Shown here one piece after another: positions 1 to 64,000 of a stretch of DNA of 64,000 bases. Location: positions 2,923,501 through 2,987,500 of the forward strand of contig NZ_CP102288.1 in the NCBI RefSeq assembly GCF_025151535.1. Direction: 5' to 3'. Source of the stretch: Segatella copri DSM 18205 (GTDB taxonomy: Bacteria; Bacteroidota; Bacteroidia; Bacteroidales; Bacteroidaceae). Both the position numbers and the translations under genes were made by a program. Below the pieces are notes generated by a model. That model was not told where the DNA came from, did no database searches, and was given only the letters and a program-made list of their open reading frames with translations. How positions within the stretch are numbered: position 1 is the stretch's first letter; each line of letters begins with the position of its first letter.

Positions 1-110
1 ATGACTATAACATTAGTATAACGGGTAAACAGGTTAAGCAAGCAGAGAAGCACGTGCGTGATATAGTTGTTCGTTTCCGAATGCTTATGTCACCTGACAT
101 TATTCAATAG
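1..110 (+). CDS. C-terminal fragment of an unidentified protein
   Basis: An open frame enters from before the window and stops with TAG at 108-110, giving 35 residues that end in MLMSPDIIQ. The stretch is basic and probably helical (residues KQAEKHV, RDIVVRF). It is followed by an imperfect hairpin at 151-183 that could end its transcript. Family and function cannot be told from this tail; it is presumably another gene of the mobile element. Confidence 0.45.
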   Translation, partial: DYNISITGKQVKQAEKHVRDIVVRFRMLMSPDIIQ

Positions 111-150
111 TGCTACAGATGTAGCGGTTTTCATTAATCTACTTTTATTC

Positions 151-183
151 CCCTTTCGTTTTGAATGATGGCAAAACGGAGGG
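151..183 (+). terminator. Imperfect hairpin after the left-edge gene
   Basis: The arms CCCTTTCGTTTTG (151-163) and CAAAACGGAGGG (172-183) pair with one mismatch or bulge around an 8-base loop, and a T-rich stretch follows. It would terminate the gene ending at 110. Confidence 0.35.
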
Positions 184-251
184 AATTTCTAGTTTTTATC
201 CGGATGTTTTGAGGACATGTGTTAAATATTCTCCTCTTTTTGTTAATATCA

Positions 252-299
252 CCTCGGCAGAAATCGTAGTATTTTTTGCCGAGGTTTTATGTTTTGCAA
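252..299 (+). terminator. Hairpin CCTCGGCA/TGCCGAGG with T-rich tail
   Basis: A perfect 8-bp stem (252-259 with 287-294) encloses a 27-base loop and is followed by TTTTATGTTTT. It looks like a second terminator insulating the gene at 340 from upstream transcription. Confidence 0.4.
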
Positions 300-305
300 T
301 CTCAC

Positions 306-313
306 TAATTTTG
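306..313 (+). promoter_or_regulatory. TAATTTTG promoter element for the HTH gene
   Basis: It matches the Bacteroidota -7 consensus TAnnTTTG and lies 26 bases before the ATG at 340. Confidence 0.45.
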
Positions 314-339
314 CAGCAGAAATCAAAACATAGAACTAT

Positions 340-627
340 ATGACAGGAAATTTTATAATGTTACAGGATGGCGAGCTTAAAGCCTTCATAACAGAAATTG
401 TACAAGAGATCTTAAACGGACAAAAGCCCGTAGAACAGGCATCGCTTGAAGAAGAGTATTACACACGTGACCAGGTATGTGACCATCTACATGTTTCCAC
501 CACCAAACTCTGGCGTATGGAGAAAAATGGTGACATCACTGCTCATAAACTTGGACGACGTAGCTTGTATTCAAAGAAGGCTGTTGATGAACTTATCAAG
601 TCCAAGAATGTTAACGCTAAAAAATAA
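340..627 (+). CDS. Excisionase-type helix-turn-helix DNA-binding protein
   Basis: A 95-residue protein. Residues about 42-88 form a MerR/excisionase-like winged helix (HTH_17 type): YYTRDQVCDHLHVS, then TKLWRMEKNGDI and KLGRRSLYSKKAVDEL, the usual pattern in small Bacteroidota mobile-element proteins that bind element ends or promoters. The N-terminal 40 residues are acidic and probably helical. ATG 358 (MLQDGEL) is an alternative start; 340 is kept because both follow the TAATTTTG element at 306. It lies 13 bases before the next gene, so the two are probably co-transcribed. Likely roles are directionality factor or transcriptional regulator of the element. Confidence 0.75.
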   Translation: MTGNFIMLQDGELKAFITEIVQEILNGQKPVEQASLEEEYYTRDQVCDHLHVSTTKLWRMEKNGDITAHKLGRRSLYSKKAVDELIKSKNVNAKK

Positions 628-640
628 CAAAGAAGAGTTT

Positions 641-1396
641 ATGAACATGTTTAATTTGGTAGCAAGGTTCTGGCGCATGGCAGAAGATTCTGGTTCTACC
701 ACCAGCGAAGCTGCGTTATACTTCTACTTGCTTAACAGAGCCAACACGCAGATGTGGAGAATGCCAATACGTTGTCCCACTGCGATAGTCTGTGTCTATC
801 TCAATACAAGCAAACAAAATGTGATGAAGGCACGTGAGGGGTTGAGACGAAAGGGGCTCATAACTTTTACTCCTGGTTCTGGCATTAACGACAATCCTCT
901 TTACACCTTAACGGAATCAAATGAACAGTTGTTTGGTCAGATGTCGGGCGAGTTGTCGGATAAGTTGCCGTCTCAATTCTCGGGTCAGTTGTCGGAGTCG
1001 TTGTCACCTTTAAAAGACAAAGAAAAAGACAAAGAAAGCTCAATAACAAACGCACGTATGAAAACAGTTTTGGGATTGGATGATTTGGAAAGAATGTTTC
1101 TTGCTGATCAAGAGTGGATAGAATCGGTATTCAGACTTCTTCTATCAAAAGGCATGACGGACGCAAGTATAGAGATGGTGAAGGAAAAAGTCAGTATGTT
1201 CTTTCAGTACCTGAGAGCAACTGGGCAGTCAGAAAGAGAACAGAATGACTGCAAGAATCATTTCGTAAATTGGCTGGTCAAACAGCCGTTAAACAACAAA
1301 TTCTACAATGGAAGTAACAAGCAAGGACATCATGACAAGTGTAGAGCGGTTGAAGCAATACCTACTAAGTCGTCGGACTACGAAGGCTCGTTTTAG
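641..1396 (+). CDS. Winged-helix replication/primosome-type protein
   Basis: A 251-residue protein starting MNMFNLVARF. The frame is open further upstream to 446, but that part overlaps the HTH gene in another frame, so ATG 641 is chosen. Residues about 1-95 look like the winged helix of replication initiators and DnaD-like proteins: SEAALYFYLLNRAN, then NTSKQNVMKAREGLRRKGLI and a wing-like NDNPLYTL. A polar linker rich in Q, S, L and K (SGQLSESLSP) follows. A C-terminal helical domain (FFQYLRATGQSE, FVNWLVKQ) resembles the one ending many Bacteroidota primosome-like proteins. The gene after it, a DnaC-like ATPase, overlaps its end, supporting a loader/primosome pair for element replication. 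Exact family unconfirmed. Confidence 0.65.
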   Translation: MNMFNLVARFWRMAEDSGSTTSEAALYFYLLNRANTQMWRMPIRCPTAIVCVYLNTSKQNVMKAREGLRRKGLITFTPGSGINDNPLYTLTESNEQLFGQMSGELSDKLPSQFSGQLSESLSPLKDKEKDKESSITNARMKTVLGLDDLERMFLADQEWIESVFRLLLSKGMTDASIEMVKEKVSMFFQYLRATGQSEREQNDCKNHFVNWLVKQPLNNKFYNGSNKQGHHDKCRAVEAIPTKSSDYEGSF

Positions 1397-1982
1397 GCTT
1401 GATATGACAGAAGAAATGGCCTACAACTATCTGTTGGCGGCATGTATGGCCGAGGTTGAGTATCGTCATCGTGAATTTATCTACAACGACGAAGTAAAGT
1501 CTCAGTTGAATCAGATGGCGCACTGGCTAACGTCCAATGATTCTAAGTTCGGAATACTCCTATGTGGAGAGTGCGGCAACGGTAAGAGTACTATGCTTAA
1601 AGCTTTTCAACAACTATTGAATCATTTGGAGATACTAAATCCCGATGACCATAGCAGCTACGGAATACGAATTGTGGATGCCAAATATATTGCCCAGTTG
1701 TGCAAGGATAACTATCAAAAGTTTCTGGAACTGGCGAAAACAGATATGCTTGGCATTGACGATTTGGGTACAGAACCCATGGAGGTATTGGCTTATGGTA
1801 ACGTCTACACGCCCGTGATTGATTTGCTGACCAAGCGTTACGACGAGCAGCTGTTTACCTTTATAACCACGAATCTTACTCCTCAAAAAATCCGTGAACA
1901 TTACAAAGACCGTATAGCAGACCGTCTCAATGAGATGGTTGAGAAAATTATCTACACTAATGACTCTTATCGAACAATTTAA
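1308..1982 (+). CDS. DnaC/IstB-like AAA+ ATPase (helicase loader type)
   Basis: A 224-residue P-loop ATPase. Walker A is GECGNGKST at about residues 87-95 and Walker B is MLGIDDLGTE at about 147-156; a sensor-like TFITTNL and an arginine-rich RIADRLNEM follow. This is the layout of DnaC/IstB-type AAA+ proteins that load replicative helicases. The start overlaps the previous gene by 89 bases; a later ATG at 1332 is possible. The pairing of a winged-helix protein with a DnaC-like ATPase is common in plasmids and mobilizable elements of Bacteroidota. No IS21-type transposase is adjacent, so a replication role is preferred over an IstB role. Confidence 0.8.
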   Translation: MEVTSKDIMTSVERLKQYLLSRRTTKARFRLDMTEEMAYNYLLAACMAEVEYRHREFIYNDEVKSQLNQMAHWLTSNDSKFGILLCGECGNGKSTMLKAFQQLLNHLEILNPDDHSSYGIRIVDAKYIAQLCKDNYQKFLELAKTDMLGIDDLGTEPMEVLAYGNVYTPVIDLLTKRYDEQLFTFITTNLTPQKIREHYKDRIADRLNEMVEKIIYTNDSYRTI

Positions 1983-2399
1983 TCATTAACTTGGCGAAAG
2001 CCATATACTATCTGATTTTGCAGAGGGATTCAGTGAAGAGGACAATATGGACTCTGTACATGCTGTTGACAATGTAGTCTTTGTGGACAATGTGGACTTG
2101 ACAAACGGGATTCGATCATCCATTGAAAAAGTACACAAAGTAAACAAGGTGGACAAAGAATACAAGCTTTACAGAAGAAACATTAACCACTTCTGATAAC
2201 GGAGGTAAGAAACAGAGTTATAGACTGCCTTTTTGAACAACAGACAACGGCACAAGGCGCCAAGCCCTTTGAATGGACATTCATCTGGTCAGTCTCACTC
2301 TTTTTCCCTTTTGTTAAGTTCTGGTTATTCACTCCCCTCTTAACATGGCAGACAAAAGTCCTCTGTCTGCTTATTATTAACATTAAAAATGTATTTGAT
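1983..2399. other. Gene-poor spacer after the loader ATPase
   Basis: About 417 bases without a confident gene. The first half holds the GTGGACAA-like repeats described at 2047-2196. The second half (2200-2399) is pyrimidine-rich with no clear hairpin or gene; it leads into the coiled-coil gene at 2400. An origin or control region is possible because it sits between replication-type and mobilization genes. Confidence 0.4.
2047..2196 (+). CDS. Small open frame over 9-bp repeats (VDN/VDK repeats)
   Basis: A 49-residue frame (MDSVHAVDNV to RRNINHF) just downstream of the loader ATPase. Its DNA carries imperfect copies of a 9-base unit like GTGGACAAT/GTGGACAAA, giving VDN, VDL and VDK in this frame and WTK in the +1 frame. 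The +1 frame also reads plausibly coding up to 2217 (ending YRLPF), which suggests either a decayed repeat gene or a noncoding iteron-like tract. Function unknown. Confidence 0.25.
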   Translation: MDSVHAVDNVVFVDNVDLTNGIRSSIEKVHKVNKVDKEYKLYRRNINHF

Positions 2400-2792
2400 A
2401 TGAATACTACTTCAAACCGAAATGGTGAGCATTTGCCAGTGGTAAGACTCACCAACCGCGACATCCAACGCATTGCTAAGGCTGTCGGTAGCGAGATTGG
2501 AAAACAGGTCATTGCAGCAATGCGTATGGACGTAGAGCCTTCTAGCATCTCGTCTGATGAAGCAACCCTTCAGGAGCGTCTGATGAAAATTCACGACCTC
2601 CGCATGGAGAACGAGCGTTTGAAAGAGCGTATTGATTCTTGCATGGCACGCATCGCTTCTACTAACGAATCTTGTGCCAGTGATTTTACATCTGGCGAGG
2701 ATTTCTCCCCTTCTGATGAAGCCCTCAGCATCTTGAACTTTGCTTTTGGCTGTGATGAAAGAACAGGAACTTGGCGTCGTCTCCGTCGCTAA
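2400..2792 (+). CDS. Coiled-coil hypothetical protein
   Basis: A 130-residue protein of unrecognised family. Residues 15-45 are helical (RLTNRDIQRIAKAVGSEIG). Residues about 58-85 (LQERLMKIHDL, ENERLKERIDS) show the heptad pattern of a short coiled coil. The tail is acidic then basic, ending TWRRLRR. It lies between replication-type genes and the candidate transfer origin. It may be a small DNA-associated or relaxosome protein, but nothing in the sequence proves that. Confidence 0.55.
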   Translation: MNTTSNRNGEHLPVVRLTNRDIQRIAKAVGSEIGKQVIAAMRMDVEPSSISSDEATLQERLMKIHDLRMENERLKERIDSCMARIASTNESCASDFTSGEDFSPSDEALSILNFAFGCDERTGTWRRLRR

Positions 2793-3100
2793 ACGAGCAG
2801 TCTGTCATCAGAAATAAAGGCCTGACGACGGCTCTGCCGAGCTGTATATGTGACTAAGTAGGTAGGGACTGTTTTGAGGGTGGCGAGTTTAGTTTATTGT
2901 GCCACAATAAACGCCCCAAATGGATGCCTCCCAAGACAATGAAGAGATTACCTTCAATAAAGTCAAACTCTTTCATTGGCCAGAAGACCACCCATTACTC
3001 GTACCCCTCAAAACGATGAAGACTATCCATCTACCAAGGCTGACGGAAAATCTTCTGTCCTTACCTTTTTCTACTAATATATAACAAAAAAGACTATTGC
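2793..3100. other. Intergenic region upstream of mobilization genes, candidate oriT
   Basis: A 308-base gap directly before the mobilization accessory and relaxase genes, the usual place for a transfer origin. It contains the strong inverted repeat at 2893-2911 nested in a GGCG...CGCC pair (2882-2915). No gene is seen. The nick site cannot be located without a homologous oriT. Confidence 0.4.
2893..2911. repeat. Perfect 9-bp inverted repeat, possible oriT hairpin
   Basis: TTTATTGTG and CACAATAAA are separated by a single C. The flanking GGCG/CGCC could extend the pairing with an asymmetric bulge. Relaxosome binding sites near oriT often have this form. Confidence 0.5.
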
Positions 3101-3565
3101 ATGTCGAAGTATAAGAACAAGGATCCCGATTCGGGAGAATACGTAAAGAGGTCTGCAGGAAGACCGAAACTGTCCGAAGGTTCTGTTCGCACCATCGTGA
3201 AGAAGTTCCGAGTTAACCCGATGGAGAATCTGAATATCCAGACCAGTTTTGGAAAATCTCGTAAGAAGAAAGAAAGTGACTACCTGAGAGACGTGACTCA
3301 GTTTGGCAAGATTTTCGCTATTGCCTCACCTGAGGAGCTGCAACTGGGACGTGAGTATGCTGGTGCCCTGAATAACCTGAGCCAATTTGTTGCCATGGGG
3401 CATAAATACGGTATGTCCAAGTTCATCGAAGACCAGGTCATGGAAGTGGTCAGTCTTCTTAAAACAGGACTGGAAAAGCTCTACCATCCACACCGCTTCA
3501 TAAAGCGTGAGGAACTGGAGGGCGTTCCGATTGTTGAACCTAACGAAGAGGAGATTACATCATGA
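3101..3565 (+). CDS. Plasmid mobilization accessory (MobC/MocB-like) protein
   Basis: A 154-residue basic protein. The N-terminus is polar (KNKDPDSGEYVKRSAGRPK). Residues about 28-48 (VRTIVKKFRVNPMENLNIQ) recall the strand-helix start of mobilization RHH proteins. The middle (LNNLSQFVAMGHKYG) matches the pattern of Bacteroidota MobC-type proteins in which N-L-N-Q residues precede a helical C-terminus. Such proteins bind oriT and help the relaxase. The stop codon overlaps the relaxase start (ATGATGG at 3562), so the two are translationally coupled. Confidence 0.7.
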   Translation: MSKYKNKDPDSGEYVKRSAGRPKLSEGSVRTIVKKFRVNPMENLNIQTSFGKSRKKKESDYLRDVTQFGKIFAIASPEELQLGREYAGALNNLSQFVAMGHKYGMSKFIEDQVMEVVSLLKTGLEKLYHPHRFIKREELEGVPIVEPNEEEITS

Positions 3566-4674
3566 TGGCGAAAATCAAGGATAACATTGCATCCTTTGGC
3601 GGACGTGTCAACTATGTCAACAACCCCAAGGAGAAGAACAGCACCATCCTTGCCAGCAATGGATTATTGCTTGAAAGTAATCGCACGATTACTGAGAGTT
3701 TCAATTTCCAGGCGGCAGCAAATCCAAGAGTCACGAATCCTTCTGGGCATATTGCCATTGGCTTTGCTCTTCAGGACAAGTCAAAAATGACTGATGAACT
3801 TATGACTACCATCTGTCTTGACTATATGGCACGAATGGGTATTACTGAAACTCAGTTTCTTCTTGTCAGACATAGGGACAAAGACCATGACCATGCTCAC
3901 CTTTTATACAATAGGGTTAACTACGATAGGAAGACTATCAATGCTAATAACTTCAAGAAGAACATGAAGGTGTGTCGTGAACTTAGTCAGAAGTACGGAC
4001 TTTATATTTCAAGCGGAAACGAGCAGATGAATCTTGATCATCTTCGAGGTAAGGAGAAGCATAGGTACGAACTTATGGCTAAAGTCACCGAGGCCCTGGA
4101 GGAAAGCCATAGCTGGGACGACTTCAAGGAGGCTCTTCTTTCTGAGGGTGTCACTGTTGAGTTCCGCTTTGACAAGGTGATTGGCGAGCGTGTTGGTATC
4201 AGTTTCAAAGATGGCGAGTACAAGTTCAAAGGTTCTGCCCTGGGCAAGGATAAGTTCTCTCTCCCTGCTCTCGACAGATACTTCAAATACGAGGAAGCCA
4301 AGAACAAGGTGTACACAGACGAGTACAACCAACGCTACAGAATTGATCCAGAGTTCCCGGATATACGTCAGTACGAATATGTGGAGAATGAGGATGTAAC
4401 CCTTGTGGACAAAGTACACACCGATGAACCATTTGACATCAACAATGTGTTTGACTTCTCACAGAAATTCTCTGATTCTGGTTCAAGTTCTGCTGATGAA
4501 GGTTTTGGCATTGGTCGCAAAATTGCAGCTGCTGCTCTTGAACTGGCCATGGGTGGAACAGAAATAGCCCAGACTTCGGGCGGTGGCGGTAACAGTTCTT
4601 CCGGTGGATGGCGTGATGATGACGATGATAAAGAAGAGAACAAGAACAAGTATAAAAGAAAAGGAAGGAGGTGA
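3562..4674 (+). CDS. Relaxase/mobilization nuclease (MobA/VirD2-like)
   Basis: A 370-residue relaxase that should nick oriT and pilot the transferred strand. The N-terminal catalytic domain (about 1-165) contains the metal-binding histidine motif HRDKDHDHAHLLYNRV at about residues 104-119, the three-histidine signature of the MOBP/VirD2-like superfamily; tyrosine candidates include Y18 and Y88. The C-terminal third is low-complexity with serine- and glycine-rich tracts (SDSGSSSAD, GGGGNSSSGG) and a Lys/Arg-rich end. Two ATGs overlap the upstream stop; 3565 is equally possible. Length and layout match small Bacteroides mobilizable elements that depend on a helper conjugation system. Confidence 0.85.
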   Translation: MMAKIKDNIASFGGRVNYVNNPKEKNSTILASNGLLLESNRTITESFNFQAAANPRVTNPSGHIAIGFALQDKSKMTDELMTTICLDYMARMGITETQFLLVRHRDKDHDHAHLLYNRVNYDRKTINANNFKKNMKVCRELSQKYGLYISSGNEQMNLDHLRGKEKHRYELMAKVTEALEESHSWDDFKEALLSEGVTVEFRFDKVIGERVGISFKDGEYKFKGSALGKDKFSLPALDRYFKYEEAKNKVYTDEYNQRYRIDPEFPDIRQYEYVENEDVTLVDKVHTDEPFDINNVFDFSQKFSDSGSSSADEGFGIGRKIAAAALELAMGGTEIAQTSGGGGNSSSGGWRDDDDDKEENKNKYKRKGRR

Positions 4675-4680
4675 TTTTAT

Positions 4681-4917
4681 ATGGCAAACAACGTAACACA
4701 ACTACAGCAGACTGTTAACAATCTTGGCGCGATTGTGGCAGCCATCAAGAAAAATGAGGACGACATCCTCAAACGTGTAGAGAAGTTAGAGGGTAACTCC
4801 AAGATTATCCATGCGCGTGACGAGAAGCGTGAGATCGAGGATGCAAGCAAGCGAACAATGGAGTCGATCCTGTTCCTGCCCAAGGGTGCAGTCTGCCCTG
4901 CACCAAGGCTGAGTTGA
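4681..4917 (+). CDS. Coiled-coil protein, probably 5' part of a frameshifted gene
   Basis: A 78-residue product starting MANNVTQLQQTVNNL, helical with heptads to about residue 60. From about residue 64 the sequence loses character (LPKGAVCPAPRLS) before a stop at 4917. The next frame, open from 4833, reads CTKAELIEWIQ across the same bases and continues into the gene at 4914. Together the parts would make a protein of about 280 residues with a coiled-coil N-terminus and a membrane segment. Either a single indel near 4860-4910 split one gene, or the TTGA overlap at 4914-4917 couples two genes. Confidence 0.5.
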   Translation: MANNVTQLQQTVNNLGAIVAAIKKNEDDILKRVEKLEGNSKIIHARDEKREIEDASKRTMESILFLPKGAVCPAPRLS

Positions 4918-5522
4918 TTGAATGGATTCAGTATGCCGTGCATCAGGAGTTCTTCATTCTTGCAGAGAGTATAACACATGAGGCTTACATCGCTTCTCCA
5001 GAGGTGACTTATGCCAAGTGGTGCGAGAACAACAAGGATTTATTGGAGAAGATGGCTTCCATGAAGGAGAAGATGGACACCTTGTCTGGGTCTCTTAGAA
5101 CCAATGACGAGTCCATGAAGCAACTAAGGACTGATGTCGGCAATTATGGTTTTCTGCTGAACAATCACAACGAGAACCATATCCGTACTGATGAGAAGGT
5201 TGACTACATGGCTAAGACGTTCAACAACCAAAGCATTCATCGCAAGCTCATGGAGTGGGTTCATCTAAAATGGTACAAGAGTCCTGTTGCATGGACGATT
5301 ATATACATTTATGCGATAACTCTCGTTGTGCTGTGCCTTTATTCTGTTAAGGTTGAGAAACTGAGTACGGCTGCGGCAACACACAACATCATGGATGTAT
5401 ATTTCCGTAACGATTCCATCTACAATTCCACCTATCGACAGATTCATGACATAGTGGAGGACGAAGGTGTGGATGCTGTCATAGAGCGCATGAAGAAGAA
5501 TCAGAGAATGTTGAAGAAGTGA
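4914..5522 (+). CDS. Membrane protein with coiled coil, probably 3' part of a split gene
   Basis: A 202-residue frame beginning with a TTG that overlaps the previous stop. Residues about 45-100 are coiled coil (LLEKMASMKEKMDTL, DESMKQLRTDV). One transmembrane helix lies at about 123-145 (SPVAWTIIYIYAITLVVLC), leaving a soluble C-terminus of about 55 residues. The weak start and the natural-looking KAELIEW just upstream suggest it is the rest of the gene at 4681. It sits between the relaxase and ParA genes. A membrane anchor for relaxosome or partition proteins would fit but is not shown. Confidence 0.5.
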   Translation: MIEWIQYAVHQEFFILAESITHEAYIASPEVTYAKWCENNKDLLEKMASMKEKMDTLSGSLRTNDESMKQLRTDVGNYGFLLNNHNENHIRTDEKVDYMAKTFNNQSIHRKLMEWVHLKWYKSPVAWTIIYIYAITLVVLCLYSVKVEKLSTAAATHNIMDVYFRNDSIYNSTYRQIHDIVEDEGVDAVIERMKKNQRMLKK

Positions 5523-5558
5523 TGTATACTGATTTGTTAACTTTTAATTGATTTCCGT

Positions 5559-6212
5559 ATGGATAATAAGATTATTCTATTCTCAAACCTGAAGGGTGGG
5601 GTCGGAAAAAGTTGCCTGTCGGTGCTTTTCTCTACCTACCTTCATGAGCAGGGCATTCCGGTTATGGTGGTTGATGCTGACATTCAGCAGTCAATCTTCC
5701 GTCACCGTCAGCGCGAGTTGTCGGAGAACCCGTATGCCGCTCTACCCTGGCAGCTCCAGCCATTCAATTCTGATGACTTGGAAACTGTCAAGTCTGTGAT
5801 TGAGTCGCTAAAGCAGGTTCCTGCTTGTATCGTCGTTGATTGCCCTGGCAATATCAATGACCGTGCACTTGGTATGTTCTATCAGGGTGCAGATGTTGCC
5901 GTGACTCCTGTTCGTTATGACAGCGACAATCTGGATGCTACCCAGATATTCGCTGAGGTATTCAAGAGTGTGAGCAAGGCGAGGATGTTCTTCATTCCCA
6001 ACAGCATTGCAGCAGTTGAGGAGCGGAGAAACGAGGTGCAGGAGGCACGTGAGTCCGCCAAGAATCTGCTGGGGCCTTATGGAACGCTGACACCTCGCAT
6101 CAAGCAAAGCGTTGTTGTGAAGTGCTACAGTACCATACTGCCATTGACCACGTATCAGCGTAATGCCGTGAAGTTTGCATTCGAACCTATCATTGACTAT
6201 ATCAAGAAGTAG
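5559..6212 (+). CDS. ParA/MinD-family partition ATPase
   Basis: A 217-residue deviant-Walker ATPase. Walker A is KGGVGKS at residues 12-18, with the lysine at the third base of the motif typical of ParA. VVDADIQQS (about 38-46) is switch I and IVVDCPGN (about 90-97) is Walker B. The length is that of the short ParA form without an N-terminal HTH. It should bind DNA nonspecifically as a dimer and position the element or help its transfer. The ribbon-helix-helix-type gene four bases downstream is the likely partner. Confidence 0.85.
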   Translation: MDNKIILFSNLKGGVGKSCLSVLFSTYLHEQGIPVMVVDADIQQSIFRHRQRELSENPYAALPWQLQPFNSDDLETVKSVIESLKQVPACIVVDCPGNINDRALGMFYQGADVAVTPVRYDSDNLDATQIFAEVFKSVSKARMFFIPNSIAAVEERRNEVQEARESAKNLLGPYGTLTPRIKQSVVVKCYSTILPLTTYQRNAVKFAFEPIIDYIKK

Positions 6213-6216
6213 GCCT

Positions 6217-6627
6217 ATGTCGGACACAAACAACAATCAGGCATTGGTAGAGTTGCCAAACCTGAGCGATATTGTAAGAAGAAACACAGGTGCTGTTCCT
6301 CAGCAGGTTCAGAAACAGCAGGTAGCAGTTACAGAACCTGTTGCAGAAGAGACGAATCAGCTAAAGACTACACCTCCAACAGGTAAAGCTCCTCCAAAGA
6401 GGAAAATTTCCAAGGGCTCATCCGACAAATCGTCGGGTCAGCCTTCGGAACACTTTACCTTCATCTGTGATAATGTTATTGTAGAGAAGATAAAAGCTAT
6501 TGCTAGCCGTGAAGGCTTTACCATCCGTCAGGTAATGGAACTTTTTCTCAACCACGGCATTGATGCCTATGAACGCAAGCATGGTTCTGCCATATTTGTA
6601 GGTAAAGACATCAAAGACCTCTTGTAG
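6217..6627 (+). CDS. ParB-type partner with ribbon-helix-helix C-terminus
   Basis: A 136-residue protein starting MSDTNNNQALVELP, four bases after parA. The frame is open upstream to 6175 but that part lies inside parA. Residues 1-75 are polar and disordered (QQVQKQQVAVTE, KAPPKRKISKGSS). Residues about 85-125 (HFTFICDNVIVEKIKAIAS, FTIRQVMELFLNHGI) look like the strand-helix-helix of ribbon-helix-helix DNA binders. It probably binds a centromere-like site and stimulates ParA. A hairpin terminator follows at 6632. Confidence 0.65.
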   Translation: MSDTNNNQALVELPNLSDIVRRNTGAVPQQVQKQQVAVTEPVAEETNQLKTTPPTGKAPPKRKISKGSSDKSSGQPSEHFTFICDNVIVEKIKAIASREGFTIRQVMELFLNHGIDAYERKHGSAIFVGKDIKDLL

Positions 6628-6631
6628 ATGA

Positions 6632-6672
6632 AACCGATTGGTAATAGGCTAAATACTTATCACCAATCGGTT
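6632..6672. terminator. Shared terminator between convergent operons
   Basis: AACCGATTGGT (6632-6642) pairs perfectly with ACCAATCGGTT (6662-6672). It lies between the end of the plus-strand ParA operon (6627) and the end of the minus-strand protease gene (6697), with TATATTTTA after it on the plus strand. Confidence 0.7.
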
Positions 6673-6696
6673 ATATTTTATGAATGTCACACCTAA

Positions 6697-7599
6697 TCAC
6701 TCATCCTTCCTCTGGAACATCACCCCTGTTCCAAAGTCCAGCACCCACTTGTTCTTGTGCATGAAGTTCGAAGACAACATGCCTGAGATAGGCATGAGGT
6801 CATTGCCTTCTGCATCCTTCAAACCGTCCATTATATATTGGCAATTGCTGATGACCTGTACTTTGTCGTTTTGAGTGTATAGCTTAGGGCATTCTGGAGT
6901 TCCACCCACGCTGATGATGCTCAACGTGACATCGTACAATGCAGTTTCCAACGTATCTGTGGTAAAACAGGTTACAGTTCCCTCGTTATCCAAATGTCTT
7001 ACACAGATTCCTGCATCATCCATCAAGTGCTTTGTTATGACCGTATCATTTGCTCCAGAATCTGCCACCATCAGATACTCCTTATCGCCATAGACAAGTC
7101 CTACGACAGGAATGTTGTACTGCTTTAATCCGTATGACATCGTGAAGAAGAACGCATAATCCTCTGGATTGCCTTTAATAGATCCTTCTGAAGCATGTAA
7201 TGTTTCCGTCTCGTAGTCAAGCACCATGTTGTTGCGCCTTAGAAACTCATGCCCAATGATGCCGATGAATGGGCCGTCGAACATCTGATCAAAGTCCATT
7301 TCCTTGTTGACATAGAAGGTATCGGAGAACACTCCATTACCTATGCGAAATGACAACGAATAACCTTGACACTCCACACCTCTACCTTGTACAGAATGAA
7401 TCTTCATCGTTTTCCCCTCTATGGGAGCATCGTCATTGAGATTAGGAAGAACAGACTTGTTCAGAATACAGTTTACCGAACCGGTGTCTATCATCATGAC
7501 ACCGATGTAAATCTGCTCATCCTTTCCCTTGAATGCAGCTTTGACAATTGGGAATTTCGTCTCTTGTATGTCTCTCAGTTTTGCTGTGAATTTCTCCAT
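6697..7599 (-). CDS. Two-lobed retropepsin-like aspartic protease
   Basis: A 300-residue protein with two retropepsin-type lobes in one chain. Lobe 1 has the catalytic triad DTG at residues 38-40 (VMMIDTGSVNC) and the second signature FIGIIGHEFL at about 111-120 followed by VLDYET. Lobe 2 has DSG at 180-182 (LMVADSGANDT) and ISGMLSSNFM plus WVLDFGT near the end. Viral and most bacterial retropepsins are single lobes that dimerise; here the active site would form within one chain. No signal peptide or membrane helix is seen, so it is cytoplasmic. It is the last gene of a four-gene unit, 31 bases after the helicase. Substrate unknown. Confidence 0.75.
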   Translation of the reverse strand: MEKFTAKLRDIQETKFPIVKAAFKGKDEQIYIGVMMIDTGSVNCILNKSVLPNLNDDAPIEGKTMKIHSVQGRGVECQGYSLSFRIGNGVFSDTFYVNKEMDFDQMFDGPFIGIIGHEFLRRNNMVLDYETETLHASEGSIKGNPEDYAFFFTMSYGLKQYNIPVVGLVYGDKEYLMVADSGANDTVITKHLMDDAGICVRHLDNEGTVTCFTTDTLETALYDVTLSIISVGGTPECPKLYTQNDKVQVISNCQYIMDGLKDAEGNDLMPISGMLSSNFMHKNKWVLDFGTGVMFQRKDE

Positions 7600-7630
7600 G
7601 TTTATCTTTCCGGTTTGAGAAGAGCCCCCA

Positions 7631-9697
7631 TCATTCCTCGATGGGTTGCTCTTCGTTGAACTCCTGCTTCTTGATTCGGCGAATCAGGTAAGCAATTGCT
7701 TTTGGTACTTTCTCGCGACACACCTTCAGTTGGGCAAGGAACTCCTCTTCTGTAGCATCAGAGTTGAAGAGATCCACCAACTCGCAGTTGTTGTCCGACA
7801 ATTTGTCGAGCTGCAGGCCATGCTTCTGCATCAATGTGCGCAAGGCAAGGATGCCGAGGTCGTACTTTGGCCGTGCTTCCACCAGCTTTCGCATGAGATC
7901 AAGACCTGGATCACCAATGTGCATCTCATTGAGCATGGCAATCATGAAGAGTACCTTTGCGTCAGGTGTTGCCATCTCGAACACATTCGCCAACTGGCAG
8001 TTCGTTTCGTCAGCTTCCGTGTAGCGTTCAAGCTTTGCCAAAGCGCGCGACTTCACGTACAAAGCCTCCGCACATTGATGACCTTCTAGGACCTCACCGA
8101 TGAGAGCCAAGGCATCCTCGTACTTCTGAGCGTAGAGACTCAACAAGGCTGCAATGTACTTCGGAGCCCAATGATTTGAGCGGTGAAGACTTTCTGGTAC
8201 GCCCTCTATTGTCCCATACAGATGTTCGTCACACACCAGTATGTCCAGGAAACGCTTTGCCTGCTGCATCGCCTCCTTGAAGTCGCCATCCTCAGCCTTC
8301 TTTGCCACGAGCATCAGGTACTGTTTGGCAGCCTCATCGTAGTCGTTCTGCTGAAGAGCGCCATAGACAGCCTTGCCACTCTCGATCTCGTTGCCAATCT
8401 GCTGTTCGTTGTTGTACTCGCTTGCGTAAGTGAGCACTTCACGACTGGTGTGGGCATACTGAGGAATGACGTTCTTCGAGAGGTAAAGACCTTCCAGCGT
8501 ACGCACACGGCTGAGTGCTACGTAGAGCTGTCCTGCTGCAAACATACCTCGGCTCAGGTCGAGCGAGAGTTTGTCAAAGGTCATGCCTTGGCTCTTGTGT
8601 ACCGTTATCGCCCATGCCAACTTCAGAGGGTATTGGGTGAAGGTACCTGTTAGTTCCTTCTTCATTTTGCGCTCTTCCTTGTTGTAGTCGTAGCTGTACG
8701 ATTCCCATGAGCAACAAGGCACAACATACGTCTCGCCATTGTTGAGCGTAACGCTAATCTCGTCCTTGTTGAGCTTAGTCACCTTTCCGAGCGTACCGTT
8801 TGCCCAACGTTTCTGCTGGTCGTTGCGTGTAAACATCACCTGAGCACCAACCTTCAGGCGAAGTTTCAACTCTACAGGGAAGCGTTTCTCCTCAAAGGTT
8901 CCGTCAACTGTACCTTCGTATACGAACTCCTCTGCGTCAATCTCCTCCAGTCGCTGAAGGTTGATCTTGTCGGCAGTCTTGTTGATGGAAGCTAGGGTAA
9001 TGACAGCACCATCTTCCTCGCCTGGTGTGTGTACACGACCATTGAGGTGCATGATGTTCTCGGGTGTCACCTTGTTCATGCGGACGTTTTCCAAGATGTG
9101 AAGGAAGTGTTCATCATCCTGACGGTACACCTTCTGGAACTCAATCTTCACCAATCGCATGCGCTTGATGGCATCCGACTTGTAGAAGAAAAAGTCATCT
9201 GTATGGTACAAGTCCTTCAGCAAGTCTTTTTCTGGACCTTGCTTCACCACAGGAGGCAACTGGAACATGTCGCCCACGAAGATCATCTGCTTGCCTCCGA
9301 ATGGCATGTTGTTTCTGAGTGCCTTACGCATGGTGTAGTCGATGGCATCCATCACGTCACATCTTACCATCGACACCTCATCGATGATGATGGTATCTGC
9401 ATGGAGGAGGGTGAGGATTCTTGCTTCGTTCATCTTTCCGCAGGTTCCAGGAGTGCAAACCTCCATCGGAAGACCGAAGAAAGAGTGAATGGTATCACCA
9501 CCGGCAAGGATAGCTGCCACACCTGTTGGCGCAAGGGTGATGAACTGTTTTCCGACCAACTTCTGCACATTGTGGAGGAAGGTTGTCTTACCGGTACCAG
9601 CACGTCCTGTGAGGAAGAAACTGGAGTTTGTATTGGCAACAAGCTCGTATGCAAGTTGCTGCTCGTGGTTCTGTGGGTCTATCTGTGTGTTCTGCAT
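7631..9697 (-). CDS. Pif1-like SF1 helicase with C-terminal helical repeats
   Basis: A 688-residue protein. Residues 1-430 are an SF1B Pif1/RecD-like helicase: Walker A GRAGTGKT (31-38), LAPTGVAA motif Ia, HSFFGLP, Walker B IIIDEVSM (103-110), the GDMFQLPP motif III and the C-terminal TVHKSQGMTFD and YVALSRV motifs. It should unwind DNA 5'-3'. Residues about 440-660 are helical and repetitive (AAKQYLMLVAKKAEDGDF, ALYVKSRALAKLERYTEADE), like TPR repeats that bind partners. The tail is acidic. Three bases separate it from the upstream gene. Pif1-type helicases with helical tails are common in Bacteroidota; the setting with a protease and paired small proteins is unusual. Confidence 0.85.
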   Translation of the reverse strand: MQNTQIDPQNHEQQLAYELVANTNSSFFLTGRAGTGKTTFLHNVQKLVGKQFITLAPTGVAAILAGGDTIHSFFGLPMEVCTPGTCGKMNEARILTLLHADTIIIDEVSMVRCDVMDAIDYTMRKALRNNMPFGGKQMIFVGDMFQLPPVVKQGPEKDLLKDLYHTDDFFFYKSDAIKRMRLVKIEFQKVYRQDDEHFLHILENVRMNKVTPENIMHLNGRVHTPGEEDGAVITLASINKTADKINLQRLEEIDAEEFVYEGTVDGTFEEKRFPVELKLRLKVGAQVMFTRNDQQKRWANGTLGKVTKLNKDEISVTLNNGETYVVPCCSWESYSYDYNKEERKMKKELTGTFTQYPLKLAWAITVHKSQGMTFDKLSLDLSRGMFAAGQLYVALSRVRTLEGLYLSKNVIPQYAHTSREVLTYASEYNNEQQIGNEIESGKAVYGALQQNDYDEAAKQYLMLVAKKAEDGDFKEAMQQAKRFLDILVCDEHLYGTIEGVPESLHRSNHWAPKYIAALLSLYAQKYEDALALIGEVLEGHQCAEALYVKSRALAKLERYTEADETNCQLANVFEMATPDAKVLFMIAMLNEMHIGDPGLDLMRKLVEARPKYDLGILALRTLMQKHGLQLDKLSDNNCELVDLFNSDATEEEFLAQLKVCREKVPKAIAYLIRRIKKQEFNEEQPIEE

Positions 9698-9700
9698 GTC

Positions 9701-10207
9701 CTACTTCTGTTCGATTTGTGGGAGGATTTGGGTGAGACGTGTGTTGAAGTCGCTGTCGAGGAAGCTCTTGTAGCAACCTTCGACGATACCTTTGGCTTGT
9801 GCTTCAAGTTGTTCCTTCGGCATGGATGACCTCTGTGCCTTCAGAACGCCTTCGAAGTAGTTGCGCACCATGGTTTCCGACTCCTGACGGATGAACTCTT
9901 CGTTGCGAAACGTCTTGCCGTAGTCGCGCTTTTGTACGAGTTCCAGCCTTTTGCCGTTGAAGGCATAGACTTCGATGCCGTCGATGTAGGTCCAGGTATG
10001 GTAGAGTCCCACCTTTTCCACTATGACGATGCGGTCGCAGAATCGTACGCCTTTGTAGTAGCGGTGTCCGTTGCCGCTCTCGTATTCCTCGCAGAGGAAC
10101 ATCTTCTGACCTTCGTCCCACACAGGAACGTGAACTCTTGGGTTGCCGAATGTTGGCAGGATCTTGTCGAACAAGTCTTTGTTGATCGCTTTTGTAAGTG
10201 ATGCCAT
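9701..10207 (-). CDS. Unknown protein, paralogue of the next upstream gene
   Basis: A 168-residue protein of no recognised family. The central part (about 45-95) carries HRYYKGVRFCDRIVIVE and IDGIEVYAFNGKRLEL, which aligns with YYKAIRLSDRLAVYY and LNGITLFAWNGQKANI in the gene at 10267. Both then run into a helical C-terminus of about 60 residues. Predicted strands in the core suggest a small beta-rich domain. No signal peptide. It lies three bases before the helicase and 59 bases after its paralogue, so the pair and the helicase are co-transcribed. A partner or adaptor of the helicase is a fair guess only. Confidence 0.6.
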   Translation of the reverse strand: MASLTKAINKDLFDKILPTFGNPRVHVPVWDEGQKMFLCEEYESGNGHRYYKGVRFCDRIVIVEKVGLYHTWTYIDGIEVYAFNGKRLELVQKRDYGKTFRNEEFIRQESETMVRNYFEGVLKAQRSSMPKEQLEAQAKGIVEGCYKSFLDSDFNTRLTQILPQIEQK

Positions 10208-10266
10208 CTTCTTGTCTGTTTTTCTTGGTTTGTAACTTTGGTTGTCCTTCTCTCTGTGCCCTAGGC

Positions 10267-10710
10267 TTATCGGAGCAACTTCTGCTGGGTTTCCTCGATC
10301 ATGTTTCTGGAGAAGGCGAGCAATTGGCTGTCAGCGATGACGCTTCCCATGGCTTTTGCCTGTCCTGCGAGGAAGTCCTTCAGCATGATGATGCTCTCTT
10401 CCTTAGCTGTGCGCTCGTTGAAGCATCTCCAGTTGCAGCCGCCCCAGAACTTCTGTGCGATGATGTTCGCCTTCTGGCCGTTCCATGCGAAGAGCGTGAT
10501 GCCGTTCAGGAAGGTGTGAGCGTAGCCTTCACCTATGTGGTAGTACACGGCAAGTCGGTCAGAGAGGCGGATTGCCTTGTAGTAGGTGTTGCCAGCAGCG
10601 CTGGTGTAACCAAGGGTGAGGTACACGTTCTTCTCAGGATTGTAGGTGAGAGAACTGCCCGAGAGGGCTGGGAGTGCCTTTGCGGCAACGAGTGCGAGTG
10701 ATGTGTTCAT
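10267..10710 (-). CDS. Unknown protein, first gene of the helicase operon
   Basis: A 147-residue protein starting MNTSLALVAAKALP. A longer frame reaches 10797 but would begin inside the promoter element at 10817 region and has an odd composition, so the ATG at 10710 is chosen. The core GNTYYKAIRLSDRLAV and GITLFAWNGQKANI is shared with the downstream paralogue; residues 95-147 are helical. The conserved YYK-R-DR and GI-A-NG pattern defines a two-member family here. No known domain is recognised. A TAAATTTG promoter and an upstream palindrome control the unit. Confidence 0.55.
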   Translation of the reverse strand: MNTSLALVAAKALPALSGSSLTYNPEKNVYLTLGYTSAAGNTYYKAIRLSDRLAVYYHIGEGYAHTFLNGITLFAWNGQKANIIAQKFWGGCNWRCFNERTAKEESIIMLKDFLAGQAKAMGSVIADSQLLAFSRNMIEETQQKLLR

Positions 10711-10816
10711 CTTCGTTTCGTTTTGAGTTTGTCTGTTTAGCGGAATAGGCCGCCACCTCTGTTGTTGATAAATAAAATAATGTATAAACAAAACCAACTC
10801 TCTCGGAATTGCGGTG

Positions 10817-10824
10817 CAAATTTA
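10817..10824 (-). promoter_or_regulatory. TAAATTTG promoter of the helicase/protease operon
   Basis: It matches TAnnTTTG on the minus strand, 106 bases upstream of the ATG at 10710. The palindrome at 10860-10894 lies 35 bases further upstream. Confidence 0.5.
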
Positions 10825-10859
10825 CAGACTTTTTATCGTCCTGCCTAAGCTTTTCCCAA

Positions 10860-10894
10860 GTGTATTGGTTCCTCTCGATTTGGAACCAATACAC
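10860..10894. promoter_or_regulatory. Palindrome 1 (GGTTCC-TCTCGATTT-GGAACC), candidate operator
   Basis: A perfect 13-bp inverted repeat GTGTATTGGTTCC / GGAACCAATACAC around the 9-base centre TCTCGATTT. A near copy lies at 11143-11169 with the same centre type. Each sits 35-39 bases upstream of a TAnnTTTG element, which fits a shared operator better than a terminator, since no T-tract follows on either strand. Confidence 0.5.
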
Positions 10895-10906
10895 CGGATG
10901 TACGCA

Positions 10907-11023
10907 TTACTTCCTTCCTGCGAAGTAAGCTGTGATTGCAGTACCAATAGCTGAGCAGATAGCAGCAGCTAACATCCAACGATCTTTTTCTGTCATGGGC
11001 GTTTCTGTTTTTGTTGTTTCCAT
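10907..11023 (-). CDS. Small single-pass membrane peptide (38 aa)
   Basis: A 38-residue peptide starting METTKTETPM. Residues 1-15 are polar and charged, residues 16-34 hydrophobic (WMLAAAICSAIGTAIT), then AYFAGRK, the profile of a one-helix membrane peptide with a positive end. It lies between the WYL gene and the helicase operon, with its own TACCTTTG element and a palindrome upstream. Small membrane peptides in such islands are often toxins or effector subunits, but this is inference; the frame could also be fortuitous. Confidence 0.45.
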   Translation of the reverse strand: METTKTETPMTEKDRWMLAAAICSAIGTAITAYFAGRK

Positions 11024-11095
11024 TTGTGTATTGTTTTTGTACACCACCAACGATTTGCAGCGTCAACTCCAAGGTGGTGTTGAAGTTTGACGCTG

Positions 11096-11103
11096 CAAAG
11101 GTA
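11096..11103 (-). promoter_or_regulatory. TACCTTTG promoter of the 38-aa peptide gene
   Basis: It is a TAnnTTTG match on the minus strand, 72 bases before the ATG at 11023, with TTG at 11126-11128 as a possible -33 element. Palindrome 2 lies 39 bases upstream. Confidence 0.45.
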
Positions 11104-11142
11104 ATACGTTTTTCGCAAATAAAATCAAGTAGTCGTGTGTAT

Positions 11143-11169
11143 AATGGTTCCTCTCATTTTGGAACCATT
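11143..11169. promoter_or_regulatory. Palindrome 2 (GGTTCC-TCTCATTTT-GGAACC), candidate operator
   Basis: A perfect 9-bp inverted repeat AATGGTTCC / GGAACCATT around TCTCATTTT. It shares the arms, the centre and the flanking GTGTAT with palindrome 1 at 10860. Confidence 0.5.
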
Positions 11170-11172
11170 CCG

Positions 11173-12258
11173 CTATTCATTCTTGGGGTATAAAGTTGCT
11201 AATTCACGCACCCGTTGTGCCATTTCATCTCTAACAGATTCTGGTGAAATCACCTCCAATCCTGCTCCCATTTGAAGTATGCGTCCGTAGAACTCGTTGT
11301 TCGGCTCAACATCAACAGAAAACTCAGCATACTCACCATCTTCATATAGGGCGTATGGCTTAACAACGGTGTAACTCTGATGAAGAGGCTTCGTGTCCAT
11401 CAACTTATAAATATATAATGATCGCGCACGTATAATAATATGCTCCTTCTCTGCATCTTTCATGTGACTCACGCCAACGATGTCCTCAAAGAACCCATCA
11501 TAGAAATGCTTTGGTGCTGACACATATTCTATTCTTGACCTCTCACGAGGCTTTGACTGTATTCTGTCAAGAGCAATGTTATAGCCATACTCCGGCTCCC
11601 TTCCTTCTGTATGACCGAACAGATGCCATCTGCCGTTATACTCCTTCAGGTAGTGTGGGTGGAACATCAGCGTGACCTCTTCCTCATCGAAAGGTTTGTA
11701 GTCAATCTCCAGTACAGTTTTGTTTGTGATGGCTTCATACAACGATGGCAGGTACTCTATGTTGGTCAGAATACGATCAAGACTTGCACTTATTACCTGT
11801 TCTCCCTTTTGTCGTTTGGCTTTCATGTCCAGCAAGTCCTGACAATCTTTGAAGAAATACTCCAACCATGATTTAGGGAAGAACCCAGCAGAATCCTGAC
11901 AGAACTTCCAGTACTGACGCAGATTATTTATAGCCTTAGCGTTTCGCATATCTGCGAGAGGATCATTGTCCTTGCCTACATAACGGAAACGCTTATTTCG
12001 GTTATTCCCTTCCTCTTCAAAGCAATCGTTCCCAACCTTCTCGCAGATAGCCTTCTTTACTATGCCAACAGTCTTCTTCAGCTCGCCATAACCTTCGCAG
12101 TTGGATAGGTTTGCGGGTAGTTCTTCTGTAGAACATCCCAATCTGTCTGCCATAATATCCGCATAAGTAACCCATCGGCGACTCATAAGCCACCGATAGG
12201 TTACTATGGCAAATTCTGCCTTATAACTTTCGCCATCAAAGAGATTCATGCGTTGCAT
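11173..12258 (-). CDS. WYL-domain transcriptional regulator
   Basis: A 361-residue regulator. The N-terminus (about 5-90) is helical with a winged-helix character (YRWLMSRRWVTYADI). The WYL domain spans about 180-270: VLEIDYKPF, then HPHYLKEYNGRWHLFGH with the W-L core, and NIALDRIQ. A C-terminal WCX-like extension follows (QSYTVVKPYALYEDG, VRELATLY). WYL proteins sense ligands, often nucleic acids or nucleotides, and repress or activate defence loci such as BREX and CBASS (BrxR, CapW). Its start is two bases after the STAND NTPase gene, so it is the last gene of the XRE-NTPase-WYL unit. Confidence 0.8.
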   Translation of the reverse strand: MQRMNLFDGESYKAEFAIVTYRWLMSRRWVTYADIMADRLGCSTEELPANLSNCEGYGELKKTVGIVKKAICEKVGNDCFEEEGNNRNKRFRYVGKDNDPLADMRNAKAINNLRQYWKFCQDSAGFFPKSWLEYFFKDCQDLLDMKAKRQKGEQVISASLDRILTNIEYLPSLYEAITNKTVLEIDYKPFDEEEVTLMFHPHYLKEYNGRWHLFGHTEGREPEYGYNIALDRIQSKPRERSRIEYVSAPKHFYDGFFEDIVGVSHMKDAEKEHIIIRARSLYIYKLMDTKPLHQSYTVVKPYALYEDGEYAEFSVDVEPNNEFYGRILQMGAGLEVISPESVRDEMAQRVRELATLYPKNE

Positions 12259-12260
12259 AT

Positions 12261-15200
12261 TTATTCCTCACAGGCAGGTCTAATATTAATCGCGAATCCG
12301 AATGGAAGATTTGTTTTCGGATTTATTGTTTCAAAAATATCAAATACAACCTCTTCATTATCACGATAGTCGTATTGCGAAGGATTACAATCTGGAGCAA
12401 ATCCATTATTTCTATCGACAATATAAGTGAGTGTTCGGGTACTTATACGATCACGTCTATCGTTGATAAAACCATGGAGATTCTTCTTGCCATCTTTATC
12501 AATAGTTTTCTCCTTAAATTTAGACAAATCTATAGTACCGACAACTCTTGGCTGCAGTACTGTCGCTTCCTTCGTTTCTATTTCTTCAGCTGTTGGCTCT
12601 TCTTCTATTAGAACTTCTGTTGGAACATAAGATTTCTCAAGTTCCTCAAATGTTGTTTCAGTTTCATCCTGTTCGTCATAGATTTCGGAACTATTAACTA
12701 CATTTTCAGGTCTAAAATCATACAATCCTGGTCCACTATAAGAAAAACCTAACACACCACGTAGGGTTTGACCTTCATCGTGAAGTATTTCGAATCCCTT
12801 GGCATTAAATGTTACTTCTACACCGCAAAGCATCTTTAAGATACCTTTATTATTGTGTATATGATGTATAACACCTGTTACCGTGTCAGCATCGGTATCT
12901 TTCATGTTCTTGTCTATAATGCAATGAATGTCATCTCTTTCGCCTAAGTAACATTGAGGTAAAACTGTACCTTTGTCAAATCTCTTTGCAAAGTCTTCTG
13001 ACTTTCTAAAATAAGTCGAAGCTAACGAGGTTAACTCGAGATTAGGAACAGCTCTCTTAATAGATTTAGCGCAATAACAAACTGCTAGATAGAAGCAAGC
13101 ATTTAAGTACCCCCATCCTAATTGACTATTTTCGTCATATTGACTTTCCCATTCTTTGAGCAAATCGATGGCCTCATCAAGGGAGTATTCTTCGTTGCCA
13201 TAAAGCTTAAGCATAAACATTGTTTCAAAACTCTTGACATCACCTTTGTTCTTTTGAAACTCCAATATTCCTTCAATTTCTTTGCGCTCTTGTCTAGTCA
13301 GATTTCTATATGCCTTGCGAGTGTTTTTTGTAGAAGTTTTACTGTATACAATAGACTTGAGAAGTAAATTACCATAGAATAATTTCTTCTCTTCACTTGC
13401 ATTGTTATACATTTTGCGATATTTATCTATTGACTCTTTGCTCCTGCCAACAAGATTTTCATGATATGCTCTTACACTTTCATATATGTAGTAAGAATTA
13501 AGAATTTGGGTTAATCCGTCATTTTTAAATGCATAGCATATTTGTTCAAACATATCAAGAACAACTCCCAACTTTTCTGTATAATCTGAAAATACATAAT
13601 CAGTTTCACAGAAAGTATAATCTGTTGCTTGAAGCAATTTTTGGCCAAACTCTATAGCTTCTTTAAACAATTGACTTTCTGCCGCATATCCATAAGGGCT
13701 AGCAGGGCTTAATTGGATGCTTTTCTCAAACGCTTCATAAGCTTGCTGAACCCAATCTTCAAGGCAATCGCGAATGCCACGAACATCTATTTCTTCAAAC
13801 TCTTTCGTTTGAAGATCTCTATGGAACATCTTTGTGAGAGCGTTTATTCTACGGCGAAGTAACATTCCCTGCATATGATACAAATCCGTATCGTCCGGAT
13901 TAATATCAAACGCTTGGTGAAGTTGGTCTTGTGCATCAATAAACAAACGATCATCGACAGTTATAAATTTACTCATGTTTGCTTTCTCATACAAGAAACG
14001 AGCAAAATGTCCTCTAAAGACGGCATCCTCAGGGAAAGCTTCGACTAAAGAATGAAATAAAGATTCAGCTCTTTCAATATCATTAAGATCTTTTACTAAC
14101 AAAGAGAATTTGTTTCTGATGTTAGCGGCTTTATCTTCGAGGGCTCGATAGTCAGCATTTTTTCTTATGACAAATACACTATAAAGCATATCCTTGTCAT
14201 CAGAGCCTAATTCGCCTGCGGCTTGGCACAGAGAGATAAATTCCTTCGCAATCTCTGATAGTCCAGCCTCCCAATTTGATTTGTATGCTCCAAGAATAAA
14301 TGTAGAAAATCTATTATAACGAGGACGCCAAATACCAGTATTAGAACCTTCCACAGTCTCTTCTATCAAAATCTTCTTAATAGCATTTACGACTTCTGGA
14401 GGATATGACATTATAGAAAATTTACCTTCAATTTTCCATATTGATTTTAGCAATGTTTGATTTACGCCTAGGTCAGAGTACTTAAATACAAAGCCAACGA
14501 ATGCACAAAATTTAACTAAATTATCTGGCAAAACGCCCATCCATTCTTGTACGTAAGAACCGAGATTTTGGCTGGTTTTATTATCTCTGAGCATTAATGG
14601 GAAATCAACGACCTCTAAATTGTTGTGCTGTCTCTTTTGATTTTCCAGAAGAGACTCATTTAATCCTAGTTGTTTATACTTATCTTCAAATCTCAGAAGT
14701 TCATTTGCTTTTAATGATGATTCTAGCAGAACAACATTGTCCTTTGGTGTATGGTATGATCCAGTGAAAGGCTCAATGTAAAAGAAAACAACTTTCTTTC
14801 CTGCATCTGACATCCTTTTTACAAGATAGTCAAATTTTTCTCTACCAATATGTTTAGACTCTACCATTGCTAGAATAGGAGTGTTTTCCGTTTTCTCTGA
14901 AAGTTGACACAAATACTGGTCGGTTATACGAAGGTTGCTGCAATTCTTTATGTCTACAACAGTACATGACAAGAGTCCACTCTCATCATCCTTTGTTATA
15001 TCATAGCCAAGCCTTTTTGCTAAAGTTGTAGCGCCACTGCCAGGCCTATGACGAAGAGTAAAAATGGATGTTTTTCGAATTGTACGAATCAAATCTGTTA
15101 CTTTTGAACGTACGATTCTATACAAGTCTCGTTGAACGTCACATTGTTGTTCCAATTCTTCCCATGTAATCTCAGCGCCAGAATAAAAATCCCATTGTGA

Positions 15201-16583
15201 CTTTTCTGAATTATCCTTCGTAGGGCAATAGAAATCAATACCTGCTGCATGATATCGTTCTTTTGCTTCAGAGATATCTAATGATTTGCCCCTTAATAGT
15301 AGTTTGGTCGCGTTGATTTCTTTTTGAGGCTTGATTTCACTTACATGTACTAAAAAATCTGCAAATGTGGCTTCAACAAAGAATACCTGTACACCAGAAT
15401 ACTCCGCCCATTCCTCAAGTTTCTCTTTGTATGCGAGATTACTTGTAAATGAAATGATTTTACAACGGTTAGCCACAGCATCCCAATCTTCAAAAACATC
15501 CTCTAACTTCAAGAAAAGTTTTTCTGTAAGACCAAATGCATTATTTGAAAAATCAAAAATAATATAGTCTTTGGTTAATCCTGTCTTGACAAGCTTTGCG
15601 AATGTTTTAGAAAATAATTTGGGAGTATTTTTTAAAGTAGTTCTATCGTCCAATCCGCCCAAATCTACACGCCCCTTTGCAAATAACCAATTAGTGAGAT
15701 TTGAAGCACCTGTTACTTCGCTGATATTATCAGTAATTATGCGTATAGATGATTTTTTGAATGATGGAGCCTGCTCGTAAAGACCATCTGATGTTTTTTT
15801 GTTTAAATCAACGATAAAATGCCAATCTAAACGGAATACGTCTTGCAGTCTTCCTGCTTTCAATGTTTGTCCGTAGTTATCTTGTAACGTTTCTGGAAGA
15901 AGCGCTACGTAGTAATCATCTGTTGATTGTTCTAGATTATGTGTTATGTTGTCCAGTATTGAAAAATCATTGCTTACGTGAATGGCTTTTTCAATATTAA
16001 TGTCTGGCTTTATTTCGTTTTTTATAGGCATATCAAGAGATGCAAAGAATACTGCAGCCTCTTCGCTTACCTGCGTTTTTAAATCGTTAAATGCCTTTAC
16101 GAAAAATGTTGCGCAAGAATCAGCCTGAGTTTTTTCGTCTAAAGAGGAATCTGCTGTATGCATTACTACTTCACTTGATGTATTGTAGTACTCTATCATA
16201 TAATCCAGGCAGGTGTCTATTTTTACCTTGATTCTTTTTGACTTCGGAAACTGTCCTGGATCAAAAAGAGTCGGGAAAGCATAGTACATGGTCGACTTTG
16301 CAAGAGTTATAAAGAAAGAACCTTCTGGCTCTCTTGGTTGGGGTATTTGTACCAAGTTGCATACTTTGTTGCGAAAATCAAGGTCAAAAGAACTATCTCC
16401 GGCTATAATTTTTGAAGCCATCTCTTCTTCACCCTTGATTTTCATAGTATCGTATATCAGAAATTTTCCGATTAATTCTATACTTTTTCTTGTATGAAAG
16501 AAGTAATGCTCATAGTCTCCCTTGTTATAGAATTCTATGGACATGTTATATTGTTCCTTTAATTGTTCTTGAATATTTTCCAT
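12261..16583 (-). CDS. Giant STAND-type P-loop NTPase, SAMD9-like architecture
   Basis: A 1,440-residue protein. Residues 1-180 are helical. Residues about 215-420 are an alpha/beta domain (YYVALLPETL, LDWHFIVDLNKKTSDGL, YIIFDFSNNAF, KIISFTSNLAY) possibly related to the SIR2-like part of SAMD9 proteins. The P-loop is at about 511-521 (RHRPGSGATTLA): it has T-T but no lysine, as in the human SAMD9 loop, PGCGGTTLA as recalled. PILAMVESKH (about 569-578) may be Walker B. Residues about 800-1200 are TPR-like (AFDINPDDTDLYHMQG). Residues about 1345-1440 resemble an OB fold (LHGFINDRR). This order matches the published SAMD9-family layout. Coding sequence is AT-rich compared with neighbours. Likely a defence or cell-death switch. 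Confidence 0.6.
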   Translation of the reverse strand: MENIQEQLKEQYNMSIEFYNKGDYEHYFFHTRKSIELIGKFLIYDTMKIKGEEEMASKIIAGDSSFDLDFRNKVCNLVQIPQPREPEGSFFITLAKSTMYYAFPTLFDPGQFPKSKRIKVKIDTCLDYMIEYYNTSSEVVMHTADSSLDEKTQADSCATFFVKAFNDLKTQVSEEAAVFFASLDMPIKNEIKPDINIEKAIHVSNDFSILDNITHNLEQSTDDYYVALLPETLQDNYGQTLKAGRLQDVFRLDWHFIVDLNKKTSDGLYEQAPSFKKSSIRIITDNISEVTGASNLTNWLFAKGRVDLGGLDDRTTLKNTPKLFSKTFAKLVKTGLTKDYIIFDFSNNAFGLTEKLFLKLEDVFEDWDAVANRCKIISFTSNLAYKEKLEEWAEYSGVQVFFVEATFADFLVHVSEIKPQKEINATKLLLRGKSLDISEAKERYHAAGIDFYCPTKDNSEKSQWDFYSGAEITWEELEQQCDVQRDLYRIVRSKVTDLIRTIRKTSIFTLRHRPGSGATTLAKRLGYDITKDDESGLLSCTVVDIKNCSNLRITDQYLCQLSEKTENTPILAMVESKHIGREKFDYLVKRMSDAGKKVVFFYIEPFTGSYHTPKDNVVLLESSLKANELLRFEDKYKQLGLNESLLENQKRQHNNLEVVDFPLMLRDNKTSQNLGSYVQEWMGVLPDNLVKFCAFVGFVFKYSDLGVNQTLLKSIWKIEGKFSIMSYPPEVVNAIKKILIEETVEGSNTGIWRPRYNRFSTFILGAYKSNWEAGLSEIAKEFISLCQAAGELGSDDKDMLYSVFVIRKNADYRALEDKAANIRNKFSLLVKDLNDIERAESLFHSLVEAFPEDAVFRGHFARFLYEKANMSKFITVDDRLFIDAQDQLHQAFDINPDDTDLYHMQGMLLRRRINALTKMFHRDLQTKEFEEIDVRGIRDCLEDWVQQAYEAFEKSIQLSPASPYGYAAESQLFKEAIEFGQKLLQATDYTFCETDYVFSDYTEKLGVVLDMFEQICYAFKNDGLTQILNSYYIYESVRAYHENLVGRSKESIDKYRKMYNNASEEKKLFYGNLLLKSIVYSKTSTKNTRKAYRNLTRQERKEIEGILEFQKNKGDVKSFETMFMLKLYGNEEYSLDEAIDLLKEWESQYDENSQLGWGYLNACFYLAVCYCAKSIKRAVPNLELTSLASTYFRKSEDFAKRFDKGTVLPQCYLGERDDIHCIIDKNMKDTDADTVTGVIHHIHNNKGILKMLCGVEVTFNAKGFEILHDEGQTLRGVLGFSYSGPGLYDFRPENVVNSSEIYDEQDETETTFEELEKSYVPTEVLIEEEPTAEEIETKEATVLQPRVVGTIDLSKFKEKTIDKDGKKNLHGFINDRRDRISTRTLTYIVDRNNGFAPDCNPSQYDYRDNEEVVFDIFETINPKTNLPFGFAINIRPACEE

Positions 16584-16587
16584 AAAC

Positions 16588-16791
16588 TTAAAAGTTTTGA
16601 TTTACCAATAGTTCTCGAATGTTAATCTTTAGCATCTCCGAAATCTTTGCCAGCGTCTGCAAATTGGGTTGTGTGGTGTTTGTGCACCACTTGGAAACCG
16701 TTACGGGATCCTTCCCTAATTGACCGGCAAGCCAGACACCAGTTTTACCAGCATCAGCCAATGCTCCTTTGATTCTATTCAGATTTTCCAT
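16588..16791 (-). CDS. XRE/Cro-type HTH regulator
   Basis: A 67-residue protein that is almost entirely one Cro/C1 helix-turn-helix: GVWLAGQLGKDPVTVSKW forms the two DNA-contacting helices at about 18-35, and PNLQTLAKISEMLKI the supporting helices. It starts the minus-strand unit four bases upstream of the NTPase gene, with a TATCTTTG promoter at 16814. Small XRE proteins heading defence operons usually autorepress. Confidence 0.85.
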   Translation of the reverse strand: MENLNRIKGALADAGKTGVWLAGQLGKDPVTVSKWCTNTTQPNLQTLAKISEMLKINIRELLVNQNF

Positions 16792-16813
16792 GCAAATTTC
16801 TTAATGTTTGATG

Positions 16814-16821
16814 CAAAGATA
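16814..16821 (-). promoter_or_regulatory. TATCTTTG promoter of the XRE-NTPase-WYL unit
   Basis: It is a TAnnTTTG match on the minus strand, 22 bases before the XRE ATG at 16791. No copy of the GGTTCC palindrome is seen near it. Confidence 0.55.
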
Positions 16822-17134
16822 CTAAAAACCATTGAAAATATTGCTATATTCTTTGCAAATCATGCGTTACAACTTGATTTTTAACAATAATTGCACAAGA
16901 TTTCGTGTCATAGATGCCATTTCTGGTGTATATATGATGATTATGTTACTCTGTTACTATTTGTTTTATCTTCTCTTATGCTTGGGCTTGGTCTTAAGTT
17001 AAGCCTCGGGGTGGTCTTAAGTTCTTGCTTGTGGCAAGCGTCTCCTTTGTCGCAGAGCGAATACAGAAAAGAGGACAAAGAGACACGTGGAAAAGAAGAA
17101 GGAATTACATGTAATCCAAAGTGTCATAAATTTA

Positions 17135-17205
17135 GGTCGTTTTGCGGGTCGTTCGGGTCGTTATTGGGTCGTTTTCTTGATGTGGCAGGTCGTTATTAGG
17201 TCGTT
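17135..17205. repeat. Six GGTCGTT iteron-like repeats
   Basis: Copies begin at 17135, 17147, 17156, 17167, 17188 and 17199. Spacings are 12, 9, 11, 21 and 11 bases, close to one or two helical turns, so a bound protein would line one face of the DNA. Confidence 0.6.
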
Positions 17206-17230
17206 TCTGAAATCGAAAGAAACGTAAACT

Positions 17231-17391
17231 ATGGGCTGCTATGTACGACATAAGATGTATCTAAATGACAAAACCATCGAGAGAAATTTGAGCTGCTACA
17301 GGAACAATTCACAGAGTAATACATTGAGGAGTATATGGTTTACGATGAAAATGGTAAGCTGGTAGAGATTCTACGTCTAAGTGATGCTTGA
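17231..17391 (+). pseudogene. Remnant of a small gene, frameshifted and interrupted
   Basis: Frame 1 from ATG 17231 reads MGCYVRHKMYLNDKTIE. Removing the extra dinucleotide at a GAGAGA run near 17280 restores a frame reading EKFELLQEQFTE, then an in-frame TAA where GAA is expected, then YIEEYMVYDENGKLVEIL and LRLSDA to a TGA at 17391. The fluent protein pattern on both sides of two lesions suggests a decayed gene of about 52 residues. Family unknown. Confidence 0.4.
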
Positions 17392-17404
17392 TAATGCTGA
17401 ACGA

Positions 17405-17438
17405 GGTGGTCAGAGAAGGTGGTCAGAGGGTGGTCAGA
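17405..17438. repeat. Three GGTGGTCAGA direct repeats
   Basis: Copies at 17405-17414, 17418-17427 and 17429-17438. They share the GGTC core with the GGTCGTT and AAGGTCAC repeats on either side. Confidence 0.5.
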
Positions 17439-17610
17439 AAGATGACGTTTACAGAAACTTTACAGGAACCTTACAGAAATAGACAGAAACATGTGACGAG
17501 TTGTGTTAACGATTGCTTTGCTCGTTATGGCACCGTATTTCACGGCTCCATCCTATACAAAGCGTTAATTGAAATGTCACTTAATCATCAATTATTTCAC
17601 GAAATTTCAA

Positions 17611-17659
17611 AAGGTCACGAAAGATGAGTTTTGGTTCGAAAAGGTCACTTAAAGGTCAC
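17611..17659. repeat. Three AAGGTCAC direct repeats
   Basis: Copies at 17611-17618, 17641-17648 and 17652-17659, just before the tRNA terminator hairpin. Confidence 0.45.
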
Positions 17660-17671
17660 CAATAAAAGAAA

Positions 17672-17700
17672 AAGCAGTTAAGTTTTTGACTTAACTGCTT
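17672..17700 (-). terminator. Hairpin terminator of tRNA-Met
   Basis: AAGCAGTTAAG (17672-17682) pairs perfectly with CTTAACTGCTT (17690-17700) around a 7-base loop, directly past the tRNA 3' end on the minus strand; TTCTTTTTCTTTTATT follows. Confidence 0.65.
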
Positions 17701-17711
17701 GATTTTTAGTG

Positions 17712-17785
17712 TGGACCAGCCTGGGCTTGAACCAGGGACCTCCAGATTATGAGTCTGTTGCTCTAACCAACTGAGCTACAAGTCC
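17712..17785 (-). tRNA. tRNA-Met (CAT)
   Basis: A 74-base cloverleaf on the minus strand: acceptor GGACTTG with CTGGTCC, D-arm GCTC/GAGC, anticodon loop CTCATAA giving CAT, T-loop TTCAAGC between CCTGG and CCAGG. CAT fits elongator Met; a tRNA-Ile with modified C34 cannot be excluded by eye. Its 3' end borders the mobile element. CAAAGATA at 17811-17818 is the promoter. Confidence 0.9.
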
Positions 17786-17810
17786 GTTGAATTTTTATTA
17801 AATACGAGTG

Positions 17811-17818
17811 CAAAGATA
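17811..17818 (-). promoter_or_regulatory. TATCTTTG promoter of tRNA-Met
   Basis: It is a TAnnTTTG match on the minus strand, 25 bases upstream of the tRNA 5' end at 17785. Confidence 0.55.
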
Positions 17819-17881
17819 CTAGATTTTGGGGAAATAACCAAATAAAATCTTAAAAATTTTCTTAGAATCAGAAAAATAGCG

Positions 17882-17889
17882 TATCTTTG
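17882..17889 (+). promoter_or_regulatory. TATCTTTG promoter of the P-type ATPase
   Basis: It is a TAnnTTTG match on the plus strand, 74 bases before the chosen ATG at 17964. Confidence 0.55.
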
Positions 17890-17963
17890 CACCAAATTAT
17901 GTGCGCACACGTGCGTATGTACTTATTAATCGTACAAAAAAGAAAAAGTATTTCTATTCAGAA

Positions 17964-20603
17964 ATGAACATAGACAAAAATAAAAGAATCGGTCTTACCG
18001 ATGAACAAGTTAGACAGAGTAGGGAACAGCATGGCAAGAACGTACTAACCCCTCCTCAACGTACTTCATTATGGAAATTGTATTTGGATAAATATCGCGA
18101 CCCGATTATCCAGATACTTCTTGTGGCGGCTTTCGTATCCCTCATCCTTGCTTTTATCGAAAAGAATTTCATGGAGACCATCGGTATCTTCGTGGCAGTT
18201 TTCCTTGCTACTACCGTGGGCTTCTACTTTGAGCGCGATGCTGCCAAGAAGTTTAATCTGCTTACGGCGCTCAGCGAAGAGCAGCCGGTAAAGGTGCGCC
18301 GCAATGGTAAGGTGATGGAGATTCCGCGCCACGATGTGGTGGTGGGAGATGTAGTGCTCGTGGAAGTGGGCGACGAGGTGCCTGCTGATGGCGAACTCAT
18401 CGTCTGCAACGACCTGCAGATTAACGAATCTGCCCTTACGGGCGAACCTGTTGCCGAGAAATCTCTGGAAGGTGGTGGAGATGGAGCCTATCCTCGCAAC
18501 GTCATCCTCCGTTCTACCATGGTGATGAATGGCAGGGGTGAGTTCGTGGTTACTGCCGTGGGCGATGCTACCGAGATTGGTAAGGTGGCGAAGAAATCTA
18601 CCGAACAGACTTCGGTGGAGACACCGCTTCACATGCAGCTCGATAAGTTGGCGAAGAGGATTTCCAAGGTAGGCTCCGTGGTATCTGTGACAGCCTTCTT
18701 CATCTTCCTGATTCACGATATCCTCACCAATCCGGCATGGGGCGGCAAGGATTATTTCTATATGGCAGAAATTGTGCTGAAATACTTCATGATGGCTGTT
18801 ACCCTGATTGTTATGGCGGTGCCTGAGGGATTGCCGATGGCGATTACCCTTTCCTTGGCGCTCAACATGCGAAGAATGCTGAAGTCGAACAATCTGGTGC
18901 GCAAGCTCCATGCCTGCGAAACCATGGGTGCCGTTACCGTGATCTGTACCGATAAGACCGGTACGCTTACCCAGAACAAGATGCAGGTGAGCGCCCTGGA
19001 ACTCAAGCAGGGTGATGAGACGCTGCTCGATACTGCCATCGCCCTTAACTCTACAGCCGAGTTGAATGACGGCAAACCTATCGGAAACCCTACCGAGTCG
19101 GCTCTCCTGCTCTGGCTCGATGCCCAGGGCAAGGATTATGAAGAACTCCGCAAGCAGGTGAATGTGCTCAAGCAGTTGCCTTTCTCTACTGAGAGAAAGA
19201 TGATGGCAACCTTGGCAGAAGTTGATGGCGAGACCTATCTCTTCGTGAAGGGTGCGCCTGAAATCGTGATGAAGAAATGCATCATCGAAGATAGAATGCA
19301 GAGACAGTCAGCCGAAGAACTCGATGAGTGGCAGCATAAGGCTATGAGAACCCTGGCGTTCGCCTATAAGAAGATAGAAGCTTCTATCATGAGAACTTCC
19401 AGAACCTCTACTGCCGAAGTGGTAGCACTTCTCGATGCCAACGATCTTCAGTTGCAGGCCATTGCAGCCATTGCCGATCCTATTCGTCCGGATGTTCCTG
19501 CTGCCGTGCAGGAGTGCCGCCATGCGGGTATCGAGGTGAAGGTGGTTACGGGTGATACGGCTGCCACCGCCTTGGAGATAGGCAAGCAGATAGGTGTCTT
19601 CGAAGATGAACCTGAGAATATCGGAGCAGATGGCTCTCTGACCTCGCTCGACCAGCAGATGATTACGGGTGAACAGTGGGAGGCTCTTTCTGACGAAGAG
19701 GCTTACGAGCGGGCAAAGGATATCCGTGTGATGAGCCGTGCCCGTCCTACCGATAAGCAGCGACTGGTGGCCATGCTCCAGAAGCGTGGCGAGGTGGTTG
19801 CCGTAACAGGCGATGGTACCAACGATGCTCCGGCGCTTCACTATGCTCACGTGGGCTTGTCGCTGGGTTCGGGAACTTCCGTGGCTAAGGAGGCTTCGGA
19901 TATGACCCTGCTCGATGATTCGTTCAAGTCTATCGCCAACGCCGTGATGTGGGGACGCTCGCTCTATCGCAACCTGCAGCGCTTCCTCTTCTTCCAGTTG
20001 GTAGTAAACGTGGCAGCCCTCCTGCTGGTGCTTGGCGGCTCAGTCATCGGAACTGAAATGCCGTTGACGGTAACCCAGATTCTTTGGGTGAACCTTATCA
20101 TGGATACCTTCGCAGCCTTGGCACTTGCCTCATTGCCTCCATCTCACGAGGTAATGAAGGATAAACCACGCAAGGCATCCGATTTCATCATCAACAAGAG
20201 CATCGGTTTCGGCATTCTGTTCTGCGGCATCGTCTTCTTCCTCGTGATGTTTGCCCTGCTGGTTTACTGCGAGCGCAGAGGCAAGGGTGGAGTAGATGTG
20301 CATGAACTGACCATGTTCTTCACCACCTTCGTGATGATTCAGTTCTGGAACCTCTTCAATGCCAAGGCGCTGATGAGCCATCACACAGCCTTCCGCCATT
20401 TCCTGAAGGATAAGGGAATGATTCTGGTGCTTGTACTGGTATTGGTGGGTCAGTGGATTATTGTAACCTTTGGTGGCGAAATGTTCCGCACCACACCATT
20501 GTCGCTCCACGAGTGGCTGCTCATCATCGGCTCAACCTCCGTTGTACTTTGGGCGGGCGAGCTGTGGAGAACTTTTAAGAGAATGATAGCAAAGAGAAGA
20601 TAA
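17964..20603 (+). CDS. Calcium-translocating P-type ATPase (PMCA type)
   Basis: An 879-residue P2-type cation pump of the inner membrane that exports Ca2+ using ATP. The phosphorylated aspartate is in DKTGTLT at residues 330-336, preceded by the M4 ion-site motif VPEGLPMAI; the actuator loop is LTGEP (about 155-159) and the hinge is GDGTNDAPAL (about 616-625). N-terminal TM helices at about 40-90, M3/M4 near 230-310, and six C-terminal helices from about 670 with NLIMDTFAALALA. The open frame extends to 17901, but MNIDKNKRIG at 17964 is the natural start. It stands alone with its own promoter; ribF follows 45 bases later. Confidence 0.9.
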   Translation: MNIDKNKRIGLTDEQVRQSREQHGKNVLTPPQRTSLWKLYLDKYRDPIIQILLVAAFVSLILAFIEKNFMETIGIFVAVFLATTVGFYFERDAAKKFNLLTALSEEQPVKVRRNGKVMEIPRHDVVVGDVVLVEVGDEVPADGELIVCNDLQINESALTGEPVAEKSLEGGGDGAYPRNVILRSTMVMNGRGEFVVTAVGDATEIGKVAKKSTEQTSVETPLHMQLDKLAKRISKVGSVVSVTAFFIFLIHDILTNPAWGGKDYFYMAEIVLKYFMMAVTLIVMAVPEGLPMAITLSLALNMRRMLKSNNLVRKLHACETMGAVTVICTDKTGTLTQNKMQVSALELKQGDETLLDTAIALNSTAELNDGKPIGNPTESALLLWLDAQGKDYEELRKQVNVLKQLPFSTERKMMATLAEVDGETYLFVKGAPEIVMKKCIIEDRMQRQSAEELDEWQHKAMRTLAFAYKKIEASIMRTSRTSTAEVVALLDANDLQLQAIAAIADPIRPDVPAAVQECRHAGIEVKVVTGDTAATALEIGKQIGVFEDEPENIGADGSLTSLDQQMITGEQWEALSDEEAYERAKDIRVMSRARPTDKQRLVAMLQKRGEVVAVTGDGTNDAPALHYAHVGLSLGSGTSVAKEASDMTLLDDSFKSIANAVMWGRSLYRNLQRFLFFQLVVNVAALLLVLGGSVIGTEMPLTVTQILWVNLIMDTFAALALASLPPSHEVMKDKPRKASDFIINKSIGFGILFCGIVFFLVMFALLVYCERRGKGGVDVHELTMFFTTFVMIQFWNLFNAKALMSHHTAFRHFLKDKGMILVLVLVLVGQWIIVTFGGEMFRTTPLSLHEWLLIIGSTSVVLWAGELWRTFKRMIAKRR

Positions 20604-20648
20604 TCCATCGGAGTTCTTCTTCTGATATGAATGTTAAAGACAGTCCTT

Positions 20649-21587
20649 ATGAATACAATACATTATAATGATATCGTGCAGTTGCCGCCTTGTGTGGCAA
20701 CCATCGGTTTCTTCGATGGGGTGCATCGGGGACATCAGTTCCTGATTCATCAACTCGTAGAGACGGCACGAAAGGATGGCTTGCAATCTACCGTCATCAC
20801 CTTTGATGCGCATCCCCGCAAGGTATTGCTGGCGGATTACCAGCCAGAGATGCTGAGTACGCTTGATTCCAAACTGCTGCTGCTTTCGAAGACGGAAGTG
20901 GATAATGCTGTGGTGCTGCATTTCGACAAGGCGATGGCTGCCATGTCGGCAAGAGAGTTCATGCAGCAGGTGCTCCACGACCATCTCAACGTAAGGAAAC
21001 TCTTCATCGGCTACGACCATCGCTTCGGTCATAACCGCGAGGAGACTTTCGAAGATTACGTGCGCTACGGCAAGGAGATGGGCATCGAGGTAATCAGGAA
21101 CGAAGCCTTCCAGATAGATGGCATCAACATCTCTTCTTCCGTAATCCGCTCATTCCTGAAAGAGGGAGAAGTGGAGATGGCAGCCCGGAGCCTCGGTTTC
21201 CCTTACACCCTCATCGGAAAGGTGGTGAACGGATTCCATGAAGGCAGAAAACTCGGCTTCCCTACAGCCAATCTCGACATCTCTCACTTCGGACAGCTGA
21301 TTCCTGCCCCTGGTGTCTATGCCGTAAGGGTAAGACTGGAGAATATGGTGGAATGGAAACGGGGAATGATGAATGTGGGCAATCGCCCAACCTTCAATGG
21401 CAGACAACTGACGCTAGAGACGCACATCTTCAATTTCGAAGGCGATATTTATGACCAGCTCTTGCTCGTAAGCTTCGTGAAGCGAATAAGGGGCGAACAG
21501 AAGTTTGACAGTCCCGAGGAGTTGGCGGCGCAGCTGAAAGAGGATGAGCAGACCGTGCTGGATCTCTTTGAAAAGGAAGCGGAATGA
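20649..21587 (+). CDS. ribF: Bifunctional riboflavin kinase / FAD synthetase
   Basis: A 312-residue enzyme that phosphorylates riboflavin to FMN and adenylates it to FAD. The N-terminal nucleotidyltransferase half has TIGFFDGVHRGHQFLI (about 18-33) and IGYDHRFGHNR; ISSSVIRSFL closes it. The C-terminal flavokinase half has NGFHEGRKLGFPTANLDI and NVGNRPTFNG. ATG 20649 is preferred over the in-frame ATG at 20631 by homology of the start (MNTIHYND). It may be co-transcribed with the CPBP protease downstream. Confidence 0.9.
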   Translation: MNTIHYNDIVQLPPCVATIGFFDGVHRGHQFLIHQLVETARKDGLQSTVITFDAHPRKVLLADYQPEMLSTLDSKLLLLSKTEVDNAVVLHFDKAMAAMSAREFMQQVLHDHLNVRKLFIGYDHRFGHNREETFEDYVRYGKEMGIEVIRNEAFQIDGINISSSVIRSFLKEGEVEMAARSLGFPYTLIGKVVNGFHEGRKLGFPTANLDISHFGQLIPAPGVYAVRVRLENMVEWKRGMMNVGNRPTFNGRQLTLETHIFNFEGDIYDQLLLVSFVKRIRGEQKFDSPEELAAQLKEDEQTVLDLFEKEAE

Positions 21588-21637
21588 TAGCGAGAATGCT
21601 ATTAACTATAAACGATTAATTATAAACAGTAAAAGCA

Positions 21638-22471
21638 ATGGCAAAGATTAATTTAAAGAGAGGTTTGACGGATATCGTCCTCTACCTTATTATATTTATA
21701 GTAGTACAGATTATCGTGATGTATGCTGGCGTAGGAATCTGGGCGGGCATTAAGGGCGAAGGTTACCAGGCAACGCTCCTGGCTATCAGTTCGGGCAGCA
21801 ATCCTATCCTGACGGCGCTTACCTCAGCGTTCAGCAACGTTATCACCCTCGTCATCTTCCTGAAGACGAAGTGGACACCGCTGACCCGCGATTATCTGCT
21901 TTCCAAGCCTTGGGCAACGCTTCTCTGGGTGGCATTGTTCACTCTGGGAACCATCATTCCTCTGGAGTTCATATATGAGCAGATAGGCATCGAGATGGAC
22001 GAGAATGCCGAGCAGATACTCGCATCGCTCATGAAGGAGCCTTGGGGCTATGTGGCTATCGGCGTTCTGGCGCCTTTTGCTGAGGAGGTTGTGTTCCGTG
22101 GAGCCATTCTCCGCACCCTGCTGGGTCTTATGAGCAAGAAGAACCATTGGGTAGCCATCATGATTTCGGCTGCCATCTTCGGTCTGGCTCACGCCAACGT
22201 AGCGCAGTTTGTCAATGCCCTCCTGCTGGGCTTACTCCTGGGTTGGATGTATTATCGCACCAAGAGTCTTGTTCCGGGCATCCTGCTCCACTGGGTGAAT
22301 AATACGATGGCGTATGTCCTGTCCAATATCATGCCTCAGAGCGATGGCAAACTCATCGACCTCTTCCATGGCGATGAGAAAACCATGTATTATGCCGTAG
22401 GCTTCTCTCTCTGCATTATGATTCCAAGCTTTATACAGCTGGTTATCAGATTAAAGAAGGTGAAGGCTTAA
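21638..22471 (+). CDS. CPBP-family intramembrane glutamic protease
   Basis: A 277-residue membrane protein with about eight helices, starting with TDIVLYLIIFIVVQIIVMY. The ABI/CPBP signature is complete: FAEEVVFRG at about 147-155 (EExxxR), IFGLAHANVAQF (second motif with histidine) and LLHWVNN (third motif). Members cleave within membranes or process peptides and prenylated substrates; substrate here unknown. A strong hairpin terminator follows at 22489. Confidence 0.85.
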   Translation: MAKINLKRGLTDIVLYLIIFIVVQIIVMYAGVGIWAGIKGEGYQATLLAISSGSNPILTALTSAFSNVITLVIFLKTKWTPLTRDYLLSKPWATLLWVALFTLGTIIPLEFIYEQIGIEMDENAEQILASLMKEPWGYVAIGVLAPFAEEVVFRGAILRTLLGLMSKKNHWVAIMISAAIFGLAHANVAQFVNALLLGLLLGWMYYRTKSLVPGILLHWVNNTMAYVLSNIMPQSDGKLIDLFHGDEKTMYYAVGFSLCIMIPSFIQLVIRLKKVKA

Positions 22472-22488
22472 GAGATAAATAAACGAGT

Positions 22489-22519
22489 AAAAAGGTTACC
22501 TGGATGGGTAGCCTTTTTT
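22489..22519 (+). terminator. Terminator after the CPBP gene
   Basis: AAAAAGGTTACC and GGGTAGCCTTTTTT pair around TGGAT with one G-T pair, and the arm ends in a T-tract. Confidence 0.75.
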
Positions 22520-22551
22520 CAGATATATAACCGGATAGATAAGTAGATTTT

Positions 22552-23430
22552 ATGAAGATAATAGAAAGCAGTATCAAAGGAAAGAAGAGCCCTGAGGCTT
22601 GTGAGGATGGAATGGTAGTTACCGATGATTTCATCGCTGTGATTGATGGCAGTACGAGCAAGACGCCGAAGCATCTCAATCCTGATATGAAGAACGGAAG
22701 ATACGCCATGATGCTTATCTCGGAATATATTCGTGAGGAGTTGAAAGCGGATGCCTCGGTAGATGAATTCTGCCAAGGCGTAACGGCGTATATATATAAT
22801 AAGGTGTATGAAAAGCTTGGGGTAGAAGAGCGGTTGAAGGAGCATCCGGAAGAACGGCTTACCGCCTCGGCTATCCTTTATAGCCGGACAAGGAATGAAG
22901 TCTGGATGGTGGGCGATTGCCAGGCCATCATCGATGGAAAACTCTATGAGAATGGCAAGCCTTATGAGGAGAAGATTGCCCGTAAGAGGGTAGAACTGAT
23001 AGAGCAGGGCCTTTCGCCTGCTGAGGCTAGAAAGCAGATAGAGCCTTTATTGATCGAGGCGATGCTTTCGGGGCAGAACCAGACCTATACGGTTATCGAT
23101 GGATTTCCTATCTATCGGGAGGGAGTGAAGGTTGTTTCTGTTTCAGATTCTAGTTCAGTTCAGGATTCTGTTCCAGCATCAGATTCTGTCCCTTGCTCTG
23201 ACTCCGCTTCTGCATCAGGTACAATTCCATCTTCTTCCTCCGAGATAGTCTTGGCGAGCGATGGCTATCCGTTTCTGAAGCCAACCTTGGCAGCGAGCGA
23301 GGCGGCATTGGCAGAGCAGATTGCCAACGACCCTCAGAACATCCATTCCTTTATCGCCACCAAGGGCATCGTAGAGGGCAATAAAAGCTTTGATGATAGA
23401 ACTTATATTCGATTTGTTTATTGCCAGTAA
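22552..23430 (+). CDS. PP2C-like serine/threonine phosphatase-fold protein
   Basis: A 292-residue protein with the metal-site pattern of the PP2C fold: CEDGMVVTDDFIAVIDGST (about 17-35), VWMVGDCQAIIDG (about 121-133), IVLASDGYP (about 237-245) and the closing FDDRTYIRF. The aspartates that bind Mn/Mg appear to be kept. Between about 198 and 236 there is a serine-rich repetitive insert (SVPASDSVPCSDSASAS) just before the third motif, unusual for the family and probably a flexible loop. No membrane helix. Substrate unknown; no partner kinase is adjacent. Confidence 0.65.
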   Translation: MKIIESSIKGKKSPEACEDGMVVTDDFIAVIDGSTSKTPKHLNPDMKNGRYAMMLISEYIREELKADASVDEFCQGVTAYIYNKVYEKLGVEERLKEHPEERLTASAILYSRTRNEVWMVGDCQAIIDGKLYENGKPYEEKIARKRVELIEQGLSPAEARKQIEPLLIEAMLSGQNQTYTVIDGFPIYREGVKVVSVSDSSSVQDSVPASDSVPCSDSASASGTIPSSSSEIVLASDGYPFLKPTLAASEAALAEQIANDPQNIHSFIATKGIVEGNKSFDDRTYIRFVYCQ

Positions 23431-24100
23431 ATAAAAAGCAGCAGATTTATTTATTGGCAATAAACAAAATGGCTGATTTCGGCTGAAAAATAAAACACGG
23501 ACAAATTGAATTTGTCCGGCTTGCTTGTCCGGACGCTTGTAACTATCCAATAATCAGTGAATTATGAACGCTCGGACAATTTGTCCGGACAAATTCAATT
23601 TGTCCGTGTTATTTTTTTAGCATGAATTTGTAAAGAAAAGCAAGGATTTCCATCCGGTAGGCGATGTATTCCTAAGAAGAAAACTATGAGTTCCAACCCG
23701 TGAACCGGTGAGTTCTGGAGGAGAAAACTATGAGTTAGTATTTTTAACAAAAGGGGCAAAGGGTTAACTGTTAACTCTGTTAACCCCCATCTGGAAAAAT
23801 AACCTCTCAAACGCTCCTTCTTAAACAGGTTAAGTGTCTTATATTGAGCCTGGCAAGAGTCATCTATGATGACCGGCAGAAGGCTTAAATGAAGCCTCGC
23901 AGTGGCGATAAATTGAGCCACTTGCGTATCCTTTATCATACGCTTGCGTGCAAAATATATTAAATAAGTAAGGGCTGCCAGTACATCCTGGCAGCCCTAT
24001 TACGTTAGTATGTTATGAAAAATTTGAGAGAATTGAAACTTCACAGCTTCAGAATTGTTTTACTAAACATGATTTTTTATAGAGAAAGCATAGAAATAAT
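23431..24100. other. Long intergenic region with repeats
   Basis: About 670 bases with no convincing gene. It holds a 26-bp inverted repeat pair (23494-23610), two direct copies of GAAAACTATGAGTT (23679-23692, 23723-23736) and GTTAACTCTGTTAAC. A minus-strand frame of 114 codons (23595-23939) has no recognisable features and runs over the repeats, so it is not called. Confidence 0.5.
23494..23610. repeat. 26-bp perfect inverted repeats, each itself palindromic
   Basis: The arm at 23494-23519 starts AACACGGACAAATTG; its perfect inverse is 23585-23610 and is followed by ATTTTTTTA. Each arm contains CGGACAAATT-G-AATTTGTCCG. The 65 bases between hold two more GTCCGGAC/CGGACAA copies. It could be a transcription terminator for the upstream gene or a short mobile repeat. 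Confidence 0.6.
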
Positions 24101-24601
24101 CTACTTTAATAACGTTGGAGACGTTGTTGGATTGCTTACCTGATCGATGCCTGTGCGTTGCATAGAATCAACCGAAGCAGAATCTCCCATGGCTACGGAC
24201 ACGCCCTTGCCACTCTTGATGTATCCTACGTTTTCAACAGAATCAATGTCATTGCTCTGGAAAGGAACCTGAACTGCATTGCCCAATGTCAGGATGATAG
24301 CTACCACGGCAGCAGCCTTGAAGAGAGGCTTCAGGCGCTCTGTCAAAGAAATCACCTTTGCCTTGTTAGGCTTCTTGGTGTATTCATCTTCAATCATCGC
24401 CATCATCTTCTGGTCGAAGTCATCACCCAGCGCCTCTTGCTTAGCCTCGCCCATCTCGTAAGAGAAGAGCGCTTGGTATGGCTTCAGCTCGGCAGGCAAC
24501 TCGTCCTGGCTGAAGAATGCACGGAGAATCTCCTCTTCTTCGAGAGAAGTCTCGCCCTTCCAGTAGCGATCCAAAAGTTGGTTGATGTACTTATAATCCA
24601 T
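24101..24601 (-). CDS. Anti-sigma-factor-like single-pass membrane protein
   Basis: A 166-residue protein. Residues 1-80 are a helical domain that starts MDYKYINQLLDRYWKG and resembles the cytoplasmic sigma-binding part of Bacteroidota anti-sigma proteins. One TM helix lies at about 92-110 (LFKAAAVVAIILTLGNAV). The C-terminal 55 residues would be periplasmic. Its start overlaps the sigma gene by 11 bases, so the two are made together, the standard arrangement for an ECF sigma and its regulator. No zinc-binding HxxxCxxC motif is seen. Confidence 0.65.
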   Translation of the reverse strand: MDYKYINQLLDRYWKGETSLEEEEILRAFFSQDELPAELKPYQALFSYEMGEAKQEALGDDFDQKMMAMIEDEYTKKPNKAKVISLTERLKPLFKAAAVVAIILTLGNAVQVPFQSNDIDSVENVGYIKSGKGVSVAMGDSASVDSMQRTGIDQVSNPTTSPTLLK

Positions 24602-25106
24602 ATCTGTCGAATTGTTGAAATCTTTGTTTGACTGTTTGACGAGCCCTGAAGATGTTCACCTTGACCTGGTCTTCCGTGATGCTGAGGATGTCTGCTATTT
24701 CCTTGTAGGACTTTCCTTCGATGTCTCGAAGCTGCAGACAGCTGCGCTGCTTTTCAGGCAACTCGTCGATAATATTCTTTACGATGTTCAGTTTGTCTTT
24801 CTGAATCATCCTTTCTGAGGGGGTAGAAGTGTTTTCGTCTAACCTTTCTGTATTCTGCTCTTCCAGCGAATCATTCTGATTTTCCATCTTCTTGATGCGG
24901 TCGAGCGAAAGGTTGCGAGCGATGGTGAGACTGTATGCCTCGATGGAGTCAAGCTCCTGCCATCTGTCGCGGGCGTTCCAGACTTTAATCAGCGTATCCT
25001 GCACAACGTCTTCCGCTTCCTCCCGGTTGAGAGTAATGCGAAGAGCCAGCCTGAAGAGTTTGTTCTTCAGCGGCAAAACATCGTTCTGGAAACTGATTTC
25101 TTTCAT
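24591..25106 (-). CDS. ECF-type RNA polymerase sigma factor
   Basis: A 171-residue sigma-70 family protein with only regions 2 and 4. Region 2 contains EAEDVVQDTLIKVWNA (about 31-46) for core and -10 binding. Region 4 contains LPEKQRSCLQLRDIEGKSY and EIADILSITEDQV (about 115-147), the -35 reading HTH. The two are joined by a charged linker (NDSLEEQNTERLDE). The downstream overlapping gene is its likely membrane anti-sigma. Targets unknown. Confidence 0.9.
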   Translation of the reverse strand: MKEISFQNDVLPLKNKLFRLALRITLNREEAEDVVQDTLIKVWNARDRWQELDSIEAYSLTIARNLSLDRIKKMENQNDSLEEQNTERLDENTSTPSERMIQKDKLNIVKNIIDELPEKQRSCLQLRDIEGKSYKEIADILSITEDQVKVNIFRARQTVKQRFQQFDRYGL

Positions 25107-25196
25107 CCCTCTATAATTAATGACGACTATGTTATAAGAAAGTTACAACCAATCTTGATTTATTTCTATTTTTAACTCTTGTTAAGAAAAAAGGTG

Positions 25197-25231
25197 ATGA
25201 ATTCTTCACTCTTCACTCTTCGTTCTTCACT
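25197..25231. repeat. CTCTTCAC-type simple repeat
   Basis: Tandem copies of TTCACTCTTC at the end of argB. The inverse, with the same GAATTC edge, occurs at 44147-44180, and longer relatives at 49664-49825. Confidence 0.5.
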
Positions 25232-25997
25232 TAATCACCGTTCCGTGCTTTCCGTCGATGGCGGTAGCAAGGGTGATAATCACCTCTTTCACACCAGCAT
25301 CGATGGCTGCAAGGGCATTCTCCAACTTAGGAATCATGCCGCCTGCCACGGTACCATCTGCTTTATATCTCTCAAAATCGGCATGGGTAATCACTGGAAT
25401 CACGCTGTCATCATCCTCAGGATTACTGAGCACGCCTTTCTTTTCAAAACTATATATCAATGTCACATCGTAGTAAGGCGCCAGAGCCTTGGCAGTCTCG
25501 CTGGCTATGGTGTCGGCATTGGTGTTGAGGATATTGCCCTTGCCGTCATGGGTCAATGGAGCCATCACTGGAGTAATACCTTCATTAATCAGGGTTTGGA
25601 GCATCTTGCCGTTGGCACGCTCTACATCGCCCACGAATCCGAAGTCGATACCATCCTTCAACGGACGCTTGTGACTGTGGATTACGTCCATATCAGCACC
25701 GGTCAGACCGAGGGCATTCACACCGTTAGCCTGGAGCTTGGCAACCAGGTTCTTGTTGACCAGACCGCCATAAACCATTGTTACCACTTCCAGCATGTCT
25801 GCATCGGTGATACGGCGGCCGTTCACCATCTTGCTCTCGATGCCGAGGGCTGCGGCTACTTTAGTGGCACGGCGGCCACCGCCATGTACCAATACTTTCT
25901 TGCCAGGAATGGCTGCGAAATCCTTCAAGAGCTGTGCCAGCTGCTCGCTGTCTTCAACGATGGCACCGCCTACCTTTACTACTGTTACTTTTTCCAT
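25227..25997 (-). CDS. argB: Acetylglutamate kinase
   Basis: A 256-residue amino-acid kinase that phosphorylates N-acetylglutamate, the second step of arginine synthesis. The phosphate-binding VKVGGAIVEDSEQL is at about 5-18, HGGGRRATKVAA (about 37-48) binds the substrate, and NADTIASETAKAL and GGMIPKLENALAAI match the family. ATG 25997 (MEKVTVVKVGG) is chosen over the open frame to 26042, whose extra residues come from an AT-rich repeat. It shares direction with speA, giving arginine synthesis and breakdown genes side by side. Confidence 0.92.
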   Translation of the reverse strand: MEKVTVVKVGGAIVEDSEQLAQLLKDFAAIPGKKVLVHGGGRRATKVAAALGIESKMVNGRRITDADMLEVVTMVYGGLVNKNLVAKLQANGVNALGLTGADMDVIHSHKRPLKDGIDFGFVGDVERANGKMLQTLINEGITPVMAPLTHDGKGNILNTNADTIASETAKALAPYYDVTLIYSFEKKGVLSNPEDDDSVIPVITHADFERYKADGTVAGGMIPKLENALAAIDAGVKEVIITLATAIDGKHGTVIK

Positions 25998-25998
25998 C

Positions 25999-26078
25999 TT
26001 TAAGTTTAGTTTATAGTTTATAGTTAATAGTTTATAGGGCAATCTTGCTGTAAACTATTAACTATCAACTGTTAATTC
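25999..26078. repeat. AT-rich inverted repeat between argB and speA
   Basis: Copies of TTTATAGTTAATAG-type sequence before the midpoint and AACTATTAACTATCAACT after it can pair as a weak hairpin. Similar motifs follow ribF near 21600. Confidence 0.4.
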
Positions 26079-27971
26079 TTACTGAAGATATGTGTATCCG
26101 AAGAGACCATTGCGATAGGTGCCCAGGAATTCCTTGCCCTCATCGAGCGAAATCTTGCCTTCTTTCACACTCTTGGTTACCCACTGCTCCAACTGGCGGA
26201 CGAGCTTCTTCGGATTGTACTGTACGTAATCCAATACCTCCTCTACAGTCTCGCCGTCGAAAATCTGGTCGATGCAATATTTGCCGTCCTTTACAGAAAT
26301 GTGGGCAGCATTGGTGTCGCCGAAGAGATTGTGCATGTCGCCCAGAATCTCCTGGTAGGCACCAACGAGGAATACACCGAGATAATATGGCTCGTTCTTC
26401 TTCAATGGATGAAGAGGAAGAACGTTGCCGATATGTCCGTCGGTAACGAAGTTGGCAATCTTTCCGTCGCTGTCGCAGGTGATGTCCTGCAAGGTAGCGT
26501 TGCGGGTAGGACGCTCGTTCAGACGCTGGATAGGCATGATAGGGAAGAGCTGGTCGATAGCCCAACTGTCTGGTAGGCTCTGGAACAGAGAGAAGTTGCA
26601 GAAATACTTGTCGGCAAGAATCTTATCCAATCCTCTGAGCTCCTCAGGTACATGCTTCATGTGCTTAGCAAGATTGTTGATCTCGTGGCACACGCTCCAG
26701 TACATTGCCTCAATCTCTGCACGGGTCTTCAGATCTACGATGCCGTGAGAGAAGAGCTGCAAGGCCTCTTCGCGAATCTGCTCGGCATCATGCCAGTCTT
26801 CCAGCATATTGCGAGGATTCAGGTTGTCCCATATCTCATAAAGATCCTTCACCAGCTGGTGGTCGGTCTCCTTCGCCTCAAACTCCTCAGGCATCTCTGG
26901 CAGGGAAGCGGTTTCCAAGACATCGATGACCAGGACAGAATGATGGGCAGAGAGCGAACGGCCGCTCTCGGTGATGAGGTTAGGGTGCTCGATATTGTTC
27001 TTGCTGGCTGCATCTACGAATGTATAGACACAGTCGTTTACATACTCCTGGATAGAGTAGTTTACGGAGCTCTCGCTGCTTGAAGAGCGGGTGCCGTCGT
27101 AATCTACACCGAGTCCGCCACCGCAATCTACGAAATCTACATTGTAGCCCATCTTGTGGAGGCTAATATAGAACTGGGCTGCCTCACGGAGAGCTGTCTG
27201 AATGCGGCGAATCTTGGTAATCTGACTTCCGATATGGAAGTGGATAAGGCGCAGACAGTCGTGGAATCCCATCTCGTCTATCTTCTTGAGGGCTGTGAGC
27301 AGTTCTGCGCTGGTCAAGCCGAACTTAGATGCATCGCCGCCGCTTTCAGCCCATTTACCTGAACCTGAAGAAGCCAGTTTGATGCGGATACCGATGTTTG
27401 GCTTTACGTTGAGCTTTTTGGCTACCTTTTCGATGATGTCCAGCTCATTGAGCTTTTCTACTACGATAAAGATGCGCTTGCCCATCTTCTGAGCCAGCAA
27501 GGCAAGTTCGATGTAGCTCTCGTCTTTGTAGCCGTTGCAGATGATGAGCGAGTCGCTCTGTGCCTGTACGGCGATGACGGCGTGGAGTTCAGGCTTAGAG
27601 CCAACCTCCAGTCCGAGGTTGAACTTCTTGCCGTGAGAGATAATCTCCTCAACGACCGGCTGCATCTGGTTCACCTTAATAGGATAGATGACAAAGTTTT
27701 CTCCCTTGTATCCATACTCTTCCTTTGCCTTTTGAAAACAGCTGGCTGTCTTCTCGATGCGGTTGTCGAGGATGTCTGGGAAACGGAGCAGTACGGGAGC
27801 GTTGATGTCGCGTAATGCCAACTCGTCCATGATGTCGCGCAGGTCTATCTGCGTGTTGTCCTTGCATGGAGTTACATAGACATCACCCTTGTCGTTGATG
27901 CCAAAGTAAGAAGTACCCCAACCACAGATGTTGTAGAGCTCCTTCGAGTCTTCAATAGTCCATTTCTTCAT
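26079..27971 (-). CDS. speA: Biosynthetic arginine decarboxylase
   Basis: A 630-residue PLP enzyme that converts arginine to agmatine for polyamine synthesis. The PLP lysine is in YPIKVNQMQP (about 96-105). VEVGSKPEL-like residues (LGLEVGSKPEL), HFHIGSQI and VDCGGGLGVDYDGT bind the cofactor; ITESGRSLSAHHSVLV and GAYQEILGDMHNLFGDTNAAH are typical of the SpeA class. Length matches the family (about 630-660). It lies between argB and aroK on the minus strand. Confidence 0.95.
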   Translation of the reverse strand: MKKWTIEDSKELYNICGWGTSYFGINDKGDVYVTPCKDNTQIDLRDIMDELALRDINAPVLLRFPDILDNRIEKTASCFQKAKEEYGYKGENFVIYPIKVNQMQPVVEEIISHGKKFNLGLEVGSKPELHAVIAVQAQSDSLIICNGYKDESYIELALLAQKMGKRIFIVVEKLNELDIIEKVAKKLNVKPNIGIRIKLASSGSGKWAESGGDASKFGLTSAELLTALKKIDEMGFHDCLRLIHFHIGSQITKIRRIQTALREAAQFYISLHKMGYNVDFVDCGGGLGVDYDGTRSSSSESSVNYSIQEYVNDCVYTFVDAASKNNIEHPNLITESGRSLSAHHSVLVIDVLETASLPEMPEEFEAKETDHQLVKDLYEIWDNLNPRNMLEDWHDAEQIREEALQLFSHGIVDLKTRAEIEAMYWSVCHEINNLAKHMKHVPEELRGLDKILADKYFCNFSLFQSLPDSWAIDQLFPIMPIQRLNERPTRNATLQDITCDSDGKIANFVTDGHIGNVLPLHPLKKNEPYYLGVFLVGAYQEILGDMHNLFGDTNAAHISVKDGKYCIDQIFDGETVEEVLDYVQYNPKKLVRQLEQWVTKSVKEGKISLDEGKEFLGTYRNGLFGYTYLQ

Positions 27972-28040
27972 TTTCTAATCTTGCTTGCTGGAAATCAGTT
28001 TTGTTTGTTACCTTTATTATATATTACTTTTTAGATACGG

Positions 28041-28568
28041 CTATATGTTCAGCAGGTCTCTGATCTGCTGAACAATAGCGTTGATTTTATCATAATTGTC
28101 CATCACGTTGATATCGATGATGTGTTTTGCCTTCTCGTAGTAAGGCTCGCGAAGTTTCAGCTGCTCATGGATAAACTTGTCTACCTCTTCCGGTGTTTTG
28201 TTGAGCAGTAGAGGGCGTACGCCTTTGCCCATCTTCAGATGAGCGTGAAGGGTTTCTGGAGAAGCCTTCAGGTAAAACGTTTCGCCAAGTTGGTTCATGT
28301 AGTCCATATTGTCGAAGAAACATGGTGTTCCTCCTCCGCAACTTACCACTACATTTTCAAACTCTGCCACTTCGTGTAGCATATTGTGCTCTATCTTGCG
28401 AAATCCCTCTTCTCCAACTTCGTCGAAGATCTGTTTAACGGTCTTGCGCATTCGGCTCTCGATATACCAGTCGAGATCGTAGAACATAACGCCAAGGTCT
28501 TTGGCGAGGGCTTTGCCGACCGTTGTCTTGCCGGCGCCCATGTATCCTATGATGATGATTGACTTCAT
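28041..28568 (-). CDS. aroK: Shikimate kinase
   Basis: A 175-residue kinase of the chorismate pathway. The P-loop is GYMGAGKTTVGKALA (about 8-22); DLDWYIESR (about 32-40) and VVSCGGGTPCF (about 72-82) bind shikimate; the lid contains GVRPLL. It lies between speA and topA. Confidence 0.93.
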   Translation of the reverse strand: MKSIIIIGYMGAGKTTVGKALAKDLGVMFYDLDWYIESRMRKTVKQIFDEVGEEGFRKIEHNMLHEVAEFENVVVSCGGGTPCFFDNMDYMNQLGETFYLKASPETLHAHLKMGKGVRPLLLNKTPEEVDKFIHEQLKLREPYYEKAKHIIDINVMDNYDKINAIVQQIRDLLNI

Positions 28569-28599
28569 TTTCTTCTGTTTCTATGTCAATGAGGCATGT

Positions 28600-30930
28600 T
28601 TATGATTTCTTTCTGCCTCTAGCCTTTGGTTCTGGAGCAGCTTTGATAATTTCCATACACTCCTCGTATGTAAGCTCCTCTGCACTCTCATGTTTTGCCT
28701 TTGGAATGCGGTAATTCTTGCCGTCGTAAGCAATGTATGGACCATACTTGCCATTGAGAATTTCCATCTTATCGTCCTCATCGAAAACTTTGAGATGGCG
28801 CTTCTCTTCGGCTTCGCGCTTTTCCTTGATCAGTTCGATGGCTCTATCCAGGGTGATGGTCAGCGGATCATCCTCCTTAGGAATAGAAACATACTTGCGG
28901 TTATGGAGGATGTAAGGGCCGTAGCGACCAGAGCTAACTGTTACAGTAATGCCTTCATAATCACCGAGTTCTCTTGGCAGCTTGAAGAGTTCCAAAGCTT
29001 CTTCCAGGGTGATGGTTTCTATGCTCTTGTCTGATGGCAACTGGGCAAACTGAGGCTTGTCCTTATCCTCAGCAGAACCAATCTGTACCACTGGTCCAAA
29101 ACGGCCAATCTTGACGAATACTGGCTTTCCTGTCTTTGGATCATTTCCGAGATTGCGCTCGCCGGCTTTGTGCTGGTTGCGTGCTTCCAGAACTTCCTTC
29201 ACTTCAGGCTCAAAGCCCTTGTCGAAATCCTTCATCCAGTTGGTCCATTCGGTCTTTCCTTCTGCAATATCATCAAACTTCTTCTCTACGTCTGCCGTAA
29301 AGTTGTAGTTCATGATGTTCGGGAAGTTCTCCATCAGGAAATCGTTTACTACGATGCCGATATCAGTAGGCAGAAGCTTACCCTTTTCAGAGCCTGCCAT
29401 CTCTTTCTTCAACTTCTGGGTTATCTTGATGCCCTTCAGGGAATCTATGGTAAATGTGCGCTCTTCGCCCGTCTTGTCACCCTTTACCACGTATTGACGC
29501 TGCTGGATGGTACTGATAGTTGGAGCATAGGTAGATGGACGGCCGATGCCGAGATCTTCCAGTTTCTTCACCAGACTGGCCTCTGTGTATCTTGCAGGAG
29601 CCAGAGAATACTTCTCTGTAGCAAGGATTTCTCTGCGCTGCAATTCATCGCCTTCTTTCAGGGCTGGAAGAATGTGGGAAGAATCCTCAGCATGCTCTTC
29701 ATCGTCGGTTGACTCAAGATAAACCTTGAGGAAACCATCGAATGAAACAACCTCGCCGGTAGCAACAAACTTTTCGCTTGTGTTGCCGATATTGATGTTG
29801 ATGGTTGTCTTTTCGAGTTGTGCGTCAGCCATCTGAGATGCGATGGTACGCTTCCAGATGAGTTCGTAAAGGCGCTTCTCCTGAGCGGTTCCTTCGATGG
29901 TTGGTTCATTCATATATGTAGGACGGATAGCCTCGTGCGCTTCCTGTGCACCCTTTGAACTGGTGTGGTAGGCACGAGTCTGGCTGTATTCCTTGCCATA
30001 TTCTCTGATAATCTCTTCTTTGCTGGCGTTGGAACAGAGCGTAGAGAGGTTTACGCTATCGGTTCGCATGTAAGTGATGCGTCCGCTTTCGTAAAGTTTC
30101 TGGGCTATCATCATGGTCTGTACAACGGTGAAACCAAGCTTGCGTGCTGCCTCCTGTTGCAGAGTAGAAGTAGTGAAAGGTGGTGCAGGAGAACGCTTTA
30201 AAGGCTTTTTGGTTACAGATTCAACCATAAACTTAGCGTCTTTACACTTCTCAAGGAAAGCTTCAACCTCTTCGTGGGTATTGAAACGCTGGTCCAGTTC
30301 TGTCTTTACCTCTGTTGCATTGCCGCTGTCGCTGATCAGGGCGAAAATAGCGGTAACGCGATAGTATGGAACACTCTGGAACTTCTGGATTTCACGCTCA
30401 CGTTCTACTATCAGACGGACAGCAACACTCTGTACACGACCTGCAGAAAGGGCTGGCTTAACCTTTCTCCACAAGATAGGAGAAAGCTTGAAACCTACTA
30501 GTCGGTCGAGTACACGACGTGCCTGCTGGGCATTCACCAGGTTCATGTCCAGATGGCGTGGGTTCTTGATTGCGTCAAGAATAGCCTGTTTGGTAATCTC
30601 GTGGAAGACAATACGGTTTGTCTTCTCCTCATCCAATCCCAGTACTTCGCAAAGGTGCCAGCTGATGGCTTCTCCCTCGCGGTCCTCATCGGATGCTAAC
30701 CAGATTTTCTTGGCTTTCTTCGCATTCGTTTTCAATTCTGTAACGAGTTTTTTCTTTTCCTCTGGAATCTCATAATCAGGTTCCATGGTTTTCTCGTTTA
30801 TACTAAGTTCCTTCTTCTTCAGGTCACGGATATGACCGTAAGAAGACATAACCTTATAGTCCTTACCTAAAAACTCTTCGATCTTTTTAGCCTTCGCAGG
30901 GCTCTCGACGATTACTAAATTCTCTTGCAT
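28600..30930 (-). CDS. topA: DNA topoisomerase I
   Basis: A 776-residue type IA topoisomerase that relaxes negative supercoils. The TOPRIM domain begins LVIVESPAKAKKIEEF (about 4-19) with LASDEDREGEAISWHL; the catalytic tyrosine is in RITYMRTDSVNLS near residue 293; SAGRVQSVAVRLI follows the family. The C-terminus has three repeats (GRFGPVVQIG, GRYGPYILHN, GKYGPYIAYDG), the zinc-free topoisomerase repeat type common in Bacteroidota, and a basic end (GRKKS). ATG 30930 (MQENLVIVESP) is chosen over 30942. Confidence 0.95.
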   Translation of the reverse strand: MQENLVIVESPAKAKKIEEFLGKDYKVMSSYGHIRDLKKKELSINEKTMEPDYEIPEEKKKLVTELKTNAKKAKKIWLASDEDREGEAISWHLCEVLGLDEEKTNRIVFHEITKQAILDAIKNPRHLDMNLVNAQQARRVLDRLVGFKLSPILWRKVKPALSAGRVQSVAVRLIVEREREIQKFQSVPYYRVTAIFALISDSGNATEVKTELDQRFNTHEEVEAFLEKCKDAKFMVESVTKKPLKRSPAPPFTTSTLQQEAARKLGFTVVQTMMIAQKLYESGRITYMRTDSVNLSTLCSNASKEEIIREYGKEYSQTRAYHTSSKGAQEAHEAIRPTYMNEPTIEGTAQEKRLYELIWKRTIASQMADAQLEKTTININIGNTSEKFVATGEVVSFDGFLKVYLESTDDEEHAEDSSHILPALKEGDELQRREILATEKYSLAPARYTEASLVKKLEDLGIGRPSTYAPTISTIQQRQYVVKGDKTGEERTFTIDSLKGIKITQKLKKEMAGSEKGKLLPTDIGIVVNDFLMENFPNIMNYNFTADVEKKFDDIAEGKTEWTNWMKDFDKGFEPEVKEVLEARNQHKAGERNLGNDPKTGKPVFVKIGRFGPVVQIGSAEDKDKPQFAQLPSDKSIETITLEEALELFKLPRELGDYEGITVTVSSGRYGPYILHNRKYVSIPKEDDPLTITLDRAIELIKEKREAEEKRHLKVFDEDDKMEILNGKYGPYIAYDGKNYRIPKAKHESAEELTYEECMEIIKAAPEPKARGRKKS

Positions 30931-31055
30931 AAGCTTATACACAATTTTTTTCGGTTGGCAAAAGTAAGTAAACTTTTTGCTTATACCTTATTATATGGTG
31001 TTTTTTTTGGTTTTTTTAATGTTTGGGAGCCATATTTGGCTGTATTGAACCCTTT

Positions 31056-31583
31056 TTACCCCAATTTTGTTTCCAAATAACGATGGAGCCCCTTGCGTAT
31101 GGAATCGAATGCAAACTCATCAGGATTGAGTCTGCTCAATGGTATCCAGAATGATTCTTCTGCATCGTCCATTGCTTCTATATGAGTGTCGTCTTTCACC
31201 TTCACTTCATAGAACATATCGAGGGTATGAACCATGAAACCTGAGTAAAGGTAGAGATTTGGGTAGCTGAACTGATACTTAACCTCAGTTGCATCCAGTC
31301 CGGTTTCCTCTTTTACCTCTCTTGCCATACCTTCTTCACCTGTTTCATCCATGTCAACAAAACCGCCTGGCAAATCGAGTGCCCCCTTGGCTGGGTCTTT
31401 CTTGCGCCTTACTGCCAGGAGCTCTTCCTTACTGTTGAGTATGAGAGCTACCGTAGCACTGCTTGGATTGAGGTAATAAGAGAATCCGCAGTCCTTACAC
31501 TTCTTGCTCTTGATGTTGTTGATTTCGAAATGATTAGAGCCGCAAACCGGGCAAAACTGAAACTTATCTAATACGTGACTCAT
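31056..31583 (-). CDS. NUDIX hydrolase with zinc ribbon
   Basis: A 175-residue protein. A four-cysteine zinc ribbon (CPVCG ... CKDCG) is at about 12-33, as in NADH pyrophosphatases. The NUDIX box GGFVDMDETGEEGMAREV then KEETGL lies at about 74-97 and contains the metal-binding glutamates. It probably hydrolyses a nucleoside-diphosphate derivative; NudC-like NADH activity is possible but the protein lacks the N-terminal NudC domain. Confidence 0.85.
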   Translation of the reverse strand: MSHVLDKFQFCPVCGSNHFEINNIKSKKCKDCGFSYYLNPSSATVALILNSKEELLAVRRKKDPAKGALDLPGGFVDMDETGEEGMAREVKEETGLDATEVKYQFSYPNLYLYSGFMVHTLDMFYEVKVKDDTHIEAMDDAEESFWIPLSRLNPDEFAFDSIRKGLHRYLETKLG

Positions 31584-31650
31584 ATTATGATTAATGTATA
31601 ATGATTGATGTTTAATGGAAAAGAATTTATCATCATGTTATAATTGAAAA

Positions 31651-31687
31651 GCGGCCGGTCTTTGACTGCTGAACAAAGATCGGCCGC
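31651..31687 (-). terminator. Terminator after the sialate esterase
   Basis: GCGGCCGGTCTTTG (31651-31664) and CAAAGATCGGCCGC (31674-31687) pair with one mismatch; TTTTCAATT follows on the minus strand. Confidence 0.75.
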
Positions 31688-31701
31688 TAGTTATCTGATA
31701 T

Positions 31702-33156
31702 TTACCAATTATCTGTACGGAATGGGAAGAGAGGCAGGTTGCCTGCATTTGCCATATTGCCGAGCTGGAAGTTGCGGAAACAGTAGCGAAGGGCTACTGG
31801 TTTCTTTACCTCAGGACTGGTTACGATGACGCACTCATTCCAAGGATCGTTGCCTGCCTGCCAGAAGTGCTTGGCTGTAGCCTTATGGAATACCTTATCT
31901 TCGCCTGCAACTTCGAAACCTTCGATACCTTCAAAGCGGTTGTAGGCTCCGTAGGTGTTGTCGAAATGCACCTTTACAGTATCACCTACAATCTTCATCT
32001 CCTTGAAGGTCATGCACTCGCTGAAGAGTCCCTTCATGCCATAGGTCTTGCTGAGTGCCTGGAGTGCAAGACGTTCGCCTACAGGCTGTTTCTGACATGG
32101 ATGAATCTGCTCAACCTCGTATGGGTAAACCAGGTCTTCGGTACAGACGATGCCGCTGTTTGGAATCACCTTGGCTGCATTGAACTGCTGTTCACGGAGC
32201 TTAGGTCCCCAATCGCCATTTACGTCGCCATTATGATAAGGTGCAATCTGTACGAAATAGAATGGCAGTTCGCCCTGCTTGAAGTCTCTGCGCCACTGGG
32301 CAACGAGGTCGGCAAGACGTTTGGTATACTGGCCGTCCGGGTCGCCCACGTTAGAACATCCCTGATAGAAGAGGATACCTCTTACGCTATAGTTGAGGAT
32401 AGGGTGGAAAGTTCCGTTACCCCAGAGAAGAGGGTAGAGGAAATCCCACTTAAACTTAGGGTTCTTGGTCATCTTTACAGAGTCGAGATCTTCCTTGGTG
32501 TTCTTCTTCAGGTAGTCGCGGTCGAGCCAGCTTTCTACACGACTTCCACCCTTGTTTGCCATGATCAGACCTACCGGAATATCAAGAGTCTTGTTTATTA
32601 CCTGTGCAAAGAAGTATCCTGTAGCAGATGCATCGCCTACGGTTTCCGGGTTAACCTCCTTCCATTCGCAGTTGGCATCATCTAACGGCTTGCTGCTCAT
32701 TACGCTAGGAATCTTTACGTAATGTACGCCTTTGTACTGGTTTGCTTCGAGCACCGCCTTGTTGTAACCTTCTACAGGGCAGTTGCCGAATCCTTTTACA
32801 GGCATCTCCATGTTGCTCTGACCTGCACAAACCCATACTTCTCCTGACAGCACATTGTTGAGAGTGGTCTTTTCGCCATCATCGAAAGTGATGGAGAGTG
32901 GGGTGTAGCTCGCCTTCGGAGTTTGTACTTTGATAGCCCATTTACCATCCTTTCCGGTCTTGGCAGAATATTTCTTCCCAGACCATGAGGTGGTTACCTC
33001 TACTGTGGTTCCTGGTTTGTCCCATCCCCAGAGGCTAGCCTCTGTGTTTTGCTGTAAAATCATGTTGTCACCCAAGATGTGTGGCAACTTTACTTTAGCC
33101 TGCGCTCCTGTTGTGATAAGTGCCAAGGCTGCCATTGCTAAAAATTTCTTATTCAT
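31702..33156 (-). CDS. Sialate O-acetylesterase (secreted)
   Basis: A 484-residue SGNH-type esterase with a signal peptide (MNKKFLAMAALALITTGAQA). The start of the mature part, LPHILGDNMILQQ, and LWGWDKPG are typical of Bacteroidota sialate O-acetylesterases. The nucleophile serine is in VWVCAGQSNMEMP (about 113-125); GVLFYQGCSN-like residues (RGILFYQGCSNVGDP) form the oxyanion region; the catalytic His is probably in EQIHPCQK. It removes O-acetyl groups from sialic acids or other sugars in the periplasm. Confidence 0.85.
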   Translation of the reverse strand: MNKKFLAMAALALITTGAQAKVKLPHILGDNMILQQNTEASLWGWDKPGTTVEVTTSWSGKKYSAKTGKDGKWAIKVQTPKASYTPLSITFDDGEKTTLNNVLSGEVWVCAGQSNMEMPVKGFGNCPVEGYNKAVLEANQYKGVHYVKIPSVMSSKPLDDANCEWKEVNPETVGDASATGYFFAQVINKTLDIPVGLIMANKGGSRVESWLDRDYLKKNTKEDLDSVKMTKNPKFKWDFLYPLLWGNGTFHPILNYSVRGILFYQGCSNVGDPDGQYTKRLADLVAQWRRDFKQGELPFYFVQIAPYHNGDVNGDWGPKLREQQFNAAKVIPNSGIVCTEDLVYPYEVEQIHPCQKQPVGERLALQALSKTYGMKGLFSECMTFKEMKIVGDTVKVHFDNTYGAYNRFEGIEGFEVAGEDKVFHKATAKHFWQAGNDPWNECVIVTSPEVKKPVALRYCFRNFQLGNMANAGNLPLFPFRTDNW

Positions 33157-33337
33157 TTTTTAGGGTTTAAAAGTTTATCGTTTTTTGTTCTTAAGTTCCT
33201 TGTATGGTTCGTATTCTGATATTGCCATCTATGTTATCATGAAAGCAGATACAGAACTGACGTTAAAGAATAAGAGTTAGAAGCTGAAAGATGAAAAGCC
33301 GAAACTGTTCTCTCCAAACTTCTAACTCCTGGTTATA

Positions 33338-34516
33338 TTAAAGAAGGTTCTTGATGGCTGCCTCTATGTCCTTAATCTGTGCATCACGTGCCTGCAGGGT
33401 GTTGGTGCGGTCGATCAGGAAGAAGGTAGGAATGCTCTGGACATTGTAGAGAGTCAGACTCTTGCCCTGAATGCCATCTTCATCGCGTACGCAAATCCAA
33501 GGGATAGCAGCGGTAGAGGTTTTCCAGAAGTGCTCATCAGGGTCTACTGATACTTGATAAATCTCCAGTCCGGCAGCATGATACTTGTTGTAGAGTTCAC
33601 GCAACATCATGATGCGCTTGGTGCTCTCTTTGCTGGCGAAGAGATGGAAGTCGAGCAGTACCACCTTGCCCTTGAGGTCGGAGAGACGGCGTACCTGTCC
33701 CTTGTTGTCCTGAAGTGCAAGTTCGATGCATCCGTTTACGCTCACCTTGCTGGCTTCAATCTGCTGCTGTGCCATCTGGTTCTCGATGATGCGGATGTCC
33801 TTCATTCCCTCGATGGCGATATTGTGGAGGTTCTTGCCACGCTCAGCGCCAGGATAGTAGGTATCCCAACTGGTTGCTACGGCAGCAAATACCTTCACGT
33901 CGTCTTTGTTGTTGCGAGGGTTGAAGATAAGTGTATTCACATTGCCCAACTGTACCGTTTGGAAGAGCGCATAGTAAGCGTATGCCTTCATTGGCTCCTT
34001 GAAGATGTAGTTGGTTTTGATGTCCTGTTTGTAAGCCTGGAGCATGCGGCCTACGATGGATTCGATAGAATCGTTGCCGATGTTAGGATCTTTCACGAGC
34101 CCGTTGATATTGCTCTGGAGAGTCATCTGCTTAAGAGACAACTCCTTGATCTTGTTGCAGTTTTCAGAACCTTCCACTTCGTATTTGAAACTCATCTGCG
34201 GATAAGCCGCCTTTACCTTGACAGTTTCTGTAGAATCGATGGAAAGATTGATGGTTTGGTTGGCGATGCGTAAGCGGTAGAACTCTGGGGTAACAGAGTC
34301 CATGGCAGCCTCGTCGAAGGCAAAGGCGCCATCCTCGTCCAGTTTCACAGAGTCGATTTTCACAGGACCGTTCAGGCTGATGTTCTCCAGATAGAGCATA
34401 GAGTCCTGAGCCTCTGTGATATTGCCGTTGATGTGGAATTTCTTGTTGTTACAAGAAGTCAAAGCCAGTGCAGCTACCATAATCGCTGCCACTGAAAAGA
34501 GTCTAGTTATCTTCAT
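33338..34516 (-). CDS. DUF4369/TlpA-like lipoprotein lacking the redox CxxC
   Basis: A 392-residue lipoprotein (lipobox ALTSCNN at about residue 22). Residues 28-130 match the DUF4369-type beta domain (FHINGNITEAQDSMLYLENI). Residues about 250-392 have a thioredoxin/AhpC fold (LKGKVVLLDFHLFASKE, IYQVSVDPDEHFW, SIPTFFLIDRTN). Where TlpA-like proteins have WCxxC, this one reads FHLFASKEST, so the redox cysteines are missing and it is probably a binding or structural version. The TATCTTTG at 34548 is the promoter. Confidence 0.75.
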   Translation of the reverse strand: MKITRLFSVAAIMVAALALTSCNNKKFHINGNITEAQDSMLYLENISLNGPVKIDSVKLDEDGAFAFDEAAMDSVTPEFYRLRIANQTINLSIDSTETVKVKAAYPQMSFKYEVEGSENCNKIKELSLKQMTLQSNINGLVKDPNIGNDSIESIVGRMLQAYKQDIKTNYIFKEPMKAYAYYALFQTVQLGNVNTLIFNPRNNKDDVKVFAAVATSWDTYYPGAERGKNLHNIAIEGMKDIRIIENQMAQQQIEASKVSVNGCIELALQDNKGQVRRLSDLKGKVVLLDFHLFASKESTKRIMMLRELYNKYHAAGLEIYQVSVDPDEHFWKTSTAAIPWICVRDEDGIQGKSLTLYNVQSIPTFFLIDRTNTLQARDAQIKDIEAAIKNLL

Positions 34517-34547
34517 GAATTTTATTATTTTGCAAAATTATCGAGTG

Positions 34548-34555
34548 CAAAGATA
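34548..34555 (-). promoter_or_regulatory. TATCTTTG promoter of the TlpA-like gene
   Basis: It is a TAnnTTTG match on the minus strand, 31 bases upstream of the ATG at 34516. Confidence 0.55.
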
Positions 34556-34651
34556 GTAATAAAATTGCGAATAATGCACCTTCTATAGATAAATTATTTA
34601 AAAAAGTGGAAAATAATTGCTGATTTATTTGTTTATTAATAATTAAAGAGG

Positions 34652-34659
34652 TATCTTTG
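34652..34659 (+). promoter_or_regulatory. TATCTTTG promoter of pnp
   Basis: TTTG at 34628-34631 lies exactly 20 bases before TATCTTTG, a full Bacteroidota -33/-7 promoter, 53 bases upstream of the ATG at 34713. Confidence 0.65.
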
Positions 34660-34712
34660 CAGCGTTTTAGATATTTTAGATGTTAGACAAAACAATAAGT
34701 TTTTAAATTTAG

Positions 34713-37031
34713 ATGAACGTAATTACAAAAAGTGTTCAGTTGCCTGATGGAAGAACCATCACAATTGAGACCGGAAAAGTTGCAAAACAGGCTGATGGTG
34801 CTGCGGTTCTCCGCATGGGTAACACAGTGCTTCTCGCAACTGTTTGTGCAGCAAAGGATGCCGTTCCGGGTACAGATTTTATGCCTTTGCAAGTAGATTA
34901 TCGTGAGCAGTACAGTGCTGCAGGTCGTTTCCCTGGTGGTTTCACCAAGCGCGAAGGCAAAGCCAGCGATGAGGAAATCCTTACCTCTCGTCTTGTGGAC
35001 CGTGCTTTGCGTCCACTTTTCCCTTCTAACTACCATGCAGAAGTTTACGTACAGGTAATGTTGCTCTCAGCCGATGGTGTTGACCAGCCAGATGCCCTCG
35101 CAGGTTTCGCTGCTTCAGCTGCCATGGCTTGTTCAGATATTCCTTTCGAGTACTATATCTCTGAGGTTCGTGTAGCTCGTATCAATGGTGAGTATGTTGT
35201 AAACCCTACATTCCAGCAGATGGAAGAGGCAGACATGGATATCATGGTTGGTGCTACCAAGGACAATATCATGATGGTAGAAGGTGAAATGAAGGAAGTT
35301 TCTGAGCAGGATCTTATTGGTGCCCTCAAGGTGGCTGCTGAGGCTATCAAGCCTATGTGCGAACTTCAGTATGAGTTGGCTAAGGAGAAGGGTACTGACG
35401 TGAAGCGTGAGTACGACCATGAGATCAACGATGAGGAACTCCGTGAGCAGATTAAGTCTGAGCTTTACAAGCCAGCTTATGATATCAACCACCAGGCTTT
35501 GGAGAAGCATGCACGTCAGGATGCTTTCGACAAGGTTTTGGCTGATTTCCTCGAGAAGTATGACGCTGCTCATACCGATCTTTCTGAGGAAGACTTGGAG
35601 GAGAAACACGCTGAGGCTACCCGTTACTATGATGACGTAATGCGCGATGCTATGCGCCGTTGCATCCTCGATGAGGGCTTGCGCCTTGATGGTCGTGCTA
35701 CTACAGATATCCGTCCTATCTGGTGCGAGGTATCTCCACTCCCAATGCCTCACGGAAGCGCTATCTTCCAGCGTGGTGAGACTATGTCTCTCTCTACATG
35801 TACGCTCGGTACCAAGATGGACGAGAAGCTTATCGACGGTGTGCTTGAGAAGAGCTACCAGCGCTTCCTCCTTCACTATAACTTCCCTCCATTCTCAACA
35901 GGTGAGGCTAAGGCTCAGCGCGGTGTAGGCCGTCGTGAGATTGGTCACGGTCACTTGGCATGGCGTGGTTTGAAGGGCCAGATTCCTACTGACTTCCCTT
36001 ACACAGTACGTTTGGTAAGCCAGATCTTGGAGTCTAACGGTTCTTCTTCTATGGCTACTGTTTGTGCCGGTACTCTCGCCCTGATGGATGCAGGTGTTCC
36101 TATGAAGAAGCCAGTTTCTGGTATCGCTATGGGTCTTATCAAGAACCCAGGTGAGGACAAGTACGCTATCCTTAGTGATATCCTCGGTGATGAGGACCAC
36201 TTGGGTGATATGGACTTCAAGACCACAGGTACCCGCGATGGTTTGACCGCTACACAGATGGATATCAAGTGCGATGGTTTGAGCTTCGAGATTCTTGAGG
36301 AGGCTTTGATGCAGGCTAAGGCTGGTCGTGAGCACATCCTCAACTGCATGATGGAGACAATCTCTGAGCCACGTGCTGAGATGAAGCCACAGGTTCCACG
36401 TATCGTAGCATTCGATATCCCTAAGGAGTTCATCGGTGCTGTTATCGGCCCTGGTGGCAAGATTATCCAGCAGATGCAGGAGGATACTGGTGCGACAATC
36501 ACTATCGAGGAGACTGATGGTCAGGGTCACGTCCAGGTATCTGCTCCTAACAAGGATTCTATCGATGCAGCTTTGGCTAAGATTAAGGCTATCGTAGCTG
36601 TTCCTGAGGTTGGTGAGGTTTACGAGGGTACTGTTCGCTCTATCATGCCTTACGGTTGCTTCGTAGAGATTCTCCCTGGTAAGGATGGTTTGCTCCACAT
36701 CTCTGAGATTGATTGGAAGCGTCTTGAGACAGTTGAAGAGGCTGGCATCAAGGAAGGCGACAAGATCAAGGTGAAGTTGATGGAGATTGATCCTAAGACT
36801 GGCAAGTACAAACTTTCTCATCGTGTGTTGATGGAGAAGCCAGAGGGTTATGTAGAGCGTGAGCGTCGTCCACGTCCTGAGCGCGGTGAGCGTCGCGGTC
36901 GTCGTGATGATCGTCATGAAGGTCGTGGTGAGCGTCCAGCTCGTCAGCCACGTCGTTACGAGCATCGTAATGATGAGCAGGCTCCTAAGGAGTTCAACGA
37001 CTCTTTGGATCACAACAATGATGTAGAATAA
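34713..37031 (+). CDS. pnp: Polyribonucleotide nucleotidyltransferase (PNPase)
   Basis: A 772-residue phosphorolytic 3'-5' exoribonuclease and degradosome-type enzyme. Two RNase PH domains ([17 protein letters not shown] at the start; [18 protein letters not shown] from about 329) flank an all-helical domain. The KH domain is at about 570-630 ([15 protein letters not shown]) and the S1 domain at about 640-712 ([18 protein letters not shown]). A C-terminal tail of about 50 residues is Arg-rich ([19 protein letters not shown]), probably RNA-binding. A strong hairpin terminator follows. Confidence 0.97.
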
Positions 37032-37059
37032 TCTGCGTATTAGACACATTATTATATAT

Positions 37060-37092
37060 AAAGGCACATTCCGCATAGGAATGTGCCTTTTT
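37060..37092 (+). terminator. Terminator of pnp
   Basis: AAAGGCACATTCC and GGAATGTGCCTTT form a perfect 13-bp stem around GCATA, followed by TT. Confidence 0.85.
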
Positions 37093-37213
37093 GATATTGC
37101 TTTCTCTGGTTATTGCCGGATATAGTATTTGTAAATGGGAATGGAGAATGCAAAGTGGGATAAAATGTGGATAAACAAAAAGAGTCACAAGTTTTACTTG
37201 TGACTCTTTTCTG

Positions 37214-37287
37214 CGCTTCAAGATGGGCTTGAACCAACGACCCCCTGATTAACAGTCAGGTGCTCTAACCAACTGAGCTATTGAAGC
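37214..37287 (-). tRNA. tRNA-Asn (GTT), copy 1
   Basis: A 74-base cloverleaf on the minus strand: acceptor GCTTCAA/TTGAAGC, anticodon stem CCTGA/TCAGG with loop CTGTTAA giving GTT, T-arm GTTGG-type with loop TTCAAGC. Identical to the copy at 37338. Confidence 0.93.
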
Positions 37288-37337
37288 AATTTGCTATGAA
37301 AGAAGATGAGTTACGAGGCTAACCTGAAACTCTCTTG

Positions 37338-37411
37338 CGCTTCAAGATGGGCTTGAACCAACGACCCCCTGATTAACAGTCAGGTGCTCTAACCAACTGA
37401 GCTATTGAAGC
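37338..37411 (-). tRNA. tRNA-Asn (GTT), copy 2
   Basis: Identical in sequence to the tRNA at 37214 and 50 bases from it, forming a tandem pair transcribed leftwards from the promoter at 37455. Confidence 0.93.
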
Positions 37412-37454
37412 GTTTTTTTTCTGTAAAGAACATGACGTTCCTTATTTGCGTGTG

Positions 37455-37462
37455 CAAAAGTA
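37455..37462 (-). promoter_or_regulatory. TACTTTTG promoter of the tRNA-Asn pair
   Basis: It is a TAnnTTTG match on the minus strand, 43 bases before the 5' end of the first-transcribed tRNA-Asn at 37411. Confidence 0.5.
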
Positions 37463-37535
37463 CTAACTTTTCTTCATTCTGCCAAATTTTTTGCTGACTT
37501 TTTTCGCTTTTTCTCTAAAAAAGTGTATTTTTTCT

Positions 37536-37543
37536 TATCTTTG
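37536..37543 (+). promoter_or_regulatory. TATCTTTG promoter of the S41 protease
   Basis: It is a TAnnTTTG match, 143 bases before the ATG at 37687, leaving a moderately long leader. Confidence 0.5.
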
Positions 37544-37686
37544 TGCCACTTTTTGCCTATTTTATGGTGTTTTTCGCAAAGAAATGAGTACTTTTGTGGT
37601 CGAAATCTTCTCCCGAGGGCGAATGCCGTGAAGAGGGGGAGAAAATAACCAATAAGTTGAATCATATACAATTAAATAAGGTAACA

Positions 37687-39351
37687 ATGAAAAGAATACT
37701 GTTCTCCTTGCTTATGGTGCTCCTGGCAGTTCCTACTTTTGCCCAGGTTGACAAAGATCATGACTTCAAAGCCGCAAAGAATATGGAAATATTCAATGCC
37801 ATCTACAAAAATCTCGATTTAATGTATGTTGATACGCTCGATGCTGAAGTTGTGGTCGGAAATGGAATCAATGCCATGTTGCGTAGTCTCGACCCTTATA
37901 CTACCTATTATCCTGAGCAGAAGATGAAGGAACTCAAGAACCTGCTCACCGGCAAGTATGCGGGTGTAGGTGCGGTGATACGCTACAATTTCCAGTTGCA
38001 GCGCGTCTGTATCAGCGAGCCTTACGAGAATATGCCTGCTGCAGAAGTGGGACTGAAGAAGGGTGACATCATCCTGAGTATTGATGATGAGGATATGACC
38101 AATAAGGAGGTGAGCTATGTCAGCGATCATCTTCGTGGTGACCCAGGTTCTTCTTTCATGCTGAAAGTTAAACGTCCAAGTACAGGCAAGACGATGAAGG
38201 TGAAGGTAACACGCCGTACCATCCAGTTGCCGTTCTTGCCTTATTATGGCATGTTGGAGGGTAACATCGGTTACATCAACTTCAATTCCTTTACCGAGCA
38301 GTCAGCCAAGGAAGTGCGTCGTGCTTTCATCGATTTGAGAAAGCAAGGAGCCAAGAGTTTTGTCTTCGATCTGCGTAATAATGGTGGTGGTTCTGTTACC
38401 GAAGCGGTCAGCATCATCAATATGTTCTTGCCTAAAGGTAAGACAGTCTTGGAGATGAAGGGAAAGTTGCAGCGTTCTAATCATGTTTATAAGACCACGG
38501 TTGAACCGATAGATTCCGTTATGCCGATGGTGGTATTGGTGAACGAGAATTCTGCCAGTGCCAGTGAAATCATGAGTGGCAGTCTGCAGGATTATGACCG
38601 TGCTGTAATATTAGGTACGCGCACGTATGGAAAGGGATTGGTGCAGACTACCATGGATTTACCTTATAACGGACAGGTGAAACTTACTACTGCTAAATAT
38701 TTCATTCCTAGCGGTCGATGCGTTCAGGCACTCAACTATAAGCACGATAAGGGTGGTTATGTGGAGCATGTTCCCGACTCTCTTACCAAGGTGTTCTATA
38801 CCGCAGGTGGCAGAGAAGTGAGAGATGGAGGTGGCGTGAAGCCGGATGTTGAAGTAAAGCCTGATTCTTTGCCAAACATCGCCTTCTATCTGGCTGGTGC
38901 CCGCGACAGTAATGAGGTGATGCTTAATTATGAGGTTGATTATATCGCCAAGCATCCTACTATTGCTCCTGCGAAGGAATTCTCGCTGACCGATGCCGAC
39001 TATGATGAATTCAAGACACGCGTGTTGAAGGCTAACTTCCAGTACGACCGTGAAACAGAAAAGTATCTCAAGGACTTGGAAAAACTCGCTAAGTTTGAAG
39101 GCTACTACGATGATGCCAAGGCTGAGTTTGAGGCTTTGAAGAAAAAACTGAGCCATAATGTGGCAAAGGATCTGGATTATAACAAGGATTACATCAAGCA
39201 TCTGTTGGAAAATGACATCGTTTCTGCCTATTATTTCCAGCGCGGTGCCATCCAGAATTCCATGCGTTATGACAAGCAGATTAAGGAAGCAGTAAAAATG
39301 CTGAATTCTCCATCAGAATACGAAAAAATACTGCATCCTGTGAAGAAATAA
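37687..39351 (+). CDS. S41-family C-terminal processing protease
   Basis: A 554-residue periplasmic protease with a signal peptide (MKRILFSLLMVLLAVPTFAQ). A PDZ domain lies at about 90-170 (YENMPAAEVGLKKGDIIL). The Ser-Lys catalytic pair is in NENSASASEIMSGS (about 295-308) and ILGTRTYGKGLVQTT (about 316-330). The long C-terminal helical part (about 410-554) is usual in Bacteroidota CtpA-like enzymes. The frame is open upstream to 37594, but the signal peptide fixes the start at 37687. Confidence 0.9.
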   Translation: MKRILFSLLMVLLAVPTFAQVDKDHDFKAAKNMEIFNAIYKNLDLMYVDTLDAEVVVGNGINAMLRSLDPYTTYYPEQKMKELKNLLTGKYAGVGAVIRYNFQLQRVCISEPYENMPAAEVGLKKGDIILSIDDEDMTNKEVSYVSDHLRGDPGSSFMLKVKRPSTGKTMKVKVTRRTIQLPFLPYYGMLEGNIGYINFNSFTEQSAKEVRRAFIDLRKQGAKSFVFDLRNNGGGSVTEAVSIINMFLPKGKTVLEMKGKLQRSNHVYKTTVEPIDSVMPMVVLVNENSASASEIMSGSLQDYDRAVILGTRTYGKGLVQTTMDLPYNGQVKLTTAKYFIPSGRCVQALNYKHDKGGYVEHVPDSLTKVFYTAGGREVRDGGGVKPDVEVKPDSLPNIAFYLAGARDSNEVMLNYEVDYIAKHPTIAPAKEFSLTDADYDEFKTRVLKANFQYDRETEKYLKDLEKLAKFEGYYDDAKAEFEALKKKLSHNVAKDLDYNKDYIKHLLENDIVSAYYFQRGAIQNSMRYDKQIKEAVKMLNSPSEYEKILHPVKK

Positions 39352-39358
39352 GTACAAA

Positions 39359-39390
39359 AACGTGCACAATCGATTAAAAATGTGCACGTT
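39359..39390 (+). terminator. Hairpin after the S41 protease gene
   Basis: AACGTGCACA and TGTGCACGTT pair perfectly around a 12-base A-rich loop. No immediate T-tract follows, so it may be a partial terminator. Confidence 0.5.
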
Positions 39391-39436
39391 GCGAATAAAA
39401 AGTTGCATTTTTTTTGGCTAATCACAAAAATATTTG

Positions 39437-39444
39437 TAATTTTG
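39437..39444 (+). promoter_or_regulatory. TAATTTTG promoter of rimP-nusA-infB
   Basis: TTTG at 39413-39416 is 20 bases before TAATTTTG, the full Bacteroidota promoter form, 60 bases upstream of the rimP ATG. Confidence 0.65.
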
Positions 39445-39504
39445 CAACGTTCAGTGGAATGAGGGGCTCACAAGAGTTCCTCATTTTATTTTAATAAGGT
39501 ATAT

Positions 39505-39972
39505 ATGATTGATAAAAACGTCGTAAAAAAATTAGTTGAAGAATGGCTCCAAGATAAGGAATATTTCTTGGTAAGCATTGAAATCAGTCCCGACGATAGA
39601 ATCGTTGTTGAGATTGACCATGCCGATGGAGTATGGATTGAGGATTGTGTTGCCTTGAGTAAGTATATTGAGGATCATTTGAACCGTGACGAGGAAGACT
39701 ATGAGCTCGAAGTTGGCTCTGCAGGCTTGGGTCAACCGTTCAAAGTTCCGCAGCAGTATATCAATTTCATTGGCAAGGAGGTAGAGGTGCTTGATGCCGA
39801 CGGCAAGAAGGTGAAGGGTATCTTGAAAGCTGTTGAAGGAAATGACTTCACAGTTGGCGTTGAAGAAAAGGTAAAGGTTGAAGGTAAAAAACGTCCGGTT
39901 AAGCAGGAGGTTGATCACGTTTACCAGATGGATAAAGTAAAATATACAAAATACATAATTAGTTTCAATTAA
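39505..39972 (+). CDS. rimP: Ribosome maturation factor
   Basis: A 155-residue protein needed for 30S subunit maturation. The N-terminal alpha/beta domain has VVEIDHADGVWIEDCVALS (about 33-51) and the family pattern YELEVGSAGLGQPF (about 70-83). A C-terminal SH3-like domain follows (GKEVEVLDADGKKVKG). It is the first gene of the conserved rimP-nusA-infB operon; nusA starts three bases after its stop. Confidence 0.93.
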   Translation: MIDKNVVKKLVEEWLQDKEYFLVSIEISPDDRIVVEIDHADGVWIEDCVALSKYIEDHLNRDEEDYELEVGSAGLGQPFKVPQQYINFIGKEVEVLDADGKKVKGILKAVEGNDFTVGVEEKVKVEGKKRPVKQEVDHVYQMDKVKYTKYIISFN

Positions 39973-39975
39973 GTT

Positions 39976-41238
39976 ATGGCTAAAAAAGAGCAAGAATTGA
40001 CAGCGAGTATGGTTGATACATTCCGCGAGTTTAAAGAAACAAAGAATATCGACCGTACTACATTGGTAAGTGTATTGGAGGAGAGCTTCCGTAATGTACT
40101 TGCCAAGATTTTTGGTAGTGACGAAAACTTTGATGTCATCGTGAACCCTGACAAGGGTGACTTCGAAATTTATCGCAACCGTATAGTTGTTGCTGATGGC
40201 GAAGTTGAAGATGAAAATAAGGAAATTACACTTTCTGAGGCTCGTAAGATTGAGCCGGATTACGAGGTTGGTGAGGATGTAAGTGAGACGGTTGACTTCA
40301 ATAAGTTTGGTCGTCGTGCCATCTTGACTCTTCGTCAGACTTTGGCTTCCAAGATTCTTGAGTTGGAGCATGATTCACTCTACAACAAATACAAGGATCG
40401 CGTAGGTCAGGTTATCTCTGGTGAGGTTTATCAGGTTTGGAAGCGCGAGGTTCTGATTGTAGATGATGAGAACAACGAGCTCATGTTGCCTAAGACTGAG
40501 CAGATTCCTGGTGATACTTACCGCAAGGGTGAGACTGTTCGTGCGGTCATCCTTCGTGTAGACAACGAGAACAATAATCCAAAGATTATCTTGAGCCGTA
40601 CTGCTCCAATCTTCCTGCAGCGCCTGTTGGAGGCTGAGGTTCCTGAGATTGCAGACGGTCTGATTGCAATCCGCCGTATCGCCCGTCTTCCGGGAGAGCG
40701 TGCTAAGATTGCTGTTGAAACATTCGATGAGCGTATCGACCCGGTTGGCGCATGTGTAGGTGTTAAGGGTAGCCGCGTTCACGGTATCGTTCGCGAACTT
40801 TGCAACGAGAATCTCGATGTCATCAACTACTCAAGCAATACCAAACTCTTCATTCAGCGTGCGTTGGCTCCAGCCAAGGTTTCTTCAATCAATGTTGATG
40901 ATGAGAACAAAAAAGCAGAGGTTTACTTGCAGCCTGAGGAAGTTAGTTTGGCTATCGGCCGTGGCGGTATGAACATCAAACTGGCTTCTATGCTTACAGA
41001 ATATACCATCGACGTATTCCGTGAGGTAGACGAGAATGAGGCCGATGAGGATATCTACTTGGATGAGTTCTCTGATGAGATTGACCAGTGGGTTATCGAT
41101 GCAATCAAGGGCATCGGTCTTGATACTGCCAAGCAGGTACTCAATGCACCTCGCAACTTGCTGATTGAGAAGGCCGACCTCGAAGAGGAGACCGTTGATC
41201 ATGTACTCAGCGTGTTGCGCGCCGAATTCGAACAATAA
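39976..41238 (+). CDS. nusA: Transcription termination/antitermination factor
   Basis: A 420-residue NusA. The N-terminal RNA-polymerase-binding domain (about 1-135) is followed by an S1 domain (GQVISGEVYQVWKREV, about 140-200) and two KH domains (GVKGSRVHGIVREL; IGRGGMNIKLAS). The C-terminus after about 355 is one helix-hairpin-helix repeat (IKGIGLDTAKQVLNA), shorter than the two acidic repeats in E. coli. Second gene of the operon; 61 bases precede infB. Confidence 0.96.
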   Translation: MAKKEQELTASMVDTFREFKETKNIDRTTLVSVLEESFRNVLAKIFGSDENFDVIVNPDKGDFEIYRNRIVVADGEVEDENKEITLSEARKIEPDYEVGEDVSETVDFNKFGRRAILTLRQTLASKILELEHDSLYNKYKDRVGQVISGEVYQVWKREVLIVDDENNELMLPKTEQIPGDTYRKGETVRAVILRVDNENNNPKIILSRTAPIFLQRLLEAEVPEIADGLIAIRRIARLPGERAKIAVETFDERIDPVGACVGVKGSRVHGIVRELCNENLDVINYSSNTKLFIQRALAPAKVSSINVDDENKKAEVYLQPEEVSLAIGRGGMNIKLASMLTEYTIDVFREVDENEADEDIYLDEFSDEIDQWVIDAIKGIGLDTAKQVLNAPRNLLIEKADLEEETVDHVLSVLRAEFEQ

Positions 41239-41299
41239 TTCCCTTGCCAGCGAGTGCTTGCAGGGAATCTAACTTTAAAAATAGGAGAATAAATAATTT

Positions 41300-44143
41300 A
41301 TGAGCATCAGATTAAATAAAGCACTACGTGAATTAAATATAGGACTTCAGACGGCAGTTGAATTCCTAGAGAAAAGAAAAGACCTGGGAGATGTCAAGGC
41401 AGAACCGAGCTTCAAACTCACCGACCAGCAATACAAGGCATTGAATGATGCCTTCAGTCAGGACAGAGAGGTTCGTGATCAGGCTGAGAAACTCTTTACC
41501 AAAAAAGCAAAAGATAAGAAGCGTGCGCCAGAGCAGAAGGACAATCGCGCTGAAAGCTTGTTGGAGTCTAATGGACAGCAGCAGTATAAGCCGCTGGGAA
41601 AGATTGACTTGGACAATATCGGTAAGAAGCCTGCTGCAGAGTCTGTTGCGGAAAAGCCTGAGACTGCTGCCGTCAGTCCTGAGCAGAAGAAAGACGCTCC
41701 TAAGGCTGAGCAAAAGAAGGAACAGAAGCCACAACAGGCTTCTCAGCATAAACAGCAAATGAAACAGGAAAATCATCAGAAATCACAGCAGTCAAACGCT
41801 CAGATGAATAAGCAGAATGCTCCTCAGGGAAAGAAAGAGCATCATCATGCTAAGAATGAAACTGCACAGCATTCTGCTGGCGCAGCAGACAACAGCGTGT
41901 TTACTCTCAAGAGTGAGAAGAAGTTTACTGCTAATGAGCCTAAGGTGTTGGGCAAGATAGATTTGTCTTCCCTCAACCAGAGTACTCGTCCTAAGAAGAA
42001 AACCAAGGAGGAGCGCCGCAAGGAACGTGAGGAGAAAATGGCTCAACAGCACAATGAGCGCAAAAAGCGTGTTCGTATCAACAAAGAACGTGTTGACATC
42101 AATGCCGAAGCTAAGAATAATGGCGGAGGTAATGGCAACAACGGCGGTAATAACAAGAAGAACAAAAACCGCAACAGAAATAATAACAATAATAATCGCG
42201 GCAATAACAACAACCGCGGTAACCAGCGCCAAATCGAGGTTGATGACGAGGCTGTAGCACGCCAGGTTAAGGAGACTCTTGCACGTTTGACCAGCAAGAG
42301 TCAGAACAAGAAGGGTGCTAAGTACCGTAAGGAGAAGCGTGAGGCTGTTCAGGAGAAGTTGCAGGATCAGGCTCGTCAGGAGCAGAAGGAAAGCAAGATC
42401 CTGAAACTTACTGAGTTCGTTACCGTTAGCGAGTTGGCTACGATGATGGATATCAGCGTTACTCAGGTTATCTCTACGCTGATGGGCGTAGGTATCATGG
42501 TTTCTATCAACCAGCGCCTGGATGCAGAGACCATCAACATGGTAGCTGAGGAGTTCGGTTTCAAGACCGAATACGTGAGTGCCGAGGTTCAGGAGGCCGT
42601 GAGCGAGGAAGAGGATGATGAGAACGACTTGGTTCCACGTGCTCCAATCGTAACCGTCATGGGTCACGTAGACCACGGTAAGACCTCTTTGCTCGACTAT
42701 ATTCGCAATACCAATGTGATTGCCGGTGAGGCAGGTGGTATTACCCAGCATATCGGTGCATACAGTGTTACGCTGAACAGTGGCCGCAAGGTTACCTTCC
42801 TGGATACTCCAGGTCACGAGGCGTTTACCGCCATGCGTGCCCGTGGTGCCCAGGCTACCGATATCGCCATCATCATTATCGCAGCCGATGACTCTGTGAT
42901 GCCTACTACCAAGGAGGCTATCGCTCATGCCCAGGCTGCCGGTGTGCCTATGGTATTCGCAATCAACAAGATTGATAAGCCAGGTGCTAACCCAGACCGT
43001 ATCCGTGAGGACTTGGCTAATATGAACCTGCTCGTTGAGGAGTGGGGTGGTAAGTATCAGTGCCAGGAAATCAGTGCCAAGAAGGGTATCGGTGTTCACG
43101 ATTTGCTCGACAAAGTGCTCCTCGAGGCTGACATGCTCGACTTGAAGGCTAACCCTAACCGTCGTGCAACAGGTACCATCATCGAGTCTTCTCTCGACAA
43201 GGGTCGTGGATATGTTTCTACCGTATTGGTTGCCAACGGTACCTTGAAGGTAGGCGACATCGTACTCGCTGGTACTTCTTGGGGTCGTGTCAAGGCGATG
43301 TTCAATGAGCGTAATGCCAACATCAAGTCAGCAGCTCCTGCTGAGCCAGCTATCATCCTCGGTTTGAATGGTGCGCCTACTGCAGGTGACCAGTTCCACG
43401 TAATCGAGACTGAGCAGGAGGCTCGCGAAATCGCCAACAAGCGTGAGCAGTTGCAGCGTGAGCAGGGCTTGCGTACTCAGAAGCGCTTGACCCTGGGTGA
43501 TATCTCTCACCGTATCGCACGTGGTGAGTTCCATGAGTTGAACGTTATCGTGAAGGGTGATACCGATGGTTCTGTTGAGGCTTTGAGCGACTCATTCATC
43601 AAGCTTTCTACCGAGAAGGTTCAGGTGAACGTGGTGAACAAGGCTGTGGGTCAGATTTCAGAGAACGACGTGATGCTGGCATCTGCTTCAGATGCAGTCA
43701 TCGTTGGTTTCCAGGTTCGTCCATCTGCCGATGCTCGTAAGGCTGCCGACCGTGAGGGTGTTGAAATCAACACATACTCTATCATCTACGATGCTATCGA
43801 CGATATCAAGAGTGCGATGGTTGGTATGCTCGACAAGGTGAAGAAGGAAATCGTTACCGGTCAGGTTGAGGTTAAGCAGACCTTCAAGATTTCTAAGGTG
43901 GGTACTATTGCCGGTGGTCTCGTTACCGAGGGTAAGGTGCACGCTAAGGATAAGGCTCGCGTCATCCGTGACGGTATCGTGATCCGTACTGCTGAAATCG
44001 GTGCCTTGAAGCGTTACAAGGACGATGTCAAGGAGGTGGTTACCGGTATGGAATGCGGTTTGAGCCTCGTCAACTACAACGATATCCAGGAGGGCGACGT
44101 TATCGAGACCTTCACTGAGATCGAGGTAGAGCAGAAGCTTTAA
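41300..44143 (+). CDS. infB: Translation initiation factor IF-2
   Basis: A 947-residue GTPase that brings initiator tRNA to the ribosome. The N-terminal 380 residues are a polar linker with Gln/Lys-rich stretches ([18 protein letters not shown]) and an Asn/Gly-rich tract at about 273-312 ([18 protein letters not shown]). The G domain begins at about 450: [12 protein letters not shown] (G1), DTPGHEAF (G3), [10 protein letters not shown] (G4). Domains II, III and C1/C2 follow. Length and layout are usual for Bacteroidota. Last gene of the operon. Confidence 0.97.
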
Positions 44144-44146
44144 TAA

Positions 44147-44180
44147 AGTGAAGAGTGAAGAACGAAAAGTGAAGAATTCA
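44147..44180. repeat. GTGAAGAG-type simple repeat
   Basis: AGTGAAGAGTGAAGAACG followed by AAAGTGAAGAATTCAT, the inverse of the tract at 25197-25231, at the infB-sufB boundary. Confidence 0.5.
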
Positions 44181-44214
44181 TTTGTTTTTCGCTCTATCAT
44201 ATATATAATAAGGT

Positions 44215-44243
44215 AGGGATGAGTCCGCAGCGGCTTATCCCTA
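44215..44243 (+). terminator. Imperfect hairpin before sufB
   Basis: GGGATGAGTCCGC pairs with CGGCTTATCCC with one bulge. It could be an infB terminator or an attenuator ahead of the suf genes. Confidence 0.35.
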
Positions 44244-44281
44244 TTTAGGGTTAAAATAACGAAAGGTTATTCTAAATAACA

Positions 44282-45733
44282 ATGGCAGAGAAAGAGAAAG
44301 AACAGAATCAGGTTGTCAAGGATGTGATAGACCAGAAATACGAGTATGGTTTTACCACCGATGTACATACTGAAATCATAGAAAAGGGTCTCAACGAGGA
44401 TGTTGTGCGCCTGATCTCGCAGAAGAAGGGAGAGCCAGACTGGATGCTCGAATTTCGTCTGAAAGCCTACAATTACTGGAAGACGCTCAAGGAGCCAAAG
44501 TGGGGACACGTTCACGTGCCACCTATTGACTACCAGGAAATTTCATACTATGCCGACCCTTTGGCAAAGAAGCCGAAGAACAAGGAGATTGATCCTGAGT
44601 TGGAGAAGACATTCGACAAACTCGGTATTCCTCTGGAGGAGCGTCTGGCTTTGAGCGGTACCGCCGTAGATGCCATCATGGACTCTGTGTCGGTGAAGAC
44701 TACTTTCAAGGAGAAACTCCGTGAGAAGGGCGTCATCTTCTGCAGTATCGGAGAAGCTGTGAAGGAGCATCCTGATTTGGTAAGAGAGTATCTGGGAACT
44801 GTAGTTCCTTATCGTGATAACTTTTATGCAGCCTTGAACAGTTGCGTATTCAGTGATGGCTCATTCGTTTATATTCCTAAGGGCGTCCGCTGTCCGATGG
44901 AATTGAGCAGTTACTTCCGCATCAATGCCCGTAACACCGGTCAGTTTGAGCGTACATTGATTATCGCTGATGATGATGCTTATGTTTCTTATCTGGAGGG
45001 ATGTACAGCGCCGATGCGTGATGAGAACCAGCTCCATGCGGCTATCGTAGAGATTATCGTCAAGGATAATGCTGAGGTGAAATACTCTACCGTTCAGAAC
45101 TGGTATCCTGGTGATGAGCATGGTAAGGGTGGTGTGCTGAACCTGGTAACCAAGCGAGGCGACTTGCGCGGTGTGAACTCTAAGTTGAGCTGGACTCAGG
45201 TAGAGACGGGTTCTGCGATTACCTGGAAGTATCCTTCCTGTATCTTGCGTGGCGACAACTCTGTAGCTGAGTTCTACAGCGTAGCTGTTACCAACAACTA
45301 TCAGGAGGCTGATACCGGTACCAAGATGATTCACATGGGTAAGAACACCAAGAGTACCATCATCTCGAAGGGTATTTCGGCAGGTCATAGCCAGAACTCC
45401 TATCGTGGTCTGGTTCGTGCCACATCCAATGCCGATAATGCGCGCAACTACAGTTCCTGCGACTCTTTGTTGCTGGGCAGCGATTGTGGAGCGCATACCT
45501 TCCCATATATGGATGCCCATAACGACACAGCCGTGTTCGAGCATGAGGCAACTACCTCGAAGATTTCAGAAGACCAGCTCTTCTATTGCAATCAGCGAGG
45601 TATTCCTACCGAGGAGGCTGTCGGCTTGATCGTAAACGGTTATGCCAAGGATGTGCTTAACAAGTTGCCTATGGAGTTTGCCGTTGAGGCACAGAAACTC
45701 CTGAGTGTTTCACTCGAAGGAACCGTAGGATAG
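44282..45733 (+). CDS. sufB: Fe-S cluster assembly scaffold SufB
   Basis: A 483-residue scaffold of the SufBC2D complex, where Fe-S clusters are built. Typical segments: [17 protein letters not shown] (about 122-138), [19 protein letters not shown] (about 197-215) and [16 protein letters not shown], ending in [17 protein letters not shown] cysteine and histidine near the C-terminal third ([19 protein letters not shown]) contribute to cluster building. It starts a four-gene suf cluster B-C-D-S; sufE and sufA are not adjacent. Confidence 0.96.
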
Positions 45734-45764
45734 TTATCATAATTCTCGATGAAATCGATAAAAA

Positions 45765-46532
45765 ATGACTAAAATTATGTTAGAGGTAAAGAATCTGCAT
45801 GCAACTATTGCAGGCAAAGAAATATTGAAAGGTATCAACCTGACTATCAACGATGGTGAGATACATGCTATCATGGGACCTAACGGTTCCGGTAAGTCAA
45901 CCTTGAGCGCTGTGCTTACAGGTAACCCTCTCTATACCGTAACCGAGGGCGAGGCTATCTTCAACGGCAAGAACCTTCTGGATATGAAGCCAGAGGACCG
46001 TGCCCGTGAAGGCTTGTTCCTCTCTTTCCAGTATCCGGTGGAGATTCCTGGCGTATCCATGACCAACTTCATGCGTGCGGCTATCAATGCCAAGCGTGAG
46101 TATCAGGGGTTGGAACCATTGAACACAAGCGAATTCATGAAGCTGATGCGTGAGAAGCGCGAGTTGGTGGAATTGGACAGCAAGTTGGCTCGCCGTTCAG
46201 TAAACGAAGGTTTCTCGGGTGGTGAGAAGAAGCGCAACGAGATTTTCCAGATGGCTATGCTGGAGCCAAAGCTTTCTATTCTCGATGAAACCGACTCTGG
46301 TCTCGACGTGGATGCGATGCGTATTGTAGCAGATGGTGTGAACAAGATGCATACCGACAAGACATCTGCCATCGTCATCACTCACTACGAGCGTCTGCTC
46401 GATATGATTAAGCCAAGTGTGGTTCACGTACTCTATAAGGGTAGAATCGTGAAGACTGCCGGTCCTGAACTTGCCAAGGAGATTGAGGCTCGTGGCTACG
46501 ACTGGATCAAGGCTGAAGTAGATGAGAAATAA
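45765..46532 (+). CDS. sufC: Fe-S assembly ATPase SufC
   Basis: A 255-residue ABC-type ATPase that drives SufBD. Walker A is MGPNGSGKSTLSAV (about 38-51), the signature is FSGGEKKRNEIFQM (about 148-161) and Walker B is LSILDETDSGLDVDA (about 167-181), with the SufC-specific DETDSGLD. An in-frame ATG at 45777 is an alternative start. It lies 31 bases after sufB and 8 before sufD. Confidence 0.96.
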   Translation: MTKIMLEVKNLHATIAGKEILKGINLTINDGEIHAIMGPNGSGKSTLSAVLTGNPLYTVTEGEAIFNGKNLLDMKPEDRAREGLFLSFQYPVEIPGVSMTNFMRAAINAKREYQGLEPLNTSEFMKLMREKRELVELDSKLARRSVNEGFSGGEKKRNEIFQMAMLEPKLSILDETDSGLDVDAMRIVADGVNKMHTDKTSAIVITHYERLLDMIKPSVVHVLYKGRIVKTAGPELAKEIEARGYDWIKAEVDEK

Positions 46533-46540
46533 TTAGGAGG

Positions 46541-47890
46541 ATGGCTATGCATTCAGAAAAACAATATTTAGACTTGTATCAGTCTTCTTCGAGAATAATC
46601 AAGAAGAACAGTGCTGAGGTGCTCAATGCGGTGCGCGATGCAGCATTCGAGGACTTCCGTCGCTTGGGCTTCCCTTCCCGAAAGATAGAAAGATACAAGT
46701 ACACAGATATGAGCGCCATCTTCGAGCCAGACTATGGCTTGAACTTGAACCGTCTGGAAATTCCGGTAGATCCATACGAGGCTTTCCGCTGCGATGTGCC
46801 TAATCTGAGCACTTCGCTCTACTTCGTTGTAAACGATGCTTTTTATAACAAAGCATTGCCAAAGGTAGAGTTGCCAGAGGGTGTTATCGTGGATTCTTTG
46901 AACAAGATTGCTGCAGAAAACCCTGAATTCATCGGGAAATACTATGCCAAGATTGCCAAAACCGATGAAGATGGCATCACCGCATTGAATACATTCCTGG
47001 CACAGGATGGTTTGCTGATTTATGTTCCAAAGAATGTAAAGGTGGAGCGAACCATTCAGGTCATCAATATTCTCCGTTCGGATGTAGATTTGATGGTGAA
47101 CCGCCGTGTTCTCATCGTGATGGAACCGGGTGCTGAGGCTAAGTTCCTCTTCTGCGACCATGCAGCCGATGACAAGAACTTCCTCGCTACTCAGGTTATC
47201 GAGGCATTTGTAGGCGAGAATGCCAGTCTCGACCTCTATTGCCTGGAGGAGACTCATTACAAGAACAGCCGTGTCAGCAACGTTTATATCGAGCAGCAGG
47301 CTAACAGCCGTGTAAACCATAACGTCATCACGCTTCATAACGGTATTACCCGCAACCGTCTTGACCTCGTATTCAAGGGCGAGGGAGCTGAGTGCTTCTG
47401 CAATGGTTGTGTGATTGCCGACAAGAACCAGGTGGTTGACAACAATACGCTCATCGATCATCAGGTGGGTCATTGTACCAGCAACGAGCTTTATAAGTAT
47501 GTACTCGATGGTGAGGCACGTGGTGCTTTTGCCGGTAGAGTGCTGGTTCGTCATGGTGCCCAGAAGACTATTTCTCAGGAAACCAACCAGAACCTCTGTG
47601 CTACGAAGACTGCCCGCATGTTCACCCAACCGATGCTGGAGATTTATGCCGATGATGTGAAGTGTGCGCACGGTAGTACTGTAGGTCAGCTCAACGATGC
47701 CGCATTGTTCTATATGCAGCAGCGTGGTGTGAGCCGCGAGGAGGCTAAGTTGCTCCTTCAGTTTGCATTTATCAACGAAGTCATCGACAAGATGGAGCTG
47801 GAGCCATTGCGCGATCGCCTGCATCATCTCGTAGAGAAGCGATTCCGTGGTGAACTCAATAAGTGCGAGGGCTGCAAGCTTTGCAAGTAG
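46541..47890 (+). CDS. sufD: Fe-S assembly protein SufD
   Basis: A 449-residue SufB paralogue. The helical N-terminus includes FPSRKIERYKYTDMS (about 46-60); the beta-helix core includes EQQANSRVNHNVITLH and DNNTLIDHQVGHCTSNELYK; the C-terminus has CAHGSTVGQLNDAALFYMQQRG (pattern around the conserved histidine) and ends KCEGCKLCK. It pairs with SufB and provides a histidine for iron entry. Confidence 0.94.
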   Translation: MAMHSEKQYLDLYQSSSRIIKKNSAEVLNAVRDAAFEDFRRLGFPSRKIERYKYTDMSAIFEPDYGLNLNRLEIPVDPYEAFRCDVPNLSTSLYFVVNDAFYNKALPKVELPEGVIVDSLNKIAAENPEFIGKYYAKIAKTDEDGITALNTFLAQDGLLIYVPKNVKVERTIQVINILRSDVDLMVNRRVLIVMEPGAEAKFLFCDHAADDKNFLATQVIEAFVGENASLDLYCLEETHYKNSRVSNVYIEQQANSRVNHNVITLHNGITRNRLDLVFKGEGAECFCNGCVIADKNQVVDNNTLIDHQVGHCTSNELYKYVLDGEARGAFAGRVLVRHGAQKTISQETNQNLCATKTARMFTQPMLEIYADDVKCAHGSTVGQLNDAALFYMQQRGVSREEAKLLLQFAFINEVIDKMELEPLRDRLHHLVEKRFRGELNKCEGCKLCK

Positions 47891-47900
47891 ATAATTATGT

Positions 47901-48015
47901 AGTTAAAGGAGTTAAGAAGTTAAAGGAGTTAAGACAATTGTTATATTGTTTGAGATTCCTTTTGAAGACAGATTTACCGATGTCTTAACTTCTTTAACTC
48001 CTTAACTTCTTAACT
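47901..48015. repeat. Long inverted repeat between sufD and sufS
   Basis: The arm at 47901-47936 is made of two AGTTAAAGGAGTTAAGA units; its near inverse is at 47981-48015. The arms differ by one base in length and a few mismatches, giving a hairpin of about 35 bp with a 44-base loop. It may attenuate or separate expression of sufS. Confidence 0.6.
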
Positions 48016-48025
48016 TCTTAAAATT

Positions 48026-49240
48026 ATGTATGATATCAATCAAGTAAGAGCAGATTTCCCGATTTTATCGAGAAAGGTCTATGATAAGCCATTGGTGTAT
48101 CTGGATAATGCGGCAACCACGCAGAAGCCATTGTGCGTGCTCGATGCCATGCGCGACGAGTATCTCAATGTAAATGCGAATGTGCATCGTGGTGTTCACT
48201 ATCTCTCTCAGCAGGCCACCGACCTACATGAGGCAGCCCGCGAAACTGTGCGCAAGTTTATCAATGCGCCTAAGGTTGAGGAAGTCATCTTTACCCGCGG
48301 TACTACCGAGAGTCTGAATCTCGTGGTTTCATCGTTCTGCGATGCCTTTATGAGCGAGGGCGACGAGGTGATTATCTCTACCATGGAACATCATTCCAAT
48401 ATTGTGCCTTGGCAGTTGCAGGCTGCCAAGAAGGGAATCGCCATCCGTGTAATCCCTATTAACGATAAAGGTGAGATTAACCTCGATGAATTCGCCAATT
48501 TATTTACCGAACGCACCAAAATCGTGAGCATTGCCCAGGTGAGCAACGTGCTCGGTACGGTGAATCCGGTAAAAGAGATGATTAAGATAGCTCATGAGCA
48601 TGATGTGCCTGTCATGGTGGATGGCGCTCAGAGTACTCCTCACTTCGCAGTGGATGTACAGGATATGGATTGCGATTTCTTCGCTTTCAGCGGACATAAG
48701 ATTTATGGTCCTACCGGTATCGGTGTGCTTTACGGCAAGGAGAAATGGCTCGACAAGTTGCCTCCTTATCAGGGCGGTGGCGAAATGATTGAGAGTGTAA
48801 GTTTCGAAAAGACTACTTTCGAGAAGTTGCCTTTCAAGTTCGAGGCTGGTACTCCTGATTATGTAGCTACCCACGGTCTGGCAAAAGCCATCGATTATGT
48901 TTCTGTGCTCGGCATGGATAACATTGCCAAGCACGAGCAGGAACTCACCCGCTACTGTATGGAGCAGATGCGAACCATCGATGGAATCAGACTTTTTGGT
49001 GAACAGGAGGGCAAAGATGCCGTTGTCAGCTTCTTGGTTGGTGATATTCATCACATGGATATGGGCACCTTGCTCGACCGTCTGGGCATCGCTGTACGTA
49101 CCGGTCATCATTGCGCTCAGCCTTTGATGGACCGCTATGGTATTCTCGGCACCGTTCGTGCCAGCTTTGCCCTATATAATACAAAGGAAGAAATAGATGC
49201 GCTTGTAGCGGGCGTAAAACGAGTGGCTATGATGTTCTAA
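48026..49240 (+). CDS. sufS: Cysteine desulfurase SufS
   Basis: A 404-residue PLP enzyme that takes sulfur from cysteine for Fe-S assembly. The PLP lysine is in AFSGHKIYGPTGIG (about 222-235) and the persulfide cysteine is in VRTGHHCAQPLMDRYG (about 354-369), the short group II loop of SufS. NAATTQKP and NVHRGVHYLS at the start match. It ends the suf cluster; a hairpin terminator follows at 49329. Confidence 0.95.
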   Translation: MYDINQVRADFPILSRKVYDKPLVYLDNAATTQKPLCVLDAMRDEYLNVNANVHRGVHYLSQQATDLHEAARETVRKFINAPKVEEVIFTRGTTESLNLVVSSFCDAFMSEGDEVIISTMEHHSNIVPWQLQAAKKGIAIRVIPINDKGEINLDEFANLFTERTKIVSIAQVSNVLGTVNPVKEMIKIAHEHDVPVMVDGAQSTPHFAVDVQDMDCDFFAFSGHKIYGPTGIGVLYGKEKWLDKLPPYQGGGEMIESVSFEKTTFEKLPFKFEAGTPDYVATHGLAKAIDYVSVLGMDNIAKHEQELTRYCMEQMRTIDGIRLFGEQEGKDAVVSFLVGDIHHMDMGTLLDRLGIAVRTGHHCAQPLMDRYGILGTVRASFALYNTKEEIDALVAGVKRVAMMF

Positions 49241-49328
49241 GAAAAAAACATTTTAGCCGTTTACAGCGCACGTAAAAGCCTTATTTAGCCAACTGGCGAG
49301 CGAAAGACAACCCACTGGCAAGCAAAGA

Positions 49329-49363
49329 ACAGCCAACTGGCGCTACTGCGGACAGTTGGCTGT
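49329..49363 (+). terminator. Terminator after sufS
   Basis: ACAGCCAACTG and CAGTTGGCTGT pair perfectly over 11 bp, followed by TTGCGTTT. Two further CCAACTGGC-like copies lie just upstream. Confidence 0.6.
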
Positions 49364-49413
49364 TTGCGTTTGGCAGTTATCAGAAACTGAAGTTTCGCAT
49401 GTGGTTTAAGTAC

Positions 49414-49607
49414 GGGCTGAAGGCCCAAAAGCTCCTAGCCCAGGGCAGCGCCCTGGGTATAATAGCAATCAGCAAGGCGCCCTGTAAGGGCAAAAGCTTT
49501 ATGTTTTGTCTGGAGTTTTAAAGCTTTTGCCCTTACAGGGCGACAGGTTTGCGTCCATAATAACCCAGGGCGATGCCCTGGGCTAGGAGCTTCTGCCCTT
49601 TCAGGGC
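49414..49607. repeat. Nested palindromic REP-like element
   Basis: The left half reads GGGCTGAAGGCCC, AGCTCCTAGCCCAGGGC, GCGCCCTGGGT, CGCCCTGTAAGGGCAAAAGC; the right half is its inverse (AAGCTTTTGCCCTTACAGGG, AACCCAGGGC, GCCCTGGGCTAGGAGC, GCCCTTTCAGGGC). Arms are about 80 bases with mismatches, and short hairpins nest within each arm. It resembles REP/BIME or non-autonomous transposon repeats. Confidence 0.65.
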
Positions 49608-49663
49608 GTGTGGAGCAAAACTTGAGTTAGAAAGTAAAGGTTGGAATGCCCAAATACTCTTCA

Positions 49664-49825
49664 CTCTTCACCCTTTTGTTGTAACGTGTTGCTATACTGG
49701 TACTTATGCGCTGAAGAGACGCTCTGACTCTTCATCCACTCTTCACCCTCTCTTCACCGCCTGGTGCTATGAGGGTGAAGAGTAGGTGAAGAGTAGGTGA
49801 AGAGTAGGTGAAGAGTTGGTGAAGA
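49664..49825. repeat. GGTGAAGAG/CTCTTCACC tandem and inverted repeats
   Basis: CTCTTCACC copies on the left half and five tandem GGTGAAGAGTA/TT copies (about 49771-49825) on the right half can pair across the middle. A further copy precedes rnhB at 49880. Confidence 0.6.
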
Positions 49826-49920
49826 GTTGAAATGCTCTTATCTTTGTAACTGCCCTATAATTAGGCGGCTACAGAATAGAGGTGAAGAGTGAAGAGATAA
49901 ACGTAAAATTCATCATAATT

Positions 49921-50529
49921 ATGTTAGAAAGTCATTATTATAAGGATATGGTAGAGGCTGGCTGCGATGAGGCTGGCAGAGGATGTCTGGCAGGCAGCGT
50001 ATATGCAGCAGCCGTTATCCTTCCGCCCGGTTATCAGAATGCCGAATTGAACGACAGTAAGAAGCTCACAGATAAGAAGCGCAAGGCGCTCCGCGAGCAG
50101 ATAGAGCGTGATGCTGTAGCTTGGGCCGTGGGCATTGTTACTCCCGAAGAAATCGATAAAATCAATATCCTCAACGCCAGTTTTCTGGCTATGCACCGTG
50201 CCCTGGACCAGCTCAAGGTTCGTCCGGAAGCAGTTATCGTGGATGGCAACCGTTTCAAACCCTATAAGGATTTGCCTTATACAACCATCGTAAAAGGCGA
50301 CGGCAAGTATATGGCGATAGCTGCGGCAAGCATCCTTGCCAAGACCTATCGTGATGATTACATGGATGCGCTGGCAGAAGAATACCCACAATACGATTGG
50401 AAAGGCAACAAGGGCTATCCTACCAAGAAGCATCGTGCTGCCATCAGGGAATTTGGTGTTACGCCTTATCATCGTATGAGCTATAATCTTTTAGGCACTG
50501 GAGAATTGAGTATAGATTTCAAGGATTAG
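49921..50529 (+). CDS. rnhB: Ribonuclease HII
   Basis: A 202-residue enzyme that cuts RNA in RNA/DNA hybrids, including single ribonucleotides. The DE pair is in EAGCDEAGRGCLAGSVYAAA (about 11-30), the third acidic residue in AVIVDGNRFKPY (about 102-113), and the fourth in KTYRDDYMDALA. ATG 49921 (MLESHYYKD) is chosen; the open frame to 49882 runs into the repeat tract. A repeat-built terminator follows. Confidence 0.93.
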   Translation: MLESHYYKDMVEAGCDEAGRGCLAGSVYAAAVILPPGYQNAELNDSKKLTDKKRKALREQIERDAVAWAVGIVTPEEIDKINILNASFLAMHRALDQLKVRPEAVIVDGNRFKPYKDLPYTTIVKGDGKYMAIAAASILAKTYRDDYMDALAEEYPQYDWKGNKGYPTKKHRAAIREFGVTPYHRMSYNLLGTGELSIDFKD

Positions 50530-50552
50530 AGCCTGCAGATATGCCCCTTTTT

Positions 50553-50635
50553 ATGAAACAGGCTTCGATGGCTAATGAAACAGGCTTCGATGGTCAATGA
50601 AACAGGCTTCGTTTGCCATCGAAGCCTGCTTCATT
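50553..50635. terminator. Terminator built of a 22-bp repeat and its inverse
   Basis: AATGAAACAGGCTTCGATGG-type units begin at 50553, 50574 and 50596 (third copy truncated). CCATCGAAGCCTGCTTCATT (50616-50635) is the inverse with one mismatch and is followed by TTTTT. It lies between the convergent rnhB and beta-helix genes. Confidence 0.65.
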
Positions 50636-50662
50636 TTTTAGGGCAGTTTTGATAAAAAAGTA

Positions 50663-50692
50663 AGAGGACGAACCTTCACAGGCTCGCCCTCT
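50663..50692 (-). terminator. Terminator of the beta-helix lipoprotein gene
   Basis: AGAGGACGAACC and GGCTCGCCCTCT pair with two G-T pairs around TTCACA; TACTTTTTT follows on the minus strand. Confidence 0.65.
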
Positions 50693-50728
50693 TTGTTTTT
50701 TATTAAATATGTATATCTGATAATATAA

Positions 50729-52948
50729 TTACTTGATGTTAGTTCTCCATTTAGAAGCACCGATACCCAATTTGTAAATCTTTGAGTTCTTAACTTTATC
50801 GGTATTCTTATAGTAGAGTCCATCCATATTGTCATGCCAGTGACGTTTTGTAGGATCAGCTCCATTCTCATAGTTCTTTGGATTAGGATCCATCATCAGT
50901 TCAGTAGCTGAAATGTCATCTGGAGTAACCATAGCTGCCTCTGCACCATTTACAAGCATGCTTGGCCACTTACCGGCAGAGTTCTTCTTTGCATTGAATG
51001 CACCACCAGTGAACACCTGACCGGCAGTCAGATTGTTATTGGTAGACCAGTTGTTCTCAATGTCAAAGATGGCAATACCAGAACCATTGATAGTACGGAT
51101 ATCCATACCACCCTGATAGAGGTTACGGGTATCAGCCTCTTCCTTGGTCAAGATGAACAAGTTGTTCTTGACAGTAATCTTAGAACCACCTGGCAAGTAT
51201 CTCAAGTCAAAGAGCTGACGGCCAGAACTACGTGTAGAGAAGTTTACGAATGTATTGTTCTCGAGCGTAATATTGTATGTGATATTATCGTTCCAAGCCA
51301 GATTCTTACCATTATCTGTGAAGAGGCAGGTACGAGGACTGTCATAGAATGTGTTGTTGCGGAATGTCATATTGTTGAAGATATTTGACTTAGGCTGCTT
51401 TCCGTCACCTGCAACCCATGCATATCCACGACCGTTGTTATCGTAGTAACCGCAGTTGTAGAAGTCGCAACCCTCAACGATTACCTTCTCGAACTTCTTG
51501 ATCTTAGAACCCTGTACACGGATGAAACCACGAACCATGTGCTGGAAGCTACAGTTTCTAACCTCAAATGACTGCAAGGTAATTGCCATACCGTTAGAGT
51601 ACATGTTGATGAAGTAGTTACCTGTACCATTTACACCTCCATTGAAGAATTCTGCCAAAGGACAGTCGAAATCAATGTCTTCGAAAATCAGAGATTTTAC
51701 GAAGAGAGTAAATGCTTCACCGCTTTGTGGCTGGCGTCCAAACATGAAGTTGTTGCTCTTAGGAGCATTGTTTTCTGTCCACAAACCACCCATGTAAACC
51801 TTTGCGCGTCCCTTGCCAGCAGCAATATCTTCAGGCTTTGTACGGAGAGTGAAGCCCTTAGAGAGACTCATGTTGTCTCTGAAGTAGTAAGTCTTACCAC
51901 CTTCAAGCTCGAAAACAGTACCTTCGGCAAGTTTGTTGTTCTTGACATAGTCAGTAAAGACTTCATCAAGGCGCATGGCATTCCACTTAGATACGTCTAC
52001 AGTTTTACTCTTGTCACTCAATGTATCAACAGCAGTAACTTCGTGCTTGATAAGAACAGGTTCTCCTACCTCGCCATCTGTACGTACAGAGAGTGTGTTG
52101 TAAACAGCATCTACCTTTACAGGCACGTTCTCATTCTCAACATTGATGATGTATACGCTACTTTCGTCCAATCCTTCAATATCAAAGTAACCGCGTTCGA
52201 TGTCTTCATCTGTAATCTCATGGTTAGCCCATTCTGCTGGTACCTTTGCTTGTGGATTTTCTGATGATGCAGCTACTGTCAGTTTCTGCATAACGAATTT
52301 ATCATCTTCAACCTGGAAGTTTTTGGTAAACTCATCAGGATCACTTTCACTGGCTTTCCAGTCGGCTACAGCATCTGTATATGATTTATTCAGATAGATG
52401 CGCACTGAGTTCTTGGTAGGAGCACTCTGGGTAATAACCTCTGGTACAGGATAACGGTTACCGGTAGTTAGTCCGAAATATTCTGCCCAATGGCGACCAT
52501 CTCCATAACCATACCACTTAGAGTTGTAGGCTTCACCTTTCTTGGAAAGTGTACGGATGGCAAAGCGGTAATCTGTAGAGTATTCCAGATTGTTGAAGAT
52601 AATGTCGAGTTTGTCAGGACCTACGATTGTATCGAAAACGATTTTTTCAGGATTTTCCCAATCTTCTGCCAGACCTGATGAAACATTTGGCTGGAGTGCA
52701 TATTTAATCTCGTAGCCTTTGCAGTCATCTACTCCATACCAGTATAGGTGGACACTGTTGTTGTGACCATTTACTGTAATAGTCTGAGAATTGTAAGGAT
52801 CGCTATCTCCACGACCTGTATTGTCGTCCTTACGGAACATGGTCATGAACTCACGCTGGTCCTCTGCGCTTACGGTGTCATCATCTTTGCAGGAATCGAA
52901 TGACAACGCACTCAGAAGCATGATAGTATATAATAAATATTTTTTCAT
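50729..52948 (-). CDS. Surface beta-helix lipoprotein (DUF4957/DUF5123-type)
   Basis: A 739-residue lipoprotein with signal and lipobox (LLSALSFDSCKDDD, Cys about 19). A fibronectin-III-like region is at about 55-160 (NSVHLYWYGVDDCKGYEIKY, YRFAIRTLSKKGE). Residues about 380-600 form a right-handed beta helix with turn-like repeats (FRNNTFYDSPRTCLF, ITLENNTFVNFSTRSS, SKITVKNNLFIL). Such proteins sit next to SusCD pairs in pectin and other loci and are thought to bind or cleave glycans; whether this one is a lyase cannot be seen. ATG 52948 is chosen because the lipoprotein signal starts there. Confidence 0.75.
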   Translation of the reverse strand: MKKYLLYTIMLLSALSFDSCKDDDTVSAEDQREFMTMFRKDDNTGRGDSDPYNSQTITVNGHNNSVHLYWYGVDDCKGYEIKYALQPNVSSGLAEDWENPEKIVFDTIVGPDKLDIIFNNLEYSTDYRFAIRTLSKKGEAYNSKWYGYGDGRHWAEYFGLTTGNRYPVPEVITQSAPTKNSVRIYLNKSYTDAVADWKASESDPDEFTKNFQVEDDKFVMQKLTVAASSENPQAKVPAEWANHEITDEDIERGYFDIEGLDESSVYIINVENENVPVKVDAVYNTLSVRTDGEVGEPVLIKHEVTAVDTLSDKSKTVDVSKWNAMRLDEVFTDYVKNNKLAEGTVFELEGGKTYYFRDNMSLSKGFTLRTKPEDIAAGKGRAKVYMGGLWTENNAPKSNNFMFGRQPQSGEAFTLFVKSLIFEDIDFDCPLAEFFNGGVNGTGNYFINMYSNGMAITLQSFEVRNCSFQHMVRGFIRVQGSKIKKFEKVIVEGCDFYNCGYYDNNGRGYAWVAGDGKQPKSNIFNNMTFRNNTFYDSPRTCLFTDNGKNLAWNDNITYNITLENNTFVNFSTRSSGRQLFDLRYLPGGSKITVKNNLFILTKEEADTRNLYQGGMDIRTINGSGIAIFDIENNWSTNNNLTAGQVFTGGAFNAKKNSAGKWPSMLVNGAEAAMVTPDDISATELMMDPNPKNYENGADPTKRHWHDNMDGLYYKNTDKVKNSKIYKLGIGASKWRTNIK

Positions 52949-52968
52949 TGTTATGTCCTGTTTAATCA

Positions 52969-55047
52969 TTAATTAGCGTAACCATAATAATTCTTGTAAG
53001 TGCCACCACTACGCTGGATTGCGGCATTTGGAATAGGTAGGATGTAACGTACAACAGGCAGTTTGTCTGATGTCATTTCTGCGTTGGCAGAACCGATTGG
53101 GCTCAGCTGACCATTGTTCTGTACCAATGCAGGCTGTCCTTGTGCGTCACCACGCATGAAGCCATACAGAGAGTAGAGGCACTGGTTAGTTGGAGTACCA
53201 TCGCCTTCGCTCCACCATCCAAAGTTATTTTCCTTTTTCTGCCACTTGTATTCATCGTTTGTGATGTCTTCAGGGTCAATTGGTTTACGCTCAAGCGTAT
53301 TATATGGATTGGCAATTTCCAGAATTTCCATCGCTGTGTTAGGGAAGATGGAAGTATTCTTTGGGTTTGCTATGCGGCGGTAATACAAGTCTACAGGGAG
53401 ATCATTGTATCTGCCAGCTTCTACGCCGAAGTCGTACATCTCAACAGCATCGAGATATTGGCTGGTACCACCTGCATTTTCTCCAACACCATAATAGCGG
53501 AGGAAAGTGTAGTAAAGAACCTCTGAGTACATGTTGTTGCGAACCAGGTCCTTCCAGCGCATGTTCTCACCGGCGAATTCCCATTTGCGCTCATTCAATA
53601 CCGCACGCAAGAATGCCTTCTTGGCTGTATTGTATCTTTCACCAACACCAGCCTGGCTTACAGAATCTACGTATGCATCAACTTCCTTACTCCAGTCTGT
53701 TGATTCAAAAGCACGGCGACGAACAGTCTTGAGGGCTTCCTTGGCTGCATCAGTAGGACCATCGTTCAGTTCATTGTCTGCTTCAGCAAACATCAGTAGA
53801 ACATCGGCGTAGCGAAGGTAAGGGTAATTGATACCGGTGTTACCGCCACTATAGTTGGTGAAGTTTCCGCTGTTTGACCAGAGTTTAGACCACTTGTTGT
53901 TATACAGAGTATAATCGGCTCTGATAGCTGGAACACAGAGGGTATCACCTTGGTTAGAATAACTCCACATACCAATAACGTAATCACGGCGCAGGTCTTT
54001 CTCGTTGAAAGAGTAGCCATAGAATGCACTTACCTGAGCACTTCCCTTGGTTTCACCCCATACGTTTGGAGCAATGGAATAACCGGAACTTAAACTGGCT
54101 GCTGGACCTTGTATATAACCGATAGAGCCTGAGTTTTCCTTGGTAAAAGGAATCTCAAAGATTGGGTCGTCTGAATTGTCTACAACAAAGTTACATTCGT
54201 CGATGAATACATTTCTGTATGACTTTGTCAAATGATGGGTATTTGACTTGATAACAGAGTCTGCATAGTTTCTGGCAATTGTATAGAACTCCTTGTAGTT
54301 TTCAGGGCGCTGCATCACACCATGATTTGTTGCATCTTGCTTGTCAGGACGCAAAGAGTAGCCTCCTGCAGAAAGAGCCAAACGAGCAATCATAGCCCAA
54401 CATGCTTCCTTGGAAACATGCTCGATGGTATTGTCAAGCTTGCGGGCATAGCTCATCTTAGGAGCAGCCTCACGCAAATCTTCTATCAACTTTGTGCGAA
54501 TCTCGTCACGGCTGACAATAGGAGTTACGTAATCCTTCTTTTCTGAAGTAGGAGTGAAGGTAAATGGAACATCGCCCCACAAGTCTACCAGGTCGTTGTA
54601 GAACATGGCACGAATCACCTTAGCTTCTCCTAGCATCTGCTCGCAGTTAGCATTGCCTGCTTTATAAACAGGACTGTTCTCTAACTGGTAGATGAAGTTG
54701 TTGGCATACTCAATACCCATATAGGCAGCATCCCAGGTCTTCTTGAGCTGGCTGGCATCACTTGTACAGTCAAAACGACGGAAAGCACCACTTGCTGGAG
54801 TTTCTGATGAGTTGGTTGAAAAATCAACGTCACTGTTAAAGCAGAAATTGGTCAGGAAATTCTCACCATACAAATTGCTGTTGAGCAACTGCGCATATAC
54901 GCCGTTGAGCGCACGATTAATTTCTGTTTCTGTTCCGAAGACATATTTGTCATCGTACTTAGACGGGGTATCTACATCAAGATAATCGTTACAAGATGCA
55001 AATGTGGCGCAAGCCAATCCCGCCATTAATATATATTTTAATTTCAT
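52969..55047 (-). CDS. SusD/RagB-family glycan-binding lipoprotein
   Basis: A 692-residue outer-membrane lipoprotein (MKLKYILMAGLACATFASC, lipobox Cys 19). CNDYLDVDTPSKYDD is the usual SusD start; helical TPR-like parts include ALNGVYAQLLNS and EQMLGEAKVIRAMFYNDLVD; LRYADVLLMFAEADNEL and VLNERKWEFAGENMRWKDL are hallmark C-terminal segments. It caps the SusC-like channel and binds the sugar. The partner SusC gene upstream is broken by an IS, so this protein may have no channel to serve or may lack its own transcription. Confidence 0.93.
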   Translation of the reverse strand: MKLKYILMAGLACATFASCNDYLDVDTPSKYDDKYVFGTETEINRALNGVYAQLLNSNLYGENFLTNFCFNSDVDFSTNSSETPASGAFRRFDCTSDASQLKKTWDAAYMGIEYANNFIYQLENSPVYKAGNANCEQMLGEAKVIRAMFYNDLVDLWGDVPFTFTPTSEKKDYVTPIVSRDEIRTKLIEDLREAAPKMSYARKLDNTIEHVSKEACWAMIARLALSAGGYSLRPDKQDATNHGVMQRPENYKEFYTIARNYADSVIKSNTHHLTKSYRNVFIDECNFVVDNSDDPIFEIPFTKENSGSIGYIQGPAASLSSGYSIAPNVWGETKGSAQVSAFYGYSFNEKDLRRDYVIGMWSYSNQGDTLCVPAIRADYTLYNNKWSKLWSNSGNFTNYSGGNTGINYPYLRYADVLLMFAEADNELNDGPTDAAKEALKTVRRRAFESTDWSKEVDAYVDSVSQAGVGERYNTAKKAFLRAVLNERKWEFAGENMRWKDLVRNNMYSEVLYYTFLRYYGVGENAGGTSQYLDAVEMYDFGVEAGRYNDLPVDLYYRRIANPKNTSIFPNTAMEILEIANPYNTLERKPIDPEDITNDEYKWQKKENNFGWWSEGDGTPTNQCLYSLYGFMRGDAQGQPALVQNNGQLSPIGSANAEMTSDKLPVVRYILPIPNAAIQRSGGTYKNYYGYAN

Positions 55048-55067
55048 ATATCTCAATTTTTTAGATA

Positions 55068-58000
55068 CTAGAAGTTCACATTAACACCGAATACGAAACT
55101 GCGGTTACGTGGGTAACGGTTGTAGTCCATACCACAAGTCAAACTTGTCATAAGGTCAACTTCAGGGTCATAGCCTGAGTAACCTGTAATGATGAAGAGG
55201 TTTGAGCAGCTGGCATAGAAGCGTAACTTAGACATACCCCATTTTGCAGTCAGCTTGTGAGGAAGAGTATAACCGATAGTTATATCCTGACAACGCAGGA
55301 AAGAACCATCCTCTACGAAATATGAGTGCAATACGTTGTTGGTTACGTCTGCAGGGTTCCAGAGTGTTGCACCGGCATTCTGTGCCAGATACTCTTCTGT
55401 AGCTCCATCCAGATAATAGTTCTTGTACAGGTTCTCATGATCAGATGGGCGTGTGTAGCGCCAACTGTTGCTGGCGAACTTGCTGAGAACATTATTGAAT
55501 GTCTTGCTGTCCTTTACAGAAGAAGACAATGCGTAAGAAGTTGCATTGACAATATCGAAGTCGAGCATGTAGTTGAAGTTTGCTGCGAAGTCGAAGTTCT
55601 TCCATTGTCCGCTTAAACCGAAACCACCCTGTACGCGAGGAGTAGTATGGCCAATCTGGGTACGGTCTTTCTCATCAATAACGCCATCGTCATTCAGATC
55701 CTTGAACTTGATCTTACCTGGCAAGGTAGCAGTACCGCTCTGGCTGTCATTGAATACGCCATCCATGCTTACGGTTTTCTTATGCTGTACGCCATTCTCA
55801 TCGGTCCATGGCTCACTCTTAGGAATAGCCAGGAAGTTCTGGTTTGGATCGTATGTGAATTCATCGCCAGAGTACAAGCCGTCATATACATAGCCATAGA
55901 TGATACCTACTTCGTCGCCTACCTTGATGCAGTAGTCATTGGTTGAAACGAGGTTAGAAGAAGACCAGCGGCTATTGTTACTCCAGATAACATTGTCGGT
56001 TTCGTTCAGCTTGATGACTTTCATCTTGTTGGAACCCAAAGACAAGTTTCCTGTCAGGACATAGTCTTTGCCACGAAGAATGTCATAACTTACGCTCAGC
56101 TCAACACCCTTGTTGGTAACCTTACCGATGTTGCGCATCTGGGTGTTGTAACCTGTTGTTGTAGCAACCTCTGATTTGTAAAGCAAATCGCGGGTTGTGT
56201 TCCAGTAAACCTCAGGAGTAATGGTCAGACGGTTGTCAAACAGAGTGATGTCTGCTGCTAAGTTTCGGGTGATAACAGTTTCCCACTTAATCTTTTCGTT
56301 GGTCAGCTTGTTGCCGTTACCAAAAGCGTAATATTGGTCACCATTCTCTGTTGATTCGCCAAATCCAGGTCCGCCAGTAGAGCTTACGGCATAGAGATAA
56401 CGCCACATGTCGTCATCAATGCTATTGTTACCGGTTAAGCCGAATGCGGCACGAATCTTCAGGTTGTTGATCCATTTGATATTCTTCATCCAAGACTCTT
56501 CAGACAATACCCAGGCACCTGAGATAGAAGGGAAGTAACCCCACTGGCTTCCTGGTGCAAACTTGGTAGAACCATCGGCACGGAATGTGAATGATGCCAA
56601 GTAGCGATGCTTGAAGTTGTATCCCAACTGACCAAAGAACGAAGCTGTTCTGTTTGGAGTAGACAAACTGGATGAAGACTCATAAGGAGTACCTAAGCCC
56701 ATGTTATTGAAAGCCTTCTCTGCAGCTATTTCGCGAGGGAAGTAACGGTTAGCCTGATAGGTTTCCTTGGTCTGGGAATTCTGGATTTCCTGACCAATCA
56801 GAGCGTTGAAGTTGTGCTCCTTGTTGAAAGACCAGTCATAGCTCAAAGTATTATTCCATGTGTATGACTCTTTATGAGTATTGGTAATCTGAGCAACAGG
56901 CAATTTGTTATTACCAAGTCCGGTCTTGGTCAATGGACCGAAGAAACGGTTCTTGTCGCTAAATGAGAACGAGTATGAAACATTTGATTGGAAAGTCAAT
57001 CCCTTGATAGGAGTCCAGATGATGGCAGCCTGGTTAGAAACGCTGTAGCTATGTTTCTTCTGGACATTGGTCATGATGTCGTTCTTAGGATTGGTATATG
57101 AGAAGTTTGCCTCTTCATCAGGATCTACAGTTGTAGGGTCCCAGAAAGCAAATTCGCGCAAACCATTCATCGGACGGTATTTCAATACGTCAATAATACC
57201 ACCGGAACCGATGTTGTCACCACCGGCACCTGTATCACGGCGATAAGAAATCTTAGGGTTGAACTTAAGAGTCAACTTCTTTGAGATGTTGACATCCAAC
57301 TTCATGTTCAAGTTGGTACGGCGAACACCTGAACCAAGGATAATACCCTTATCTTCACTCTGGGTTAAAGATGTGTTGAAACGGATTTTGTCGCTACCAC
57401 CTCCAACTGTTACGTTGGCAGAGTAATTGAGAGGAGTTTCACCCATCACCTCGTCTTGCCAATCATGTGTAGTTGCTCGCTTGTAAAGATCGAGGTCGGC
57501 AGGGTTACCAAAGTTGTTGCGGAAGTATTTTGCCGCAGAACCACGGGTAGAACCAGCAGCAGCGCGGTCCCACTGATAGTTTGCAAACTCTTCTGCATTC
57601 ATCAAATCCAGTTTCTTAGAAAGCTTGCTGACAGAAAGACGGCCGTTGAATCCTACAGTAACCTTACCGGCAGCAGCACTCTTGGTGGTGACAATCACAA
57701 CACCACGTCCACCCTTAGCACCATAGATAGCTGTAAGGGAAGCATCTTTTAAAACGTCGATAGAAGCGATATCTGATGGAGGGATATCATTGATGTTTGG
57801 AGCCTCGAATCCATCAACAATATAAAGAGGCTCATTGCTCTGTGTTACAGAACCGGCACCACGGATACGGATGTTGACATCTGCACCTGGGTCACCATCG
57901 GCTGTGGTAACCTGCACACCGGCAATTTTACCCTGAAGTGCTACCGCTGCAGAAGTTACAGGAACTACAGACAGTTTTGCTCCAGAAATAGAACCTACAG

Positions 58001-58105
58001 AACCGGTGAGGTCCTTGCGGGCTTTACTTGTATAACCGACAACGACAACTTCGTTGAGCTGACTGTTGTCATCCTTCAATACGATGGTTTGGGCTTGCCC
58101 CCCCC
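55068..58105 (-). pseudogene. SusC/RagA-like TonB receptor, 3' fragment (IS-interrupted)
   Basis: About 1,010 residues of a SusC-like outer-membrane transporter: LNEVVVVGYTSKARKDLTG (TonB box region), the plug domain (IRGAGSVTQSNEPLYIVDGF) and the 22-strand barrel ending FVFGVNVNF. The frame before the internal ATG 58079 still reads GGQAQTIVLKDDN, the normal continuation of the N-terminal domain, up to the IS boundary at 58105. The missing first 90 residues, with the signal peptide, are at 60124-60394. Without signal peptide and promoter this part cannot be exported, so it is scored as inactivated. Confidence 0.88.
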
Positions 58106-58296
58106 AGACCGTCCGAAAACCTTGATTTTCTGCTGTTTATCACTGTTTTGAGGGCATATAAAGCCCTCTAAGCTAGTCTGGGGACCAGCTCTAAAATTTC
58201 GATTTCTAATAAAATTCATAATTGATGTGCTCAAATCGAGCGAAAATAAGTGATAGGAGGTCTAAAAATTAAGTTGTGGGGACCTCCTTCTTCCCC

Positions 58297-60003
58297 TTAT
58301 GCCATCTTTGCGATCAATTGTGGAACGCCAAGCATAGAGATGGCTCTACGCATGTTATAGGAGAGGCAGATGAGGGCCATTTCGGCCTCCACCTTAACCT
58401 TCGTTTTCAATAAAAAATAATACGCCCCTAAGGTTCTCTTCATCGTTCCAAAAGGATGTTCTGAGAGACACATTCTTTGCGCCATCTTCTTCTTGTCTAA
58501 ATGAAGTTTGTATGTCACAATCTTGTGTTCTTTAACTTCTCGTTTCATCTTAGTCTTAGGAGGTTCCTGGTCTTCCTGATGATTACTGGAGTCTACCTTG
58601 TAATTCTGAGCTTTCATCACGAGAGTATCCTTGTTGAAGTCTGCTTCTTTAAATGCTGCTTTAGTACACTTATGCGAGCATTTTTTGCAAGCCAACTTAT
58701 TGCAATAACGGATACGACCATCCTTCTTTAAGGACTTCTGACGTAATATAGAGCCCTGCGGACAATACACTAAATTCTTAGCAGCATCTCTAACAAAGTA
58801 GCCTTGCAGCGCAAGCTGTTTGAGTTCCTCATCAGACATTTCCTTTATATTACTTGATGCCGTACATTCGTAGGATTTACGAACACCAATTTGGGGAGAG
58901 TCAAGGATGCCTGCATAGGCAGTCGGTATTTTGCCAGCCTTAAGGCAAGTTTCGAGATTCTCGGGCTTTTTGCTGTTTAGCATATCATCTGTTACGGTAG
59001 CTTCTACATATTCAAACTCTACTTCAGCAACATCATCGCCATCTCGCTGTATTACATTAGGGATGATTCCTGCAGCCAAAGCGTTTGCCATGTCTTTTGG
59101 ATCCTGATAACCCTTGTCGGCAACAACTTCTACTATTTCATGTTCCAAATCATTCTTGGCCTCAGTCAGTGTTTCCGTAATTTCGCCATGATCAGTAGGA
59201 TTGGTGGTAACATTGTAGGTGGCTATCAGATGACTGTCTGCCTCGACGGCTGTCTGTACATTATAGCCAACGTTAAAACCGTCATTGAACTTCATCAACT
59301 TAGAATCAGGATCTGTGAGTGAAAGTTGTTTCTCTCCACTTTCCTCCAGTTGATTACGATATTCTTTGTAATCCGCCTGACGCTTCTGAACCACCTCCAG
59401 ATTAAGCTCGGTTTCATCCCTGCCAAACTTACGTTCATCATCGAAGTCGTTCTTTTCCAAATCCTCCAAGTACTGACGCTCATGCGCTTCAAGACGGGCA
59501 ATACGATCATCAAGCTTATTGAGAGTAAAGTTGTTATCCTTTGAATTTACAGCCTTGAACTTACTACCATCAATAGATAAGTAAGAATGGCTGAAGAGTC
59601 CAAAGGAATCCAACTGCTTATTCAATGATTTAAAAACTTTCTTGATAGGCTTCAAATTATCCTTTCGGAAATCAGAAACTGTACGAAAGTCAGGGGTTAC
59701 CTTGCTTAAAAGCCACATAACCTCGATATTGACAACGCACGCTTTGGCCAACTTTCGAGAAGAACGGATAGAATTGAAATAACCATAAATGAGTAGTTTC
59801 AATATGTCTGAAGGGTCATATGAAGGTCGTCCACCATTTCCAGGAGCCTCACGTTTAGTATGATTGAAGCCGAGTTCTTCTAAATCCTGGCTATCTACAA
59901 ACGCATCAATGTAGCGAACGGGATTATCCTGCTCGATGTACTCGTCCAGACAAGCCGGAAACAATACGTATTGTCTTCTATCTTCACCTTTAATGTACTT
60001 CAT
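58297..60003 (-). CDS. IS1182-family DDE transposase
   Basis: A 568-residue transposase. The N-terminal DUF772-like part has DRRQYVLFPACLDEYI and NGGRPSYDPSDILKLLIYGY with SIRSSRKLAKAC (about 50-100). The DDE domain begins LSIDGSKFKAVNS (about 155-167; first Asp), has EVVADKGYQDP (about 300-310; second Asp) and HPFGTMKRTLG near the end (Glu-type region replaced by a typical H-F pattern in this family). A cysteine-rich stretch (CNKLACKKCSHKC) near 455 could bind zinc. The frame is open to 60057, but MKYIKGEDRR at 60003 is the family-like start. Confidence 0.9.
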   Translation of the reverse strand: MKYIKGEDRRQYVLFPACLDEYIEQDNPVRYIDAFVDSQDLEELGFNHTKREAPGNGGRPSYDPSDILKLLIYGYFNSIRSSRKLAKACVVNIEVMWLLSKVTPDFRTVSDFRKDNLKPIKKVFKSLNKQLDSFGLFSHSYLSIDGSKFKAVNSKDNNFTLNKLDDRIARLEAHERQYLEDLEKNDFDDERKFGRDETELNLEVVQKRQADYKEYRNQLEESGEKQLSLTDPDSKLMKFNDGFNVGYNVQTAVEADSHLIATYNVTTNPTDHGEITETLTEAKNDLEHEIVEVVADKGYQDPKDMANALAAGIIPNVIQRDGDDVAEVEFEYVEATVTDDMLNSKKPENLETCLKAGKIPTAYAGILDSPQIGVRKSYECTASSNIKEMSDEELKQLALQGYFVRDAAKNLVYCPQGSILRQKSLKKDGRIRYCNKLACKKCSHKCTKAAFKEADFNKDTLVMKAQNYKVDSSNHQEDQEPPKTKMKREVKEHKIVTYKLHLDKKKMAQRMCLSEHPFGTMKRTLGAYYFLLKTKVKVEAEMALICLSYNMRRAISMLGVPQLIAKMA

Positions 60004-60026
60004 AAGCGATAAATGTTTGATAGCTA

Positions 60027-60034
60027 CAAAGTTA
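60027..60034 (-). promoter_or_regulatory. TAACTTTG promoter of the transposase
   Basis: It is a TAnnTTTG match within the IS, 23 bases upstream of the transposase ATG at 60003. Confidence 0.55.
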
Positions 60035-60123
60035 CGAAAATATTTCGAGAAAACCAAAGATAAAGTGTTAACAATAAGAAATATTAGGAGACATTTTGGC
60101 TGCTATGGGTTTTCAGACAATCT

Positions 60124-60394
60124 CCCCCACTTTTACCTCTTGTGCCACCATACCGATGTAAGAGATAACGGCAGTCTTGCCTGCTTTCAGGTTGAGCGTA
60201 AAATTACCATCGAGGTCAGTAACTGTGCCATTCTTAGGGTTGCCCTTTTCAATGACAGATGCTCCGATCACTGGCTCGTTGTTTGCGTCCAGCACGGTAC
60301 CTTTCACGACATTCTGTGCGAGGACAGAAGATGGTGTTAACACCATTGTCGTTACTAGGCAGACTTTACACAATTTTTTGATTGCGTTCACCAT
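60124..60394 (-). pseudogene. SusC/RagA-like receptor, 5' fragment
   Basis: The first 90 residues of the split SusC gene: a signal peptide (CLVTTMVLTPSSVLAQ), then a CarboxypepD_reg-like domain (VKGTVLDANNEPVIGASV, GTVTDLDGNFTLNL, VISYIGMVAQEVKVG). It then runs into the IS and stops after EIV. It would make a short secreted peptide. It continues in register with GGQAQTIVLKDD across the IS. Confidence 0.88.
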
Positions 60395-60623
60395 GTAACT
60401 AACTTTTAAAATTTTACTATTTGTTTTTGTTTATGTAAATTAGGCCTTTAAGCATGCTACACATTATTATATAATATATAGGAGCCTATTACCAGAATTT
60501 TCTTAAATTATTTATTGCATCTTCTAACATCAGGGAAAAACTTCGGCTGAATCTATATAAAAGAATCCAAGAGGAAAGTTTCTTAAGTTTAAATTTCTAG
60601 GTTGCATCTTTATTTATCGCCTA

Positions 60624-60631
60624 CAAAGGTA
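60624..60631 (-). promoter_or_regulatory. TACCTTTG promoter of the SusC/SusD unit
   Basis: It is a TAnnTTTG match on the minus strand, 229 bases before the SusC ATG at 60394. Confidence 0.45.
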
Positions 60632-60747
60632 TAAAAAAGATTTAAGACTTCCAAGAAAAATCTGAATTATTTTAAGGAAAAGCGTGATTTTTTTCTCTTT
60701 TGGTTAAAAAGTGTAGCCTCGTAAGGAAATATTGCTGATAAAACTAA

Positions 60748-60786
60748 AAACAGACTGTCGGAACTTTGTGCTCCAACAGCCTGTTT
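60748..60786 (-). terminator. Terminator of the polygalacturonase gene
   Basis: AAACAGACTGTCGGAA and TCCAACAGCCTGTTT pair with two G-T pairs; a TTTTTAGTTTT tail follows on the minus strand. Confidence 0.65.
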
Positions 60787-60849
60787 CTTCTTTGTTGCTT
60801 CTGACAGATACGGCGATATTCTTATCTGTCTTTTCTTGTCAGAACGAGA

Positions 60850-62424
60850 TTAGAAATCGAGGGTAATACCCTTCTCGTCAATCTTCTTATATGTCTTGTC
60901 GTTGACAGTTACATTCTTTGAGTTCTTGGCATCGAAGGTGTGGGTCTTTGCACTTACCTTGATGTTCTCAAGTTTCACGCCATCGGTACGGTTGATGACA
61001 ATACCCTGCTGGGCATTGTTTACCTCCATATCCTTGATGTGGATATTGCTTACCGGCATCTCTGGGAGACCGTTGAAGTAAGCTGCACGACGGGCTGTGC
61101 GGCAGATGACATGATTGATGTCGATATTGCGGAAGCAAGGTGTTGTCTCGTCTACCTTGAACTTCTGTACCTTCTGGCTCTTAGCCTCATCGCCATCGTT
61201 GAGAACCTCAACGGCAGACTTGCCACCGTAGTAAAGGTCGAAGGTGATGACATCTGTCTGAATATCAAACATAGACATGTTGTCGATGTAGATATTCTCT
61301 ACTATACCACCACGACCGCGGGTACTCTTGAAACGGAGACCTACATCGGTGCCGAGGAACTGGCAGTCGCTCACCTTGATATTCTTTACACCACCGCTCA
61401 TCTCGCTACCAACAACGAAACCGCCATGACCCTTGAATACGGTACAGCCGTTTACGATGACATTCTCGCAAGGAATGCCGCGCTTTCTTCCGTCAGCATC
61501 CTTACCGCTCTTGATACAGATACCGTCATCGCCTACATCGAAAGTAGAGTTGACGATAAGTGCATTCTTGCAGCTCTCCAGGTCAAGACCGTCACCATTC
61601 TGAGCGTATGAAGGGTTGCGAACCAATACATCTTCTATAAGAACGTTCTCGCACATCAGCGGATGGATGTTCCATGCAGGTGAATTCTGGAAGATGACAC
61701 CATTAAGCCAAACGTTCTTGCAGTTTACGAGACTGATCATTACAGGGCGGAGGAAACGCTTGATCTCATTCCATTCTTCTTCTGAAGCTGGAGTTTTAGG
61801 CACATTCATGTTGGCACTGTTGTCTGCCTTCAATGCACCTTCTGATGGGAACCAGTAATCGGCTCTCTTGAATGCACCGCCACGTGAAGTAATCTGCTTC
61901 CACTGTGCAGCGGTAACCTTCTGCTTCTTCAATGGGCGCCAGTATTCTCCGTTTCCGTCAATGCAACCTTGACCGGTAATTGCCACGTTGGTAAGATGAT
62001 GACCTGAGATAGGCGACTGGCAGCGGCGTGTATCCAGACCCTCGAACGATGTTTCTATAAAAGGGTAGAGGGCATCGTCTGGTGAGAAAAGGATAACAGC
62101 ACCTTTTTCGAGATGCAGGTTGATGTTGCTCTTCAATACGATAGGACCTGTGAACCATACGCCCTGTGGAACGATGAGTTTACCGCCGCCTTTCTGAGTC
62201 AGCGCATCGATAGCCTTGGCAAAGGCTGTGGTACAGAGAGAAGAGCCATCGCCAATAGCACCAAAGTCTTTGAGATTTACCTCATTGGCTGGGAATTGCG
62301 GACGAGTCACCTTCTCCATCTGGAATGGTAGATTTTCGTAAAGAGCATCATACTTCTTGATGTCTGTTGCCTGGGCACTTAGCGCCAACAAGCAAGCACA
62401 TACCATGCTAAAAAATTTCTTCAT
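60850..62424 (-). CDS. GH28 polygalacturonase (secreted)
   Basis: A 524-residue pectinase with a signal peptide (MKKFFSMVCACLLALSAQA). The beta-helix family motifs are all present: NGDGLDLESC (about 281-290), the catalytic pair VGDDGICIKSG (about 300-310), FKGHGGFVVGSEMSGG (about 334-349) and LRFKSTRGRGG (about 365-375). KDFGAIGDG near residue 55 is the usual start of the fold. It should hydrolyse polygalacturonate in the periplasm or at the surface. It stands just upstream of the SusC/SusD unit, pointing to pectin as the substrate of the locus. Confidence 0.93.
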   Translation of the reverse strand: MKKFFSMVCACLLALSAQATDIKKYDALYENLPFQMEKVTRPQFPANEVNLKDFGAIGDGSSLCTTAFAKAIDALTQKGGGKLIVPQGVWFTGPIVLKSNINLHLEKGAVILFSPDDALYPFIETSFEGLDTRRCQSPISGHHLTNVAITGQGCIDGNGEYWRPLKKQKVTAAQWKQITSRGGAFKRADYWFPSEGALKADNSANMNVPKTPASEEEWNEIKRFLRPVMISLVNCKNVWLNGVIFQNSPAWNIHPLMCENVLIEDVLVRNPSYAQNGDGLDLESCKNALIVNSTFDVGDDGICIKSGKDADGRKRGIPCENVIVNGCTVFKGHGGFVVGSEMSGGVKNIKVSDCQFLGTDVGLRFKSTRGRGGIVENIYIDNMSMFDIQTDVITFDLYYGGKSAVEVLNDGDEAKSQKVQKFKVDETTPCFRNIDINHVICRTARRAAYFNGLPEMPVSNIHIKDMEVNNAQQGIVINRTDGVKLENIKVSAKTHTFDAKNSKNVTVNDKTYKKIDEKGITLDF

Positions 62425-62471
62425 CTATTTTTTCGGTTTGTTGGGTTATTATATATAAGTTATTTCTTCTG

Positions 62472-62479
62472 CAAAGATA
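62472..62479 (-). promoter_or_regulatory. TATCTTTG promoter of the polygalacturonase gene
   Basis: It is a TAnnTTTG match on the minus strand, 47 bases before the ATG at 62424. Confidence 0.55.
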
Positions 62480-62661
62480 AGTATTATCTTTTGAAAAGCC
62501 AAAAATAGAAAGACTTATTCTAAAGAAATCGCTGTAAACGTTTTCGTGAAGTGGGGGGTATGATAAGATATAAGCGGATATATAATGATGTTATAAGTGC
62601 ATATATAATAATAAGGTATATAAACGAAAAAAGGAGAGAAGTGAACTTCTCTCCATCTTGG

Positions 62662-62743
62662 TACCCAGACCCGGGATCGAACCGGGATGGATTGCTCCAC
62701 TGGTGTTTGAGACCAGCGCGTCTACCGATTCCGCCATCTGGGC
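62662..62743 (-). tRNA. tRNA-Leu (CAA)
   Basis: An 82-base class II tRNA on the minus strand: acceptor GCCCAGA/TCTGGGT, anticodon stem CTGGT/ACCAG with loop CTCAAAC giving CAA, an extra arm, and T-loop GTTCGATCC between CCGG-type stems. Confidence 0.93.
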
Positions 62744-62770
62744 AAATACCACTTAGCTTATTTGCGGTTG

Positions 62771-62778
62771 CAAAGGTA
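62771..62778 (-). promoter_or_regulatory. TACCTTTG promoter of tRNA-Leu
   Basis: It is a TAnnTTTG match on the minus strand, 27 bases before the tRNA 5' end at 62743. Confidence 0.5.
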
Positions 62779-62972
62779 CTAATAATTTTTGAACTGACAA
62801 ACTTTTTGGGAACTTTTTTTTCGAAAAATGCATTTTTGATGCAGAAACATTAAATTTTTGTTGTTTTTATAGTCCACTTTATTAAATTTCAAGAAAATCT
62901 TTGGCACTTTCACGGATAATCACTAACTTTACAGATGAATTTAGAAAACCAACAAAATATTAGACTCAAGAT

Positions 62973-64000
62973 ATGAAGAGTAACGGAAATAATTATTGTG
63001 TGATATTGGCAGGAGGTAAGGGCCGCAGACTTTGGCCTTGCAGCCGCAGCAACTATCCGAAGCAGTTTGTCGACTTCTTTGGAGTGGGGCGCACCCAGCT
63101 TCAGCAAACCTTTGACCGTATGGCAAAGATCGTGCCTGCCGACCATATATTTATCAACACAAATGAAGAATATGTTCAACTGGTAAAGGAACAGTTGCCT
63201 GAGGTTCCTGCAGAACGAATATTGGCGGAACCTATTCATCGCAATACGGCACCTAGCATGGCATGGGCCAATCATCGCATCTCGATGCTCAATCCTGATG
63301 CCTGCATCATCGCCACTCCTTCGGATCAGGCTATCTTCAATGAAGATGCTTTCCGGGAAAACGTATTGGAAGGTCTGGCTTTTGTGGCAGAACATGACCG
63401 TTTCCTGACGATGGGTGTGAAACCAACCCGTCCTGAACCTGGATATGGATATATTCAGATGGGTGAAGCTATCGGCAACGGATTGTACAAGGTGCAGTCG
63501 TTTACAGAGAAACCGGAAAGAGAGTTTGCCAAGATTTTTGTAGAAAGTGGAGAGTTCTATTGGAATACGGGTTTATTCCTTTCTAATGTGAAGTATCTGC
63601 GTGAGTGTTTCTGCAAGATTCTGCCCCCTGTACTCCGTGATTACGATAAACAGTATCCCGAATTCAGTGTGGAGACTGAGAATGCATACATGAAAGAGAG
63701 CTTCTCTTCTTATCCTAATATATCAGTAGATTTCGGGATTCTTGACAAGCCTAGCAATGTCTATATGATGAAGTGTGACTTCGGATGGGCTGATTTGGGT
63801 ACCTGGCACAGTATCTACGAGGCGATGCAGAAGAGCAGCGATGACAACGTGGTGATTGACAGCGATGTGATGATGGAGAATTGTCACAACAATGTAATCA
63901 AGTTGCCTAAAGGAAAGCTGGCTGTATTGAACGGACTGGAAGGTTTCATAGTAGCCGAGAATGACAATGTATTGTTGATATGCAAGAAAGAAGATTCTTC
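62973..64000 (+). CDS. manC: Mannose-1-phosphate guanylyltransferase (partial at window end)
   Basis: The first 342 residues of a GDP-mannose pyrophosphorylase, starting MKSNGNNYCVILAGGKG; the gene runs off the window. The nucleotide-binding signature is ILAGGKGRRLWPCSRSNYPK (about 11-30); ILAEPIHRNTAPS (about 82-94) and FTEKPEREFAKIF (about 175-187) with FYWNTGLFLSN bind sugar and metal. It makes GDP-mannose for surface polysaccharides or GDP-fucose. TAACTTTA at 62924 may be its promoter. Confidence 0.9.
   Translation, partial: MKSNGNNYCVILAGGKGRRLWPCSRSNYPKQFVDFFGVGRTQLQQTFDRMAKIVPADHIFINTNEEYVQLVKEQLPEVPAERILAEPIHRNTAPSMAWANHRISMLNPDACIIATPSDQAIFNEDAFRENVLEGLAFVAEHDRFLTMGVKPTRPEPGYGYIQMGEAIGNGLYKVQSFTEKPEREFAKIFVESGEFYWNTGLFLSNVKYLRECFCKILPPVLRDYDKQYPEFSVETENAYMKESFSSYPNISVDFGILDKPSNVYMMKCDFGWADLGTWHSIYEAMQKSSDDNVVIDSDVMMENCHNNVIKLPKGKLAVLNGLEGFIVAENDNVLLICKKEDS

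Follow-up and report, generated by a model that had tools for sequence, protein, structure and literature searches.

What does a three-gene unit of Segatella copri DSM 18205 do, in which a 1,440-aa protein is encoded between two regulators, and to which family does that protein belong? An earlier note on this DNA had read the unit as a bacterial relative of SAMD9 acting as an anti-phage switch. In humans, SAMD9 is both an antiviral and a disease gene; its bacterial relatives have been on record since 2017, and the available parts of two papers (PMC5445408; PMC13245274) describe their function as hard to predict.

In the window (the whole 64-kb stretch of DNA that was analysed), ORF calls confirmed three packed minus-strand genes with gaps of 4 and 2 nt. 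The first gene (16588..16791) has an ATG start and encodes an XRE regulator of 67 aa with HTH_3 above the Pfam cut-off; the second (12261..16583) encodes the 1,440-aa SAMD9-family STAND protein, assigned by structure matches and a profile chain; the third (11173..12258) encodes a BrxR-like WYL-WCX regulator of 361 aa with both domains above the Pfam cut-offs. The outer end of the unit, placed before at 16821, was corrected to that of the XRE gene. A frame opened at 16821 runs into a stop codon, so the former coordinate extends into the promoter region, where a putative Bacteroidota-type promoter (TATCTTTGC near 16820) was recognized by eye upstream of the XRE gene.

Kinship of the 1,440-aa protein with SAMD9

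The order helical, alpha/beta, P-loop, TPR-like and beta, proposed earlier from the letters, was seen in both predicted models. All on the minus strand, an N-terminal helical domain (16014..16583; aa 1-190, with helices to residue 182 in the predicted model) is followed by a SIR2-like alpha/beta domain that precedes the NTPase (15249..15971; about aa 205-445), the P-loop HRPGSGATT (15024..15050; aa 512-520), a TPR-like helical array (12969..14204; about aa 794-1205) and an OB-like beta domain (12708..12920; about aa 1222-1292). The array was assigned by a structure match (TPR_19 reached E 0.002, below the cut-off), and the OB-like domain was paired with the C-terminal region of SAMD9 within a whole-half alignment. 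The claim of a P-loop without lysine was borne out: Ala replaces Lys, and in the 79 readable sequences among 80 homologues (one being unreadable) the position is occupied by Ala in 76, Gly in 3 and Lys in none. A His upstream of the P-loop, as in SAMD9, is present in 79/79. None of the PADLOC, NCBIfam and PHROG models matches the protein.

Kinship with SAMD9 was upheld by structure (Foldseek and VIA) and by a two-step profile chain. With either half of the model as query, Foldseek ranked human SAMD9 first (residues 1-460, E 2e-4; residues 440-1440, E 7.1e-24), and it was also the top match by VIA; in the half-model, residues 440-1293 align to SAMD9 645-1589, the domains not being aligned singly. 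Direct searches of PDB sequences gave one chance match at E 1.9 with the protein as query and nothing with its family profiles; the sequence link therefore needed AlbA-type bacterial relatives as a bridge. The 1,440-aa family matched these relatives by hhalign at E 5.5e-65 over 983 columns, and they in turn matched SAMD9 at E 6.5e-32. Superposed as a whole chain, the protein fits SAMD9 poorly (rmsd about 22 A, TM 0.37), and the domains may therefore be packed differently. The protein thus shows, besides the two-step homology, the core by which PMC5445408 delimits the SAMD9 family: a SIR2-like domain before the NTPase, a STAND-like P-loop with its Lys replaced and a His upstream, and a TPR array followed by a C-terminal OB domain. 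In the available part of that paper the P-loop is given as GGT/S, of which Ala instead of Gly in the 1,440-aa family is a variation.

Could the protein instead be an Avs5-type (SIR2-STAND, AVAST type 5) defence protein that merely resembles SAMD9? Avs5 likewise combines SIR2, STAND and repeats and is the next fold match after SAMD9, with a lower Z and a shorter alignment, yet a lower rmsd. It is, however, absent among the best 50 Foldseek matches listed, and the Pfam matches at E<=1 do not include PF20720 (nSTAND3). The 1,440-aa protein has an extra domain before SIR2 and does not fit GxxxxGK[S/T], whereas PaAvs5 has the Walker A lysine motif GPAGSGKT, which, according to the accessible part of the Avs5 paper, is needed for immunity. 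The profile chain, run for SAMD9 only, leads to SAMD9. We consider an Avs5-type identity improbable and assign the protein to the SAMD9 family.

A different domain in the place of the AlbA tRNase

The earlier claim that the domain order is that of SAMD9 holds from SIR2 through OB; the AlbA tRNase effector is absent, with another domain in its place. No AlbA match (AlbA_2 N-terminal to SIR2) was found in the 1,440-aa protein with Pfam, and hhalign homology to the AlbA-type relatives begins at about residue 208. The helical domain of aa 1-190, which occupies the position of the AlbA tRNase, is also found on UvrD-type SF1 helicases. Among 11 members, that of the window included, no Pfam family covers it (there were five chance matches, each in one member), and in the fold search of residues 1-460 the matches were filled by the SIR2 part. 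HEPN ribonucleases carry an R-x4-6-H motif. This motif does not support a HEPN assignment: S137 precedes the near-invariant H142, and the positions 4-6 residues ahead of that His hold no conserved Arg. Such a swap at the N-terminus hints at a SAMD9 core that can be coupled to differing outputs. According to the available part of PMC5445408, many bacterial SAMD9-family members have a kinase instead of AlbA_2, and AlbA has been lost in some.

An integrative element carries the unit

The proposed location on a mobile element was confirmed by an integrase, an attachment repeat and the same tRNA gene without the unit elsewhere. A 24-nt attachment core (17736..17759, minus strand) lies inside tRNA-Met (17711-17785) and forms the right end of the element. 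Its copy, a repeat of the tRNA-Met anticodon arm, adjoins a gene for a tyrosine integrase and lies outside the window, about 4.3 kb to its left; no repeat of the tRNA 3' end was found within the window. In two genomes of the same genus (G005 and G150), tRNA-Met is present without the unit. The unit is thus cargo of an integrative element of about 22 kb in tRNA-Met, which we count as new. The element also carries a gene for a MobA/VirD2-type relaxase (3562..4674, plus strand) and a ParA-like gene. The spread of the unit is patchy: it was found in 4/399 genomes of the family, and order-wide searches returned the window's own genome only (1/393; 1/364). Viral, phage and plasmid collections gave no homologue of the 1,440-aa protein.

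XRE and WYL genes bracket an exchange slot

As judged from sequence comparisons, the XRE and WYL genes bracket a slot that holds differing immune-type NTPases; this slot is also counted as new. In one relative, L039, the XRE, WYL and downstream genes show 81-86% DNA identity, and the genes between XRE and WYL encode unrelated STAND-type NTPases. In L039 and L021, the DNA breakpoints are no more than about 12 nt away from the stop of XRE and the start of WYL. Further NTPases stand between XRE and WYL in other relatives, with cargo matches to STAND, OLD-like and HATPase_c. The expectation that homologues keep both regulators was supported in part. Of 11 homologue loci, including that of the window, 9/11 have a WYL relative no more than three genes away; XRE is directly upstream in 5/11, reduced to a remnant at one, and not detected by tblastn at 5/11.

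From these findings a wider reading may be drawn, with slightly less than even confidence: some Prevotella-related Bacteroidales would possess an immune slot, an XRE/WYL-bracketed, exchangeable NTPase module with near gene-exact swaps on mobile DNA. A bacterial SAMD9 would be one of the plugs; in it, a new effector or adaptor domain that UvrD-type (GajB-like) helicases also carry would have taken over from the tRNase, wiring a common output domain to unrelated sensors.

Palindromes beside the WYL gene and a second operon

The palindrome TGGTTCC-N9-GGAACCA occurs at 11145..11167 and 10866..10888; these are the only two copies in the entire genome, both beside WYL. In a set of 301 genomes the palindrome and WYL are associated (p 5e-8), which points to a probable WYL operator. 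The palindromes precede a second minus-strand operon, not XRE-SAMD9. Here we found a structured RNA leader with a pseudoknot (11030..11104), a small ORF of 38 aa with one apparent membrane helix as seen by eye (10907..11023), a 147-aa protein (10267..10710), a related 168-aa protein (9701..10207) and a Pif1-type helicase (7631..9697), the last three being downstream of the unit in relatives too. Rfam has no family for the leader; besides tRNA, it gave one sub-threshold match on the leader's other strand. Pif1 identity is 91-94% in L001, L009, L021 and L039, down to 45% in L043, and <=45% in eight same-genus genomes searched.

The association has exceptions. A WYL match at 1e-60 is absent in 8/16 palindrome-bearing genomes, one of which, G073, shows two palindromes together with the downstream genes, and no WYL, within the 9.7 kb examined. 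The palindrome is missing at 3/15 WYL loci (L044, L051 and L052), L051 having a variant, TGGTTCT-N9-AGAACCA, directly after WYL. Among the 11 SAMD9-like loci, the Y/R-form palindrome is absent at L002, L003, L004, L005, L006 and L007; L004 has degenerate copies.

Palindrome pairs flank small genes of varying content (a 38-41-aa peptide or a 132-153-aa protein), and in L042 they flank cargo and WYL together, as would suit recombination sites for cargo exchange rather than operators. Against this, the large cargo is unflanked in the window, L021 and L039, in which the end of XRE and the start of WYL mark the limits of similarity; each window copy precedes a promoter-like sequence (by eye), and in L048 and L049 one copy lies just upstream of Pif1. 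A role in recombination is hence unlikely, and the palindromes are taken as probable operators.

Possible role in defence

The anti-phage role proposed earlier is plausible; the exchange slot speaks for it, as do defence-model matches near homologues. In the neighbourhood check, ten proteins encoded next to other homologues were chosen, and 6/10 matched defence models (three type I RM, and PtuA, DpdF and IetS). The unit may instead serve the mobile element, by stabilising it or by excluding rival elements, and not phage defence of the cell. Its position as cargo beside integrase, relaxase and ParA-like genes would agree with this, as would the small peptide gene and Pif1 helicase that adjoin it in relatives also; differing NTPases in the slot, however, are more in keeping with immune cargo than with a maintenance gene that stays fixed. 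We regard element service as rather unlikely, if less so than the other alternatives considered here. The two roles are compatible with each other.

Proteins of the TPR-STAND kind serve many functions, and signalling in stress or housekeeping, without immune role, could be among them. A literature search that covered few subscription papers found no experiment on a bacterial SAMD9-family protein and no description of an XRE-WYL slot. Against such a role, the unit is rare, patchy and on a mobile element, where relatives have immune-type NTPases; we give it little credence.

We favour, as somewhat probable, a bacterial SAMD9-family sensor switch on the tRNA-Met integrative element that would work as follows. 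The TPR/OB half would sense an infection cue; the lysine-less STAND core, by analogy with the family, would bind nucleotide and cluster; and the clustered N-terminal helical domains would be, or recruit, a growth-stopping effector. XRE, judging from its position, may hold its own operon low. WYL, encoded by the last gene, would control the second operon (small peptide, 147-168-Pif1) by binding the two palindromes. The XRE-WYL pair, as the sequences show, forms the slot that holds differing immune-type NTPases.

With a bacterial SAMD9 at a place where immune-type modules swap, the idea that SAMD9 arose in bacterial immunity can be put to a direct test. The slot offers a route to new defence systems, anything between such XRE and WYL genes being a candidate, and the palindrome could readily be used to report on the WYL regulator.

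Comparison with known systems

Human SAMD9/SAMD9L (9zjr and relatives) share with the 1,440-aa protein the SIR2-like domain, the lysine-less P-loop with upstream His, the TPR array and OB, in equal order. They differ in their SAM and AlbA tRNase domains, not found in the 1,440-aa protein, which has the helical N-terminus instead and a C-terminal tail (aa 1294-1440) outside the aligned part. As far as the available part of PMC5445408 (Mekhedov et al. 2017) goes, the bacterial SAMD9 family and the AlbA-type P0080 and P0201-P0213 have the same core; AlbA_2 is present in 13/14 of the latter, and the P-loop of P0080 is GGTT, whereas 76/79 of the 1,440-aa family have Ala. The nearest literature found was the Avs5 paper, whose accessible part notes structural likeness to SAMD9.

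BrxR-type regulators, in the available part of PMC9122601, likewise place WYL beside varied defence genes with inverted-repeat sites; those are 11-bp repeats with a 5-bp spacer, whereas the palindrome here has 7-nt arms and a 9-nt spacer, and WYL is the last gene of the S. copri unit. The P2/P4 phage-satellite hotspots, as far as described in the accessible part of PMC9122126, also combine a fixed place with varying immune cargo, but in S. copri two regulator genes delimit the slot, and the carrier is an integrative element.

Composition of the unit and its kinship with SAMD9

The unit comprises three minus-strand genes, encoding an XRE regulator of 67 aa (16588-16791), a large protein of 1,440 aa (12261-16583) and a WYL regulator of 361 aa (11173-12258). 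The gaps of 4 and 2 nt in the ORF listing agree with the tight packing described in the earlier note; the outer end it had placed at 16821 had to be corrected, because XRE read from there meets a stop. HTH_3 in XRE, and WYL and WCX in the WYL regulator, scored above the Pfam cut-off. In the large protein, nSTAND_NTPase5 (E 1.4e-5) and TPR_19 (E 0.002) fell below it, and no family matched among PADLOC and NCBIfam models.

Scoring of 7,991 candidates (those with most words in common) gave 80 homologues of the large protein at E 1e-3, with identities from 95% to 23%; the closest matches that carry a name come from relatives of Prevotella. By pattern search, the P-loop could be read in 79 of them (the exception being P0078, of 811 aa); the lysine position was occupied by Ala in 76, Gly in 3 and Lys in none, which bears out the lysine-less P-loop proposed from the DNA, and a His lies upstream in all 79. 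A P-loop GGT/S plus a conserved upstream His is described for the SAMD9 family in PMC5445408.

Searching PDB chains with the large-protein family profile alone gave no match. A protein matched by the large protein (P0080, E 3.4e-15), which bears AlbA_2, hit SAMD9 directly (E 1.3e-4 to 2.8e-3). Its own search listed 17 proteins, of which 14 were aligned as A6 (AlbA_2 on 13) and P0214-P0216 were left out; P0214 and P0216 carry PF19974. As a profile, A6 matched human SAMD9 at E 6.5e-32 (SAMD9 220-1036), and hhalign joined A6 to A7, the family alignment of the large protein (16 sequences, P0080 excluded), with probability 100 and E 5.5e-65 over 983 columns starting at about residue 208. Membership was thus tested in two ways: the large protein is almost certainly of the SAMD9 family, and the earlier suggestion of a bacterial SAMD9 relative holds. 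Another domain found on SAMD9-like bacterial proteins is HNH (P0072). The C-terminal tail of the large protein (aa 1294-1440), past the SAMD9-like part, contains a linker modelled with low confidence as well as a second region of beta structure, and is less constant than the core across homologues.

An N-terminal domain shared with helicases

The N-terminal domain of the large protein matched no Pfam family. It also stands at the front of SF1/UvrD helicases about 646 aa long (hhalign of the two sets of N-termini, 99.9%, E 3.7e-33). A search with the first 200 residues of such a helicase, confined to proteins 0.55-1.75 times its length, found 159 proteins at E<=1e-3; among the matches listed, 119 of 120 carried helicase Pfam domains. 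Invariant or near-invariant residues of the domain include Y12, R32, E36, D45, S137 and H142. HEPN domains carry the motif R-x4-6-H, which is absent here.

The helicase gene (L017 1501-3447; also in L019) adjoins a preceding UvrD-type gene. Its best PADLOC model is C3a187 (NERD+UvrD), and both genes match UvrD-type PADLOC models, GajB included. The pair is a possible two-gene defence system.

Variable genes between XRE and WYL

A WYL search of 301 family genomes found 15 carriers, and the regions around the 14 besides the window were read. Among the five closest (55-85% WYL identity), the cargo ahead of WYL comprises proteins of 1,701 and 545 aa in L039 (ATPase_2 and nSTAND1 above cut-off); 1,548 and 610 aa in L040 (zinc ribbon above, ATPase_2 below); 811 (HATPase_c, below), 196 and 238 aa in L042; and 721 (AAA_15/AAA_21, matching NsnB, AriA and GajA models) and 435 aa in L043. 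L041 retains a 164-aa DUF3825 piece, and its WYL match has an internal stop. L039, L040 and L041 have an XRE (in the last, 37 aa could be aligned); none was found in L042 and L043. In L040, a Schlafen AlbA_2/RecG-type protein (4453-5982) adjoins the XRE-WYL exchange slot.

DNA of the window matched that of L039 at 16589-16838 (XRE and promoter, 86%), then with no match of at least 60 nt until 12263, and again at 11005-12263 (81%) and 7591-10892 (86%). The corresponding matches were 16600-16837 (85%) and 7619-12258 (87%) with L021, and were limited to 7619-12246 (76%) with L040. At the protein level, identity with L021 is only 26% for the large protein but 89% for WYL and 97% for both the 147-aa and the 168-aa protein. 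The other nine carriers have WYL proteins 37-46% identical, in different contexts; in four of these loci (L048-L051), 2 of 8 proteins tested, one each in L049 and L051, matched NsnB/AriA-type models. Proteins of this type are OLD-like.

Across 11 homologue loci (the window, L001-L009 and L021), the regulator partners expected in the earlier note were recovered at most loci for WYL and at fewer for XRE. In 9, window included, a WYL relative is no more than three genes away, with an identity of 90% to 30% in the other eight; it is upstream in L008 and three genes on in L006. There is none at L003, and the L007 sequence stops at the SAMD9-like gene. An XRE homologue is directly upstream in five (window, L001, L004, L009, L021; tblastn, E<=0.01), and L008 keeps a 28-aa remnant. 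The genes for the 147-aa, 168-aa and Pif1 proteins follow in 9 of 11. Of ten neighbours picked by size from L001, L003, L006, L007 and L008, six matched defence models (three type I RM genes in L003, PtuA in L006, DpdF-type in L007, IetS-type in L001) and four matched none; as there was no control set, we claim no enrichment.

Mobile element, distribution and proposed role

To the right, the element is bordered by tRNA-Met (17711-17785). In the window, G005, G150 and G033 alike, this tRNA gene has the same neighbour, which encodes a cation-ATPase-like protein (P-type, going by a DKTGTLT motif seen by eye). The corresponding loci of G005 and G150 contain no ORF of at least 80 aa matching window 1-17,700. 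An exact 24-nt copy of the tRNA anticodon arm is found some 4.3 kb beyond the left end of the window (L081 15707-15730). The gene beside it scores above the cut-off for Phage_int_SAM_5 and just under it for Phage_integrase. This puts the element at about 22 kb. The attachment-type copy, the integrase gene and the tRNA-Met sites without the unit confirm its location on a mobile element. The element also encodes a relaxase, a ParA-like ATPase, a helicase-loader-like protein and, left of the window, a YhcG-type PDDEXK nuclease (L081 17441-18652). Identity to the element's Pif1 is 91-94% in L001, L009, L021 and L039 and 45-88% in the remaining carriers, and no match in eight genomes of the same genus exceeds 45%.

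The large protein has matches in 4 of 399 family genomes (E<=1e-10): the window's own, G307 (close, full-length), G397 (remote) and G285 (N-terminal domain only). The genus gave 2 of 60 (its own and one N-terminal-domain match), the order 1 of 393 (its own), and an 84,980-species collection 9 loci; no homologue was found in viral contigs, phages or plasmids.

The unit quite likely serves defence. On balance we favour, as the best explanation, a SAMD9-family sensor switch set in an XRE-WYL slot on a tRNA-Met integrative element. The step from sensing to effect would follow STAND biology and the model of SAMD9 action in PMC13245274.

Leader and palindromes beside WYL

Beyond WYL, two palindromes enclose sequence that by eye resembles a promoter, along with a structured leader (11030-11104, minus strand) and a small ORF. 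The ORF (10907-11023, minus strand) encodes 38 aa with one apparent membrane helix. Similar peptides occur in L001, L021 and L040, and a protein of 132-153 aa takes this position in L004, L008, L009 and L039; L001 has both kinds. Next come the related 147-aa (10267-10710) and 168-aa (9701-10207) proteins, without match in Pfam or PHROG; their genes sit with the Pif1 helicase gene in relatives too.

The leader was located by its start, TTTGCAGCGTC, in 11 of 15 loci scanned (the window and ten relatives), and matched no Rfam family. It can fold into a 15-pair stem plus a 5-pair pseudoknot with 93.2% of cells paired (weaker, 83.6%, in the pseudoknot helix; at most 51.9% in slid versions) and 4 pairs changed on both sides (reached by 7 of 500 shuffles), figures favoured by a structure drawn from the same sequences, themselves chosen by the leader start. 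The leader is a structured RNA with a possible pseudoknot.

The palindromes (TGGTTCC-N9-GGAACCA, 11145-11167 and 10866-10888) are the two sites found in the window with spacers of 4 to 14 nt, and 100 shuffles gave none. Across the 3.3-Mb genome, YGGTTCC-N9-GGAACCR hit these two sites and no others, and a reversed control pattern hit none. Among 301 genomes, 16 had the exact palindrome, 15 WYL and 8 both (Fisher p 4.6e-8, a value flattered by a pattern chosen from the window and some tested loci); the control occurred in 3. The Y/R form accompanies 12 of 15 WYL loci. In L008, L042 and L043, where the search found no intact XRE ahead of the cargo, a copy stands upstream of the cargo gene, with one mismatch each in L008 and L043. 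The palindrome is thus a probable operator of WYL, judged from sequence. Binding to an inverted repeat is described for BrxR, a WYL regulator (PMC9122601).
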